Source: Pomacea canaliculata
Taxonomy: Eukaryota; Mollusca; Gastropoda; Architaenioglossa; Ampullariidae
NCBI RefSeq assembly: GCF_003073045.1
Contig: NC_037596.1
Span: 8,883,587 to 8,947,586, forward strand
Length of the DNA stretch: 64,000 bases
Direction: 5' to 3'
The stretch's first letter is position 1. Every line of letters starts with the position of its first letter. Below the pieces are notes generated by a model, which searched no databases, was not told where the DNA came from, and saw only the letters and a program-made list of their open reading frames with translations. The position numbers were made by a program, and so were the translations under genes. This document shows, one piece after another, positions 1 to 64,000 of this stretch.

Positions 1-316
1 ACAATATTGTGCAGTACAGTACGCTTTGTTATCACTGTCGCTTTCATAGGAACAGATCCTGTCACGTGTTCAAGGATGCGATCTTTATCCTTGGTAATCG
101 TAGCGACAGTCGAACGACTAAGTCCTAAAGACCTGCCGATTTCTGTTGCTGTTTCCCCTTCTCAGGTTGCCTTATGACTTCCGCCGCACGTGGAATGAGG
201 CGCACGTACAGTTCGACTTACGACGCTAAACCTCGTAAGTCGGAATGAGCGTCGTATAAAGCGTCGTAACCACGAAACGACGTAACTCGATACAGTCGTA
301 ACCCGAGCACTACCTG
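1..316. mobile_element. Tigger/pogo-like element, left part cut by window edge
   Basis: The right end reads CCCGAGCACTACCTG followed by TA and matches the right end of the element at 3402-3712; bases 1-55 also match its interior. About 57-165, read on the minus strand, encodes TEIGRSLGLSRSTVATITKD, a helix-turn-helix like the N-terminus of Tigger/pogo transposases. The other copy lacks this part. Confidence 0.65.
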
Positions 317-580
317 TATATATGTGTGTGTAAAATAAGTGTCTAATAAAACAGGCATATACCAAACTTGTGCAGCTAAACATTTTTTACCAAAAACTTC
401 GGAACACGCTGGACAGAAATAGAGACAAAACTTTTCGGGCTATTTATTTTAACTATTTCAACTAGTGTGTTATGATTGTTTTCACCCTCCTCAATTTCAC
501 GAAAATGTAGAATATGACAAAAGATATTTCGACTCTCAATACAGTTAGAAAACACACTTAAGCGAAATCAAGTAACTTAC

Positions 581-616
581 CTGATGTTGTTGCAGTTGTG
601 GATGTAGTTATGGAAG
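581..616 (-). CDS. Gene A linker micro-exon after CUB2
   Basis: 36 nt, phase 1-1, encoding SITTSTTATTS between a TTTGCAG acceptor and a GTAAGT donor. It matches the 30-nt beta-type micro-exons of gene B with a short extension. The next exon is outside the window. Confidence 0.7.
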
Positions 617-3600
617 CTGCAAATAAGCAATGTAAAACAAGCAATGCGGAGAATACACACAATTGTCTGCGTTTATTAAACACTGCCACTGACCGATAAA
701 AACACACCTGACACTATGTGTATTGGATTGTTGGAACTTGTACTTTTACACATTATCCTGGGGTGTCCAGTCACTTAATCCCCAGACACTTCATCCCCGA
801 CACTTCATCCCATAGACTTTTAATCCCCGACACTTCCTCCCCGACACTTAATCCCCGACACTTCATCCCCGACACTTCATCCCCAGACATTTAATCCTTT
901 ATAAAGCATTATGTAATGCTTCTGTCAAAGCATTGAATTAGAATACGTCATCCCCACACACTTATTCCTGTACAGAGCAATGTGTGATTTCTAATCACTG
1001 ATTCTTCTATAAAGCATTGTTTAAAGCCTCTATAAAAGTGTTGAGTTAGTAAGATATTTTTATTCTTCGTTGAACGAGAGTTCTGTGAGCTTGAAATATA
1101 ACCGTAAGAGAAATTGCCTCTGGAGTTCATAAAAGTGGTACAGGTAGATCTATACTAGTTCAATGATGGATATGAAATTCTGGCTCAAGAAGAAGGCGCT
1201 AAACGGGAAACATGAACTTGGAGATGTTACCAAGCAACAATCACTGAAGTGTCCGGTCACGTTAGTGACAGCTGAAAATGAAATCGTCAAGCAGTTATCT
1301 GCTCACAATCATGAGTGCAAACAAAGAGAAGGCGATGGCAAAAGAATGTAGTGGGGAAAAATGAAGGAGAAGAACGACTGAATCAAACAACAACGGCGGG
1401 GGCTTGTCAAGCTGCAGTAAACGTCAACTTACCTCCATCTGTTCTCAATGGCTCTAACCAAGTAAAAGTCCTATAAACAGGAACTCTTAACCGACATCGT
1501 GAGAGACTCAGAAACAAAGATGCTGGCGGAGCTTTGCCACCTATTCTTCCTGCTGATGCAATGTTTGAAGTACCAGCATTCTATCAAGGAGTTTCTATTA
1601 TACGACTCCATGTGGACAAGCAACAATAGTCGCTTTCTAGTTTTCGGTGACAGACAATTACTAGATTGGCTCGGACGCAGCAACTGCTGGTTCGCCGATG
1701 GTACTTTCAAAGTTGTCCCCAGTTTATTCTACCAACTCCACACAATTCATTTCCAATTCGCGCAAGGAGTGATTCCGCCGGTGCTGTACTGCTTGCTTCA
1801 GGACAAATCAAGTGCAACCTATAATAGAATGTTGGATGCAGTTAGAGAGCTAATGCCTAATGCAGCTCCAGAGACTTATATATCGTAACAGACTTTGAGA
1901 AAGCTGCGATGACCGCTTTTAGAGAGAAGTTTCAGTCCTGTAGAGTAACGGGCTGTTACTGTCACTTAAGTCAAAGTCACTGAACTGGGGATGAGAAGTG
2001 ACGATGATGAAGACGACGAGTTACGTGGAATGGTCAGATGCCTCCCAGCACTTGCCTATGTACGTGAGGAAGACATTGTCGATTCCTTCGAATTGCTTGT
2101 AGAGTCAATGCCACAACATGATCGCATGCCGGAACTTCTATCCTACTTCTAGCATGCGTACTTACGGGGCCGCAGACTGCGCGGTAGAGGTGATAACTAC
2201 GCGTCAGCTTTATTCCCTCCAGACACTTGGAACAAATACCTGACGTCATCGGCGGTGTTGCACGAACAAACAACTCTGTGGAGGGTTGGCATCACGCCCT
2301 TCAATCAATGGTCTACGTAAGGATTGTCAGCTACACAAGCGTCTGTTCTACAATCATGCGCCGGCACAGAGAAACGTCCAAAGAGGAAATACGCGGAATT
2401 AGCCAGGAGAATTGCCAATATTGTAGAGAGATATGAGTCAATGGATCGTCTTCTGTACCTCCGATCATTACTTTACCTGTCATATTGATTAACAGCAATT
2501 ACCTCGGGAACACTCAAGAACAGTTTTCATATCATATTGTTGAAGAACATTACATTTACTAACTTATATGAACTTTAACTAATGTTGTAGATGTTCAAAT
2601 GTCGTTGAAGTTAAAAGCATGATTTGAATTTTAATTATTTGAATTTCAATTAATAAATTTCAATTAAACTTTTCGCTGACTTCATAATTTTTATAGTTAA
2701 GGATTTAGTTTAGGGATTAAGTGTCTGGGGATTAAGTGCTTAGGGATTAAAAGTCTAGGGGATGAAGTGTCGGGGATGAAGTGTCGGGGATTAAGTGTCT
2801 GGGGATTAAGTGACTGGGAACCTTATCCTGGGACTGAAACTCGAAGAAGTCATTTTGTGCATACAGATGATGCTGGAATAATTTTATTTTAGAAGAAAAT
2901 GGATTGAAACTGAAAGCAATAAATATAGCTGCTTGAGATATCGAAGTCAATGTTTACAGAAAACTCAAGCACTGGACAACTGTGTGATTAAAGTATAGAA
3001 TGGGATTATGGTAACTGATCAGAAGTAAATGAAGTGTACTGACCAAACGAGGCAGCAGACTTCAAATAGACCTCGTAGGTCAGATTGAAGCCTAAAGTAC
3101 CACTCTCTCCAAAAGTCAAAAACTCGATGAACATGAATCGACCAGAGCTGTTGTAGGTGACTGGCGCCCCTAGGGTGCCGGTAATCATAACCGGTTCGAC
3201 GAATTCTGTGGGGGAACCTACGGCAAACATGTTTTAAAGCAAAAATGAACCAAAACTTTTGGGAAAGATTCTGTCACATTATCGGTATACTTTTCACATG
3301 TTTAAAAAACAAGTTTCTAATATACTTTTACCCGAACAGCACTTTTAATCTACATAAACAGCAGAAAGTCAGTTGACCCAACTAATAGTAACAATCGTAT
3401 TCAGGTAGTCCTCGACTTACGACGGGGATCCGTTCTTAACGCGGCGTCGTAAACCGAATTTCGACGTAAGTCAGATCATACGTTCATACAGTACTGTACC
3501 ATACACTTAGCCTATCCAAACACCTATCCTAACACAGCAACCTACATAATTCTCGATAAACATAAGTACAGTAACATATTGTGCAGTACAGTACGCTTTG

Positions 3601-6600
3601 TTATCACTGTCGCTTTCAAAGAAGCAGATCCTAAGTCGGAATGAGCGTCGTTTACAGCGTCGTAACCACGAAACGACGTAAGTCGAGACCGTCATAACCC
3701 GAGGACTACCTGTATAGTATATATTATGATTTAAGATTTATTTCATCTTTATCTGTACTGGAGCGATGACAGTGACAATAATACTATGAAATATAGAAAA
3801 AATCCTTCGATCTTGTTATGATCTAAATAAAAAATTTCTACCGTCATATATTTTGAGGTAGTCTGAGTTTTCGAGACTTGCGTTCCAAACAGTCACTTTG
3901 ATGAAAGCATCACTCGGTGCAAGAATTATCCGCCAACAGTCGAGGTGACTGTAGAAGATTATTATTAATGTTAAAACATTATAAATAATTTATTGCTTTA
4001 CTGGTGTTACTACAATGTAGTAGAATCTAGAGAGGTGCCATTTCAAGAACTCACCTGTGTTATCAACAGCATTGCAGTGATTATTATAAAGCAGAAGCGA
4101 GCAGCATAGACGTATACATCTAGCTTATCATATTAGCTACTTGCTAAACGTTTGTGTTCACTGAATTCGTATTGACCTGACAATATATATATATAAAAGT
4201 CGGCACCAGTGTTTCTATATTTGTCCAAAGTCTTCATGAGATTATTTCCTATAGCTGAGGCGACAGCTTTGTCCTGTAAGCATCTTTAGCCCGTTCTTCG
4301 GTAGTTGCTCCATCTTCTGTGAATATTTTCCTGCCACCATGCTAGCATTGCAATCGTTGACTGTTCTTAAGAGTAGAATTCGCTATTTATTTTAGACGAT
4401 TTTTCCTGTTGTATTGACCATCCTCTCGTGGTCCAGCTCTCTACCATTCATGCGACTATTGTTTAACGCCACTTACACGCTCTAGGCCAGAGTAAGTTAC
4501 ATTCCATTCTTTCCTGTCTGTTTGACTGCCCAGCCCTTCATCGGTCTGTGAGGTAGGAAGAGAGAGTACAAAAGATAACACGTATTCCAACCTCATGAGT
4601 CATGTGACCTTCAGCTAGTCGCCGATACCAAGCGTGTTCGACAATAATTTTTTTTTGTACCGGCTATTCTTGTTGAAGTCTGTTTTAACGGCAGGTATTT
4701 GGTTTGTTTTAAAGTATGTTTAAACTCTACCATTAGAGGAAAGGTTTTATTTACTTCAAAAACTTGTTTTTCATTTGAAGACAAAAAAAAATTCTAACAC
4801 ATTACATATCCATTATCATTGTATATTTCCTTTACTTGGTGTTATTTTTTAATAGAGGTCTTCAACAATTCACAAACGTGTCTATCTTTAGCACAGCTAT
4901 TGGCACAGAGAAAAACAGACAAACAATCACAAGCTTTTTCTTTTTTTAGTCAACTCTGCTGCCTCTCTTACAACCTTCGAGCGCTAAGATCGTTGCTAAA
5001 GGCGTACAGCATGTTGAAAATGCAGGTTATTAACATCTGGGGTAGTATGTTCTTTTTAGTGAAAATTTTTCTCACAAGTTCTTTTTCAAGTTTATGTCTG
5101 GTACAGGTGAATAACACTATTGAGTCTCGCTTTCTCTGTTTCGCTTACTTAAACTGGCTTTCAGCGGCCATATTACTTACAGAAGTTGTTTATTGGAACT
5201 TCACCCAACTGTATCTTTGCTACAGATGTCTCTATCACTGTGCTCTCTAGCCTCACTCTCCAGACTTTCATCTTCATCCCTGTGACCCTCCCCATGCGCG
5301 CAAGATTGTGGCAGATACTTCCCACCCGGTCAACACCCTGTTCTATCTCGGAGGTCAGATATAGACTCGTCAGGGGCAGAATTTCCCGGTTGAGATAAAG
5401 TTTCTTTGTTAAAGCATATTTCCTTTCTGAACCTTAAACAATTTTAAAAATTATTGTTTGTGTTATTAAAATAAAGTTTGAAGTATTAAATTTCTTTTGA
5501 TGTCGTAAAGGCTTTACTTCTAGCTTTAAGATTAGGGAGCGAAGATAGTTTGTCACACAAGTAGAAATGCTCACGGTCTTTTAAAATATAAACTCACCTG
5601 GAATAATTAGAGGGAAAATTTGGCGAAGTCAGGTAGTAGACTTTCCCTAGAGAGAGAATGGTGGGGAGGACAGCATCACACACTGTGTAGAAAAGTCAAG
5701 ACATTAGTAACAATCGTTAAAAATGAACTCTTACTAAAAACCTCAATTACAAACAACGAAGTAAAAGTAAAAACGTAAAAACAATCACGAAACCACCAGA
5801 CAATTTGAGTCTCACGATTCCTTGGGTAATTAGCTGGATACAGGGACTCAACGTTTTGTGTCTATTTATAAAAAATGCTAACTAAACAAGTCAAGGTGGA
5901 ATAAATGTGATATAAAACATAATGGCATAAAATAAAACGAACGCACTTTATTGAATAACTCAACGGCCCATTTAAAGGGGTTAGTAGTTTTACAGGTAGA
6001 TAAAAAGTAAGCTGTAATGTCATGAATAGAACTACTAGCAACTATATATATATATTAAACTCTCTCTTACAATGCAGAAGACAATAATCTCATTCACTAA
6101 ACTTCCACACGAATTGAAAATGACTTCATTAAGAAGTAAATCATCCATTGGTAGTGCTAGTTAACAAAACTAACTTTAAACTAGATTGCTATCACGACAG
6201 AATATGTAGTTTACGATCCAAAGCAGAGAGGTTAATGACATGTCTCATGGCGTGTAGCTTTATAGGTGAGACCAATGGTCTACATTAGTCACTGAGCAAA
6301 CTAAAATTGTTTCTTTATGCGATTCTGGTTTTCCGATTCATCCAACTTGTCTACCTTGTCATTTTTTTTACAGGAATTTATTTAGCCTGACTGACATTTT
6401 CTCACTGTACAAGTTGTTTAATTTGAAACTTTTCTTGCACTTAACTGAAATCTTATAGATGCACAACTTGTTACTCACAAGTGCACTAACAGTGTCTTAG
6501 AAAGAACTTAGTCGCTTCTTCAAGGAGCTTAAGTCAACCATCACCTGTTCTTGTTTCTGATAAAACATCTCAGCTTTATTTCACTGTTAGAATCAAGGCC

Positions 6601-9600
6601 GACACAACTAGTCCTAGAATTCTCTGAGCGTTGATCGAGTCTCGGGTTAAGCTCTATGACCACCGACTGTTACAATGGCTTGTAGAACACTTTGTAAACT
6701 TAAGATCCTTGACATACAGCGATAGAGACGGGTTGCTGCACCGGATTGTCTAAACAAAAACATTTTCTCTTCTTGTTTTAGCTGTTACACCAACATTTCA
6801 TTTTCTGACTGACATCACAACACTCGATTCATTACACTGCGCCACGATGTCAAGTTGTTGTCAAACCTACAGGAGAAGCAAAGATACGCGCCTGTTGTTT
6901 TGTTTGGTAAATTTACGCATTTAGAGTATCCCAACGCCTTTTTCATCTTCAAACACAGATCTTTACCTTGAGGCCAGTGGCTACCCGTGAACATGACCGG
7001 GTAGAAATTATTCTCGTCATAAAATCTCTTTGTAGTCAAGAAGTCTCAACAGCCAAAGACAAGTGATGTTAATGTTATTGCGGACAGAGTGTGTTGCTGT
7101 CTATCTAGTACATTAGAAAAGTCCTTTGTATGATTTGATGGGTACACGGATGAGTACAAACACTTATTTGACTGTCTGTGTTTTATGGAAGACGTCAGCG
7201 TTTATGTATTTTCGTCGCATGATGTTTGACTCCTCTTCCTAGTCCTATTTTTCTTTTTTACGTTTACTTATTTTTTCCTTTCAATGACAAGGAACATTTT
7301 ACAAAAAAAGACCTACGTGGGTGTCAAAGGCATTTTCACTGACCTAGGTCACCAGTGCAAATAGTGCAGGGGAAGAGGGGTGAAGTAGCGAAACACGTGA
7401 CATACACGTGAGTATAGAGTAGCTCGACTATGAGCGACATCTTGAAGCAAGTGACGAAAACGTAAACCTGCTTCGAAAAGGTATGTAGACAGCAAATAAT
7501 TCTTATTACAGTGATACCTCGGTTCTCGAACATAATTCGTTCCGGGAGGACGGTCGAGAACCAAATTGTTCGAGAACCGAAGCAATGAAACCCAAAGGAA
7601 ATAATGGAAACTGGATTAATTCGTTCCAAGCCCCAGAAAATGCCTATTTACTGGCCTAATTTGTATATAATATGTAGAAAAACATGAGTCTCAACAAGAA
7701 TAAGAAATAAAAGTGTATTTATTAAAACAAAACAAAACAAAAATAAAATGTACTGTACAGTACAGTACAGTAAATTGTTTTCATTTACTGTAACCTGTAC
7801 CAAACTTTATGGCAGGAGGGAATGAATGTGGAGGGAGGAGGGAAGGGGGATGGTTATTGTCACTGATGACGCAAGCAAGGCGCGCTGGGCCGAATGAACG
7901 CCATTCGGCTCAACTCGGCTCATCTCGGACGTTCGGATGTTCGAGTTCCAAATATTTGTTCGGATTCCAAGACAAAATTTTCTCGAATTTCCTGGTCGAA
8001 TACCGATTTGGTCGAAAGTCAAGGCGTTCGAGAACCGAGGTATCACTGTATACTTTTTAAAAATTAACATAAATCATTTGCCTAGTTCTTTAAGCACTAC
8101 TTTCAAAGATCTGAAGAAATATCGTGCTTTCCATTTCTAGGTCACATCTAGAAACCATTCACAAAATAGGTTCTCAATGCATGCACAATAACAATTCAAC
8201 ATCACTCTATATATTCAAAAATGCGCTGAACAAAACCATTTATGTATTGGTTGAGAATTAAAAGAATATTTTCATTTGACGAAAAAAGAACAGAAAAGTG
8301 TCTCTGTGTGTGTGTTTTAGAGAGAGAAATAGAGATGGGGATGGGGAGACAGGGCCATCCGTTCACTTTACCATAGTTAAGATGTTTAGCTCGCTTGGAA
8401 GAGGCTCTTAGTTTCCCTCATTGTAAGTCAGTCGGGTACATAAGGGTAGTGCAAGTAGCCGAGAGAAGGTGATTACAACAGTATTACAGTAGTATTGTGC
8501 CACTCTTGATAACAGTACTTTACTACGTTGGTAAACCGTTTATCGTCTTACACTTAAAAAAAAAAAAGAACTGAAGGAGTTGGTATATGTGGGAGAGCAT
8601 TGAATCACAAAATAAAAAGCCTGGCAAGGCCTTACTTCTTTTAACTTTTATCTACAGCTTACATGTTTCACATATAAACATACGATGTCATAGAGAATAA
8701 AATGATTTTGTAGAAGAGTGTCAGCTGTAATGATCCTTTAATTTTAAAAGTGTTTAACATTTTAGTATATTTCTTGTAAGAAAATCTAGCTGAGGAAGAA
8801 ATAAAAATGCTGGTGCTACAAGCGCTTTTCTGCTATACACTAAGGTTAGTTTAGACTAAAACATATTTTGACCATCAGTAGAGAAAGAAAATAATAAGCC
8901 ACAAGTGAGATCCAGTAACTCACCTGATGTTGCAACTGTGGGTGTCGATGGTGGAGCTAGAAATTAAAATTGGAAAAATATAAGGACGAGATGAAGTGAA
9001 GACAACATACATTGGTCTGCCGTAATTAAACACTTCCATTCACCGATGAAATCAAACCCCAAAATATATAGATCCGATTGTTTAAATTTGCGTTTTAACA
9101 TATCATTCTGGGACATAAAGTTTGAAGTAGTCATTCTCTCCATAAAGAGGACGCGAGCACAAATGCTTTAGAAGAGATTTGGGTAAAACTTAATGCAGTA
9201 AGTAAAGTTTTACCACAAGTGGACCGTGTCTGAGATATTGAAGGCAAGTTTTGTAGAACATCCAAAGATTGGAGTCATGGGGATTAATTGTTACAAGGCA
9301 AGCAATGCTGGTTTTTGCGTCTATTAATTTTTTACCTGCTATGTCTCATTTCTGAAAATCTCACTTTTTAGTGATTTCTACCGTCAGTTCGACTATACGA
9401 TAATACATTTATTCTTTGACCACCTAAATAGCATAGCTCCAACATATCTACTATCTGTATCAGCTCAAAATCTTGATATACTGGAACTTATATTTTGTAA
9501 GCATTTGTTGTCTTTGGGCACACACAAACACACACACACAATGTGCACCACACTGCCAGGAATTAAACTTTAGTCAACGTGTAACAGACGAGGACAGAGA

Positions 9601-12600
9601 CTTAGACTAAGATATTAATAATTGCTGTAACTAGGAGACCAAGAGTACCACCATTAAAGTATAGACTAGGATTACTTTAACTCTCTGTCAATGAAATGTA
9701 CTGACCAGATGTAACAGCAGACTGTAAATAGACCTGATAGGTCAGAAAGAAGCCAGCATCACCATCATATTGGTTGGCGCTAAACAGGATGAACACCATC
9801 GGTCCAGAGCTGTTGTAGGTGATTGGCGCTCCGACTGTGTCACCAATGGAGCCCAATATTCTTATTGGTCCTGCTGCAGATATACATTTTAAAGCAAATA
9901 TGAAACATCGATTTTAAAAAATATTGTGTTAAGTTATCCGTATATTTTTCACTTGTTTTAAGAGACAAGTGTCTAATTTACTTTTACCATAACAACACTG
10001 TAATGCATTAATTGACATAAATGAACAGCAGAGGATCAATTGATTCAAGTTACAGTAACAATGATGCATAGTATATATTATGATTTAAAGTTGATATCAC
10101 ATTGTCTATAATGGAGAGCAAATGATGATTATAGTACGATGAAATATTTACAACGAAACCCTTCGATAATAGCATAGTCTATATGTAAAAATGTCTACCA
10201 TCACTTATTATGAGGATGTCGCCGTCTGTAGCCAGAGCGGCGAACCAAACAGTCACTTTGATAACACCACCATTAAGTGTAACGATCAGCTGCCAGCAGT
10301 TGAGGTTACTGCAGAATATTAGCAATAATGTAGTTGGAAAATTATAAATAATCAATTTCTTTAATGGTGATATTACAATGTAGTTGAATCTAGAAAGATG
10401 TGATTTTATATCACCTGTGTTATCAATAGCATCGAGGTGATTAAGCTGCTACAGTCCACGGGAGAAGGCCTTGACCTTTTCCCCGCGAACTAAACAAAAC
10501 TAGCCGTCAACCGTCGTCTGCTGTGAGCTGCCTAGCTGAAACAGGAGCGTCCCCAGGCGCTGACAGAAAGGCCGAAATCGTGACACTCGACACTAATGTT
10601 CTTCAAATTCTTTGAAGTCTTTAGAAAACTATTTTTTATTCTGTTTGTGTTCTCTCTTTGAGGAACGGTCTAACGCTCCACAGGGTGACATATAACTGAG
10701 GCCTGAATTTTGTCATGCCAGCCATAAATGGCATCTTCAGCCCGTACTGTGGCTAGCTGCTCCATCTTCTCTGAATATTTTCCTGCCATCATGCAAACGT
10801 TGTACTCAATAACCATTCTTAAAAGCAAATGTTTTTTATTTCCAACAATTGTTTTTCTTTCTTTTTATTTTGACAACCCTTTACTGGTCTAACTGTATAC
10901 CAGTCATGTGACTAATGTTTAACGCCAGTAAAACACTCTAGTCCAGAATAAGTTACATGTCATTATTTCTTTCTTTCTCACTGCCCTTCAAACCGGTTTG
11001 TGGGTTAGGAAGAGAAAGTACTTAGGAGATGTAGGATGTTCAACACCAATGCCAATCATTCTTACCCTTATGAGGCATACGACTTTCAGTTTGTTTCCGA
11101 TGTTCGAAAAATTTATTGTTGTGTATGTAGCTTTTGAAAACTAGTTTTTATAGTTTAAATTCATGTTAAGAGCATTTCAGTTGTTTAAGAATGATAACAT
11201 TTTACTAATAGATTAAATGTGTTAATTTAATAACTGGCTATCATTTGCCATATTTCTTACTCCACTGGCTATAATCTGTCATATTACTAACCACTTGCTA
11301 TCATTTTTTCATTTTTTACAAATTGACCATCTTTTCTATGTATGTCTCTATAGCTGTGCTCCAGCCTCACCATCAAGACTTTCGTCAGAACATCTGGATC
11401 ACTGGCTGATACACTCCTCAGAGCCTTGAACTCTCATAAGTCAGTACGTTGTGCAAGTCTAATGATCTTGTTTGATGTAATATCCTAACCCCTTAGACCC
11501 CTTTGACCCCTTCCCCTTCTAAAGTCACAGTCTGTGCAGGGCGAGTACAATTGTGGAATATGTTTCCCATCCTGCTAATGTCCTGATTCATCTGGACCAG
11601 AACTTCCCAGCTGAGATATAGTTTAGTTGTTGAAACGATAGTCTTCCTGAACTCTGTCATAGTTCGTGTTCAGACCGATATTATTTGAATGTGTTCTTTT
11701 TGCAGTCTATGAGGGTCATGAACAGTACCAGTGGGCAGTGAAACATTCTGTTGTGCCGCTCACATCTATACCACACATGTACTTTGGTTGGCTGTAATGT
11801 GCGGGTCATGTCTAATCACTGTGGGCAGGATTTGAGTCTGATAGAAAGGGAGTGGGAAAAGGACAGCAAATGAGTGGGGGGAGGGGTAGTGTGTAAGTGT
11901 ATTAATATGTAAAGTAAAGATATAGTTTTTTTCTTTGGTTCTGTCTTTTCCAATGTCAGTTCTCATATTAAGTACAGTGTTTCCGACCAATAAACAAACT
12001 TTTATTCTTACAAAAATGGTAATGCTTGTAGTGTTAATACTTTTAGGTGCCGCAAAGGCTTTAATTTCAGATTAAGGATCGAATATATCTTTGAGATATA
12101 AAGAAATCTACACTAGGCCTTTTTAAAACATAAACTTACTTGGGATAATTAGATGGAAAGTTTGGCGAAGTCATGAAGTGGACTTCGCTGTCATAGATGA
12201 TGATGGGGTGGGCAGCATTACACACTGCGTAGACAAATCAAGACATTATGCAGTAATCCTTTAAGTGAACTATTAATGAACATGTTAACTAGACAAAACG
12301 AAGTAAAGGTAAAAGAGCCAGAAAAATCACCAAACAAATCAACAATTTATGTCTCACTATTCCTCAGGTAATTAGCTGGATAGAGGGACTCAACGCTTGT
12401 GTCTGTTCATAAAACAAATGCTGCCTAAACAAGTCCAGGTGGTAAAAGTGTCATACAAAACAGGGAAGGGTAAGGGGGGAGGTAGAGGATGGAGTAGCAC
12501 GACTGAGGGGGACAAGCAGGCTTCAGACAACATCGCTCAACTGAAGACCAGGTTGCATACATCGCCCAGAAGATCGAAGATGGTTACCAGGACAAGAAGC

Positions 12601-15600
12601 ACACGCTGACGGTGTGGATAGACATGGAAAAGGACTTCGACAAGGTCTGGAAAGATGGACTGAGGTTGAAACTCCAGAAGTGTGGCGTAACCGCTGTATG
12701 TACCAGTGGATCTCTCAATACCTGAAAAACAGGAAGGCCAGAGTCCACGTTGGTGAACATACAGCCGAAAGAAGACGCTGAGAGAAGGAGTTCCTCAAGG
12801 GGGAGTACTCAGTCCTACCCTGTTCCTTGTCTTCATAAACGACATCATCAAGGACCTCCCCCGAAATGTCCAAGGAGCCATCTATGCAGATGAACCTGGT
12901 CCTTTGGTGCACAGAAGAACACCTGACAACTGCCAACTACCGACTCCAAGAGGCGCTTAATGTCCTGCAGGACTGGACGAAAAGGTGGCTTGTCAAAGTC
13001 AACCCCAAAAAGACCACCTACACTATCTTTAGTCTGTCACTAGGGAACAGAAGGCCACTCTGAAGTTCGATGACAGATTCTCCCACTGGAGGACAACCCT
13101 ACCTACCTTGGGGTAACCTTCGATAAGAGACTTACATGGAGCCTCAGACCAAGAAGGTCGAAGCAGAGCCAAGGTGCGACTTGCAATTATGAAGAAGTTG
13201 GCTGGCACGAACTGGGGCGCGGATGACAGAATCCTCAAGAAGCTGTACACCGGAAGGTCAGACCAGTCCTAGAGTATGGCATGACAGCATGGGGCACAGC
13301 AGCAAAATCCAACTTTGAGAAGGTCAGCAAGGTTCAGAACCAAGCAGCCAGACTCATCACTGGAGCCATGAGTCTACGCCCATACAAGAACTGGAGACAA
13401 TCACATGGTTGGAATCACTTGAGGACCGACTGACACAAAGATGCTCGTCCAAGCCGCCAAGTTCAAGAGACTTCCAAATCACCCATGAGAAACAGACTGG
13501 CTCAGCCGACAAAGGGAAGGTTGAAAAGGGGAAGTTTCATCCACCAGGCTAGGATCTTGAACGAAACACCGAGACATCTTGGAACACGACCTCAGAGAGA
13601 TCCCCCTGTGCCGGACAAACCCAGCATGGAATGAAACTGCTTTCCCCCTGATTCACTGCAGCATCCCTGGTGTCAGCAAGAAAGACTCCCAAGACGCTGT
13701 GAAGAAGTCCTTACTATGGAGTATATCCACAACAACTTCCCACAAGATCAATGGACTCACGTGTTCACTGACGGGTCAGCCGAACAAGCCGTGAAGAATG
13801 GTGGCGCCGGAATTTACATCCGGTACCCAGGAGGAAGAGAAGACCGTCTTTCTCTCGCAACCGGCCTCTACTCCACCAACTTTAAGGCTGAAGCAGTTGC
13901 CATTCAGACCGGTGCCACCCACGTTGAAAACAGTCCAGACACCTCCAACAACGTCGTCTTCTTTACGGACGCACTGTCTGTTCTGCAGGCCTTACAGACT
14001 GCCAGAGACAAGAAACTGAACGACCTGTCCACTGCTCTCTCCTCCTTATGCGGAGACTGCACATGTCGTCTTACAGTGGTTCCCTCCGCTGTGGGTTTTT
14101 GGCAACGAAGCCGCAGACACTCTTGCCAAGGAAGATCCAAAAAAGAGCAGCAAGACAGGTCCACCACCTACAGTGAAGTCAAATCCATCATCAAGGCCAA
14201 ACAGCATAACAAGTGGCTGCAGCAGCACCCACGCTTCAACCGAAACGACCCATACTACCTGCTTACAAGAGCTGAGCAGGTCATTATTTTCAGGCTGAGG
14301 ACAGGTCACAACCGTCTCAATCACCACCTTTACACCAAGCTCCGGATCGGCCAGACAGACCAGTGCCCGTGCCAGACAGGCAGTCAGACAACAGCACATC
14401 TACTGCAAGAATGTCCCATGCACGAAGAACTCAGGCACCGCATTTGGACCGATGAGACGCCAGTATTGAGGAAGCTACACGGCAGCCTGGAGGACCTGCG
14501 GCGCACAGCATCATTTGTGCAGGAGGCAGGCGTGTCCATTTGAGTGAACGACGAAGAAGAAGAAGAAGAGGGGGACCTAAGGCATAAGTGACGACAAGAT
14601 GTGTAGACTTACGATTACGAGAAAGGTTTCATACACTACAAGGTGTGTCTAATTACATGATGTCAGATCCTTTCAACGAAGATTGAATAGAAAACCTTTG
14701 GCAGAAGATTAAACGGTGGCCTCTAGTTAATAAGAAAGTGTAAAACACAAGCTGCTATGGACAGTTTGACATCATATAGTTCTCGATCACATCAGAGCAA
14801 TGGCACTTAGTTACAAGTCCGCCTAAGATAAGGACATACTATTCACCGTCCTATGGACACGGGACTCGGGTAACATCTCCAGGTGCTGGTAACCATGGTG
14901 ATGACAGGCCTGCTGGTGAGCGAAAAGGAGTACACACTGGTGAAAGGGATGGTATTACTCGAGCTAAGTGGTGTATGAATATTCAAGGTGTAGAGTGAGC
15001 GACGTGAACGCATGTGTAGTGTACGACATGTGCATAGTTAAAGATAGGTTTTATAACTCACTAGATAACTTGATTAGTGGTAAGGGGTTAGCTTACGGGA
15101 CATCCTAAGGCCTAGACAATAAGACAAAATCTTGAATTTCTTCACTCATAGGCTTATTTTTTTTCCTGTCATTGTATTCTAAGCTCTCCGCTTTTTTTAT
15201 ACTTAATAAGTACTTTGTTTCCACCAATTTGCGTTGAGTTAGTTATTGGAAGTGCGCTAGAGGCTTGAGTCGTTAATAGGTTTTAATTAGCAATTAGTGG
15301 AGGTTCATCGAGCACAAGCTTATGTCAGGGTGGAGGAGTAGTCGAGATTTTAGTCTCTGTCCATCACACGTACCTAGACGCAATATGATTGCGGCAGAGT
15401 GCGTATATGTTTGTCTGTGAATTATTGTGTGGAAAAAATTGTTTATTTGCACTTATGTTCCCGCTGCTTAACATACACTTTAGGGAGCTCGTATGTGCTT
15501 GTATATTAAAGTTAAGAGTTATTTTGCGTGGTGTGTCACATGACTCACCTGATGTGTCATCAGCTGCAGAGCTGATCTTGGAAACTAAAGAAATAAAATG

Positions 15601-16283
15601 GGCAAGGTTATCAAGTGATAAAAAAAAGTTTTAAGAACACAGATACCTTCCAGTTAATATGCTGACTGAAGTTACCAACAAGCAAACCATGAAACACCGG
15701 AAAAGCGTTTTAATTTATATTAAAGTCACTAGTGTATAGAGATTGTTGTGTGTTTATCATCTGAGAGAAACTTCTTGGTTTCAATAAACAACAGTTAATT
15801 TGTATCAATAATTTATGTTCCTTATAGATTATGTAACTTTTTGTTTATGTAATCATTTCGATTTTTTTCACATATTAATCGAGCTCTTCCTGGTAATTTC
15901 TTGTATGTTTATTTACTTCATCCATCAATTTGTTTGTGGCAGTTCTAATCATATATCGTTTTCTTTAGTCAATATTTTCTGAAACAAAAGCAAAAATACC
16001 TGTAGGACTAGCAAAAGTGTAGAAGACAGAAACGCACGTAAACTCTAATTAGTCAGCTAAATAGATATATATTAAGAACTTTTCGAAATTAGAGTTTTAA
16101 AATAAACCCCAAACTGTTTTTCTTTAGATAAGTCCTCCACTAGAAATATGCCTAATCTGACTAGATAGTTGAAATAATATTAGTCTTGTAGCCTTAGTGA
16201 GTAAGAGAACAAAAAGGACGATACTTACTCAGAGAAAACATGACCAAGGAGGCCGCAAGAGCAATGGCGGTAAACGCCATCAT
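581..16283 (-). CDS. Gene A: secreted or membrane protein with two CUB domains and Thr/Ser linkers (spliced, 3' end outside window)
   Basis: Ten exons chain on the minus strand with consensus splice sites: 16283-16229 (signal peptide), 15584-15549, 12224-12140, 10308-10199, 9873-9706, 8956-8924, 5682-5598, 3948-3842, 3217-3044, 616-581. The phases agree throughout: 1-1 linkers, CUB exons 1-2, 2-1, 1-1. The product has a hydrophobic 18-residue leader, a short Ser-rich linker, CUB1, a Pro/Thr linker, CUB2 and a second Thr/Ser linker. Both CUB domains show the SPNFPSNY motif, a C-W pair after the first intron, and TYNSSG near the end. CUB domains are extracellular binding or protease-associated modules; this protein has no visible catalytic domain, so a binding role is inferred. 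The last exon ends in phase 1 with a good donor, so the gene continues beyond base 1. Gene B is a paralogue. Confidence 0.78.
1163..1351 (+). pseudogene. FLYWCH-like zinc finger fragment of the MULE
   Basis: The frame encodes KCPVTLVTAENEIVKQLSAH followed by NHE, which fits the second half of a FLYWCH finger (C-P-x-x-x followed by H-N-H). The first half is not readable in this frame. It lies upstream of the transposase core, as in many MULE proteins. Confidence 0.55.
1499..2436 (+). pseudogene. MULE transposase, frameshifted remnant
   Basis: The open part (1499-1888) contains FLLYDSMWTSNNSRFLVFGD, then WFADGTFKVVPSLFYQLHTI and a VLYCLLQDKSSATYNRM block, the hallmark of the MULE transposase domain (DDE catalytic core; the Asp of the ADGTF motif is a catalytic residue). 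A stop and frame changes follow. DFEKAAM at about 1895 and NNSVEGWHHAL at about 2266 continue the domain in other frames. It cannot make a full protein as it stands. Confidence 0.8.
3044..3217 (-). CDS. Gene A CUB2, third exon
   Basis: 174 nt, phase 1-1, acceptor GCCGTAG, donor GTCAGT. It encodes ITGTLGAPVTYNSSG and GFNLTYEVYLK, the C-terminal CUB strands, with no Cys. Confidence 0.82.
3402..3712. mobile_element. Tigger-like MITE
   Basis: A 311-bp element with inverted ends CAGGTAGTCCTCGACTTACG (left) and the complement of CGAGGACTACCTG (right), and TA at the right flank. It is an internally deleted relative of the element at 1-316. It lies in the intron between the second and third exons of gene A CUB2. 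Confidence 0.75.
3842..3948 (-). CDS. Gene A CUB2, second exon
   Basis: 107 nt, phase 2-1, encoding SHLDCWRIILAP, IKVTVWNASL and the end motif DYLKIYDG. It is one codon shorter than the two paralogous exons (110 nt). Confidence 0.8.
4000..5590. other. Intron of gene A within CUB2 (exon 1 to exon 2 of the domain)
   Basis: No coding signal recognised. 4240-4560 resembles 10690-10990 in the matching intron of CUB1, and 5220-5300 resembles about 11345-11410 and 26110-26200. This shows that introns were duplicated together with the exons. Confidence 0.6.
5598..5682 (-). CDS. Gene A CUB2, first exon
   Basis: 85 nt, phase 1-2, encoding CDAVLPTILSLGKVYYLTSP followed by NFPSNYS. It is the closest match to the equivalent exons at 12224 and 26479. 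Confidence 0.8.
5700..8920. other. Gene A intron upstream of CUB2
   Basis: The part up to about 6030 is shared with the flanks of the other two CUB cassettes. 6540-6910 is similar to 34690-34985 in gene B. Apart from the MITE at 7509-8048 I see no gene here. Confidence 0.55.
7509..8048. mobile_element. Tc1/mariner-Tigger type MITE, 540 bp
   Basis: Near-perfect inverted ends CAGTGATACCTCGGTTCTCG and its complement, with TA on both sides, mark an element inserted at TA. The interior has a second set of GGTCGAGAACC/TTCGAGAACC repeats and a CAGTA run near 7750. No transposase is readable. Confidence 0.85.
8924..8956 (-). CDS. Gene A linker micro-exon between CUB1 and CUB2
   Basis: 33 nt, phase 1-1, acceptor TTTCTAG, donor GTGAGT, encoding PPSTPTVATS. 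It is of the same family as the stalk micro-exons of gene B and probably O-glycosylated. Confidence 0.72.
9706..9873 (-). CDS. Gene A CUB1, third exon
   Basis: 168 nt, phase 1-1, acceptor CTGCAG, donor GTCAGT. It encodes the C-terminal CUB strands with APITYNSSGP and GFFLTYQVYL. It has no Cys, so this CUB keeps only the first of the two canonical disulfides. Confidence 0.8.
10199..10308 (-). CDS. Gene A CUB1, second exon
   Basis: 110 nt, phase 2-1. It encodes NNLNCWQLIV, then VIKVTVWFAA and the ISDG end, the central CUB strands with the partner Cys. The usual aromatic-Asp-Tyr of the 'YDYL-iyDG' motif is degenerate here (DGDILIISDG), unlike in gene B. Confidence 0.8.
12140..12224 (-). CDS. 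Gene A CUB1, first exon
   Basis: 85 nt, acceptor CAG, donor GTAAGT, entering in phase 1 and leaving in phase 2. It encodes the N-terminal CUB strands with the first Cys (CNAAHP) and the motif MTSPNFPSNYP. It aligns with 5682-5598 and 26479-26395, both also 85 nt. Confidence 0.8.
12560..13560 (+). pseudogene. LINE reverse transcriptase remnant
   Basis: Readable blocks include WIDMEKDFDKVW, QYLKNRKARVHV, GVPQGGVLSPTLFLVFINDI and AIYAD, followed by a base gain that destroys the second catalytic Asp of the YADD motif in frame. A stop precedes the GVPQG block. These are the standard RT fingers, palm and thumb blocks of non-LTR elements. The gene is dead through several frameshifts. Confidence 0.82.
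13716..14543 (+). pseudogene. LINE RNase H domain and C-terminal zinc motif
   Basis: The frame opens with HVFTDGSAEQAVKNGGAGIY, then KAEAVAIQ and VFFTDALSVLQAL: the D-E-D residues of an RNase H fold. Near 14085 the frame slips, because GNEAADTLAKE, the fourth catalytic block, is in another frame. The end has CPCQTGSQTTAHLLQECPMH, a Cys/His motif common at the C-terminus of such elements. Confidence 0.82.
15549..15584 (-). CDS. Gene A exon 2: 36-nt linker micro-exon
   Basis: A TTTAG acceptor and GTGAGT donor flank 36 nt, phase 1-1, encoding SKISSAADDTS. It is the only stalk micro-exon seen before CUB1 in this gene; gene B has eleven in the same position. Confidence 0.65.
16229..16283 (-). CDS. 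Gene A exon 1: signal peptide
   Basis: ATG at 16283 (a second in-frame ATG follows at once) opens 18 codons, MMAFTAIALAASLVMFSL, a typical hydrophobic leader, and ends in phase 1 before a GTAAGT donor. The gene B leader exon at 35446-35392 is nearly identical and has the same length, 55 nt. Confidence 0.8.
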
Positions 16284-16619
16284 CTTCAATCAACAGACAG
16301 GAAACAGAGCTGTAGTCTCACCTGTTGTGTCAGTCCTCACGTCAATGTTGTCCTATATTACCTGTAGGATAAACCTAGAAAATCAAAGTTCTTTTCTTAG
16401 GAAATCTCTAAACGTTGCTATCAATTCTCTGTTATCTCATCGGTTCTCTCCACCGGTCTAATGGAGAACAGTATGTACGGTATGTGGCTGACATCAAATA
16501 AGAGAACATTCTAGAAGCTTAATGCCTGGTATGATCTCACTGCATTACGCAGTCTCTTTTAAAGCTCCTATGACAGTTTGTTTTCTTGTTGTCTTGGCAC
16601 GACCAAACACACATAACAG

Positions 16620-17100
16620 GCTTTGTCACGAATCGCCCTTCGCGTTGCCGGATGCACGCTCGCAATCACTCACACACCCGCCACGAACTCACACCCACTC
16701 TCTAAGCCAGAGGCGGGACATCACTTACCTATTGAACCTTTGATGAACTTAGACCTTAACAAAGACGATATGAAAGGTACAAAGAAGAAGTTTTATAAAA
16801 ATGTTCATAAAAATGAAAAAAAGGAAAAAAAAAGGAAAAATTCCACTTATGCGCACACGCGCACACAAAAACAAACAAACGAACAAAAAAACCAAAAACA
16901 AACAAAAAAACAAACAAACAAAAAACAAGCACAAACAAACCGGAGACTACCCCACGCAGGGAAAAAAAGGCTACGAAAGATGTTAGAAAGGGAAATAAAA
17001 AGAAATATAAAAAAAAACCGCCAAACACCGGCACGCACTGGGCCACAGTAATGCTAGAGTGCTTGCCCCTGACGACTTCAGGCCTGACGTTAGATCATAG
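16620..17100. repeat. Dispersed repeat, copy 1 (inverted partner at 20.65-21.03 kb)
   Basis: The sequence from about 16640 to 16830 plus 17045-17090 is the reverse complement of about 20650-21025, and a direct copy is at about 35800-36000. It includes purine-rich runs whose open frames (Lys/Thr/Asn-rich or Phe/Val-rich) are low complexity. Confidence 0.6.
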
Positions 17101-17109
17101 ACGTTATAG

Positions 17110-19625
17110 CTTATAACGTCTATGGTTAGATGTAGACACCTGTGTACTCTGTTCACACTGTCTCCTTTACTTTCGGTGGCCTTACGTGACTCTCACACTG
17201 ATCACAACCACATTGTCAGTCCGATGTGGGCAGGGATCCTTTGCTGGTCCACAGTCTGAGCGGCCTCGTTGACCACACGACGCAGGACCAGATGTCGAAG
17301 GTGACACAACGAAGAAATGAGGGGAGGGCAAAATGTAGAACGGTTGAGACTCCGCACCTACAGGGGCGGAAAAGGCGAAGAAGAAGAAGCGATGAAATTG
17401 AAGAATGCAGCGATGACAAGAACCAGGACAAGGTTGACAATATCACACGAGAAACCGAAAGTTGTAAGAAGTTAAGATGACAAGGTCGATAAAGATAAAA
17501 AAAAAAAACTGTCGAAAATGTTAAAAAAATCATAAAAGCCTGTGGAGGAAACAAAAGAACACCTGTCACTAGGTGGCTTCAGCATAAAATAAAAAACTTT
17601 CCCTTCCAAGAGTCAGATATCCAGCCCATGGGTGGGTCACCTTAGACACTAAACTGCGTGACCCGGGTATTGAACCAACTAATGTACAGGCCTGCGGCTT
17701 GCGAGGTCGCTGCCCTAATGATTATTTCCCCACCTTTAGTGTATTTGTATCTTCAGTATTAAATAACACTTTTACAAATATTCTTATGTTTTTGATTCTT
17801 TGATTTTTTTTTAATTTTCATATTTAATGCAGTTGTGACCTATTACACGACTGTACCGTACAGTCTAAGTATTAGTTTGTGTTTATAGAGTGACAACCAA
17901 AAGCGTTTTTGCGTGGCTCAAATCAGCGGATGAGAGGGTGAGAGAGGCCCCCTCCCTCTTCTAATATACGGGGAACTGCGGTGATGCTGAAGTAGCGACT
18001 TCTCTCGCTCTTACTCCTCCTCCTCCTTTTTCTTATCTCTCTGTCTCTATCCTCTCTTCTCTCTCCTTCATTCTGTGTAATAAAGTTTGTTGTATTAAGC
18101 TTGTCAAAAATACCACAGTATAGTTTTACTCCTTTCTGTATTGATCCAATTGTTCTAAGAGGGTTTTTTTTTCTGTCACATGTAAAGAAAGATCATTCTG
18201 TTATATTCATGTCCAAATACAGAGAAGAGAATAAAGCTTGCACCTCGGCTTTCATTTCTTAAGATCTTTTGATGCTTTTCCTATTTTACTTTTTGTTTCC
18301 GAATTTGTTTACTAACGTTGTTGTGGTTTTCTTACAAACCGAAATATCGACTGACTTTCTCTGCTTCTGCTCTCTATCTTGCCCTCGAGAGAATCAGAAG
18401 AATGTTTGACACAGTATTTGTTAGGGTATGGTGATGCTTATCTTACTGTGGCGGGGGAGTTACATAGTAGGACATGAAATATGATTTGATAAAATGCATT
18501 TACATCTACAAATACAAATTGCATTTAATCAAATTATATTAGATGTTGTTGTATGGTATCTTTGTAAGAGTAATTTCCATTGGCATAGAGTTTTGCAACT
18601 AGTGCTGCTATAAACCCGGTGTTCAAAATTTTCCAGACGAGAACCACTTTCAAACCCTATTCCCTTTATGCTAGTCTAGGACTTGGTCATGGTTCTCTCG
18701 TACCACCTCGTACCTTCGTCAACCAGTAGTGGTACGCGTTCCACAGTTTGAAAACTGAGGCTCTAGCCAGTCGATGTCGTCTTCAAATATTTGTAATATT
18801 TGATAGCGAGTCCAGGCATGTATGTCATAGCTCAAAACTTAAACTTTAGTGAAGATACAGACATGCATATATAGTAGTATGGAACATGGCACGCATACAC
18901 ACGCACTCAGGACAGGTAAGGGTTGGCGGTGGGGAATAATTACTGACCGGGTGACAACCCCGTGACCGAAGGAGAGCGGGAGGGGGTCCACTAGCGACAG
19001 AATGTAGGTGCGGGGGTGTGTTTGGGGGGAAGTCGGGGTGAAGATAGGGGCAAGAGGCTCATACATGACGTATATAGAATGTTCAGCGATGCATGAAAGC
19101 TCAAAAACACATTGCCTCACTACATCATATTTTCCTTTAACACAATACTTAAGGGAAATTGGTAGGTGTAGGTAATTGCAGTCTCTTAAGGCCGTAAGAC
19201 CATATTGGCTACCACTTCTAAAGAAGGATACAAAAGATTCTAAGACCTTTGGAAACTCCGCTGCACATTGACCTTGTTTTCAACGGTGCATGGGGCATTT
19301 GCCTCTGTGGGGTTTGTTTGTTTGTCGTGCGAGATATCAATTCAGCAGAAGGCAATGCATGTCTCTACAATAAATGTCCAGTCACCAGCATAGACATTAC
19401 ATACACACCCCTTATATTGAACACTCACACTTCGTTCAGATGGGGTGTGTCTGAACCAATAGTTCAAAGTCATATTAAAAGCTTTCAAGTACAGACAGGC
19501 ATGAACCATAATAGCTAGAGAATTACATTCAGTGAGTATACACAGCCCGTAATTTTGTTTTAATACGTATTAATTATGTGATCCTGTGCTCCGGGAACTC
19601 CCTGCTACGATAAAATTCAGGTATT
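17110..19625. promoter_or_regulatory. 5' flank of gene A, conserved in gene B
   Basis: 18700-19625 matches 36370-37292 upstream of gene B in order and orientation, including GCAGTCTCTTAAGGCC near 19178 and 36828. Conservation stops sharply at a (CGT/CAT) microsatellite near 19630. I infer that it holds 5' exons or regulatory sequence of the duplicated genes, but I can point to no specific element. Confidence 0.4.
17618..17725 (-). repeat. tRNA-derived SINE fragment
   Basis: Read on the minus strand, a GGTTCAATACCC motif matches a Pol III B box, with GCAGCGACCTCGCAAGCC upstream. No intact cloverleaf is present. Confidence 0.45.
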
Positions 19626-19858
19626 CTCATGTTAGTCGTCGTCGTTGTCGTTGTCGTCGTCGTCATCGTCACCATCATCGTAACCATCGCAATCATCACT
19701 ATTTCCATCACCTTCACCATTACCATTTTTTATCATCACCATTATCATCATCACCATCATCATGACCATCAATACCATCCTCATCCTCATAATCATCACT
19801 ATCATCAACGCCATTATCATCACCAATATCATCACCATCGTTATCATCACTATCGTGT
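19625..19858. repeat. (CGT)n and (ATC)n trinucleotide repeat
   Basis: Tandem trinucleotide sequence, open in several frames only because of the repeat. It marks the distal end of the block shared by genes A and B. Confidence 0.9.
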
Positions 19859-20434
19859 GTAGGACATTTTTCTGTGCCTGCTTTCTGTAAGCGCTTGGTA
19901 CGCACCAGTGATAGACAGGGCGCTTACAGCAGACGACGTCTGACGTCATATTCCAGGCTATTTTTACCCAGTTCCGGGTGGAGAGGGGAAGGTGAAGGCC
20001 TTTTTTCGCTAACTTTAGCAACGCATGATGTCATGTCACGCGTCGTCTCCTTGATGCTGAGTCTGTGGTTGTTGTAACAATGGGGGTTCGCTGTGCATCG
20101 CCCCTCCCAACCCTGTGCGCAGTTTTGACTCGAAAAGCCTTCACGCGCTGTAGCGTCACGTGGGTGTTGTGGGCGCTGGCCATTGGTTGCAGCCCCTGGG
20201 AGGCAAGGTAGTGACCCCCAGAGCGTAGCGTCCCTCGGGGCATCTTCCTGAGGCGCCGAGAGGAGCGAGTGGTTGTGAAAGCGGAGCGTGACCACCTGGA
20301 CAAGGTGCGTGTTTACACAGCAGTCAGCAGTGACCACCAGGCAGCTCGGACTGTGCACCAGCAAAAGGTCCTTGCGCACATCGGACACACAGTACAGTGG
20401 TGGTCAGCGCAAGAGAGTGACGTAAGGCCACAGA

Positions 20435-20632
20435 AGGTGTCAATAGAGTACACAGTGTATGCAGTGTCAAATAAGTACACAGTGTACACAGTGTCAACAG
20501 AGTACACAGTGCACACAGTGTCAATAGAGTATACAGTGTACACAGTGTCAACAGAGTACACAGTGTATACAGTGTCAGTAGAGTACACAGTTTACAAAGA
20601 GTACACAGTGTATACAGTGTCAATAAAGTACA
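20435..20632. repeat. 27-bp minisatellite, about 7 copies
   Basis: The unit is close to GTCAATAGAGTACACAGTGT plus ATACAGT. Because 27 is divisible by 3, the array is open in frames on both strands (a nine-residue Tyr/Thr/Val repeat). I regard it as non-coding. Confidence 0.85.
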
Positions 20633-20649
20633 CAATGCTCTACATCCAA

Positions 20650-21030
20650 CGTCAGGCCTGAAGGTGTCAGGGGCAAGAACTCTAACCGTACAGTGCCAGA
20701 GTATGTGCTGTTGTTTGGGTTTTTTTTCTCCATTGATATTTTTCCTTACTAACATCTCTCATTACCTTTTTATTTCTGCGTGGAGTAGAGCCCGGTTTTC
20801 TTGCGTTGCGTGTACGTGTAAGTGTATTTATTCAATACTTTTTTCTCTCTTTTACTAATTTGTATCTACATTTTTATTAAACTTGTTATTTGTCCCGTTT
20901 ATTTCGTCTTTGTAGTGGTCAACGTTCATCAAAGGTTGGATAGGTACGTCGTGTCTCGCCTCTGGCTGAGTGAGTGAGTGTTGGTGGTGGCTGTGTGAGC
21001 GGTTGTGAGCGTGCATCTGGAGATCCGCGA
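20650..21030. repeat. Dispersed repeat, inverted copy
   Basis: The shared pieces include CGTCAGGCCTGAAG near 20652 and TCATCAAAGGTTGGA near 20927, present as complements at about 17085 and 16735. The pair forms an inverted repeat with a loop of about 3.5 kb. Confidence 0.6.
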
Positions 21031-21118
21031 CAATCACCACCACCATCACCATCACCATCACCATCACCACCACCATCACCACCACCATCACCACCACCAC
21101 CACCACCATCACCGTCAC
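21031..21118. repeat. (CAC/CAT)n repeat
   Basis: Almost pure CAC/CAT triplets; the poly-His reading frame is an artefact. Confidence 0.9.
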
Positions 21119-21794
21119 CTTCACCATCGACTCCAAGTACACATTCACACGATCTCTGAAAACATATCTGTTCACAAAGTACAAGTAAATTTTCATATAA
21201 CTATAAATCGTCTTTAATTGTTGATTACACAAATGTATTGATCAAATGTATTGAAAATGTATCTAAAGCAACAAACGAATAAGAAAAAATATGGGGAAGT
21301 GAATCCACTTTTAAAGCATTTTTAAAACACAGCTTATGGAAGACAAATTCCATCCTTTTTTCAGTCTTCTTTACCTCCCCTGAAATAATCAGATACACAC
21401 TCATAAATTCTCAGTAGCTATGTGGGCAGGGGAAATAATCGAGGCACAGCCAGACAAGAAAACGAACCATTGACCTTCTGCTCCATAGTCAAGGACTTCA
21501 ACTAGGCTTCTCCCTCTTTCTTCATCCTCCGCTCTCTCTCTCCCTCTCTTTTATGTATACATCAACGTATAGAGGTATAGTGAGCAAAGAAATATTTCAT
21601 TAAATCTAATGTGTGTTTAACGTTGATGAGCTCCCAATGGCTTACTCCAATGTCATTCTATAATCTTTTTAAGTAATTATTGTTTGATTCTCCACCTTTC
21701 TTCAAACCTCCTTCCATTCCTTCTACACACCATGACAACCTTTCCGCACTTTCTTGAAACTCGTCTTCACAAGAACTCGGTTCTAAATGTAGAT

Positions 21795-21968
21795 CAGGGT
21801 GTGCCAAACCTTTTCTCACCCGAGGGCCGCTCTGGACATGATATAAAGTGTCTAGGGTCAGCAAATGGCAGTTTTGCCAAAATTATGATGTTAAAAACGA
21901 AATATGTTAAGTCTCGTTAAAATGAGCAGGCCGGATGTTGCCGGCGAGTCGTAGGTTGGGCATCCCTG
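21795..21968. mobile_element. hAT-type MITE, 174 bp
   Basis: Ends are CAGGGTGTGCCAAACC and GGTTGGGCATCCCTG (inverted). The flanks ATGTAGAT (21787-21794) and GTGTAGAT (21969-21976) are an 8-bp target duplication with one change, as expected for hAT elements. Confidence 0.8.
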
Positions 21969-22534
21969 GTGTAGATAAACGTCAATCTAGGAAGCCAAAA
22001 TAATTACAACCAAGCAAGCAATGAAAATTATAGTTTAAACATACATTTTAAAAAACGTATCAATATAATCACAAATACCAAAGAAGAACTAAAATATCGC
22101 AAGCAATTGAAAGCAAATTCTCTCAATATAAGAAATATATAACCATGTCAAGAGAGACCCAGAAGAAAAATGTCACACATCGACGACATGAAGAGCATAA
22201 AATGAACCATAAAGAGCAAAAAAGGACAAACTTTAGGTAAAGAGAATTAGTCTAAGTCTATATATATATATGTGTGTGTTTGTGAGTCATTTTGAGAGTT
22301 AAACAAGTAAGTAGCAAAAAGAGTAAAATGCAAGTAAAACAGAACATTACACTTGATAACATTTTCTTTTAAGACATTTAGTTTAACACATAGAAACTTT
22401 AAAGGTTATCTCACGTTTTCAGGAATTAACACTTTAATGTGGTATGATGCTCATTTGAGTGAAGAAGCAAGATGTAATAAAAATTTAGATTTTCCTCGAG
22501 AGTACAGCTCGTCCCTGACACATCTTTTAGCTTG

Positions 22535-22536
<2 letters not shown>

Positions 22537-22591
<55 letters not shown>
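22537..22591. repeat. (GT)n microsatellite
   Basis: Uninterrupted GT dinucleotides just 3' of the end of gene B. Confidence 0.95.
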
Positions 22592-22593
<2 letters not shown>

Positions 22594-22640
22594 TTATCAG
22601 TGTTACATGAAAATTTAAATCGACATCTGGTCTTGTTCGA

Positions 22641-22750
22641 CTACAGTACAGAACCATTGTGTCCAATCTGTATCATCATGGCCACAAATACCGAAGCAAT
22701 AACACAGAGAATGATGTTGTCAGTGAGGATACCAGTGGCTGAATTATAGC
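22641..22750 (-). CDS. Gene B last exon: hydrophobic C-terminus and stop
   Basis: Acceptor TTATTTCCAG, then GYNSATGILTD, a 16-residue hydrophobic stretch and QIGHNGSVL before TAG. It is either a transmembrane helix with a minimal tail or a GPI-attachment signal; the polar last residues favour the former. Confidence 0.72.
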
Positions 22751-25700
22751 CTGGAAATAAAAACGATTTTGAATATTAAAATTAATGCAAAATATTTTTG
22801 GAAATAAAACAGAATGTCACACACTAATACTTGGTAAGATATATCACCTGTAGACCTACCCTAGTTTATATAAATATTATACACATGGCAATAGATTACC
22901 AACACTACTTGCGAAGAAGATTTAAATTAAAGAACACTGCTGGAAAAAATACCTCTATTTACTTCATAACTTTAAACAAATACTAATGGAAATAACTAAC
23001 ATATCTATACTTAAACCATACAAGGTTTTACAAAATATATGTACACAAATAAAGAAATGTCGCAGAAATATGCTATGTCTAATAGGATTTCTTTGAAATC
23101 GAGAGCTAAGAAAAAATAGAAGTAAAGAGAATAAATATCCCTACAAGTATTTATCAATGAATCGATGGATTGATCTACGTATGTACTTACAGAAAAATCG
23201 TGCTAGGAGATTTATTATCAAAACAATTAGTAGAAGATAAATATACAATTAACATTGAATATTTTGAAAAGAAAAAAAGCCTATTGACCGAATAATATGA
23301 ATAGCATTTACAGTAATGTCCCCTTCTTTACCTGATGGTGTTGTCGTTATCGTTCCTGGTGAGACATAAGAAAGAAATATTTATGGCATATTTATTGAAG
23401 AATACAAATGAAAATAAATTGCTATATTTATGACAAGTTTTTCTTATTGACAATTTTAGAAATTTACCACAGAGTGACTGATTAATAGGAGCTGGTGTGC
23501 AGGTGGTGTGGGGAATAGCTGTAGGTGTTGGTGTGCACGTGTTCTGAGGAATGGCTGATCTGTAAGTGCGCAGAAGATGCTTGCACTTTGCTGGATGAGT
23601 TGTTAATGTCACAGGCAGAACGCATTTTACTATTTGCATGTTTGAGGGTACAGTAAAGTTTGAAATGCTAATGATAAAAAGGTAATGATACACTTATATT
23701 TTTGCTGTTTATTACTTAGAAATGCACTTTCACTGTCATGTTTGAATTTGTCTTTTGTAATTTGCATCTTCCATAAACCAAAAGTAATAAACTATATTTA
23801 TGACATTTTGATTGCAAAAAGATTTTTTTCAAAATGCAATTGCTTAAAGTAGTGAGTGTGGTTGTGAAAGAATAAAAGGAATTAAACATTTACAATAAAC
23901 AAAGCATGATAAACATGTGCTTGTTTAACTATTCTACATCAGCAAAACTAAAAGAACTTTGAGAACGCTGACTCGGAGGAAAGAAATTACTGTTAATACC
24001 ATTACAATAAAAGTAGAAGACATGTACGAGAAACTTACTGCACTTGGGGCTATTGGTTGTAGCCGCCTCAGTACTCGTGACTTGAAAACAAAACACGAAA
24101 GATAAAATTCTTGTAGCTTCATGCTCGTAATGTGTTACCGTCAGTCATTTACCGTTTAACATCAACAATACATTTAAATCTATTCGAATTCTTTTGTTAT
24201 TCATTAAAATATATATTGGAAATTATTGTCACACGCCCTGTTTCCGTAAGTTGGACGAACCGTATCACCTTGTTCCAGCTCCAAGTTTTTTAATCTTTCA
24301 TCCCAGTAGACATCATACTTTTGATGTCTTGGATAGCTATTTTGACACTTCCTTGGTTTTGAGAGTGGCGCAGCCTCCCATATACATTCTTTAAAGTTGG
24401 CCAGTTTTTCATCAGTCTGCTGACCACTTTATTCGCAAATTCCCGACCGTTGTCGGACTGTAAAATTGATGGTACACCAAGAAATGTTAATATCTCTATC
24501 ATTTGTAGTCTACTTCTTCAGCTTTCTTTGTTTTCAGAGGTCTAAGAACCACAAAGTTGGTCAAATGACCTGAGTACGCCATTACAAACTTGTCTTTCTT
24601 GTCGGGATTGGACTAACAGTCAATTAGATTCACCTGACAGCGGGAATGGAAATAACAAAATACTACAGGCTTCACTATAATGCCAGTTTTATACCATTTT
24701 GTTTCTTCTGGTATGGCTAACAAAAGTGAATATAAAATTTAATGCTATAATAAGCAACGTTCTTTGTATTCCGGAACATTCTCTTTTCATGGCGGTATGC
24801 TTATTCTACACTCTAACAAATGTACCTAGTCTGAATGTGTGTGTAAGAGAGGAAGGGGAAGTGTATCTGATAAGTGTCATATGAGTGAGGGGGTTAAGCA
24901 TGAGTATAACTGTGTGAGTGTACGAGGTGTAGTAGTAATCTCTTCAGTTGATTATGTATCTTTTACGACCAGACATAGACAATAAAGATATATTGTATTG
25001 TGTATATATATAAAATCTTTATTCCTCCCTGTCTTTCTCTCTGTCTTCTCTCCCTCTCTTTCTACATATATATAAAGTAAAGCAGGTGTTGAAGGAATCA
25101 GGCATATACAAGACTATTCACACTTCTACAGGGCAAGTGATATCCATAATAAAATATATTGATTCATGTTTTGATGTACGTATGTACTTACAGAAAAAAT
25201 ATGCTCAGAGAATTACTATCAAGACGATTGGTAAACAAAAGATTTACATTAATGAATTTTAAAAGAAAATTAACTCAGAAGCAACCCCGACAGCACGAGA
25301 CAAAAATAGAAGACGGAGCAGGTACAAAATATTAATGATTACTGTAACTTCAACATCAACAGTACGGATATTAAAGTATAGACCTGTAACTCACAGGTCA
25401 ATGAAAAGTACTGACCAGATGTGGATGCAGACTGCGGAAGACTGACCTCGTAGGTCAGATTGAAGCCTGAGTTGACCTTATTGTAGTCGGTGTGAAAGTG
25501 GAGGAGCAAGTAGTGTCCTGAACTGTTGTAGGAGGCCGGCGATGCTAAGGTGCCGCTGATCCCAGCAAGTAAGTTGGATGAATTCGACATACCTATGGCA
25601 GACATGTCTTTTAAATCACATGTAAAACATTGGTATATGAACAGATTGTATTGAATTATCTTCACAAGTCTAAAGACACAAGTATCTAATTTACTTTAAT

Positions 25701-28700
25701 CCTAAAAACGCTGTAAAAAATAAACATTATTCTAAGTAAGCAAACACCAGAGGATCAATTGATACAATTACCGATAACAATTCTATATAATTTATATGAT
25801 AATTTATCTTTACTAGAGAGAGTACAATGAAATATAAAATAAACCAAATCCTAAGATAATGTCATAGTGTGAACATAAAGTGTCTACCATCATATATATT
25901 AAGGTAGTCGTATCTTTGCTCGAAAGCGGCGTACAGAACAGTCACTTTGATGACAGCACCGTTAGGGGCGATGAGCAGTCGCCAGCAGTCGAGGTTACTG
26001 TAAGAGATTACCAATAATGTATTTACAACATTAAAAATATGTCATTGCTTTTTGTTGTTATTACAATGTAAATTATTTCCCTTTGAGGGAGTTGCCCGTC
26101 TATTAGACGTTGGCCCATCTCATGCTGTGCTCCAGGCTCACCATCCAAACTTTCTTTAGAACATTGGGATAACTGACTGATACACTCTCCAGCGCCTTGA
26201 ACTGTTTTCACGGAATCATTTCGTTTTGCAAATCTTGTGAGCTTATTGAAAATAATATAAATAAGTTTAAGTTTGTAATATCAATATGTTTCTGGTGTCG
26301 CGAAGACCTTACACTTAGCTTTAAGATTAGGGAGACGATATATGTATGTAATACAAGTGAATATAATAATGGTCTTTTCAAAACATCAACTCACTTGTCA
26401 TAATCAGACGGGTAGTTTGGAGAAGTCAGGTAGCGGACTTCCCCAGCAGAGAGAGTCGTAGTGTTGGTAACATCACACACTGCACAGAAAAATCAAGGCA
26501 TTATCAAATAGTTGTTATAAAAACAAACTATTGCTACAAAGGTTGCTTAGAATCAACAAAGATAAAACAATTTAAACAACTATTAAAACAATCATTAAAT
26601 TACCAGTCATTTTGAGTCTTACGACCTTTGTGTAATTATCTGGAAAAGGGGATTGAAGGAACCTAAGGTTTCGTTTTTATTTCTATAATAAATGCAACCT
26701 AGAAAAATATTAGTTGTAAAAGTGTCACATAAATCACAGTGGCATCATGTGAAACGAACTAATGTTATTGAGCAGGCCAGTGGCCCATTCGAACGAGTAA
26801 GTGGTTTTACAGGTAAAAAAAAAATTAGAAAGTAAACATTATTATAGGTAATAATATATATATTTAAATTTATATATATTTTTATGAAAACAAGTATACC
26901 AAATATACCAAAATTAATCATATTTCTTTAGAATGAGCGCTACAAAGACATATGCAGACACAATAGTTATCCCGACATGGATTTATCAATTAATCCATAC
27001 ATTTATATATATATGTACTTTCAGAAATGAGGTTCGCAGAGGTACTATGAAACGATTCTTAGATAAGTGTTTAACTATCAATATTTTTTTTTTAAAGAAA
27101 ACAATCGTAGACTGTAAGAGTGACAGTTAAAGTGATGTCCATTGTTTACCTGATGGCGATGTCGTTATCGTTGCTGATGAGAACTTCTGAGCTAAAAATA
27201 AAGCAGTTATCGATAGGTTTAAGGAGGATCTCATCTCATAAACAATATTTATTACATATTTTTTAAAGAATACTAATGAAAAAATAACTATTTCCCAGCA
27301 AACACGCAAGATTCGGCCAAGCTTGGCTCAGAGTGTTTGCTGGGTTATTATATCTCTATTTTGTTATAAAATAAAATATGAAGTAGTGTTGTGGAAGAAT
27401 GAAAAAAATACAAATTGTAAAGAATTAATTCACAAGAAACATCACCAAAATGTACATCAGCAAAATAACAGCAGCTTGAGAACGTTTACTCAAAGGGAAA
27501 TAATTAAACTCGACAATACCCGTACAGAAAGGGGAGACGACTTGTACGAGAAACTTACTGAATTGGATCGCATAGGTTGTCGCTGCTTCAGTAGTCGTGA
27601 CTAGAAAACAAAAAACGAGAGGTTACATTTTCATAGGTTCATACTCGTAATCTTTGTCACCTTCAATCATTTGTCGTTTAGCAGCATCAATACATCTTAC
27701 ATATAATCCAGCTTTTTGTTAGTTGCTAAAATATATAATTAAAACTATTATCTTTCCCTCTGCATGTTCTTATGTGCACTGACAATAAAAGAAGTAAAGC
27801 ATTTACTGCGATGCCCCTTATATACATGATAATGTTGTCATTGTTGTGGAGTTGAATGACTGACCGAAAAGAAAGTATAAAAGTTTTCAGAAGGGGGATC
27901 CAAACAAGTGAAAAGAAAAAAAATGAGCTAAGATGGAGCTGTGCTCCCTTCAGGTCTTGCTAACCACGTGGAAGATCTGGCAAAGCCAAAGTGTTCCTTT
28001 GCTTCCTTTCTGCCGATCTTGTACCGTGAAGTTAGGACCATCCTACTTCAGTCAAAACCACAACTTGTCCACTGGACCCAGTTCCCATCCCACTACTAGT
28101 AGACTGTCTCGACTTCCTACTCCCTCTCCTCACAGAAATAGTAAATGCTAGCTTGTCCTCCGGCATTCTCCCAACTGCCTTAAAAATAGCCTTAGTGAAA
28201 ACAAAGTTAAACGATCCTACCATGGACATTAATGACATAAACAGTTATCGCCCAGTGTAGAATTTTCCAGAGTCCTTTTTCCTGAGAAAATTAAATACAG
28301 CACTGACACCCAAATACTGTAGTCAGAAAATCGTGAAACAACATAGAAGGGTGGACATTAATGCACCTATCCAGGGCTTCTGCTAAGGCTAAATTCTTTG
28401 GGGTCCCAGGGACCCATTCTTCAGATTTTTGAGGGGTCCCTGTTCTTCGCCCAAATTTGAAGGGGACCCCATTGACGAAAATTGAAGGGGTCCTCCGAAC
28501 TTTTAATGCGTACTGTACGCAATTTTTTGCGTAAGCAGAAGCCCTGCCTATCATCTTGTCGATGATCCGAACTCGGACAGCAGCTTATGAGCTTTTTTTA
28601 CATCTTTGTAATTGAAGAAATTAAAAAATGAAAAATAAACACAGCGTAAAGTATTTTTTATGAGAAATTAAAAACGAAAGCCAGAACCCTAAATGAAGAT

Positions 28701-31700
28701 TAAGTAACATACCTGATGTAGCTACAGTTGTGGATGCTGGTGTCAAAACTAGAGATAAAAATTGGACAAATATTAAGTCTTAATAAGCAGGAACATTACA
28801 CATCGAATTCATATAGATATATAGATAAAAGGCTTAAAAAGAACAGGTACATGACCAATGCCATATATAGATATGTGTGAATTTAGTGTCTACTGAATTA
28901 TGCATATTACACATCTAATTTATATATGTCTATAAAACAGGTTTAAAATACAGGCACATGACTATATTTATATATGTAAAATGGGTGTGTAGATTTTTTA
29001 AAGACAGTATAAATTATATTACAGTGAGGTCCCCTTACTTGAAGACGTATTCATTGCAGATAGGAATGTCTGATCTAAACACAAAAAACAGATATCAAAA
29101 GGTTCACATAAAAAAGTATTTTATTTCAGTTACAGCGTACTTTATTCCTTACTTATCTTCTAACATCTACTAAAGTACTAAACGAACTCAACACACCGAT
29201 TCTATCATAGTTATTCAGCTTAGAAGGAACAGGAATCAAGGTGCTACTAACATTCCACACTTTGTAAAGTTACCATTAATTAAAATGTGCAGCGAAACAT
29301 TTTTCCCAAAACACTGGGAAACATGATAGACTAAAATATAGACAAAAATTTTCGTGCCCCTTTTTTTAAACTGCTTGAAACAGTGTTTTATGATTTTTTT
29401 ACCTGTCTTTATTGTCGAGAAAATGTAGAATATGACAAATGAAGCAGCTTAAAAGATATTTCGATCATCAGTAGTTACAAACAGTTAGACTCAAGAGAAA
29501 TTAATTAACTTACTTGATGTTGTTGCAGTTGTAGTTGTGGAAGCTGCAAATGAAAATTGTCAAACTAGGAAGACAACAGGATGTTAAGATTACATACAAT
29601 TGTCTGAGTTTATTAAACACTATCACTAAACCGATTTGCCACTTAACATCAACAATACCTCTAAATATAATCAAACATTTGACTTATTTATTAATATATA
29701 TATATATTTGAAATTATTGTCACACGTACTGCATACTTGTAATGAAAAATAAAAAAATACATAAAGTCATAGATCAATGTATATTTCTGGGTCTAGATTA
29801 ACGAGCAATTAGTACAAACGTCTACGTCAGGGATAGGAACCCTTACAGTGCCACCCAAAGAGGTCGTCTTTTGTTACTGCTGTTCATTTTCTTGGCCTGA
29901 ACTTCTAGATTTTATTCCAATTGTCTCTTACTTTCTACTGCACTCTCAATGTTGAAGCAAATAGTGCCTCAAATATGAACCCCATGACCTTCCGTTTCCT
30001 CATCGTCTTCCTCTTGTTTAGCCTGTCCTCAGATGGCATAAACGATTTGTCCGAACTGTTGGATTGAATGGTCGCCGCTGCTTTCCTTGGACAGACACAA
30101 CACGTGGCAGAAGGGGTCTTCACTTTTCATCTTTTCGCTGTTAGTTTCGTTACCTTCAACATGGACTGAATTATCGCCAGTATTTTGTGCAGTTACCTCT
30201 GTCTCCTCTACTGGATGGTCAGCCAAAGAAAGCTTCGTAAAGTCTTCTCTGAATCCCAGAGTGAAAGGCTCTGTTTTCCATAAGCTGGACGAACTGCATC
30301 CCATCATTCCAGCACTAAGATTTTCATCTTGCATCCCAGTAGACATCATACTCCAACCCCTTTTCTTCGTTTTCTTCACTAGCTGCTCATCCGTTCTGAC
30401 ATCCAGTACAAACTGTCCGTGTTGTGTTTTCATATCTTTACTGGCACCTGCCCTGATTATTTCTCTGAACTGATGTTCCTTTACGTCCCAGCCAGACACC
30501 AATGATTATTATGATTATGATTATAATGATTATGACTATGATTATTATTATTATGAATATTGTTATTATTATGAATAGTAGTATTATGAATGGTATGGGT
30601 TGTATTATGAGTATTGTGAGTAGTATTATTATGAGTATTATTATGTTTATTCTAAGCATTATTATTACTAGTGAATCCGTCCTATCGTGGTGGTGATAAT
30701 GCGCCTTACAATTATTAGTAATGGTACTTAATTACAAAGTATAAAAATATAAAGTTATAGATCAGTGTATACTTGAAGGTCTAAATACTAATTCATCTCT
30801 CTTTTTGTCTCTGACTTTTTTTCTCACACACACTAACCAGAATACACACACAAATATTACGTATAAAGAAACATATTTTACAAGTTATATATATACATAC
30901 ACAACATGTCAATGCAGATCTCATTTGTACATTCCTATTAACTTGTTTCTCAGGAAACAGATACATACTAAGACAAATCAGATTTCTTAGCACTACAAAA
31001 ACATTCATGCAATCAGAATAACTATTCAGACATGGATTGTTCAAGTGATCTGTTCGTTTACCTGTGTATAAACTTACAGGGAAATGCCAAAATTAAATTA
31101 GCACTTACACCCAAATACAGTAGTAAGAAAATCGTGAAACAACACAGATAGAAGGGTGGACATTAATGCACCTATCATCTTGTCGATGTTCCGGACACCG
31201 ACAGCAGCTTGTGAGCTTTATTTACATCTTTATAATTAAAGAAATGAAAACACGAAAAATAAACACAGCGTACAAATATTTTTATGAGAAATTTAATGCG
31301 AAAGCCAGAACCCTAAATGAAGATCAAGTAACATACCTGATGTAGCTACAGTTGTGGATGCTGGTGTCAAAACTAGAGATAAAAATTCGACAAATATTAA
31401 ACGTGTTAATAACAAGGCACATTACACATCTAATTTATATAGATATATAGATAACAGGCTTAAAAAGAACAGGTACATAACCAATGCCATATATAGATAT
31501 GTGTGAATATAGTGTCTACTGAATTATGCATATTACACATCTAATTTATATATGTCTATAAAACAGGTTTAAAATACAGGCACATGACTATATTTATATA
31601 TGTAAAATGGGTGTGTAATAAGAAGGGCATGGTACAAATTTAATTTATTTATACATGCATATAAAACAGGCTAGAAAACAACAGGAACATGACTACTCTC

Positions 31701-34700
31701 AGATACATAAATAAGTGTCTAATAAAACCGGCATACTATACATCTAATAAGTACATGTATATCTAAATAAGGCTTAAAAACAGGTACATAACTTGTCCCA
31801 TACATATATGTAGATGTGTAAAATGAGTGTTTCATCAAACACGCATATTGCACATTTAATATATATATATAACAGATTGAAAAAGAAACGATACATAATT
31901 GGATTAATATATATATATATATGTAAAATAAGTCTCTACTAAAACAAGCCTATACCAAGCTTGTTTATATTTCTTTAAAGCAAGCTATGCAAAATAAAAA
32001 GTTTGAGAGAATAAGTGTAAAGCTATTGATTGATGTATTGATCTGCTTGTTAACTTTCAAAAAAATGTGCTTGGAAAAATACAAACGATTCGAAATGACA
32101 AACAAATGTCCTAAATTAAAAAATTTTTAAAGACAGTATAAATTATAGTATTACAGTGAGGTCCCCTTACTTGAAGATGTTGTCATTACAGATAGGAATG
32201 TCTGATCTAAACACAAAAAACAGTTATCAAAAGGTTCACATAAAAAAGTATTTTATTTGAGTTACAGCGTACTTTATTCCTGACTTATCTTCTAACATCT
32301 ACTAAACAAACTCAACACACCGATTCTATCATAGTTATTCAGCTTAGAAGGAACAGGAATCAAGGTGCTACTAACATTCCACACTTTGTAAAGTTACCAT
32401 TAATTAAAATGTGCAGCGAAACATTTTTCCCCAAAACACTGGGAAACAGGATAGACTAAAATATAGACAACAATGCTCGTGCCCCTTTTTTTAAACTGCT
32501 TGAAACAGTGTTTTATGATTTTTTTACCTGTCTTTATTGTCGAGAAAATGTAGAATATGACAAATGAAGCAGCTGAAAAGATATTTCGATCATCAGTAGT
32601 TAAAAACAGTTAGACTCAAGAGAAATTAATTAACTTACTTGATGTTGTTGCAGTTGTAGTTGTGGAAGCTGCAAATGAAAATTGTAAAACTAGGAAGACA
32701 ACAGGATGTTAAGATTACATACAATTGTGTGCGTTTATTAAACACTGCCACTAAACCGATTTGCCGCTTAACATCAACAATACCTCTAAATATAATCAAA
32801 CATTTTGGTTATTTATTAATATATATATTTGAAATTATTATCACACGTACTGCATAGATGTAATGAAAAATAAAAAAAATACATAAAGTTATAGATCCAT
32901 GTAATTAAACATACCTGATGTAGCTACAGTTGTGGATGCTGGTGGCAAAACTAGAGATAAAAATTGGACAAATATTATGTGTGTTAATAAGCAGGCACAT
33001 TACACATCTAATTTATATAGATAGATAACAGGCTTAAAAAGAACAGGTACATAACCAATGCCATATATAGATATGTGTGAATTTAGTGTCTACTGAATTA
33101 TGTATATTACACATTTAAGGTATATATATATAAATCAGGCTTGAAAACAGGTACATAACTTGTCCCATAGATATATGTAGATGTGTAAAATGTGTGTTTC
33201 ATAAAACAGGCATTTTGCACATTTAATATATATATATAACAGATTGAAAAAGAAACGATACATAATTGCATTAATATATATGTAAAATAAGTCTCTACTA
33301 AAAAAAGGCATCTACCAAGCTTGTTTACTATACAAACGATTCGAAAATGACAAACAAGTGTACTAAATTAAAGATGTTTTAAAGACAGTATAAATTATAA
33401 TATTACAGTGAGGTCCCTTACTTGAAGATGTTGTCATTTCAAATAGTAATGGCGGATCTAAACACAAAAAAACAGATATCAAAAAGGTTCACATAAAAAA
33501 GTATTTTATTTGAGTTACAGCGCACTTTATGCCTTACTTATCTTCTAACATCTACTAAACAAACGCAACACACCGATTCTATCATAGTTATTCAGCTTAG
33601 AAGAAACATGAATCAAGGTGCTACTAACATTCCACACTTTGTAAAGTTACCATTAATTATAATGTGCAGCGAAACATTTTTCCCCAAAACTGGGAAAACA
33701 GGATAGACTAAAACATAGACAAAAATGCTCGTGCAACAATGAAGCAGCTTAAAAGATATTTCGATCATCAGTAGTTACAAACAGTTAGACTCAAGAGAAA
33801 TTAATTAACTTACCAAATGTTGTGTCAGCTGTAGTTGTGGAAGCTGCAAATGAAAATTGTCAAACTAGGAAGACAACAGGATGTTAAGATTACATACAAA
33901 TTTCTGCGTTTATTAAACACTACCACTAAACCGATTTGCCGCTTAACATCAACAATACCTCTAAATATAATCAAACATTTTGCTTATTTATTAATATATA
34001 TGTATTTGAAATTATTGTGACACGTACTGCATACAAACCACAGCACACACAAACATTACTTATAATGAAACAGATATTTTACAAGTTTTATATATATACA
34101 ACATGTCAATGCAGATCTGATTTGTACATATATATTAACTTGTGTCTAAGGAAACAGATACATACTAAGCCGAATCAGATTTCTTAGCACTACAAAAACA
34201 TTTATGCAATCAGATGACCTTTGTACGCCATTACAAACTTGTCTTTCTTGTCGGCATTGGACTAACAGTCAATTAGATTCACCTGACAGCGGGAATGGAA
34301 ATAACAAAATACCACAGGCTTCACTGTAATCCCAGTTTTATACCATTTTGTTTCTTCTGGTATGACTAACAAAAGTGAATACAAATTTTAATGTCATAAT
34401 GAGCAATGTTCTTTGTATTTCGGAATATTCTCTTTTAATGGCGGTAAGCTTATTCTATACTCTGCCAGTTTGATATTTAGGTTAAGTATAGAATATCTAG
34501 GAAATGTGTAAAATACGATTTATGTTATACTTTGATGTCCCACTTTCTGCATTCTATACATAGCCAAGGCATTCTATAGAATGGGGTTTTAAATATTGCC
34601 GATGATATATAATCTCCCTATTCCTCACTTTCTCTCTTTTCTCTCCCTCTCTATAATGATATAAAGTAAAGCTGGTGTTGAAGGAAGCAGTCTATTAACT

Positions 34701-35446
34701 GATCTTGTTGCTGTTTAAACATCTCACGTTTATGTTACTGTTAGAACGAAGGCGAAGATAACTAGTCCTGGAATTCTCTGAGACCTGATCGAGTCTTGGG
34801 TTAAGCTCTATGACCACCTATTGTCATAATGGCTTGTAGTATATATTGTAAATCAAGATCCGGGACATACAGCGGTAGAGACGGGAGGCTGCACCGGAAA
34901 CGTGATTTACTACACTGCGCCATGAAGTCAAGTTGTTGTCAGACCTACAGGAGAAGCGAAGATACGCGCCTGTTTCTATGTTCGGAAAATTTAATTATTT
35001 ACAAGGTGTCTCTAGTTACATGATGTCAGATCCTTTCAACGACGATTTAATAGAAAAGCTTTGGCAGAAGATTAAACAGGCGGCCTCTTCCTGGTAATTT
35101 CCTGTAGGCATATTTACTTCACCGATCAATTTTCCGTGACAGTTCTAATCATAAATTGTTTCCTTTAATCAATATTTTCTAAAAGAAAAGCAAAAAATAT
35201 GATATGCTAATTAGTGAGCTAAATATATATTTTAAAAAGATTTTTTTTTAAATTAAAGTTTTAAAAAACCCCTAAACTGTTTTTCTTGAGATGTCTTCCA
35301 CACGAAATATGCCTTATCTGACTAGATAGTTGAAATAACATTAGTCTGAAGTAGCCTTGGTGAGTAAGAGAACAAAAAGGGCGATACTTACTCTGAGAAA
35401 ACATGACTATGGAGGCCACAAGAGCAATCGCGGTAAACGCCATCAT
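22641..35446 (-). CDS. Gene B: complete mucin-stalked CUB membrane protein, 19 exons
   Basis: Nineteen exons chain on the minus strand with GT-AG sites and matching phases; their lengths sum to 1,116 nt, exactly 371 codons plus TAG. In order: signal peptide (35446-35392), eleven stalk micro-exons of 30-42 nt between 33843 and 27150, three CUB exons (26479-25416), then exons at 24080-24039, 23590-23468, 23355-23332 and the last at 22750-22641. The stalk of about 130 residues is dominated by Thr, Ser and Ala and is probably O-glycosylated. The CUB domain has one Cys pair. The C-terminal exon has a hydrophobic stretch NIILCVIASVFVAMMI and a nine-residue polar tail, so it is a membrane anchor or possibly a GPI signal. 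A cell-surface recognition or mucosal role is inferred. Every stalk exon is phase 1-1 and could be skipped in frame. Confidence 0.8.
23332..23355 (-). CDS. Gene B 24-nt micro-exon
   Basis: 24 nt, phase 1-1, acceptor TCTCACCAG, donor GTAAAG; encodes TITTTPS. The smallest exon of the model; it joins in frame to the C-terminal exon. Confidence 0.62.
23468..23590 (-). CDS. Gene B Thr/Pro/Cys-rich exon
   Basis: 123 nt, phase 1-1, acceptor TCATCCAG, donor GTAAAT. It encodes KCKHLLRTYRSAIPQN then two TCTPxP repeats and NQSLC. Four Cys residues and an N-glycosylation site are visible; no known domain recognised. The acceptor is the weakest of the model. Confidence 0.6.
24039..24080 (-). CDS. Gene B linker micro-exon delta-2
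   Basis: 42 nt, phase 1-1, acceptor TTTTCAAG, donor GTAAGT; encodes TSTEAATTNSPKC. It parallels delta-1 before the CUB domain, so the exon pair delta/epsilon flanks the CUB on both sides. Confidence 0.68.
24280..24800 (-). pseudogene. KRBA2-like integrase fragment (Ginger-type transposon), copy 1
   Basis: 24502-24290 encodes FLGVPSILQSDNGREFANKV and RHSQNQGSVKIAIQDIKSMM, the integrase core around the second catalytic Asp. About 24720-24530 encodes HSRCQVNLID, a stop, then KDKFVMAYSGHLTNFVVLRP, the first catalytic segment. The region between is shortened. It lies in a gene B intron. Confidence 0.75.
25416..25592 (-). CDS. Gene B CUB, third exon
   Basis: 177 nt, phase 1-1; encodes SGTLASPASYNSSG, a histidine-containing LLLHFHTDY strand and GFNLTYEVSL. 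No Cys. Confidence 0.83.
25888..25997 (-). CDS. Gene B CUB, second exon
   Basis: 110 nt, phase 2-1; encodes NNLDCWRLLIAPNGAVIKVT and YDYLNIYDG. It keeps the acidic/aromatic residues seen in calcium-binding CUB domains, whereas gene A CUB1 does not. Confidence 0.85.
26395..26479 (-). CDS. Gene B CUB, first exon
   Basis: 85 nt, phase 1-2; encodes CDVTNTTTLSAGEVRYLTSP followed by NYPSDYD, the canonical start of a CUB domain. Confidence 0.85.
27150..27191 (-). CDS. Gene B stalk micro-exon epsilon-1
   Basis: 42 nt, phase 1-1; encodes QKFSSATITTSPS. The 24-nt exon at 23355-23332 is a shorter relative. Confidence 0.7.
27559..27600 (-). CDS. Gene B stalk micro-exon delta-1
   Basis: 42 nt, phase 1-1, acceptor TTTCTAG, donor GTAAGT; encodes TTTEAATTYAIQF. 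A relative lies after the CUB domain at 24080-24039. Confidence 0.7.
28030..28295 (+). pseudogene. LINE reverse transcriptase fragment
   Basis: Read on the plus strand: EIVNASLSSGILPTALKIAL, then VKTKLND and INSYRPV before a stop. This is the N-terminal RT block of CR1/Jockey-like LINEs (…KxALVxPxLKK…NNYRPVS). It ends exactly where the sequence shared with 31100 begins. Confidence 0.75.
28372..28546. mobile_element. MITE, 175 bp, with CAGGGCTTCTGC ends
   Basis: Ends CAGGGCTTCTGCTAAGGC and GCGTAAGCAGAAGCCCTG are inverted. CCTATC is present on both sides (28366-28371, 28547-28552). The paralogous segment at 31166-31180 reads straight through CACCTATCATCTTG without an insertion. Confidence 0.82.
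28713..28748 (-). CDS. Gene B stalk micro-exon alpha-1
   Basis: 36 nt, phase 1-1; encodes LTPASTTVATS. Confidence 0.72.
29039..29074 (-). CDS. Gene B stalk micro-exon gamma-1
   Basis: 36 nt, phase 1-1; encodes QTFLSAMNTSS, with a possible N-glycosylation site (NTS) not present in the other gamma copies. Confidence 0.68.
29514..29543 (-). CDS. Gene B stalk micro-exon beta-1
   Basis: 30 nt, phase 1-1; encodes STTTTATTS. Confidence 0.72.
29935..30500 (-). pseudogene. KRBA2-like integrase C-terminal fragment, copy 2
   Basis: On the minus strand, MMSTGMQDENL is followed, in another frame, by FVQLMENRAFHSGIQRRLYE, matching the end of KRBA2-like integrases. Further down CHVLCLSKESSGDHS looks like the Cys-containing C-terminus. 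It lies between stalk modules 1 and 2 of gene B. Confidence 0.65.
30502..30675. repeat. (ATT/ATG)n low-complexity repeat
   Basis: Trinucleotide-like ATT/ATG sequence next to the integrase relic; frames through it are not coding. Confidence 0.85.
31337..31372 (-). CDS. Gene B stalk micro-exon alpha-2
   Basis: 36 nt, phase 1-1; encodes LTPASTTVATS, identical to alpha-1. Confidence 0.72.
32171..32206 (-). CDS. Gene B stalk micro-exon gamma-2
   Basis: 36 nt, phase 1-1; encodes QTFLSVMTTSS. Confidence 0.68.
32639..32668 (-). CDS. Gene B stalk micro-exon beta-2
   Basis: 30 nt, phase 1-1; encodes STTTTATTS. Identical to beta-1 in sequence and splice sites. Confidence 0.72.
32915..32950 (-). CDS. 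Gene B stalk micro-exon alpha-3
   Basis: 36 nt, phase 1-1, acceptor TCTCTAG, donor GTATGT; encodes LPPASTTVATS. Confidence 0.72.
33422..33457 (-). CDS. Gene B stalk micro-exon gamma-3
   Basis: 36 nt, phase 1-1, acceptor TTTAG, donor GTAAGG; encodes PPLLFEMTTSS. Its 5' half differs from gamma-1 and gamma-2. Confidence 0.65.
33814..33843 (-). CDS. Gene B stalk micro-exon beta-3
   Basis: 30 nt, phase 1-1, acceptor TTTGCAG, donor GTAAGT; encodes STTTADTTF. It is the most diverged of the three beta copies. Confidence 0.7.
34210..34460 (-). pseudogene. KRBA2-like integrase fragment, copy 3
   Basis: Nucleotide copy of 24560-24790 (the first integrase segment), more than 90% similar by eye. It sits between the signal-peptide exon and the first stalk micro-exon of gene B. 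Confidence 0.7.
35392..35446 (-). CDS. Gene B exon 1: signal peptide
   Basis: 55 nt from ATG at 35446: MMAFTAIALVASIVMFSQ, then a GTAAGT donor in phase 1. It differs from the gene A leader by a few residues. Confidence 0.82.
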
Positions 35447-36319
35447 CTTCAATCAACAGACAGGAAACAGAGCTGTAGGTCTCACCTGTATGTCCAGTCC
35501 TCACGTCAATTGTTGTCCTGTATTACCTGTAGGATAAACCTAGAAAATTAAAGTTTTTTTCTTAAGAAATCTCTAAACGTTGCTATCAATTCTCTGTTAT
35601 CTCATCGGTTCCCTCAACCGGTCTAATGCAGAACAGTATGTACGGCATGTGGCTGACATCATTCAAGAGAACATTCTAGAAGTTTAATGCCTGGTATGAG
35701 CTCACTGCATTACACAGTCTCTTTTAAAGCTCCTATGACAGTTTGTTTTCTTGTTGTCTTGGCACGACCAAACACACATGAGAGGCTTTGTCGCGGATCC
35801 CCATAGCGTCGCCGGATGCACCCTCGCAACCGCTCACACACCCGCACGAACACACAAACACACTGGCTCAGACAGAGGCGGGACACCAATTAAGTACCTG
35901 TCGAGACTTTGATGAAGGTAGACCACAACAAAGACGAAATGAACGGTACAAAGAAGAAGTTTAATAGAAATGTTGATAAAAGTGAGAAAAAAGAGAGAAA
36001 GGAAAAAAATTGAAAAAATACACCTACGCGCACACGCACACGCAAGAAAAACCGGTACTACCACACACAGAAAAGAAAAGGTAAAGTAAAAAATATGGCG
36101 GACCACCAAGGCCTAAAAATCACTCTGTACTATGAATTTCAAATTTAAATTGCCGCATTTGTTTCATTACAATTCAAAACTAAATGTCCTTTTGTGACAG
36201 CAGTATAGTAATACGTTGACATAAAACTATGTACCTCGTTATTTGTTATTAAAATGTTAATGCGAGGAATGCATCACTTTAAACATCACTTTGCTGACAT
36301 ATGATGACTGCAGCCGCGG

Positions 36320-36361
36320 ACCACCTGACCACCTGACCACCTGACCACCTGACCACCTGAC
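36320..36361. repeat. 8-bp tandem repeat (ACCACCTG)
   Basis: Five copies of ACCACCTG in the 5' flank of gene B, absent at the matching site of gene A. Confidence 0.85.
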
Positions 36362-37749
36362 CCACTAGTGGTACGAGGTAGCCAGTCGATGTCGTCTTCA
36401 AAAGTCGTAAACCTTTATGTAATATTTGGTATCAAGTCCAGGCATGTATGTCATAGCTTAAAACTTAAACTTTAGTGAAGATACAGACATGCATACACAT
36501 GCTGCTTGATTACCCAACTAAGGCTTCTGCTGTCGAGCTAATTTTTGAGGATGAATGAAAAAGGCCAATTTGTTATTCGTTGAGTAAAGCTCCTGTTGAT
36601 CCCCTCTCTTTGGTACAAAGAACACGAATGCACATTGCAGTCCACAGGTGGCAAGAGGCTCATACATGACGTATATAGAAAGTTTAGCGATGTATGAAAG
36701 AGAGGAATTAACACAAAAAAATGGCAAGTAGCCTATAATATAAACACATTGAAGACCTACAGAGCATCACGATATCATATTTTCCTTTAACACAATACTT
36801 AAAGAAAATGTTAGGTGTAGGTAATTGCAGTCTCTTAAGGCCATACGACCATATTGGCTACCACTTACAAAGACTGACATGCATGGTTGTTATCTGAAGC
36901 ACACGACAGATTCTAAGACCTTTGAAAACTGCACATTGACCGTGTTTTTAACGATGCATGGGGTATGTGCCTCAATGGGGTTTGTTTGTCGTGCGAGATA
37001 TCTATTCACCAGAAGGCAATGCATGTCTCTACAATAAATGTGCAGTCAACCAGCATAGACATTACATACACACCCCTTATATTGAACACTCACACTTCGT
37101 TCAGATGGGGTGTGTCTGAACTAATAGTTCAAAGTCATATTAAAAGTACAGACAGGCATGAACCATAATAGCTAGAGAATTACATTTCAGTGAGTATACA
37201 CAGCCCGCAATTTTGTTTTTATTTACATATTAATTATCTGATCCTGTGCTTCGGGAACTCCCTGCTACGAGACAATTCAGGTATTCTCGTGTTAGGCTTA
37301 GTCCTCCACTGACGAGAAACTCGATCCTCCCATTGCAGTCAAGCTCTTCTTATGTATAAATGCGTTTAATATAATCTCTGCTCAGTGAAACTGCTCGGAT
37401 AGTTTCTTCTAGTAAAGTGCAACTATATATTTATGTTATTCATTACAAGCTGTATATTCCCGATTCTCCCAACTCCTTAGGACAATTAAAATACATTCTC
37501 TTTGGATTTCATTTTTATCCAAGCTATTCTTTTTCAGAATTTACAATATACTCGTGTTCCAAATTACACTATTTCTTTCTTCACTAAGGAAAAGTCAGAC
37601 AGACAGATAGAGGGCATAGTGACATTAAGTTCTAATGTAACTTAGATATCAATTGACTTTAAATTTGAAAACATTGACTACTAGCAATCTTATTCACTCT
37701 TGTAAACTAAATTTATCATTTAACTTTCTTCCTACTATCTTTCCACTAA

Positions 37750-40110
37750 TAAAAACGCGAATCATCATCGACGTCATCATCATCATCATAATCATCAGTC
37801 ACCAATCATTATTAATCATTAGCAGCATCATGAACCGCCACAATAATTCCATTTTTAAAAATTCGAATGGACACCGGGCCTTGGTGTCCGGCATGAAGCG
37901 CATGAGATTACGTTTGTTGAATACTAGAGAAGTATGTTGTCTCCATACACATCAGCCCTCAATAATCAATTTCAAATATTGTTTCAATATAACATAACAA
38001 CAAGCTATCCGGACAGCACTGGCATTCCTAACGCAGCCGCCAAGACGGTTGGTCAGACCTGTGAACGTGTGAAGACAGACAGGGGAGTCTGTGCTTTTAG
38101 TTCCTTGCCGAGTGAAGGTAAACAATTATGTTTGTACACGTATATTGTTCTGATTTCTAAATTCTGATTTCACGGCAAACGATTTGTTAAGTTGTTTCAT
38201 GGGAAAAATCGTAACGTCAAAAATGAAATCACATGATGAGTTTAACGTGAGGGAGACTAATAGTAGCAGTGAATGGTAGAGCCTCGTTAGCAATTAAGTT
38301 ACACGAACTAATGTCCAGGAACAGTTGAGGAGGGCCCCCTGAGACGGATCCCTTACTACGGAAGGGTCTGAGAGTCTTCTACCTACACCAGACCCACCCA
38401 GGGGGGACTGTCAACCGACGGAGGGCTGGATAACTCGTACTGATCCGGGGATCCCTAGTTGCTTCCCTTGTTGGGCGTGCGAGGAGTCGAACATTGTGTC
38501 GACGTTTCGACTAATATCCTGGCCAAAGAGTCTGGAAGTGTCTACTAGCATTGATGTTTCAATGGAAATATGTGCAGTGGCGTGTTAGTGTAGTTGCTAG
38601 TGTGACAGTGCACTTGCCTAGCAGTGAGTAGGTGGAGGAAGAACATTCCTGGCGCTGAGATTCGCGTGAGTATCGTACATCGGGAGGCCACGGGCTGACT
38701 GGAGTTGTGTCATTTTCGACCTTCTCTAATTTTTAAGTGTGGCCACTAGTCATCGGACATAGTTCCATGACGTTATTCCATTCGTCTAATCAGCAAGTAG
38801 ACACATTTGAGGACAAGTATAAGAAACTTTACATTTTTGTTGTGGAACTGAGAATTAAGAGAGGGTATAGCTAGCATTGAGTTTTCACTGTGCGAGTTAT
38901 CTAAGTAGAATTAATTGGTATTTATACTGTGTGTTCAAAGTAAAGCATTTGTATTATTGCTACCTGACCAGAACCAGCTTAAAAAAAGATAAGAGATAAG
39001 AAGAAAACAGAAGAACCACTTTTTACCTTGATGTTTGATTAAACACACCATTATACTAGGATGTAGAGCGAGGGCCCAAACCCTCTGTATAGTGCCAACT
39101 TGCCGTCATGGGCTCCTTTGGGGGTGGAAGGTATTGACTAGGGTAAGATGGTGACCAGGCAAATTCTAGGAGTCTTAGACCCTAGAGTAGGTTCTCCTGG
39201 ACATTAAAATGTTCCTTTCCTTTCCCCCATCACCTGTACGTACCTGGAACAGTCTTGACTTTCCGAATACGACTAGAATATCCACTCCGGTGCTTTTGAG
39301 AGATGGTCACAGAATTCACTGACATCTCCTCTGACTGGCGCGACAACCATCTCGCTGCCGGTGTCCAATGTCGGTGTCGACTTCGTCCGAGCATCTAACG
39401 TGGACGGCCGCGCGTGACGTACGGCCAGGGGAGATAATAGTTCCACGCCTTTTGGTAGTGGTTTTGGGCCACCCTCCTCTGCGGGGAAAAACCCACAGGA
39501 AGAAACGAACAAAGTAGGGTGCAGTGGCAAGAACTTTACTTTTCTAGGTGGCGAGGTGGAGAGCGGCCGACAGAAAGTTCGTCGGGAAAAGGACGTTAAA
39601 AGATCCACGGGACTTTGAATCATTACGCCGGTGTGAACTTTAACTGACGAAACTGTGGACAATGAAATCATTAGGAAAGTGTGAACTTTAAATGACGAAC
39701 ATATAAAAAGTGGAATCATTACGCCAGTGTGAACTTGAACATGTGAACATTGGAGTTATCATCGCCCTGCACAGTGGCGAGAAGCGCCAGAAAGCTAAGT
39801 TTTGAGATTACATATGAAATGCTTGTAAACTATTTTCTTATAAATATATATGCGCTCTTTGTTAATTATATTCTTGTCATTAGTATTGAAACTTCTTTAT
39901 TGAGTCTGTTGTAATTAGGTGTGTGGGCGCATGCAAGATGAATGCATGAACAAGATAGATAGCCATTGCGCACAGGACCCACGTAACCGTCCATTACAAC
40001 TGGCGAGCCTGTAGCGACAGGCTTAAATATTTTCCAAAATTAATTATATTTTTTTTCCATAAAAGGGATACCGATAGTGCAACATATTTAAGTGTTAAGC
40101 ACCAGCTGTA
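37750..40110. other. Intergenic block, probably retroelement-derived
   Basis: No gene recognised. 39600-39760 has three imperfect copies of a unit of about 45 bp around ATCATTACGCC-GTGTGAACTT. At 39990-40015, CCATTACA is followed by ACTGGCGAGCCTGTAGCGAC, which resembles an LTR end and a primer-binding site. 38330-38460 and 39080-39230 look like other dispersed repeats. Confidence 0.3.
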
Positions 40111-40869
40111 GGCACTTGCGTGTTAGGTAAATTTTCAAGTTATCAAGTATCTTTGTCAGAACATTTTAGCATATATTTTGGTTTTCGTCGATTTTTTTCC
40201 CCGCGAAAAATTTGTCTCTGCTTTCATCGGCGTGCCCACGTGACCTCGCTATTTATTTTGCAAAATACAAATTGGGACCCACGCGTTCTCCTGCTCAGTC
40301 TGGCGATGTTCATCTTTGTGTGAGCATCATCCTGCTCGTTGGACCGAACAGTTCCTTTGCTTTTTTATTGTTCGTTTTTCATATTCATTTTATTTTAATT
40401 TCGTATTGATTTTAGTATCAACATCTATCTTTATTTTGTATAAAATGTTCTGGTATGTATTTTGGAGTATCTAGAACAAATTAATTGGATTTACATTGAT
40501 TTATATGGAAATTATTAACTTGGTTTTTGTTGGTTTCGAATTTCGACGAAAACCGAGTTTTTACTTTGACTAGTATTCGTCTTTATTACAGCAGTAGAGT
40601 CGAAGCTTATTTATTATTATGGTGAGATGATATTTGTTTTATTTAAAGTATATTGTTACTTTTTTCGTCTTGCTCTGCTTTTTTCCCTTGATTTCCAGAC
40701 CTTAATTCTGCTTCTGGTGTCGTCGCTGGCCCAGTATTTCTCTGTTTTATTGCTTTTCTTTTGGTTACTTTGATGATGCTGAGTCGACCCTAAAGACCTG
40801 TGGGTTACATGCAAACGGACATCGTTTATGGGACTGGAGTCTGAAGGCTATGTTGATAGGTTAACTGTT

Positions 40870-41345
40870 GAAATGTTACATTTGTCTATAATATATAAGC
40901 AGATAAATAAAGACACGATAGCTCCACGTACATGCAAGAAGTAGTTTACTCAGAATTTGAAGAAATAGTATTTTTGCACTGAGATTTACTCTATCACTTT
41001 CAATGTACTGCACATTACAAGTCGATAGGAAGATCTGTAGGTTGTTAGGCATACCAGTCGATGAAACATAAATAGAAAGACTAGCACAAAAAAATACATC
41101 ATAAACACAAGAAACATTATTCAAACTTCAGTCTATCAATTACAGAAGTTATTTGAAATACAAAATATACGACGTAAAGCATTTTACAACTTATAATATC
41201 TTTGTTTGAAATTGATGTTGCAATAGTTTAAATGTTTCTTTACATTCACATCATCTTTTCAAAACTTATTGAGCAGTCAGCTGTTTCACCTCATAGCCGC
41301 TTCAACTATGGGGGAGAAATGAGTATTTAATATTAAATAAGTATT
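40870..41345. repeat. Segment duplicated at 42820-43100
   Basis: GTAGGTTG near 41038, and AACTTATTGAGCA near 41263 followed by TTTC-CTCATAG, recur near 42851 and 43031. The first copy has lost the consensus donor seen at 42866-42871 in the second. Confidence 0.55.
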
Positions 41346-42224
41346 TAATATTAGTTTCGAAATTTGAGTATTAACTTTATGGCTTAAGATTGTCAATAAA
41401 ATAATGTATTTGCATGATTTGTCCGATTTAAATATGGGGTCCTTGTGATTTGATAAAAGTATGGTTGTCTCCCTTGTTATAGACTACATGAACGAGTCCG
41501 ACACCATACTGTTCTTAAGAAGTTCTAGTAAGTGTGGAAAAGGGATTGTGAATAGGCTGAAAGAGTGGATGGGAGATCGGTGATTAAACACTAATTATCT
41601 AAAAGTCATAGACTCAAATAGTCAGACACTTTATTTCATTTCAAACATGTCTGAAAGCAGAACATAAAAAGCCCTGAATACATAATGATTTCCCGTGTGA
41701 GGGAAAGATCACTTCTTATTGCACAAGATGTTAAGCTGGGATAGAAGTTATTTTAACATAAGTATCCTGAACATACACATACCCTGTGTACAGTGTAGCC
41801 TGTAAGTAGTGCAAGATGGGTCACACAGGTTTTCAATTTAAATAAAAGAAGAACTATGAATGTTATCTTGATTTTATGCTTGACCGACAGCACACAAGAC
41901 AATCTGAAATGAAAACAACAACCATAAACTCGTCAGTAAATTACATACTAGTGACAACGCTTTACAAGACATCGTTTTTATCAGAAACTTTGGTCTTGTG
42001 GGAATTCCGCTCAGAAAGTATAAAGATGGGCATTTGTAAGTTCTAACAACAGGCTGGTTTTGGGGGGTTACCTCTGAATTTATGGCAGTTTAAAAACTAA
42101 TGAAAGAAAATATATTCTCGTTACCGTATTTGTGTTTATTTGTCAGTTGGTCTGAGGTTTCCCTCTATATTTCGTTTCCCTCTATATTTCTAATGTATTC
42201 TTTATTCACCCTCTACTCTGATCA

Positions 42225-42490
42225 GGGGAAGTGGATGGCCGAGTGGTTAGAGCGCTGGTGTTTGAACTGAGAGGCCGCACGTTCAATCTTCCATCAGCGC
42301 AGAAAACTTCCCTCAGTCGACTCAGCTGCCGGGAATGAATAACTGACTCCATAGAGGGTTGGGGAAGGTAAGGCAGCGAGGGAGAGGAGATAAAACCGCC
42401 CTCGCGCAAAGCTGGCCCTCAAAAAAACTGAGATCTAACCCTGCATCGACCTGATAAGGTTAATAGACTACCCTTACTCTATTGAAGTTT
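42225..42490 (+). repeat. tRNA-derived SINE
   Basis: GGATGGCCGAGTGGTTAGAG at 42234 is a Pol III A box in a tRNA-like head, with a decayed B box (CGTTCAATCTT) about 45 bp later, and an unrelated body ending near a T-rich run. It is not a functional tRNA. Confidence 0.65.
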
Positions 42491-43212
42491 TTTTTCTTTT
42501 TTTTTTAAATAAAAGTTCGTTGTTACAAATGCAAAGAGGTCAGCGAAAGTAAAAAAAATCCTTCATACACCCCAATTCAAAAACTCTTAACGAGAAGTGT
42601 TGTTGCTAATGAAGTGTGTTTTTCACTATGACTGGGAGACAAAGGTTGAAAGGATGTCATCATGGTGTCAATGCTTACCTTTCAAGCCGTGGGTGGTCTG
42701 GGAGGGGAAGGCAATGGTGCGTAGACAAGTGGTCCTGTAAACCATGGACATACACACAGTTACGCACGTGCGAGCGCGCAGACGTGTGAAAGTATACTTA
42801 TTTAGTGCGCATATGCATACATTTAAATGTAAGCAGCACAATACAGATCGGTAGGTTGCTAAACAACTCACCTGATAATTGATGAATGGAAATACTAAGA
42901 CAGATAGATTTCAGTTTATTCGATGAAGAAACCAATGAAACTAGGAAACAAGAAATGTATGACGTAGGGCCAATTGATAAGAAGCTTACAATATCAATGT
43001 TTCTTTACATCAATGTCAGAGTTTTTTAAAAACTTATTGAGCAACCAGTTATTTCGCTTCATAGTGCTTTCCCTTACTTGGGAGGAACAATATTTGATAT
43101 TAAGCCTTTGAACTTCCACTTCAAAGTAAATGCTATGAACAGCTAATATTAGTGCAATAAAAATTAAGCATGTGTGGAAGTTTAATCATGCTCATGATTA
43201 GTAGCTACTCAC

Positions 43213-43386
43213 GCTGCTGTCCTCTGACTTGACGACCGTCGTTGTCAGTAGCGGTCTTCAATGTGTTTTCACTAGGACCTTCGAAGTAACAATCGAACAT
43301 ACTATATACATTTTTAATGTTATCTTCAAGACTCAAATGCATTTTTTTTGTGTCTCTTTTTTTGACATAGCTAAAGATTTGTATCG
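43213..43386 (-). CDS. Gene E tail exon 3
   Basis: 174 nt, phase 1-1, acceptor AACTACAG, donor GTGAGT. Encodes SYVKKRDTKKMHLSLEDNI, VYSMFDCYFEG and a polar end RQVRGQQ. Further candidates (42894-42872, about 42734-42679) fit in phase but are too short to be sure. Confidence 0.5.
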
Positions 43387-45466
43387 CTGTAGTTAGCTGG
43401 CTAGCAATAGGTAGTAATAAAAAGCCAGACAGGTTGGGTAAAGGTAAAGGTGTTTGTGTTCTGTAGGACACAAAGAAGTAAACAATTTAAACATTATCAT
43501 AGCACAAAGAAACTGAAGGTTGTCTGGCACATATTTATTGATGAATAACAATGCACTGAGTTTGTCAATTTTTTAAAAATTTTAACTCCTCACCTCCAAA
43601 AGAGATCATGTCATAATTAGGGGAACCGATGGACTCTGCAAAAGTTAAGAATCTTTAATTGTAATTTTTTGTGGATCTAAACATAGATTGCACATTTTGC
43701 CTAAACGCATTTATTTATATACATTTATATAATTTTGTAAATGGCTGAAGGAAAAATATAATAGATGTAAACATGGAAAACAATAAATTTTTGTATGCAA
43801 AGAAGTACAATGTATGCAGATATTTACTTTGTAAAAGAAATATTTCGCCATCTTATATTCTTGTATGTCTTGTAGTCTTTTTATTATTGCTTCACACTCA
43901 CTCGCTCAGTCATCATACCATTCCCTCGATAGAGGCATTGAATGTTTACCTGTGCAGTATATCTAAAGCATACTTTATGCACGAGAATATACATCAACAC
44001 ATAATGCTATCTTCTCTAAAGTTAAATTTTATATAAGTTCCAACAAATCTTTAGCATTCTTTAAACTTGATTTATTTTTTAAAAAAACCTTGTATATATT
44101 GAGTACAGGATCGAAACTACTTACGGAACTGAATCCCTTTGAGAACCATGCGAGGCGCTCTAAAATTTTTTTGGTCCTTTTTCTCGTCCTCTCGGTCCTC
44201 GCTGCCAATTGAATGCTGAGAGAATGACCTGGGTGTTCTTCTGTTAAAGTCATCATCTTAAAAGAAATCAGAAAGTTTACCTTCACTGTTTTGACTATAC
44301 AGTAATCCCTAGCCTCACCTTTCGCGACTGCACTATTTCGCATGTTTTTATAAGAAATTAATGGGAAAAAGATTCGCGGATCTCTGCTTCTTCGCGGCTT
44401 TTCTGCGAAATTCGATCAGTAGAAAAAAAATATTTATATTATATAAATTTTTAGACCAAAAAAAAAACCCAAAGTGTATAAAAAATACTACTAATATTAA
44501 TTCTAACAATAAAGAAATATTATAAATATTACAATTAATATGAATTACAGTGAACAGTGCATGTATTTACTCTGAAACGATAACCAGCATCGCTTGCCTG
44601 AGACGCTACGCGCCTACTCACAATTGTAAACAACACACGATTGGTTGGTTGCTAGAGAGAAGCTGAAAAGATGCAAAGCTTATTAACTATTTATTAGTAT
44701 ACCACAGACTAACTTCTATTATCATAAAAGGAAAAAAAATTTCCTTATACAATGTCTTCCCCTCACTTAGCAATGAGCTTAAAGCACTTTGATTTAAAGC
44801 ACCAAGAGAACAAAATTTTCTAGTTTTCTAAATGACAAAAACATCCGGGTAAAGAAGAGTGAGGAAAAGATGATAAGAAAATGTCCTGGAGGTATACACA
44901 ACAGATGCGTTTGAAGTTTTCAATGGTGGTGACATGCCAAAAGATGCCTTTGTAATATAAATGGTGGAGTTGTGTCTTTAAAATTCCAGTGGACATCGGT
45001 ATCTCATGTACAAGATGGTAAAGACTAAAGAAAGAGAGTGCTGGGCACAACAAACCACCTGTATTTTCTACCCTTACACACAAAAATATGGGATTCCTTT
45101 TGTCAACTTGTCTATCCTTTCCTTAATAAGTTTATGTCTCAGAAATTGAACCACGACTTAAAATCTTTGACAAGTTCTAGGTATGGAATTATTTTTGTAG
45201 GGTACCAAATCAAGAAAACATAAATTCTCTACAGCTCTTTCAAAAGACCTAATTAGCAGCTTAGAATGTTATAAAGCATAAGATAGCTACCACTTACCTG
45301 TTGTCCTTTTACTCCCTCTTTTTCCAAAAATCAGAAGAAATAAATACTTCATTACTCCAGCAGCAGTCGATAAAATATAGCTGATGAAAGCGATGGAAAC
45401 ACAGAAGGTGCAGAAGAAGATGATGATGACAAGGAGATAAGCTAGGTATGTAGCGACAGGTCCCAT
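43213..45466 (-). CDS. Gene E: membrane protein segment with Tyr-containing tail (partial model)
   Basis: Four consecutive exons are in phase on the minus strand: 45441-45298 (or from ATG 45466), 44256-44125, 43635-43594, 43386-43213; all are 1-1. The first encodes two hydrophobic stretches (rich in I, F, L, V) followed by basic FGKRGSKRTT, so a membrane passage with the next exons cytoplasmic is likely. The tail starts DDFNRRTPRSFSQHS with charged SEDREDEKKD, then SPNYDMISFG and NVYSMFDCYFEG. The YDMI and YSMF tetrapeptides fit YxxΦ sorting or phosphotyrosine motifs. No ectodomain exons were recognised upstream. The model could be the 3' part of a receptor or a remnant. Function unknown. Confidence 0.5.
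43594..43635 (-). CDS. Gene E tail exon 2
   Basis: 42 nt, phase 1-1, acceptor CTTTTGCAG, donor GTGAGG. Encodes SIGSPNYDMISFG. Confidence 0.52.
44125..44256 (-). CDS. Gene E tail exon 1
   Basis: 132 nt, phase 1-1, acceptor CTTTTAAG, donor GTAAGT. Encodes a charged segment starting DDFNRRTPRSFSQHS and ending MVLKGIQF. Confidence 0.5.
44300..44480. mobile_element. Tigger-like MITE end
   Basis: TA followed by CAGTAATCCCTAGCCTCACC and TTCGCGA-type repeats matches the widespread Tigger/mariner MITE terminus. The other end was not found, so this is a partial copy. It lies in an intron of gene E. Confidence 0.55.
45298..45441 (-). CDS. Gene E transmembrane exon
   Basis: 144 nt if the CTAG acceptor at 45442-45444 is used (phase 1-1). 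An alternative is an in-frame ATG at 45466 after another TTTAG. Donor GTAAGT. Encodes YLLVIIIFFCTFC and continuing hydrophobic sequence, then KYLFLLIFGKRGSKRTT. Confidence 0.5.
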
Positions 45467-46865
45467 CTAAACATATAGCATGTGGGAATTGAATGTATAC
45501 ACAGGTCACCATCTCAACCTTATCATTATCATGCACAAACTGTTATTGACAGACATTAAAAACTCAGATACAGTCAGAGATGAGAGCTATCTGTCATGAT
45601 GAGAAAGCTTGACATTAAGGAAGAAATTGCAAGCATATTCACACAAACACACCCCTACCCCCGCTCTCTCAGTCACCACTCTTCCCATACTCTTCGTTAT
45701 CTATTTAACCTACATTTTCAAATCTCTCCCCCCCCCCCAACCATTCTTTATCAGTGTATTATCTGGGTTAGTCAATCTTTTTTTTCCCACAACAGAAAAG
45801 CAAAAGTTCCTATTACCCAAATTTAGATTCATTGATCTTATTAAACAATTATTTGTAACAAGGCAATCTTCATACAACACCATAAAGCAGTTTTTCTCAA
45901 ATCTTCATAAGCATAAAGGGTTCAAAGATAGAATTGAGTAAACAAGCACAGGAAAAATCAAACACCAGTATAATATGTAAATTTACCAAAACCTTTACCA
46001 CCCTTTCATAACTACGGCCCCAGGGGTAAAACAACATTTGCGGGGTCTGAATGCCGCTTTATAATTTTGAAAACAAGACACGTACCCTGTACACGTGTCA
46101 CGTTGCCTCTCGTTGATAACTACGGCCTCCCGACAGGGCACACCAACACCAACAGGACGTAGGGGCAGAGAGGGTTGGACTGTCGATCCTCAGCATGCGA
46201 TACACTTGGCTGGTAGAAGTCAGGAACAGTGTTTTGGAAACGGCGAGCACTCTCGGTGAGAGCAAAGATGTAGTGTCTTGCTATCTTGAGTGAGGGTCAC
46301 GCACGCGCGGCGAGACGACGAGCTGCGGCGGAAACGAGAGCGTTAGCGAGGAGCGCTACAGGCAGGCGGTGAGTGGCTTGGAGTCGCTCGCGCGCTGTAC
46401 ATGACGATGGTGGTGAGGAGAATTTGATGTCGTCAGCAAGAATCTCCTTCCCTCCTCGCTCCTCCCATTCGCCATTCCCCATATTCCTTTCATTGGAGAC
46501 ATCTCCTATGTGTGTGTGGGGTCTTATTCTTGTAAGCGAGTATGTATGTGTATACGTCAGTTTGCATTGTCTCTATTCTCAGTTTATTTATGGTGAACAT
46601 AATCCTGCGCACTACTTGACCACCTATGTATATAGATGATCAATGGCAACAGCAAGGCAAGAAATCGTTTTCAGTCATTACAAACATTTGATAACGTGGA
46701 CTGGGTGTTTGAGATTCTAGGCATTGTCGTATATATTATTTGTAAGTTTGTAAATTTTCTTCGTTCTAAGTTTTTATAGGTTTTCCCCTAAACTTTAAAT
46801 TGTTCGTCTTTTTTCATTCCCAACAATCACAACCTCAGCACCTCGAACACCTCGTCACATGACAT

Positions 46866-47000
46866 TGTTTTCAGGAAACTGAAGGACTGCTTGTCGTCAC
46901 CTCCATTGCTGGCATTTCCAGACTACGCCCAGTCGTTTGAACTGCTCACCGACACCAGCATGCACGGGTTGGGAGCAGTGTTGTACTAGGTGCAAGACAA
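46866..47000 (+). pseudogene. Ty3/gypsy RNase H start, displaced fragment
   Basis: FRKLKDCLSSPPLLAFPDYA, then QSFELLTDTSMHGLGAVLY and a stop: the conserved start of the Ty3 RNase H domain with the first catalytic Asp. In intact elements this follows the RT domain; here it precedes it. Confidence 0.75.
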
Positions 47001-47014
47001 TCAGAAACGGGTGG

Positions 47015-47540
47015 TGTGGATTCTATGAATACAATCGCATGGCGATGGGGCTGGCAAATGCACCGGCCACATATCAACGCCTCATGGAAGAGTGTTTGGG
47101 GGACCTACATCTCCAAATATGCCTGGTGTTTCTCGATGACATCATTGTGTTTTCCAGTACATTTGATGAGCATCTGGAAAGAGTGGAGAGAGTGCTAGAC
47201 AGACTACGAGATTGTGGAATGAAATTGCACCCCAAGAAGTACACATTCGCACAGGATCGAGTTAAATACCTGGGACATATCGTGTCAGCGGCTGGTGTCG
47301 AGACAGATCCGGAAAAATGCGAGAAAGTAAGAAACTGGCCAGTGCCCAGGACACATGACTTTGTACGACAGTTTCTGGGATTCGTAGATTATTATAGGCG
47401 TTTCGTGAGACGGTTTTCGGCAATCGCCAAGCCCCTAAACGACTTGCTACCTGACGTGTTGAAAGGGAAAAAAAAAAAAAGAGGTCGGACCGGTACGTCG
47501 GAGAAGAATACGGGGGTGAAAGCACATTTCACTGCGGCGT
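47015..47540 (+). pseudogene. Ty3/gypsy reverse transcriptase fragment
   Basis: YNRMAMGLANAPATYQRLME, then VFLDDIIVFSSTFDEHL with the catalytic FLDD, LHPKKYTFAQDRVKYLGHIV and FLGFVDYYRRFVRRFS: the palm and thumb of a Ty3-type RT. The frame is open for about 160 codons but lacks the fingers and ends in an A-rich run near 47470. It is not a complete pol. Confidence 0.85.
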
Positions 47541-47712
47541 AAGGGGAAGGTGAGAGCGAACCCCTTTAGTTAACAGACATCCTTGTTGTGCAGTGAAGAG
47601 GTTTCTCGGTGTGAAGTAAGTGTCGCAATAAGATACAGCCGTTGGTAGGTCAAAGGTAGAGGCTTCATTGTAGAGACACATCAGTTAGATTTTGTTAGAT
47701 AGTTTCAACAAC

Positions 47713-47767
47713 ATGATGTTCCCTGTCTTCAGTGTTCTAACTGCAGTCATTGCCTTGGTTTGTCACT
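47713..47767 (+). CDS. Gene C exon 1: signal peptide
   Basis: 55 nt, ATG at 47713 with a second ATG next to it, phase 1 exit at GTGAGT. Same length as the leader exon of gene D. Confidence 0.8.
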
Positions 47768-50700
47768 GTGAGTACACATTATTCCTATGTCAGCAAGGCT
47801 TAATCGTAAAAGCTCATTCGCTGCGTCAGGGTTCAACGAGGTCACATTCCCCTTGTGCGCATGGAAATTCACCAATTTCAAAAAAATCATAAGAAAATAA
47901 CTGATAGAAAAAAAAACTAATAATAAGAGATCAAACTGTGTGAAACAAAAATGTTTACATCTGAATCCTGCATGAACAGTCACTTATTAGGTAACCCAAA
48001 GCAAATTAGGTAGGTGTAATTCAATTTTAAAAAATTAACACAGGGTTGCACAGGATATATCATGCTAGCACAAGTTACACCTCCATGAATCACACTTTGA
48101 TAACCACATATAAACTTAAAATGAATAAACATTGTTCTTTTAAAGAAAATCAGATTGATGCATTTAATAATATTATTATCGGTACGCTAAGAAGGTACAG
48201 AACCGCGCGAAAACAATTCACTACGGAGCACCGAGTACCTGCGAAACAAATTTTCACCGGTGTTTACAAAAAATATCTGTTAAACTACAAAAAAGACAAA
48301 TATATGTGATACGCCGTTTAAAAGAGCATTTTAGAAACATTTGCGTGGTGTAAATTTCAAGAATTAAAGGTTCTGATTTCTTGTAATAAGCTCACATCAA
48401 AGATAGTAACTGTATGGGGCAGAGAATTCACAAATCGGGCCAAAGGTCGCAAGTCAGAAATGAAGAAAAAATTTTTTACATAACATATACAAGCATAAAG
48501 TACCAAACAAGATAATATTTTATTAGAATATGCATTAGAATTTAAATATTTATGTTTTCTTCTAAATTTTCTGTTGTTTGAGTACAAATCCATGTCAAGG
48601 CGAGTAACCCCCAACGAATGTCAATATGGCGCTCAAGTAAACAAAAAAATAGAGTGGTATTAACACGAGGAAACACCTGATCGGTTGACTTTTTTCAGCC
48701 TTTAAAGGGAATTAATCGCTGGAGGAACAAGTTCTAAAGGTTCCCTTGTTTTCTCCCTGATGTATTCGTTCATTTTCGCATAAAGCAGGAATGGTTAAAC
48801 AAACATAATCCCAACCCTGATCTTTAGTTGGTTTGAGATTGTTTAAATATTCAGCGATGAAGCTTAGGGTTCTGCTGTCGTTCCCAACAAAATTACTGTT
48901 TTACGTTTAACTGCATTTTGATTCTTTAAGCTGAGAAACAAGCTCTTAAGCACACAGACACAAGTGCTAGCATAAGACATGCATGCACTCTGTCCTGCCC
49001 TCTCCTTCTTTCACGTCTGGACGGCCCGGTGGCGTCACGGTTAGGCCTGTCACCAAAACAGTGAGGGTTGGCTGTCCTGGCTCTTGTCTAGGGCACACTG
49101 TTTATTCTCGGCATATATTTGTTTACAGGGCTGGCTGCCTTGGCGGGATATAGCTTGAATTGCTGGCTTGGGGTGAAAATACCAGCACCCACCCATTTCT
49201 TTGCGACTCTTTTTATCGTTCTGCTGCTCGTGTGCTATTCCAGGTGCATGGTTAATGACTAACCCCTCTTGCTTCATTTGAATGTAAAGCCACGATAGCG
49301 AGAACTTTGACGGTGTATAACTAGAATAAGTGTCACTGTCATATTTTTAAAAACCCGACCTGTAAACATTTTTGTAGTGGTTGATTAATTCAAGTCGGTC
49401 AATAAAACTTGTTATTTACTTTTCTGACCTGAAGACCATTGTGTTTGGTTTAGTAGTTGATTTGAAAACATGTCTTACCGCTGTACTTGCAACCAGTTCA
49501 GGATACCTGAATGCTAAACTTTAACATTTTTAAAAAAGTTTTCTCTGCTCGTATTTCTATACCGGTATGTTTAAGTCTAAGAGTGAATGCCAAAAACAGT
49601 AAAAGAGTGAGCTTCCGACCCTTAATTATTCTGAGGATGAACAAACTCCTCCTGAGAGCAAACTAAATCGCGGTTTTAACCACTAGGCTATGTTATGAAA
49701 TTTATATGGGAAATGAAAAATGTGGGAAAATACTGAAAACAAAGCACAGTAAAAGCATGAAAGGAAAATACTCCTGAAAGAATCTTTAAAGAGAAAAAAG
49801 TTACAATTCAGTTTGTATTCTTCTTTACTCGGTATAGAGGTATGGAAAGAGAAACTAAGCTCAACTTGTACATTATGCGAGCAACACCGGGCAGCAAGCT
49901 CGGAGAAGGGGAAGAGGGACAAGGTTCAGTTTGTTGTGTTAAGCACCAGACATGCAGCACAGTCCTGCACCTTCTGACTTTGGTCAAGAGCAGGGCTGGG
50001 CAATTAATTTTCCCAAGGGGCCGCATGAGAAATTGGGATGGTTTTAGAGGGCCGGACTAATATAGTTAACTCAGTTTTACCCAATACTGCATATATAGTA
50101 TGTATACTGGCGGGCGGGCCAGCAGGTGGGCCAGTCAGAGACAGGAGGCGGGCTGGATGCGGCCCGCGGGCCGGCCCTTGCCCAGGTCTTGTCAAGAGGG
50201 TATGCGGTCAGCCTGGGATCAAGAAAATGCAATCAAACCACAATAGTATTGGCTGGCAGTACAAATCGAAAGACAATGAGTTATATAACAGCTCGAAGCA
50301 AATTGCCGCCTTTGCAGAATTCACAACCTAAGTTAGGGATATATTTCTTCCATTTCCTTTTAGAGGGATTGTACTTAAATAAATGTTAGTTAATAGTTTA
50401 AACTAATGCACAGCAAGATGCAGGAGTAAAATAGGAATTTATCGCAATAAGCTTCAGAAGGAGGACCGATGGACTTCAAGTGTCAAATGTAATTACTAGT
50501 GCTGTCCTTTATTTATTACTCGCTCCATTTCTCACTGAGTTCACAAAACAATGCAGCAAACATCAGTTCAGGATGAATGTAGTATACTGCCACTACAGGT
50601 TTATTAAAAAACCAAACTAAAGCAACAGCAAGAAAGATGAAATGAGTTAATGCGAAAGGATTGACTGCCAGCTGTCACCGTTTACCTATGCAACATTTTA

Positions 50701-53505
50701 CTGTTGTGGAAAAAGAAAGGAAGGAAATAACTAAAAACAGTTGTAGTATATTTACCGATGTATTCGATAAGTGCAAAATTGATGCTCACATCTGAATTTT
50801 GTGAAGCTTAAAGATCATATGGACTGGATAAGAACACAGAGAAATGTTCTCCTTTTCTGTTCCAAGGATAAGGCATTGGGGAAAAGTATTTATTTACTTA
50901 TTGGGACATGTACAGTACATAACGATTGTTAGCTGTAAGCTTATTATTTATTTTACTCTTTTCTGCTTGAGTAATGTGGGGGGTGTTTAAATAATTACAT
51001 TTTAATTTCTTTTCTTAGGTGCTTTTGCGCAATTACAACTTAACCCAAACCCACTGCGACTCACTAATGGAGCTACAAGTGGTTCTGTTCAGATTTCCTG
51101 TGGAATTCCCAGTGGTGTGAATGCCTCTACAATATATGCTATTACTATCTCACGCTACTTGAAATCAGCGCCCACAACAGAACAGAGTCTGGCAAGAGCA
51201 GATATCACTGTCAATCAAGGACAAGCATCCCTTGTTGCTAACAGTGGTCTCACTCAGAACACAGCGACAGTGTCTGGCAGTACAGGTCAGAAGTCAGTGA
51301 CACTGACACTGACACAGGCAAAGTGTGAAGATGCCGGTACATATGTCTGCAAAATTCTTTACAATGCAGCTGCTGGTGATGACACACAAATAGAGATTAT
51401 TGATGTCCGTGACAATTTTACTGTCATAGGTGAGTTTCTCAATGAAATAACGGCCCGGCTTTTTGGTATAAAGGGAAAGGTCAATGGAATGTCGAGAGTG
51501 CAACTTGTTATGTAAACACCCATCATCATCGCCGTCTGTTTTAATGGCCAGTTCTTATACCGTTATTCATTCCGTATTGTATTCTATTGTATATCAAATA
51601 AAGATAATCAATTAAAGAATCGGTTTTGGAGAGATTTATATCGCTTAAATCTACTTATATCTAAAAAAAAAACGCAAATCATTCACGTTGGTCTTGAAAT
51701 AATGCTATAAAAAGAAACCCTACACGTGAGTAAAGCTTTCATGTCTTGATACCTTTACAACATTTTTTTATATTAGTTATTTTCGATACTGTAAAATATA
51801 TGGTCGTGTCAGGAGAATAGAAGAATTTTTTTAGTGCGCCTTGATTTGCACAATTTAGTTTGAATCTCATGGTGATATCCCGTGAATCTACCAGACATTT
51901 TCTGTGTAGTATATTCTATGAGAACATTTCTTGGGTGATTTTTGTAAAAACAAATAGTCAAGGTGTGTTTGTAACAATGTAGTCTTATAATTGCATTTTT
52001 TTCCTTTTACAAGTTGTAAAATTTTATTATGTATAGTACATTGTAAAAAGCATCGATTTTATGAACTTTTGTTATGTGTTACTGTTGAATGTTTTCGCCA
52101 TCTGTTAATTTTCAGTTCCTCCTGGAAATATAACCATTACTGCAGATCCACAAATTGAAGTTGGAAACTACCTAGTGGGTCATCCCATTACACTTTTGTG
52201 CAATGGCTTGACTGGAACATACGACCCAAAAATAGGGGTAACACTCTTTTCTTTTCCTTAGCCTTTGATTCGTTTAGTCGAAAATATTTTTAACTGCATG
52301 TTTGTTGAGATACAATAAGCCTTATTGTAGCGACCGCTTGCTTGTCCGCAACTTCAAGCATGTTCAGCCAACTTGCTCCCTAGCCTTGTCCCCTTTGTCA
52401 ATCAGTACCTCTCACTAAACAGCCATTAGCTGGCATCTAACCTCGCCTTTACAACAGAACGCATCCTCAAGCAGTGTCTTAAAACCTACTTTAGTAGCAC
52501 CTGATTTCTGCATAAAATAGAGCCCAAGGGTACAGTCGTGTCACATTGTGCAGGAGATGTAATAGAGATAACACTGGATGTCGACAATGAAACAGGCAGT
52601 TAACTTAATGTAGTAAATCGGGCAACAAAAGAGCATCAGTTGGTCAGTAATGAACTATCCCTTCTATATGTTCCTGATATGACTATTTCTCAAGAAGCTA
52701 CATCTCTTTATTAAAAACTTGCGTTAAATCTGTGGACTTACACACTTTTAACTAAATTTATTAACAAAAACGAAAAAAAGTAATTGATTTGTTTTTAGTT
52801 AAGAAGGAATTATTGTAGCTTTAAAGAAATACCTTTAACCACATTGAACTTTCAAGTGAACCGCATAAGGAACTGGGGTCATAACGTAGCTGTCGACATG
52901 ATTGCTGACAAGATCGTGAATAAAACATCTGTATTTAAAGCGATTCATGTAGAATATAGAGTAATAGTAAGATTCGTTGAGTAGGAAGTCACTGATATTT
53001 TCAGTCTTGTTTGAGAGCTATGTGGGAAGTCTTGATAAGGAGGGATTAATGAATACTTGCCTTCATCGAACATTCACATGATATTTATCTATATATAAAT
53101 AGATCACTTTTAATGTCTAAGAAGTAAACAATTAATAAAATCCCTGCCAATGTGGATTTTTTTGACAATTTTACTTGTACTTCAAACCTGGATGTATCAT
53201 TTCAGGAAACATGGCGATGGTCATGGCAATACCAGGATTATGAGAGTTACAGCTGGGCGCCCTATCCAAATGAAAATGATATCACTGTGGAGCCACCTTT
53301 TAGAGGGACAAGCTCATGTCAGTACCATCAGATCAGCAGACTTACTGTAAACCTGACTCGTGAGGACTCCCAGCGAACATACAAGTGTATTGTACAAGCA
53401 AGCAATAACCAAGGCTCTTCTGATGCTCAGTATACTCTGGGAATTGTTGCTGAAACGGAAAAAGTATTAAACATTTATTTAAAGATTGTGTGTACCTCTT
53501 TATAG
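47713..53505 (+). CDS. Gene C: secreted two-Ig-domain protein
   Basis: Four exons: 47713-47767 (signal peptide), 51019-51429 (Ig1), 52116-52237 and 53206-53505 (Ig2). Total 888 nt, 295 codons plus stop, with consistent phases (1-1, 1-0, 0-). The leader MMFPVFSVLTAVIALVCH probably ends at AFA-QL (residue 22). Ig1 has C46 and C129 with DAGTYVC, plus an extra C121. Ig2 starts ITITADPQIEVGNY, with ITLLCNG, a WSW core and TYKCIVQASN. The donor present after Ig2 in gene D is lost here, so translation runs on for 14 residues (KVLNIYLKIVCTSL) to TAG; the product would be secreted and lack the later domains. Similar double-Ig N-termini occur in molluscan FREP-type lectins, but no fibrinogen domain is present here. 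An immune role is inference. Confidence 0.75.
49018..49290 (+). repeat. tRNA-derived SINE
   Basis: GGCCCGGTGGCGTCACGG with GTTAGGCCTGTC resembles an A-box head, followed by a body ending before AATGTAAAG. It lies in the first intron of gene C. Confidence 0.5.
49991..50190. mobile_element. hAT-type MITE, 200 bp
   Basis: Ends CAGGGCTGGGCAA and TTGCCCAGGTCTT, GC-rich interior, and a perfect 8-bp target duplication GTCAAGAG at 49983-49990 and 50191-50198. In the first intron of gene C. Confidence 0.88.
51019..51429 (+). CDS. Gene C Ig1 exon
   Basis: 411 nt, acceptor TTTTCTTAG, donor GTGAGT, phase 1-1. A single exon encodes a whole Ig domain with SVQISCGIPSG, SVTLTLTQAKC and EDAGTYVCKI. The Trp usual after the first Cys is not present. 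Confidence 0.82.
52116..52237 (+). CDS. Gene C Ig2, first exon
   Basis: 122 nt, acceptor TTTTCAG, phase 1-0. Encodes PPGNITITADPQIEVGNYLV and ITLLCNGLTGTYDP, the first half of Ig2 with its first Cys. Confidence 0.8.
53206..53505 (+). CDS. Gene C Ig2, second exon with read-through end
   Basis: Acceptor TCATTTCAG, phase 0. Encodes ETWRWSWQYQDYESYSW through LTVNLTREDSQRTYKCIVQA and LGIVAE. The expected donor at 53459 reads AAAAAG instead of GTAATT, and the frame closes at TAG 53503-53505. Confidence 0.75.
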   Translation, partial: ETWRWSWQYQDYESYSWAPYPNENDITVEPPFRGTSSCQYHQISRLTVNLTREDSQRTYKCIVQASNNQGSSDAQYTLGIVAETEKVLNIYLKIVCTSL

Positions 53506-53879
53506 TTTATGACAAAATATACTTTGGTAAAATGTAACTTCTTTGCAAGAGTTTTACGTCTGTCAAACATCTGATAGCTAAAGGCGTGTTTTGCAATCAA
53601 TGAGTGGTGCACAGTCCTCAAGTAGCAGAACAATACTGTCCTCTGTCTGCTTGGCCATTATTGCTGCTGTTTGTGAGCCACATGAGCAGCTTCCTTTGTT
53701 ACATCTTATCCTTTTAAGGGCTGCACGACTTTTAGGAAACAACATATTTTTATTTCTTTAAAACTCGAAATGCAGCTGATATGTATATGATAACACTAAC
53801 TCTGACTTTGCTTTCATTTCAAGATTTCATTTCAAGATTCCAAGCCCGCAAGTGCCTAAATCATCGGGTAAGTCACGTG

Positions 53880-56150
53880 ACACTAGTTTATACACGAATG
53901 GTCAGTAGTGTGTATGTGTGTGAGTGAGAGAGAAATAGAGAAAGCAGAAAAGATTATTAAGCTTTTATTTATTCTTTTTCATAGATACATTTAAGCACCT
54001 TGTCAAACAATGCTATGTTTAACCTTTAATGTATGCATTTTTGTAGATGCCTGCACCTGTAGATGTTCCTGTGTCTCAACCTGTTCGCGCCCATGATGTC
54101 ATCACTACTGGCTGATTACCGGACGAGATGTGGCGTCGATGAAAAAGTGTTCACACGACAGGCGGCCTCCCGTGATTGTCTAGAGGAAAGCAACACATAA
54201 TAATTCTGACCTTTGGGTCAATATGATTATTTTACTTTTATCTGTGAAGAGTAAATCAGAATGTAAATAACCAGCACTTACATAACCTGAAAGATTCGCT
54301 TGTGGAGACTATAAATAATATACACAACATACTCCTAGACTTAATGTTAGAATAACATAATAATATAATTATCTCAAAAATGTAATCAGTATATGTGATT
54401 TTTAATGTTATCAAAGAAAGAAAGATATGTACGAAAAATACGGGGATTGGCGACTAAATTTTTTGTTTGATTTTTTTCTCTTCTACGACTAAACTGTCAA
54501 AAACCACATCTACTTATTTTACTTATTCTTATTAGTACTATTTTTCAGTGCTTCAGTTAGAGTTGATATGATATTGTCATGTTTTCTGTATTTGCCATAA
54601 ATCTTGCAGTTTATTATAGAATATACAAAGCACAGTATTTTTACTAGTTTTCATAATTGCTGGGCTGATAGTGTTCCTAAATCTGCTTACTTTAAAACTT
54701 TTATAGCTTCGTGTGTCTGTTGTTTCCTTTTGTTCAATGAAAAAGAGAAAAATCACACACACAAGAGCAATGTTTCTAAAATACATAAATGCATTACTAC
54801 AGTTATTGTTAGCACGTGATTAGTACTAACTCATTCAATGTTAAAGTGATGAAATAGCAGCTTTTATTTAAAAAAGGTCCATACACAATGTTTACTCTTT
54901 CATTTGGCAGTTGAAAAGCAGAAAGATATCAATTAAAGTCATTAGAGAATACTTACAGATAAATGAGAAATTTAAAAAGTATTCAAAAAATTTTTCACAC
55001 GGTTACTTGCCTTGTTTGGAAAACTTTTTTTTTTAGACAAAACTTACGATAAATTTTAGATACATTACTTTGTATTTTTATAATAAATTTCAATATATTA
55101 TAACGTGATCTTCTGGTTGTTCTCTTGCTGCTAATTGTATTTGGCGCAGTTATTTTATATCCCTCTTCTAGTATCTATATCATCAAACTTAATTTGTTAT
55201 GCTATAAAGAATATTATTAATCTCGTCTGTAATATAAACAGTTCCAATATTCATGGTGTATTTATACTATTATGTATTTTGTAAATTACTGCTAAAACAT
55301 ACACACCTTCATTTCTAACACTAACAAAGATATATTGCTAACGGTATTGTGGACGCCAGCAAACTATTTGCTATCAATGTGTTGGTTGGACTGTGGACGA
55401 ATGTGTGGTTAAATAGGGTTAGTCAATAATTGTGTGAACTAATATTGATGTAATGAAACTAAAGCACTGATGATACTGCTGACATAACTAACAACAGTAC
55501 ACCGACCTGCTGCAGCTTCTACTTCACACACACACACACGTGCGCGCGTGCACAAGAAAACAAACACAAAGACACAAGCGGGTGTCAACCAAACTTTTTG
55601 TAGTAACCCATACTGATCATACTAAAACAACGCGGACAGTTAATATTATTGCCCAGCTCTGCCATTCCGATAATAATGTTTTATCTAACAATGGATTTAA
55701 CATAGTAGTGAGTTCATCAACAGCGAATCTTTACCATTACACTGTATCAACATCTGGCAGGTGCCTGCCACTGTAAGACTGAGTTGCGTGTGTATGTGTT
55801 ATATCCTTCATTTCGTGTCACTTGTGTATAACACTTGAGCCAACAGCGCTATTTTTAGTGACTTCCTCGTCTGCTCATCGTCACAATAACACAACCCACT
55901 GGTGTGACTCCTCCATAACACAACAACTGCTTCACAACCAGGCCACCAGCCTTACTCCGAAATACAAATGAAAATTTCTTAGACAGTTACAAAGCTCAGA
56001 CGCTGAATATTAGTTTGTGTCAAGCGTAATGGGCCCTCTCTTGTTTTTTCTTGCGGTAATTTGGTAATTTAATGCACACCTGAGGGGTTTATCAGTGAAC
56101 CTGTTGTCTCAGTGGGTCACAGCAGTTACTAGGTGCGAGCGACTTCGGTG
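53880..56150. other. Region between genes C and D
   Basis: AT-rich sequence with no coding signal beyond the doubtful exon near 54.05 kb; a short (CA)n/(GTGCGC) tract lies near 55530. Confidence 0.5.
54047..54096 (+). CDS. Possible Cys-rich terminal exon of gene C
   Basis: After a TTTTTGTAG acceptor, a phase-1 frame reads ACTCRCSCVSTCSRP and stop, with six Cys in 15 residues. It would be reached only if splicing from Ig2 skipped the lost donor. Weak. Confidence 0.2.
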
Positions 56151-56188
56151 ACACTGTCAGTGGTGGAGTTTGTCAAAGGTTTAACAAC

Positions 56189-56243
56189 ATGACGATTCCT
56201 ACTTTCAGTGTTCTAACTGTGATTATTGCAGTGTTTTGCTACA
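56189..56243 (+). CDS. Gene D exon 1: signal peptide
   Basis: 55 nt from ATG 56189: MTIPTFSVLTVIIAVFCY, donor GTGAGT in phase 1. The upstream TTTAACAACATG context is shared with gene C. Confidence 0.75.
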
Positions 56244-58689
56244 GTGAGTACATTTTGTTTTTGTAAGAGGTTTAAGTACAGAGTATATATATATAACGGT
56301 TTTGTTGTCGGTCCACTACGTACAAACGCATAAACAAAGAACCAGGCGACAAGGACGCACGCAGGCACACATGTTAACATACAGACGCAATCGCTCTGCG
56401 CCTTTTATTCTTTTCTCCATCTCTCTCTTTGTTTCTACATTCGTTAACATTTTGAACGAGTTCAGAACACTGTTGCCCGCGTATATTTAGGCTCACAAGA
56501 CTGATCATCTCATCTTTGCTTCGTTCACTGCACTATCAACAACTGTATCACTTACAAACCAAACTTTGTTCAAAATATCCCCATCACTTGTTTTATTCTC
56601 TTTCGTCCTTCCTCCTCCATCATGCCCACTTCGTTCAGGGCGGGTAAATTCCGACTCCACAACCCCTAGTCTATACTTTGCTTGCCAGCGGGTCTTTCCC
56701 TGATTTGTTTACTCTGCTTGAAACATAATCTTCCTGCCGCTACCCAGGTAACCTGCTTAAGGGGCTACTCACCTCTCTGGGATGGCTTTCAATCCCCACC
56801 ACCCTGAACTGAAATGTTGGTTTACTGTACGGAAACTGTCAACAATATTTTCTATTTATTCCACTTACGGTGAACCTCACTTGCTATTGTATGGAATGAA
56901 TTTGAATGCATTTTTACTTGTAATAAGTGGTCAAACGTTTCAAGTCCATTAAGTTCTTATAATAATTGACAGAATCACCAACACATTAAACATAAAAGAA
57001 CCAGCAACTGTCACATACAAACTTGACAAGAAATTCATTAAATGATCATCTCGGATATAAACAAATAAGTCGTTTAACTTGTTTTGCCCGAAGCTGCCGA
57101 CCGGACACCCGGAAAGATCTTATCAGACGATGCTATTTTTAGACATTCCTTACCTGCAACACTTGTCATCTCTCATTTCCCCCAACACAATATCTCACGA
57201 CCGTGTAGGCCACCAGTGGTGTTAGGGACTGTGTTATTACACTTTCATAAAGAAAGTAATGCATAGATATATTTTTAGTTTGTTTGTGCGACACCTCTGA
57301 GGTAAAGATTTGTAAAATCTCTGCTTCAACACATATCTGTGTTGTGCTGAAGAAGTATGTTAGGAACGGGGAGGGTGGGTTGTCGCCTCTGTCTGTTGGC
57401 AGGCAGGGATTATCACCCTTACCCGTATACTAGATGGAATGCGTGGAAATGAAGACGTTTTATAGGGATACTCAAGGCTTGTGATAAGGCTGTGGCGACG
57501 GTCAAACGTTTCAAAAATATATTTAGTTACAATTACAGAGCACGAGAGCAATACAGGAGAAATAAAGAATTCGTTTCTCACTTAATTACCGCTTATATGC
57601 ACTACCTGAGTTGCCGAAGTTTATAAAAATCGAAAAAATTCAGTGAAATCGACCCTTGTGTCCTTCCGCCGAGTAACCACGATAGCTTCCTGAGATGGTC
57701 AAGCAGACGAACCTGCGTGTGACGTCAGTCAGAGACGGACAGCAAGTGTCGGTGATTATTGCTAGGATTTGAACTCGTGATCGGTGGTGTCTCGTGAGTT
57801 AATTTAGGTTCAGGACAGCCTCCCTCAGTTGGGCCCAGGTGCATCCGACTTCCTTTGCCTCGCTCTCTACTGTTCTTTTCCAAGTCTGCTTTGGTCTCCC
57901 AACTCTCCTCTTCCCCTGAGGGTTCCAGTCAAGTGTCTGCCTGGCAATAGTGTCAACTGGTTTCGAAGAAACATAGTTAAGTATTTTTCCTTCCTGATGA
58001 CTTTCTTTTTTTCAGGACAGTTGTATTCTACCCTGAAGTTAAATTTGAAAACATGCGTGTATCAATGTATTTGTTACGGCTTCCTATATCATGAGCTTTT
58101 TTTGTATTTAAATTATTTGTTTAGCACTTTTCTCACCATTAAAGTCGGCCTCGAAGCGCTTTACTGAAACAAAGGAAAAAGGAAAAAAAGTTGAAAAGAA
58201 AAGGAAAGGGCACGTGAAGTCGAAGCGAATACATCGTGAGTCAGCTAAAATCAATAAAAAATCCGGGCGAAGCATCTTTCACACTCATCAACAAGTATAA
58301 CCCAATCAAAAAATAACTTTGGCGCGGAAAATCTCCCACAATTGGATACATAACATCGTTACATGTCTTCTCAATGGCAGACATAAGAAAAAGTTCTCGA
58401 AACTTTTATAAAGAGTATTGCGGTTTCTCGATTCGAACCATCCTTCTCCGTCATAAGCTACAAGTTTTGATTAGGAAGATGTGGACTAGAAAAAAAGTAT
58501 ATAGAATAAACTGCTTTTCGTAGAAAAGATTACACATTGAGAAAAATGATTTATTGGGTCATGCAAAGTACATATTGATTGTTAGCTTTTATGTTATACA
58601 ACCTATATATTTAGTCTGTATGTACTATATCGATATCTGTGGTGTGTCGAATCTTGAACAAAGTATCTTTTGGTTTTGTTGTTTTTTAG

Positions 58690-59116
58690 GTGGCTTTGCT
58701 CAACTACAGCTCAACTCCCAAACCCATTGCGACTCACTAATGGCGCTCCAGTGGTTCTCTTCAGAATTTCCTGAATGATTCCGTGCTTGCACTGCCTCAA
58801 AGTATAGCATATAAGGTATCTCCGTTATTTGAAATCACAGACCCACAACAGAACAGATTCTGCAGAGCAGAAGACGGAGTCGTCAATCAAGACAAGCATC
58901 CCTTGGCTTGCTAACAGTGGTCCACTCAGAACACAGCGACAGTGTCTCGCAGTACCCACTCAGAAGTCAATGACACTGACACTGACACAGGCAAAGTGTG
59001 AAGGAAGATGCCAGAACGTACTATGTCTGCAAATCCATTTCAAATGCAGCTGCTAGAGCAGGCAAGTAGCTTACAGATAAAGACTTTAGATGTCAGTGAC
59101 AATTTTACTGTCATAG
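58690..59116 (+). pseudogene. Gene D Ig1 exon, frameshifted
   Basis: Acceptor TTTTTTAG and donor GTGAGT are kept, but the coding body differs from 51019-51429 by many single-base gains and losses, starting at AACTCCCAAACCC (58713), and carries stops. Net length gain is 16 nt. Confidence 0.8.
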
Positions 59117-59326
59117 GTGAGTTTCTCAATGAAGTAACTGCCTGGCTTTTTGGTATAAAGAGAAAGGTGAATGGAAGTCAGGAGTGCAACTTGTTATGTA
59201 AACACTCATCACCTTTTCCATCTGTTATGTTAGGTAGTTTGTGACTTTAGATATCAAGAACACAGCATCTATTTCTGTAAACGTCGTTTCTCCCAAAAAG
59301 AAGAAGCTGGTATTTTCAGTGATACT

Positions 59327-59372
59327 GCTGCTGCTGCTGCTGCTGATGATGATGATGATGATAATGATGAAT
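59327..59372. repeat. (CTG)n(ATG)n repeat
   Basis: Short trinucleotide tract in gene D intron 2. Confidence 0.85.
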
Positions 59373-59529
59373 AATGAGTTGCTTTAAATAAACTGGAGGT
59401 TATTATTAACTGGGTATTTTTTACGTTGATAAATTTTTTTTAAAGCTTAGAAAAGGAATTTTTGTTAATGTCCAGTTCGTATACCGTTATGCATTCCGCA
59501 TTGTATTCTAATGTGTATGAAATAAAGAT

Positions 59530-60100
59530 AGAAAGAATTGTGTAATGCCGCAAATGAATCAGTTTGCATTAGTATATATCTTATTCTAAAGTGGTCTTTT
59601 TTTAAAAAAATGTGTGTCTAGGACACTATTTTTCAATTTCTTAAATAATGCAACACACACAGGCTTAAGAGCAGCTTGAATAGTTTACGTTTTTTTCAGG
59701 TATCATTAGATACAGGCGATATAAGCCTTACATGTAAATTTCAGCATCGAAAACCAATATGTTAATTAATTATCCGCTACGATTCACACCTGCGATCAAC
59801 GAGCGCCGCTAACAGTGTACTACGTCACGCTAGTGCACCTTTAACAACATTGCCTGCAGTCAACACAAATCACAGAGAGAGAATGAGCGACAGTTGGGAT
59901 TTCTCATGCTTATGACAAAATGTTACTATAGCACGAGAAATGCAGACTTTCAACGTCCCAAAAACCGACTTTGTCGCTGTGATTGGTGTTGACGGTTGGC
60001 AATGTTGTCAATGTGTACTAGCGTGACGTAGTACACTGTTCGCGTGACGTAGAGGGTTCGCGGCGCTCTTTGATGCGAATTGAGTACTTTGGTTGTGGAT
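59530..60100. mobile_element. Fold-back MITE in gene D intron
   Basis: Long inverted arms: AACAGTGTACTACGTCACGC near 59811 and its complement near 60022-60041, extending through CAACATTGCC and GTCAACAC. The matching intron of gene C (about 51600) has no such segment: AATAAAGATA there joins directly to ATCAATTAAAG. Confidence 0.75.
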
Positions 60101-60656
60101 AATCAATGAAAGGATCGATTTTGGAGGCTGACATTTAAAGGATAGATTTATATCGCATATATCTACCGACATCTAAAAAAAAACCAACAAAAAATCAAAC
60201 AAAAAACCGCAAACCATTGACGTTGGTCTTGAAGTGTTGCTAAAAAAGAAACCCTACATTTGAGTAAAGCTTTCATGTCTTGATACCTTTACAACTCTTT
60301 TTTTATTTTAGTTATTTTCGATACTGTAAATTTTAAGGTGAGTGTCAGGTGGATAGAATATATTTTTGAGATGATTTGTTGCTTTATTTACCACTGCGTG
60401 CGAATGCACATGCAACTAAATAAGTATTTGGAATGTTTTTGCTGTGCCTTGATTTGCACAATTTTTAATGAATCTCATGGTGATATGCCGTGAATCTACC
60501 AGAAATTGTCTGTGTAGTGTATTCCATGGTAACATTTCTTGAGTGATATTGTTGTCGTAAAATTTTATTATGTATAGTACACTGCAAAAAGCATCGAATT
60601 TATTAACTTTTGTCATGTGTTACTGTTGAATGTTTTCGCCATCTGTTAATTTTCAG

Positions 60657-60778
60657 TTTCTCCTGGAAATATAACCATTACTGCAGATCCACAAATTGAA
60701 GTTGGAAACTACCTAGTGGGTCAACCCATTACACTTACGTGCAATGGCATGATTGGAACATACGACCCAGAAGAAGGG
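60657..60778 (+). CDS. Gene D Ig2, first exon
   Basis: 122 nt, phase 1-0, encoding SPGNITITADPQIEVGNYLV and ITLTCNGMIGTYDPEEG. Confidence 0.8.
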
Positions 60779-61621
60779 GTAATAACACTTTTTTCTTTTT
60801 TTCTTTGATTCGTTTAGTCAAAAATATTTTTAATTGCATGTTTGTTGAGATACAATAAGCCTTATTGTAGCGACCGCTTGCTTGTCCGCAACTTCAAGCA
60901 TGCTCAGCCAGTTAACACACATATAGACATTGGCTCGGAGGTTACGACTGTAAATGGATCCTAGCTATTACATCCTGTGTCCAAGAGCACTGACATAGCT
61001 GCTGCTAGCAAATATTGCTTAGAATCAAGTGTCCTTCTATAAGCATTTTTTGTGCTCTCACCTGGGCTTCTGGAAGAGGTGGGTAAGGTTTCTACTGCGA
61101 CTCTTTTATTCTCTTGTGTGCGAGTAGAACTATGCTAAATTTGTAAACAAAAAAGAAAAAAAGTAATTAAGATTTTTTAAGTTTAAGTAAGGAATTATTG
61201 TAGCTTTAAAGAAATATTTTTAAACACATTGAACTTTCAAGGGAACCGCGTTAAAGACTGTGGTCATGACATAGCTGTCGACATGATTCCTGACAATTTG
61301 TGAATAAAACATCTGTATTTAAAGTGACTCATGCAGAATATTGAGTTTAAATGGTAAGCTTCGTGGAGTAGGAAGTCATTGATGAAAATGCATACACAGC
61401 AATCTATATTTTCAATCTTGTTAGAGAGCTATGTGGGGAAGTCTTGATAAGGAGGGCGTAATGCATACTTACTTTCATCGAACATTCGCACGATATTTAT
61501 CTATATATAAATAGATCACTTTTAATGTCTAAGAATTAAAGATCCAATAAGATCCCTGCCAATGTGAATTTTTCACTTTGACAATTTCACTTGTACTTCA
61601 AGCCTGGATATAACATTTCAG

Positions 61622-61874
61622 CAAACATGGCAATGGTCATGGCAATACCAGGATTATGAGAGCTACAGCTGGGCACTCTATCAAAATCCAAATGACATCA
61701 CCAAGGAGCCACCTTTTAAAGGGACAAGCTCATGTCAGTACTATCAGATCAGCAGACTTACTGTAAACCTGACTCTTGAGGACTCCCAGCGAACATACAA
61801 GTGTATTGTACAAGCAACCAATAACCAAGGCTCTTCTGATGCTCAGTATACTCTGGGAATCGTTGCTGACACGG
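61622..61874 (+). CDS. Gene D Ig2, second exon
   Basis: 253 nt, phase 0-1, acceptor ACATTTCAG, donor GTAATT. Encodes QTWQWSWQYQDYESYSW through LTVNLTLEDSQRTYKCIVQA and GIVADT. It shows the boundary that gene C has lost. Confidence 0.8.
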
Positions 61875-62035
61875 GTAATTTATTAAACATTTATTTAAAG
61901 ATCTCACCAACTTTCTGACTACTACCAGTTACTGGCACGGTGATGGTCTATACAGCACTGTTTGACAAAAAGAAACGATTAAAATGTAATATCTGATATT
62001 TAAAATAACGTGTTTGTCAATAATTTTTTTTATTA

Positions 62036-62292
62036 GTCATTCAGTTAGGCAAGCAAGTAGGTCGGCAAGAAGTCAGTCATCCAAGCAGGCGGGGAGTTAG
62101 GTAGGCAGTCATTCAGGTAGATATCCCAAGACTTCACAGTGTTCCAGTCATTCCTAGTTTGCTCCCCTCAAAACTCGAACCAAAAAGTAGCCTATTTTTC
62201 ATGTTTTCTTGTGTGAATCCTACATTACTCTCTTTCTTGCAGTCATGCAGTCAGTCAGTATGTCAGACAGGCAGTCACTAAGGCAGTCACTT
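62036..62292. repeat. Degenerate CAGTCAGT/GGCAAGCA tandem repeats
   Basis: Short degenerate repeats (AGGCAGTCA, CAGTCAGT) in the intron after Ig2 of gene D; no coding signal. Confidence 0.6.
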
Positions 62293-62353
62293 GACAATAA
62301 CATTGGTCAAAATTTTTGTCTTTTACTTTAAATTAGAACAATTTTTTAAACAG

Positions 62354-62413
62354 ATTTGTCGTTCCCTACTACGGCAGTGACTTCAACTCCAGGTCCAGAA
62401 GCCTCTACAAACA
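62354..62413 (+). CDS. Gene D Thr/Pro linker exon
   Basis: 60 nt, phase 1-1, acceptor TTAAACAG, donor GTAAGC; encodes LSFPTTAVTSTPGPEASTN. Confidence 0.65.
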
Positions 62414-63043
62414 GTAAGCGAGATTTTCTTGTTGTCTTTTGTATACTTGAAACATTAAATATATGGTAAAAAAGGTAAGAAAGTTTCATCACAAACTCTC
62501 TCGAAATACAAACGTTTCCGATGCTCAACAATCAATTTTGAAAGGAAAACAGTTATTTGTTAGCTGCTCTATAAAAATTACTGTTTTGTCCTGTCATTGT
62601 TGCCAAGTCTTTCTCTACCAACACAAGACTATTAGAGATTCGAATGTGATTCTTCCATAAGACAGATATTAGCTTATTAAAATCGGAAAGGGCTTCACTG
62701 TACAAAAGTACAAGAAATTTTCAACTATGTCTATTTTGTCAAATTCTAGGGCTTTGAAACTGGTATAGGACATAAAGGAATATATGTGTATATAGTGTGA
62801 GACAGTGTATTAAACTTTATAGCAATACTTTATACTTCACATGTATGAATTTGATTAGTCACTGATAACTCACAAATCAAATAGGTAATGTAATTCACAT
62901 AAAACGAGTTTATTTTACCATGGTAAAATGCCTAATCACATTGTCTTCAAGTCTCAAAAGCAATAGCAGCATATTTACTGAATGAACATTGTGGTCTGAT
63001 TTATACATGATTTTGACCAACTGCTTCATTCTGCATTTAGCTG

Positions 63044-63096
63044 TTTTGTTTGTTTGTTTGTTTGTTTGTTTGTTTGTTTGTTTGTTTGTTTGTTTA
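63044..63096. repeat. (TTTG)n microsatellite
   Basis: Thirteen or so TTTG units in a gene D intron. Confidence 0.95.
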
Positions 63097-63208
63097 TTTC
63101 CATGAACTTTTTATGGACTTTCTTTTACTCTGTAATCTAATGGCATGATTTATTTTATCTGCATTTGCTTTTGACATCTTACAATACATTTTTTAACTAT
63201 TTTTGCAG

Positions 63209-63241
63209 AGTGTTTGCCCTCTATTGGTGTCAACTCTAAAT
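63209..63241 (+). CDS. Gene D short Cys-containing exon
   Basis: 33 nt, phase 1-1, acceptor TTTTTGCAG, donor GTAAGA; encodes CLPSIGVNSK. Probably part of a following domain that is split over further exons. Confidence 0.55.
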
Positions 63242-64000
63242 GTAAGATTTTAAATTTTTTTATAAGTTAATATAAGATTTAGGCATATAGCATGAGTTAA
63301 ATTGTATCTGTAAAATGCACAGTTTTACGTGCTAGTAGGCAGGCAGTTTTTTATTTTACTTTTTTAAAGAAAACATAGAGGAAGTATTATCTCACTGATC
63401 ATAGTTCATTTATTGTTCTATACACCAAAAAAAAAAATTACAAGTAAAAGCCAATAGAATAATCTTGTTACTTTTTTATTTAAACTGAATACAGAAATAT
63501 GTGTTACATATAAACGCAAAAATATGTTACACTTATAATTAACATAATGTGTTTAAGATCTGGTAGTAGGTGTTTTATACATGTTTTACACATTTTACAT
63601 GTGTCTTTCTATATATATATATATGTTTAATTTATGTTTATAAATATGTGTGCCAGATTATAGAATCATATGTGAATATATATATATACACTATATACAT
63701 TGCTTGCATGTTCATAAATGTTTTTATATTTACACATTTTACATGTGCTTTTCTATGTATATAAATGTTTATTTTTGTTTATAAATATGTGTGCTAGATT
63801 ATAGAATCATATGTGGATATATATATATACTGTTTGCATGTTCATAAATGTTAATATATTTGTGTTACATGTTTTGTGTAAGATAAGTAAATGTTTTGGC
63901 CTCGTAATTGACACAATTAAGTCGACCTTGATCTTGTTGAGCATTATAAAATTTATTGAACATTCCTTTGGTATGACTATTGTCTGAGACTTTTCTTCAT

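Follow-up and report, generated by a model that had tools for sequence, protein, structure and literature searches.

We describe a gene of Pomacea canaliculata, a member of a cluster of CUB genes, whose stalk appears to have been built by segmental duplication of a three-exon module (A-B-C) and whose cassette exons are likely skipped in ways that tune both stalk length and the number of sequons. The gene, termed gene A, lies on the minus strand of the analysed stretch of DNA (the window; 64,000 nt, all from P. canaliculata). Its protein would run from a signal peptide through an O-glycan-type Thr/Ser stalk, one CUB domain and a short linker to a hydrophobic C-terminus. One module has been duplicated repeatedly, exons and introns together. 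All stalk exons are symmetric (phase 1-1) and can therefore be duplicated or skipped without disturbing the frame. Skipping of cassette exons, for which the B exons give the best support, would alter stalk length and switch N-glycosylation sequons on or off.

Structure of gene A

Gene A is a single-CUB gene with a micro-exon stalk, comprising exons 1–19 at 35446–22641. The model was rebuilt exactly as first proposed, with 19 exons summing to 1116 nt, or 372 codons including the stop, and no internal stops. This total needs an exon 17 of 123 nt; a 92-nt version breaks the frame and was rejected. Exon 17 occurs in neither database isoform and is unsupported, and its first ~55 nt have no match in the neighbouring paralog, gene B.

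The rebuilt model bears out the eleven minus-strand micro-exons (in order, 30, 36, 36, 30, 36, 36, 30, 36, 36, 42 and 42 nt, from 33843 to 27150), each with an AG acceptor, a GT donor and phase 1-1, and the database isoforms that match it further support the presence of the stalk. Thr or Ser occupies 68 of the 130 stalk residues in the full model, a richness of the mucin type. The earlier note's description of the peptides as only Thr/Ser/Ala-rich is too strong, given that the B exons encode DPPLLFEMTTSS or NQTFLSVMTTSS. With 14 exons treated as optional, all 16384 subsets stay in frame and yield 14336 distinct proteins without an internal stop, so the claim that any subset could be skipped or repeated in frame holds for skipping; as is well established, repetition is impossible by ordinary cis-splicing and requires duplication of the DNA.

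The hydrophobic N-terminus MMAFTAIALVASIVMFSQ of exon 1 is likely a signal peptide. Exons 13–15 match the Pfam CUB profile (PF00431, E=5.9e-15, score 56 bits, gathering cutoff 21.4, with one extra G at an exon border in the query), and CUB is the sole Pfam domain in the database proteins P0002 (E=2.6e-15) and P0003 (E=2.3e-15). Among the PDB matches (33 sequences), cubilin and neuropilin-2 chains rank best. CUB domains typically carry four conserved cysteines, and some are without one cysteine pair; membership here rests on the profile because the domain, as read from the model protein, has two cysteines and not four. The CUB domain may bind a ligand, and the receptor role named in the earlier note is putative. 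A hydrophobic 17-mer at residues 348–364 (mean hydropathy 2.78) is followed by at most seven residues, GHNGSVL, without Lys or Arg. This C-terminus is ambiguous between a GPI signal and a transmembrane anchor, and the protein is probably membrane-anchored.

Table 1 Features of gene A and of gene B within the window.
Feature	Position	Strand	Description
Exon 1	35392..35446	-	ATG and hydrophobic N-terminus MMAFTAIALVASIVMFSQ; phase-1 end; found in P0002 and P0003
Exon 2	33814..33843	-	Type A, module 1, 30 nt
Exon 3	33422..33457	-	Type B, module 1, 36 nt
Exon 4	32915..32950	-	Type C, module 1, 36 nt
Exon 5	32639..32668	-	Type A, module 2, 30 nt; same sequence as exon 8
Exon 6	32171..32206	-	Type B, module 2, 36 nt; N-Q-T sequon spans junction; absent from X2 and X3
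Exon 7	31337..31372	-	Type C, module 2, 36 nt; same sequence as exon 10
Exon 8	29514..29543	-	Type A, module 3, 30 nt
Exon 9	29039..29074	-	Type B, module 3, 36 nt; two sequons (N-Q-T, N-T-S); in X3, not X2
Exon 10	28713..28748	-	Type C, module 3, 36 nt
Exon 11	27559..27600	-	Diverged type A, 42 nt; shares upstream-intron homology with type A
Exon 12	27150..27191	-	Diverged type B, 42 nt
Exon 13	26395..26479	-	CUB part 1; Pfam CUB E=5.9e-15 across exons 13–15
Exon 14	25888..25997	-	CUB part 2
Exon 15	25416..25592	-	CUB part 3
Exon 16	24039..24080	-	Exon 11-like micro-exon, 42 nt; in X2 and X3
Exon 17	23468..23590	-	123 nt, open; absent from X2 and X3; weak part of the model
Exon 18	23332..23355	-	24-nt micro-exon, type B-related, 5′ end shorter
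Exon 19	22641..22750	-	Hydrophobic C-terminal segment and stop; either a GPI signal or a membrane anchor with a short tail
Array of three A-B-C modules	28713..33843	-	Duplicated, introns included; aligned pieces about 90–94% identical
Gene B exon 1 (taken as)	16229..16283	-	Copy of the signal-peptide exon
Gene B type A micro-exon	581..616	-	36 nt, not 30; other gene B stalk exons sit on C7 beyond the window's left edge

Module duplication and the neighbouring gene

The stalk array consists of a three-exon module duplicated with its introns, and self-BLAST aligns the copies in pieces of about 90–94% identity that take in the introns. Within each of types A, B and C, the similarity among exons with their flanks exceeds that of intron null pieces, and exons 11 and 16 are linked to type A via the upstream intron (scores 37–103 against a null maximum of 26–30). 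Near 27855, scores of 20–30 against a null maximum of 26–27 give no ground for claiming a fourth, decayed B exon.

The stalk of gene B, the neighbour of gene A, is shorter and made of the same exon types; the two genes also share the C-terminus. Gene B's copy of exon 1 aligns at 16219–16303 (94% over the 85 nt compared). As joined here, gene B contains six stalk micro-exons in addition to its three CUBs; chosen by homology, all six are AG/GT-bordered, open and multiples of three. No separate database protein for gene B is found among 10 matches (about 280–890 aa) from 7999 candidates sharing most words.

These two genes bear on a rival reading in which segmental duplication left the array as a transient by-product, its extra exons spliced noisily and its length differences without function; we regard this reading as possible if somewhat doubtful. 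Such an origin fits the type B exon with its flanks being reached at three places in the genome, all in gene A (a search that did not reach the diverged copy in gene B). It also fits the rates of change, as neither the modules nor the micro-exons paired with gene B change significantly less than introns. When the three modules of gene A are compared, exons and introns show no significant gap in divergence (12/102 against 102/590, p=0.19; second module pair, 15/102 against 106/584, p=0.48; third, 4/102 against 58/592, p=0.06), and the three micro-exons paired between the genes, at 6/108 against 166/1563 intron sites, are not significantly different (p=0.10). This last result lowers our confidence in duplication with cassette skipping as the explanation, and purifying selection on the micro-exons is not claimed from divergence alone. 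Against a functionless by-product, the length changes between the genes keep the frame: the A exon has 36 nt in gene B and 30 in gene A, the B exon 42 and 36, a difference of 6 nt in each, and gap runs in the paired introns are multiples of three in just 4 of 19. The six homology-picked stalk exons of gene B, all open and symmetric, argue in the same direction.

Across the whole coding sequence, the two genes differ at 21/590 sites against 166/1563 intron sites (p=2.8e-8), a low divergence due to the CUB exons (8/372, p=8e-9). Modules 1 and 2 are separated by 12 nonsynonymous changes and one synonymous change (72.2 and 29.8 sites); positive selection on the stalk exons was dropped as a candidate (Fisher p=0.10).

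Most CUB matches in the genome (26 of 31, from 150 of 194 first-look candidates scored) fall on C7 at 8.88–9.37 Mb. The 60 kb at C7 9.108–9.168 Mb hold many CUB exons, and stalk-exon queries there give partial matches of 20–28 nt only; the module is not claimed elsewhere in the cluster on the basis of that interval. The Pomacea multi-CUB protein P0004 belongs to the same CUB family as gene A and differs from it in having four CUB stretches (Pfam) and a short Thr-rich end.

Predicted isoforms and exon skipping

The suggestion that the gene would be unannotated or annotated in fragments finds no support: the gene is annotated in two predicted NCBI models, isoforms X2 (P0002, 306 aa) and X3 (P0003, 296 aa), which equal subsets of the model exons letter for letter. 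X2 consists of exons 1–5, 7, 8, 10–16, 18 and 19, skipping 6, 9 and 17, the unique solution among the subsets tested. X3 has two equal solutions, the model without exons 6–8 and 17 or without 5–7 and 17. Together the isoforms represent 10 of the 11 micro-exons (exon 6 is missing), and both keep the genomic order, with stalk losses confined to B exons or one module's worth, a narrower pattern than the free interchange proposed in the earlier note. That one gene could produce many stalk forms is supported as far as two predicted isoforms that differ by whole micro-exons with the frame kept.

Skipping of B exons removes N-glycosylation sequons, of which the stalk has three in the full model, two in X3 and none in X2; N-Q-T arises only where the exon spliced ahead of exon 6 or 9 ends in A. 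The stalk may thus be glycosylated to differing degrees.

Were the stalk exons constitutive, the stalk would be long and fixed, and the predicted isoforms would be short-read artefacts on near-identical copies. We consider this unlikely. Short reads cannot place exons 5 and 8 or 7 and 10 because each pair is identical, and for the same reason X3 may be a mapping artefact; its junction (exon 5 or 8 to 9) has the same sequence as the constitutive 8–9 junction, and its two exon solutions are equally good. X2 speaks against a fixed stalk, as it twice joins an A exon straight to a C exon (ATTS-ILTP), a junction that copy confusion cannot yield because always-included exons 6 and 9 would leave none.

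Cassette skipping of B exons would account for X2, and isoform choice may be real and regulated. If it is regulated, splicing would set the number of N-glycans on a surface protein of an invasive snail. We are still more hesitant about a tunable-length, immune-type surface protein, for which haemocytes or epithelia of a single snail would pick B exons, so setting stalk length and N-glycan number, and module number would vary among individuals; if true, splicing and recombination would both act on the symmetric A-B-C unit. P. canaliculata hosts parasites.

That the micro-exons are chance open intervals, with the CUB part alone as the true gene, is suggested by how short and low in complexity the individual exons are, and is most improbable in view of the exact database isoforms, the matching exon types of gene B and a shuffle control. 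For this control we counted open phase-1 AG|30/36/42|GT intervals with at least 50% T/S/A over the 6.8 kb at 33900–27100 (minus strand). The real sequence has 11, against a mean of 0.22 and a maximum of 2 in 100 dinucleotide shuffles. Of these 11, ten belong to the model and one (28123) does not, and exon 3 misses the threshold. Nine of the eleven micro-exons in the model represent a single three-exon module present three times, so the eleven are not independent observations.

Relation to known systems

Arrays of micro-exons are known from chicken BG tails and schistosome MEGs; what looks new is the CUB-linked form described here, which would be extracellular and tune glycans. Among the literature matches listed (titles and abstract starts), none concerns gene A or mollusc CUB/micro-exon stalks. 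Gene A offers a compact, young example of a repeat-encoded stalk growing by single symmetric exon modules, with introns still alike enough to trace the history of duplication and a neighbour whose different stalk allows comparison.

Chicken BG genes (butyrophilin family) pair a domain protein with a region of many short exons whose first codon is split, the preceding exon deciding which residue it encodes, and exon number varies between members of the multigene family (PMC4046983, PMC5938342). Gene A resembles them in all these points. The BG exons are of 21 nt (a few of 18 or 24) and code for coiled-coil heptads in the cytoplasmic part of an Ig-V protein, whereas those of gene A are of 24–42 nt, Thr/Ser-rich, predicted to be extracellular, of three types and part of a CUB protein. 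Pfam detects no domain besides CUB in P0002 and P0003, and the BG combination of Ig-V and 21-nt heptad exons is absent.

Schistosome MEGs have 10–20 very short exons, the vast majority of 15 nt, in arrays mostly divisible by three, with long introns between them, an N-terminal signal peptide and alternative splicing that generates diversity (PMC10526429). Gene A shares this architecture with longer exons, 13 of its 19 being of 24–42 nt and all 13 multiples of three. The motif FL..F(X6)Wp(K/H/R) that follows the MEG signal peptide in the same source (PMC10526429) is missing by eye from gene A, where the N-terminal segment is followed by TSTTTADTTFDPP. Gene A further differs in its snail origin, CUB domain and duplicated modules, and we claim a likeness of architecture and no sequence relation.

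DMBT1 is assigned to the SRCR superfamily (PMC3100851). Pfam finds no SRCR domains in P0002 or P0003, a difference from DMBT1. The NCBI labels are poor, reading 'DMBT1-like' (X3's label is DMBT1) and 'GPI-anchored protein pfl2'. DMBT1 contains CUB domains, a feature it has in common with gene A.

Results

Gene A, a minus-strand CUB gene with a micro-exon stalk, could be rebuilt exactly as the earlier note had modelled it: 19 exons running from 35446 to 22641 and totalling 1116 nt, or 372 codons including the stop, in a single open frame with AG/GT at every internal border. The eleven micro-exons proposed for its stalk were all found in succession as exons 2–12, each 30, 36 or 42 nt long and in phase 1 at both start and end. 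Between 33900 and 27100, 11 such intervals encode at least half Thr, Ser or Ala. Ten of these belong to the model and one does not, while exon 3 lies under the threshold. In 100 dinucleotide shuffles, such intervals averaged 0.22 and never exceeded 2. The observed count overstates independence, as nine of the 11 model exons are copies inside one repeat. By self-BLAST, exons 2–4, 5–7 and 8–10 (modules 1–3) and their intron sequence are repeats of a single unit present three times, with aligned pieces ~90–94% identical; each module comprises exons of type A (30 nt), B (36 nt) and C (36 nt).

Searching proteins with the CUB portion of the model (residues 148–270) returned three matches among 250 candidates, all from a 30.92-Mb contig of Pomacea canaliculata; isoform X1 was not among the three. 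The database entries P0002 (isoform X2, 306 aa) and P0003 (isoform X3, 296 aa; the entry represents two member sequences, of which one was matched) are letter-for-letter exon subsets of the model, with 16384 subsets tested. The gene, previously suspected to be unannotated or fragmentary, is therefore annotated, as X2 and X3. X2 equals the model without exons 6, 9 and 17, and X3 the model without 6, 7, 8 and 17 or, equally, without 5, 6, 7 and 17. Exon 17 is thus absent from both, and 10 of the 11 micro-exons are present in at least one isoform. Confusion between module copies can produce the X3 junction; it cannot produce the A-to-C junction of X2.

The neighbouring three-CUB gene on the same strand, gene B, starts with a signal-peptide exon at 16283 and ends 8.6 kb beyond the left edge of the window. 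The exon taken as its head (16229–16283, minus strand) is a second copy of the signal-peptide exon, with 94% identity across the 85 nt that were aligned. As joined, gene B contains three CUB domains, six stalk micro-exons (a count that in 16.2–12.2 kb covers homologous types) and the C-terminus of gene A, in 508 codons including the stop; it has no internal stop, a frame that is open partly by construction, the exons having been chosen by homology. The same homology comparison found no counterparts of exons 16 and 17. A tandem acceptor (CAGCAG, 9871–9876, minus strand) at one CUB exon of gene B keeps the frame with either AG.

Type A exons are 36 nt in gene B versus 30 in gene A, and type B exons 42 versus 36, both differing by 6; all six gene B stalk exons, picked by homology, are open and symmetric, and intron gap runs between the genes are multiples of 3 in 4 of 19 cases. 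Seven paired exons differ at 21/590 sites and four paired introns at 166/1563 (p=2.8e-8), the low exon divergence being carried by the CUB exons (8/372, p=8e-9). Neither the three paired micro-exons alone (6/108, p=0.10) nor exon 19 alone (7/110, p=0.19) differs significantly from introns, and the modules within gene A likewise show no significant difference in divergence between exons and introns. Because micro-exon divergence alone is not significant, support for the micro-exons as coding sequence comes from the database isoforms, the chance control and lengths that preserve the frame rather than from divergence.

Exons were typed by local scores, taken with their flanks, against intron pieces of gene A as null. 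Exons 2, 5 and 8 are type A, exons 3, 6, 9, 12 and 18 type B, and exons 4, 7 and 10 type C. Exons 3, 6 and 9 are linked to 12 and 18 mainly via the gene B copy (scores 54–88, null maximum 36); direct scores to exon 12 are 20–37 against null maxima of 23–32, the exon 3/12 pair being at background level. Types A and C separate incompletely, with shared flank scores of 30–39 within gene A and 42–57 with the gene B A exon. Exons 11 and 16 score 140 against each other, and the introns preceding them align with those preceding type A (37–103 across the copies in both genes, null maximum 26–30), in alignments that exclude the exons themselves. From these scores and intron matches, all 13 micro-exons would therefore be derivable from a single A-B-C module, less firmly for 11, 12, 16 and 18. 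A genome search with a B exon and its flanks gave three places, all in gene A, and did not reach the diverged gene B copy.

As every stalk exon of gene A is symmetric, skipping keeps the frame, as had been proposed. Which residue forms at the type B junction depends on the base that ends the preceding exon (A gives Asn, G gives Asp), and N-Q-T arises at exons 6 and 9 when that exon ends in A. With all exons included, the stalk is 130 residues long (68 Thr or Ser) and carries three sequons; the X3 stalk has 96 residues and two sequons, and the X2 stalk 106 and none. Skipping of B exons may tune both stalk length and N-glycan number on the CUB protein. The C-terminus, a hydrophobic segment followed by GHNGSVL with no Lys or Arg, is compatible with a tail-less anchor as well as with a GPI signal, which makes the earlier label of receptor a guess.

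Chicken BG genes encode their tails in 21-nt exons whose first codons are split (PMC4046983, PMC5938342), and schistosome MEGs carry short-exon arrays with lengths mostly divisible by three (PMC10526429). Both work like the gene A array, but gene A lacks defining features of each family. Among the titles listed by literature searches, none concerned gene A.

The searched genome was a 440-Mb assembly of 24 contigs, with the window at G000:C7:8883587–8947586. Exon by exon, the CUB query hit 31 genome places, 26 of them on C7 at 8.876–9.365 Mb (150 of 194 candidates scored), forming a tandem CUB cluster. The open frame with the Ig V-set match is possibly another surface or secreted gene.

Other features of the window
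Feature	Position	Strand	Evidence
CUB exons of the tandem cluster	12224–3044	-	CUB query
Open frame, Ig V-set match after hydrophobic start	51006–51515	+	Pfam, E=3e-07
Retroelement remnants: reverse transcriptase (E=8e-22), RNase H match just under curated cutoff	46883–47542, 13635–14543	+	Pfam
27-nt and 54-nt tandem repeat, within open frames of both strands	20437–20634	both	Repeat and open-frame scan

In gene A intron 15/16, the stretch 24250–24600 (minus strand) resembles an integrase fragment by eye (QSDNGREFANKVV). A perfect (GT)n array of 27.5 copies (22538–22592) lies ~50 nt beyond the gene A stop codon, likely in the 3′ UTR.
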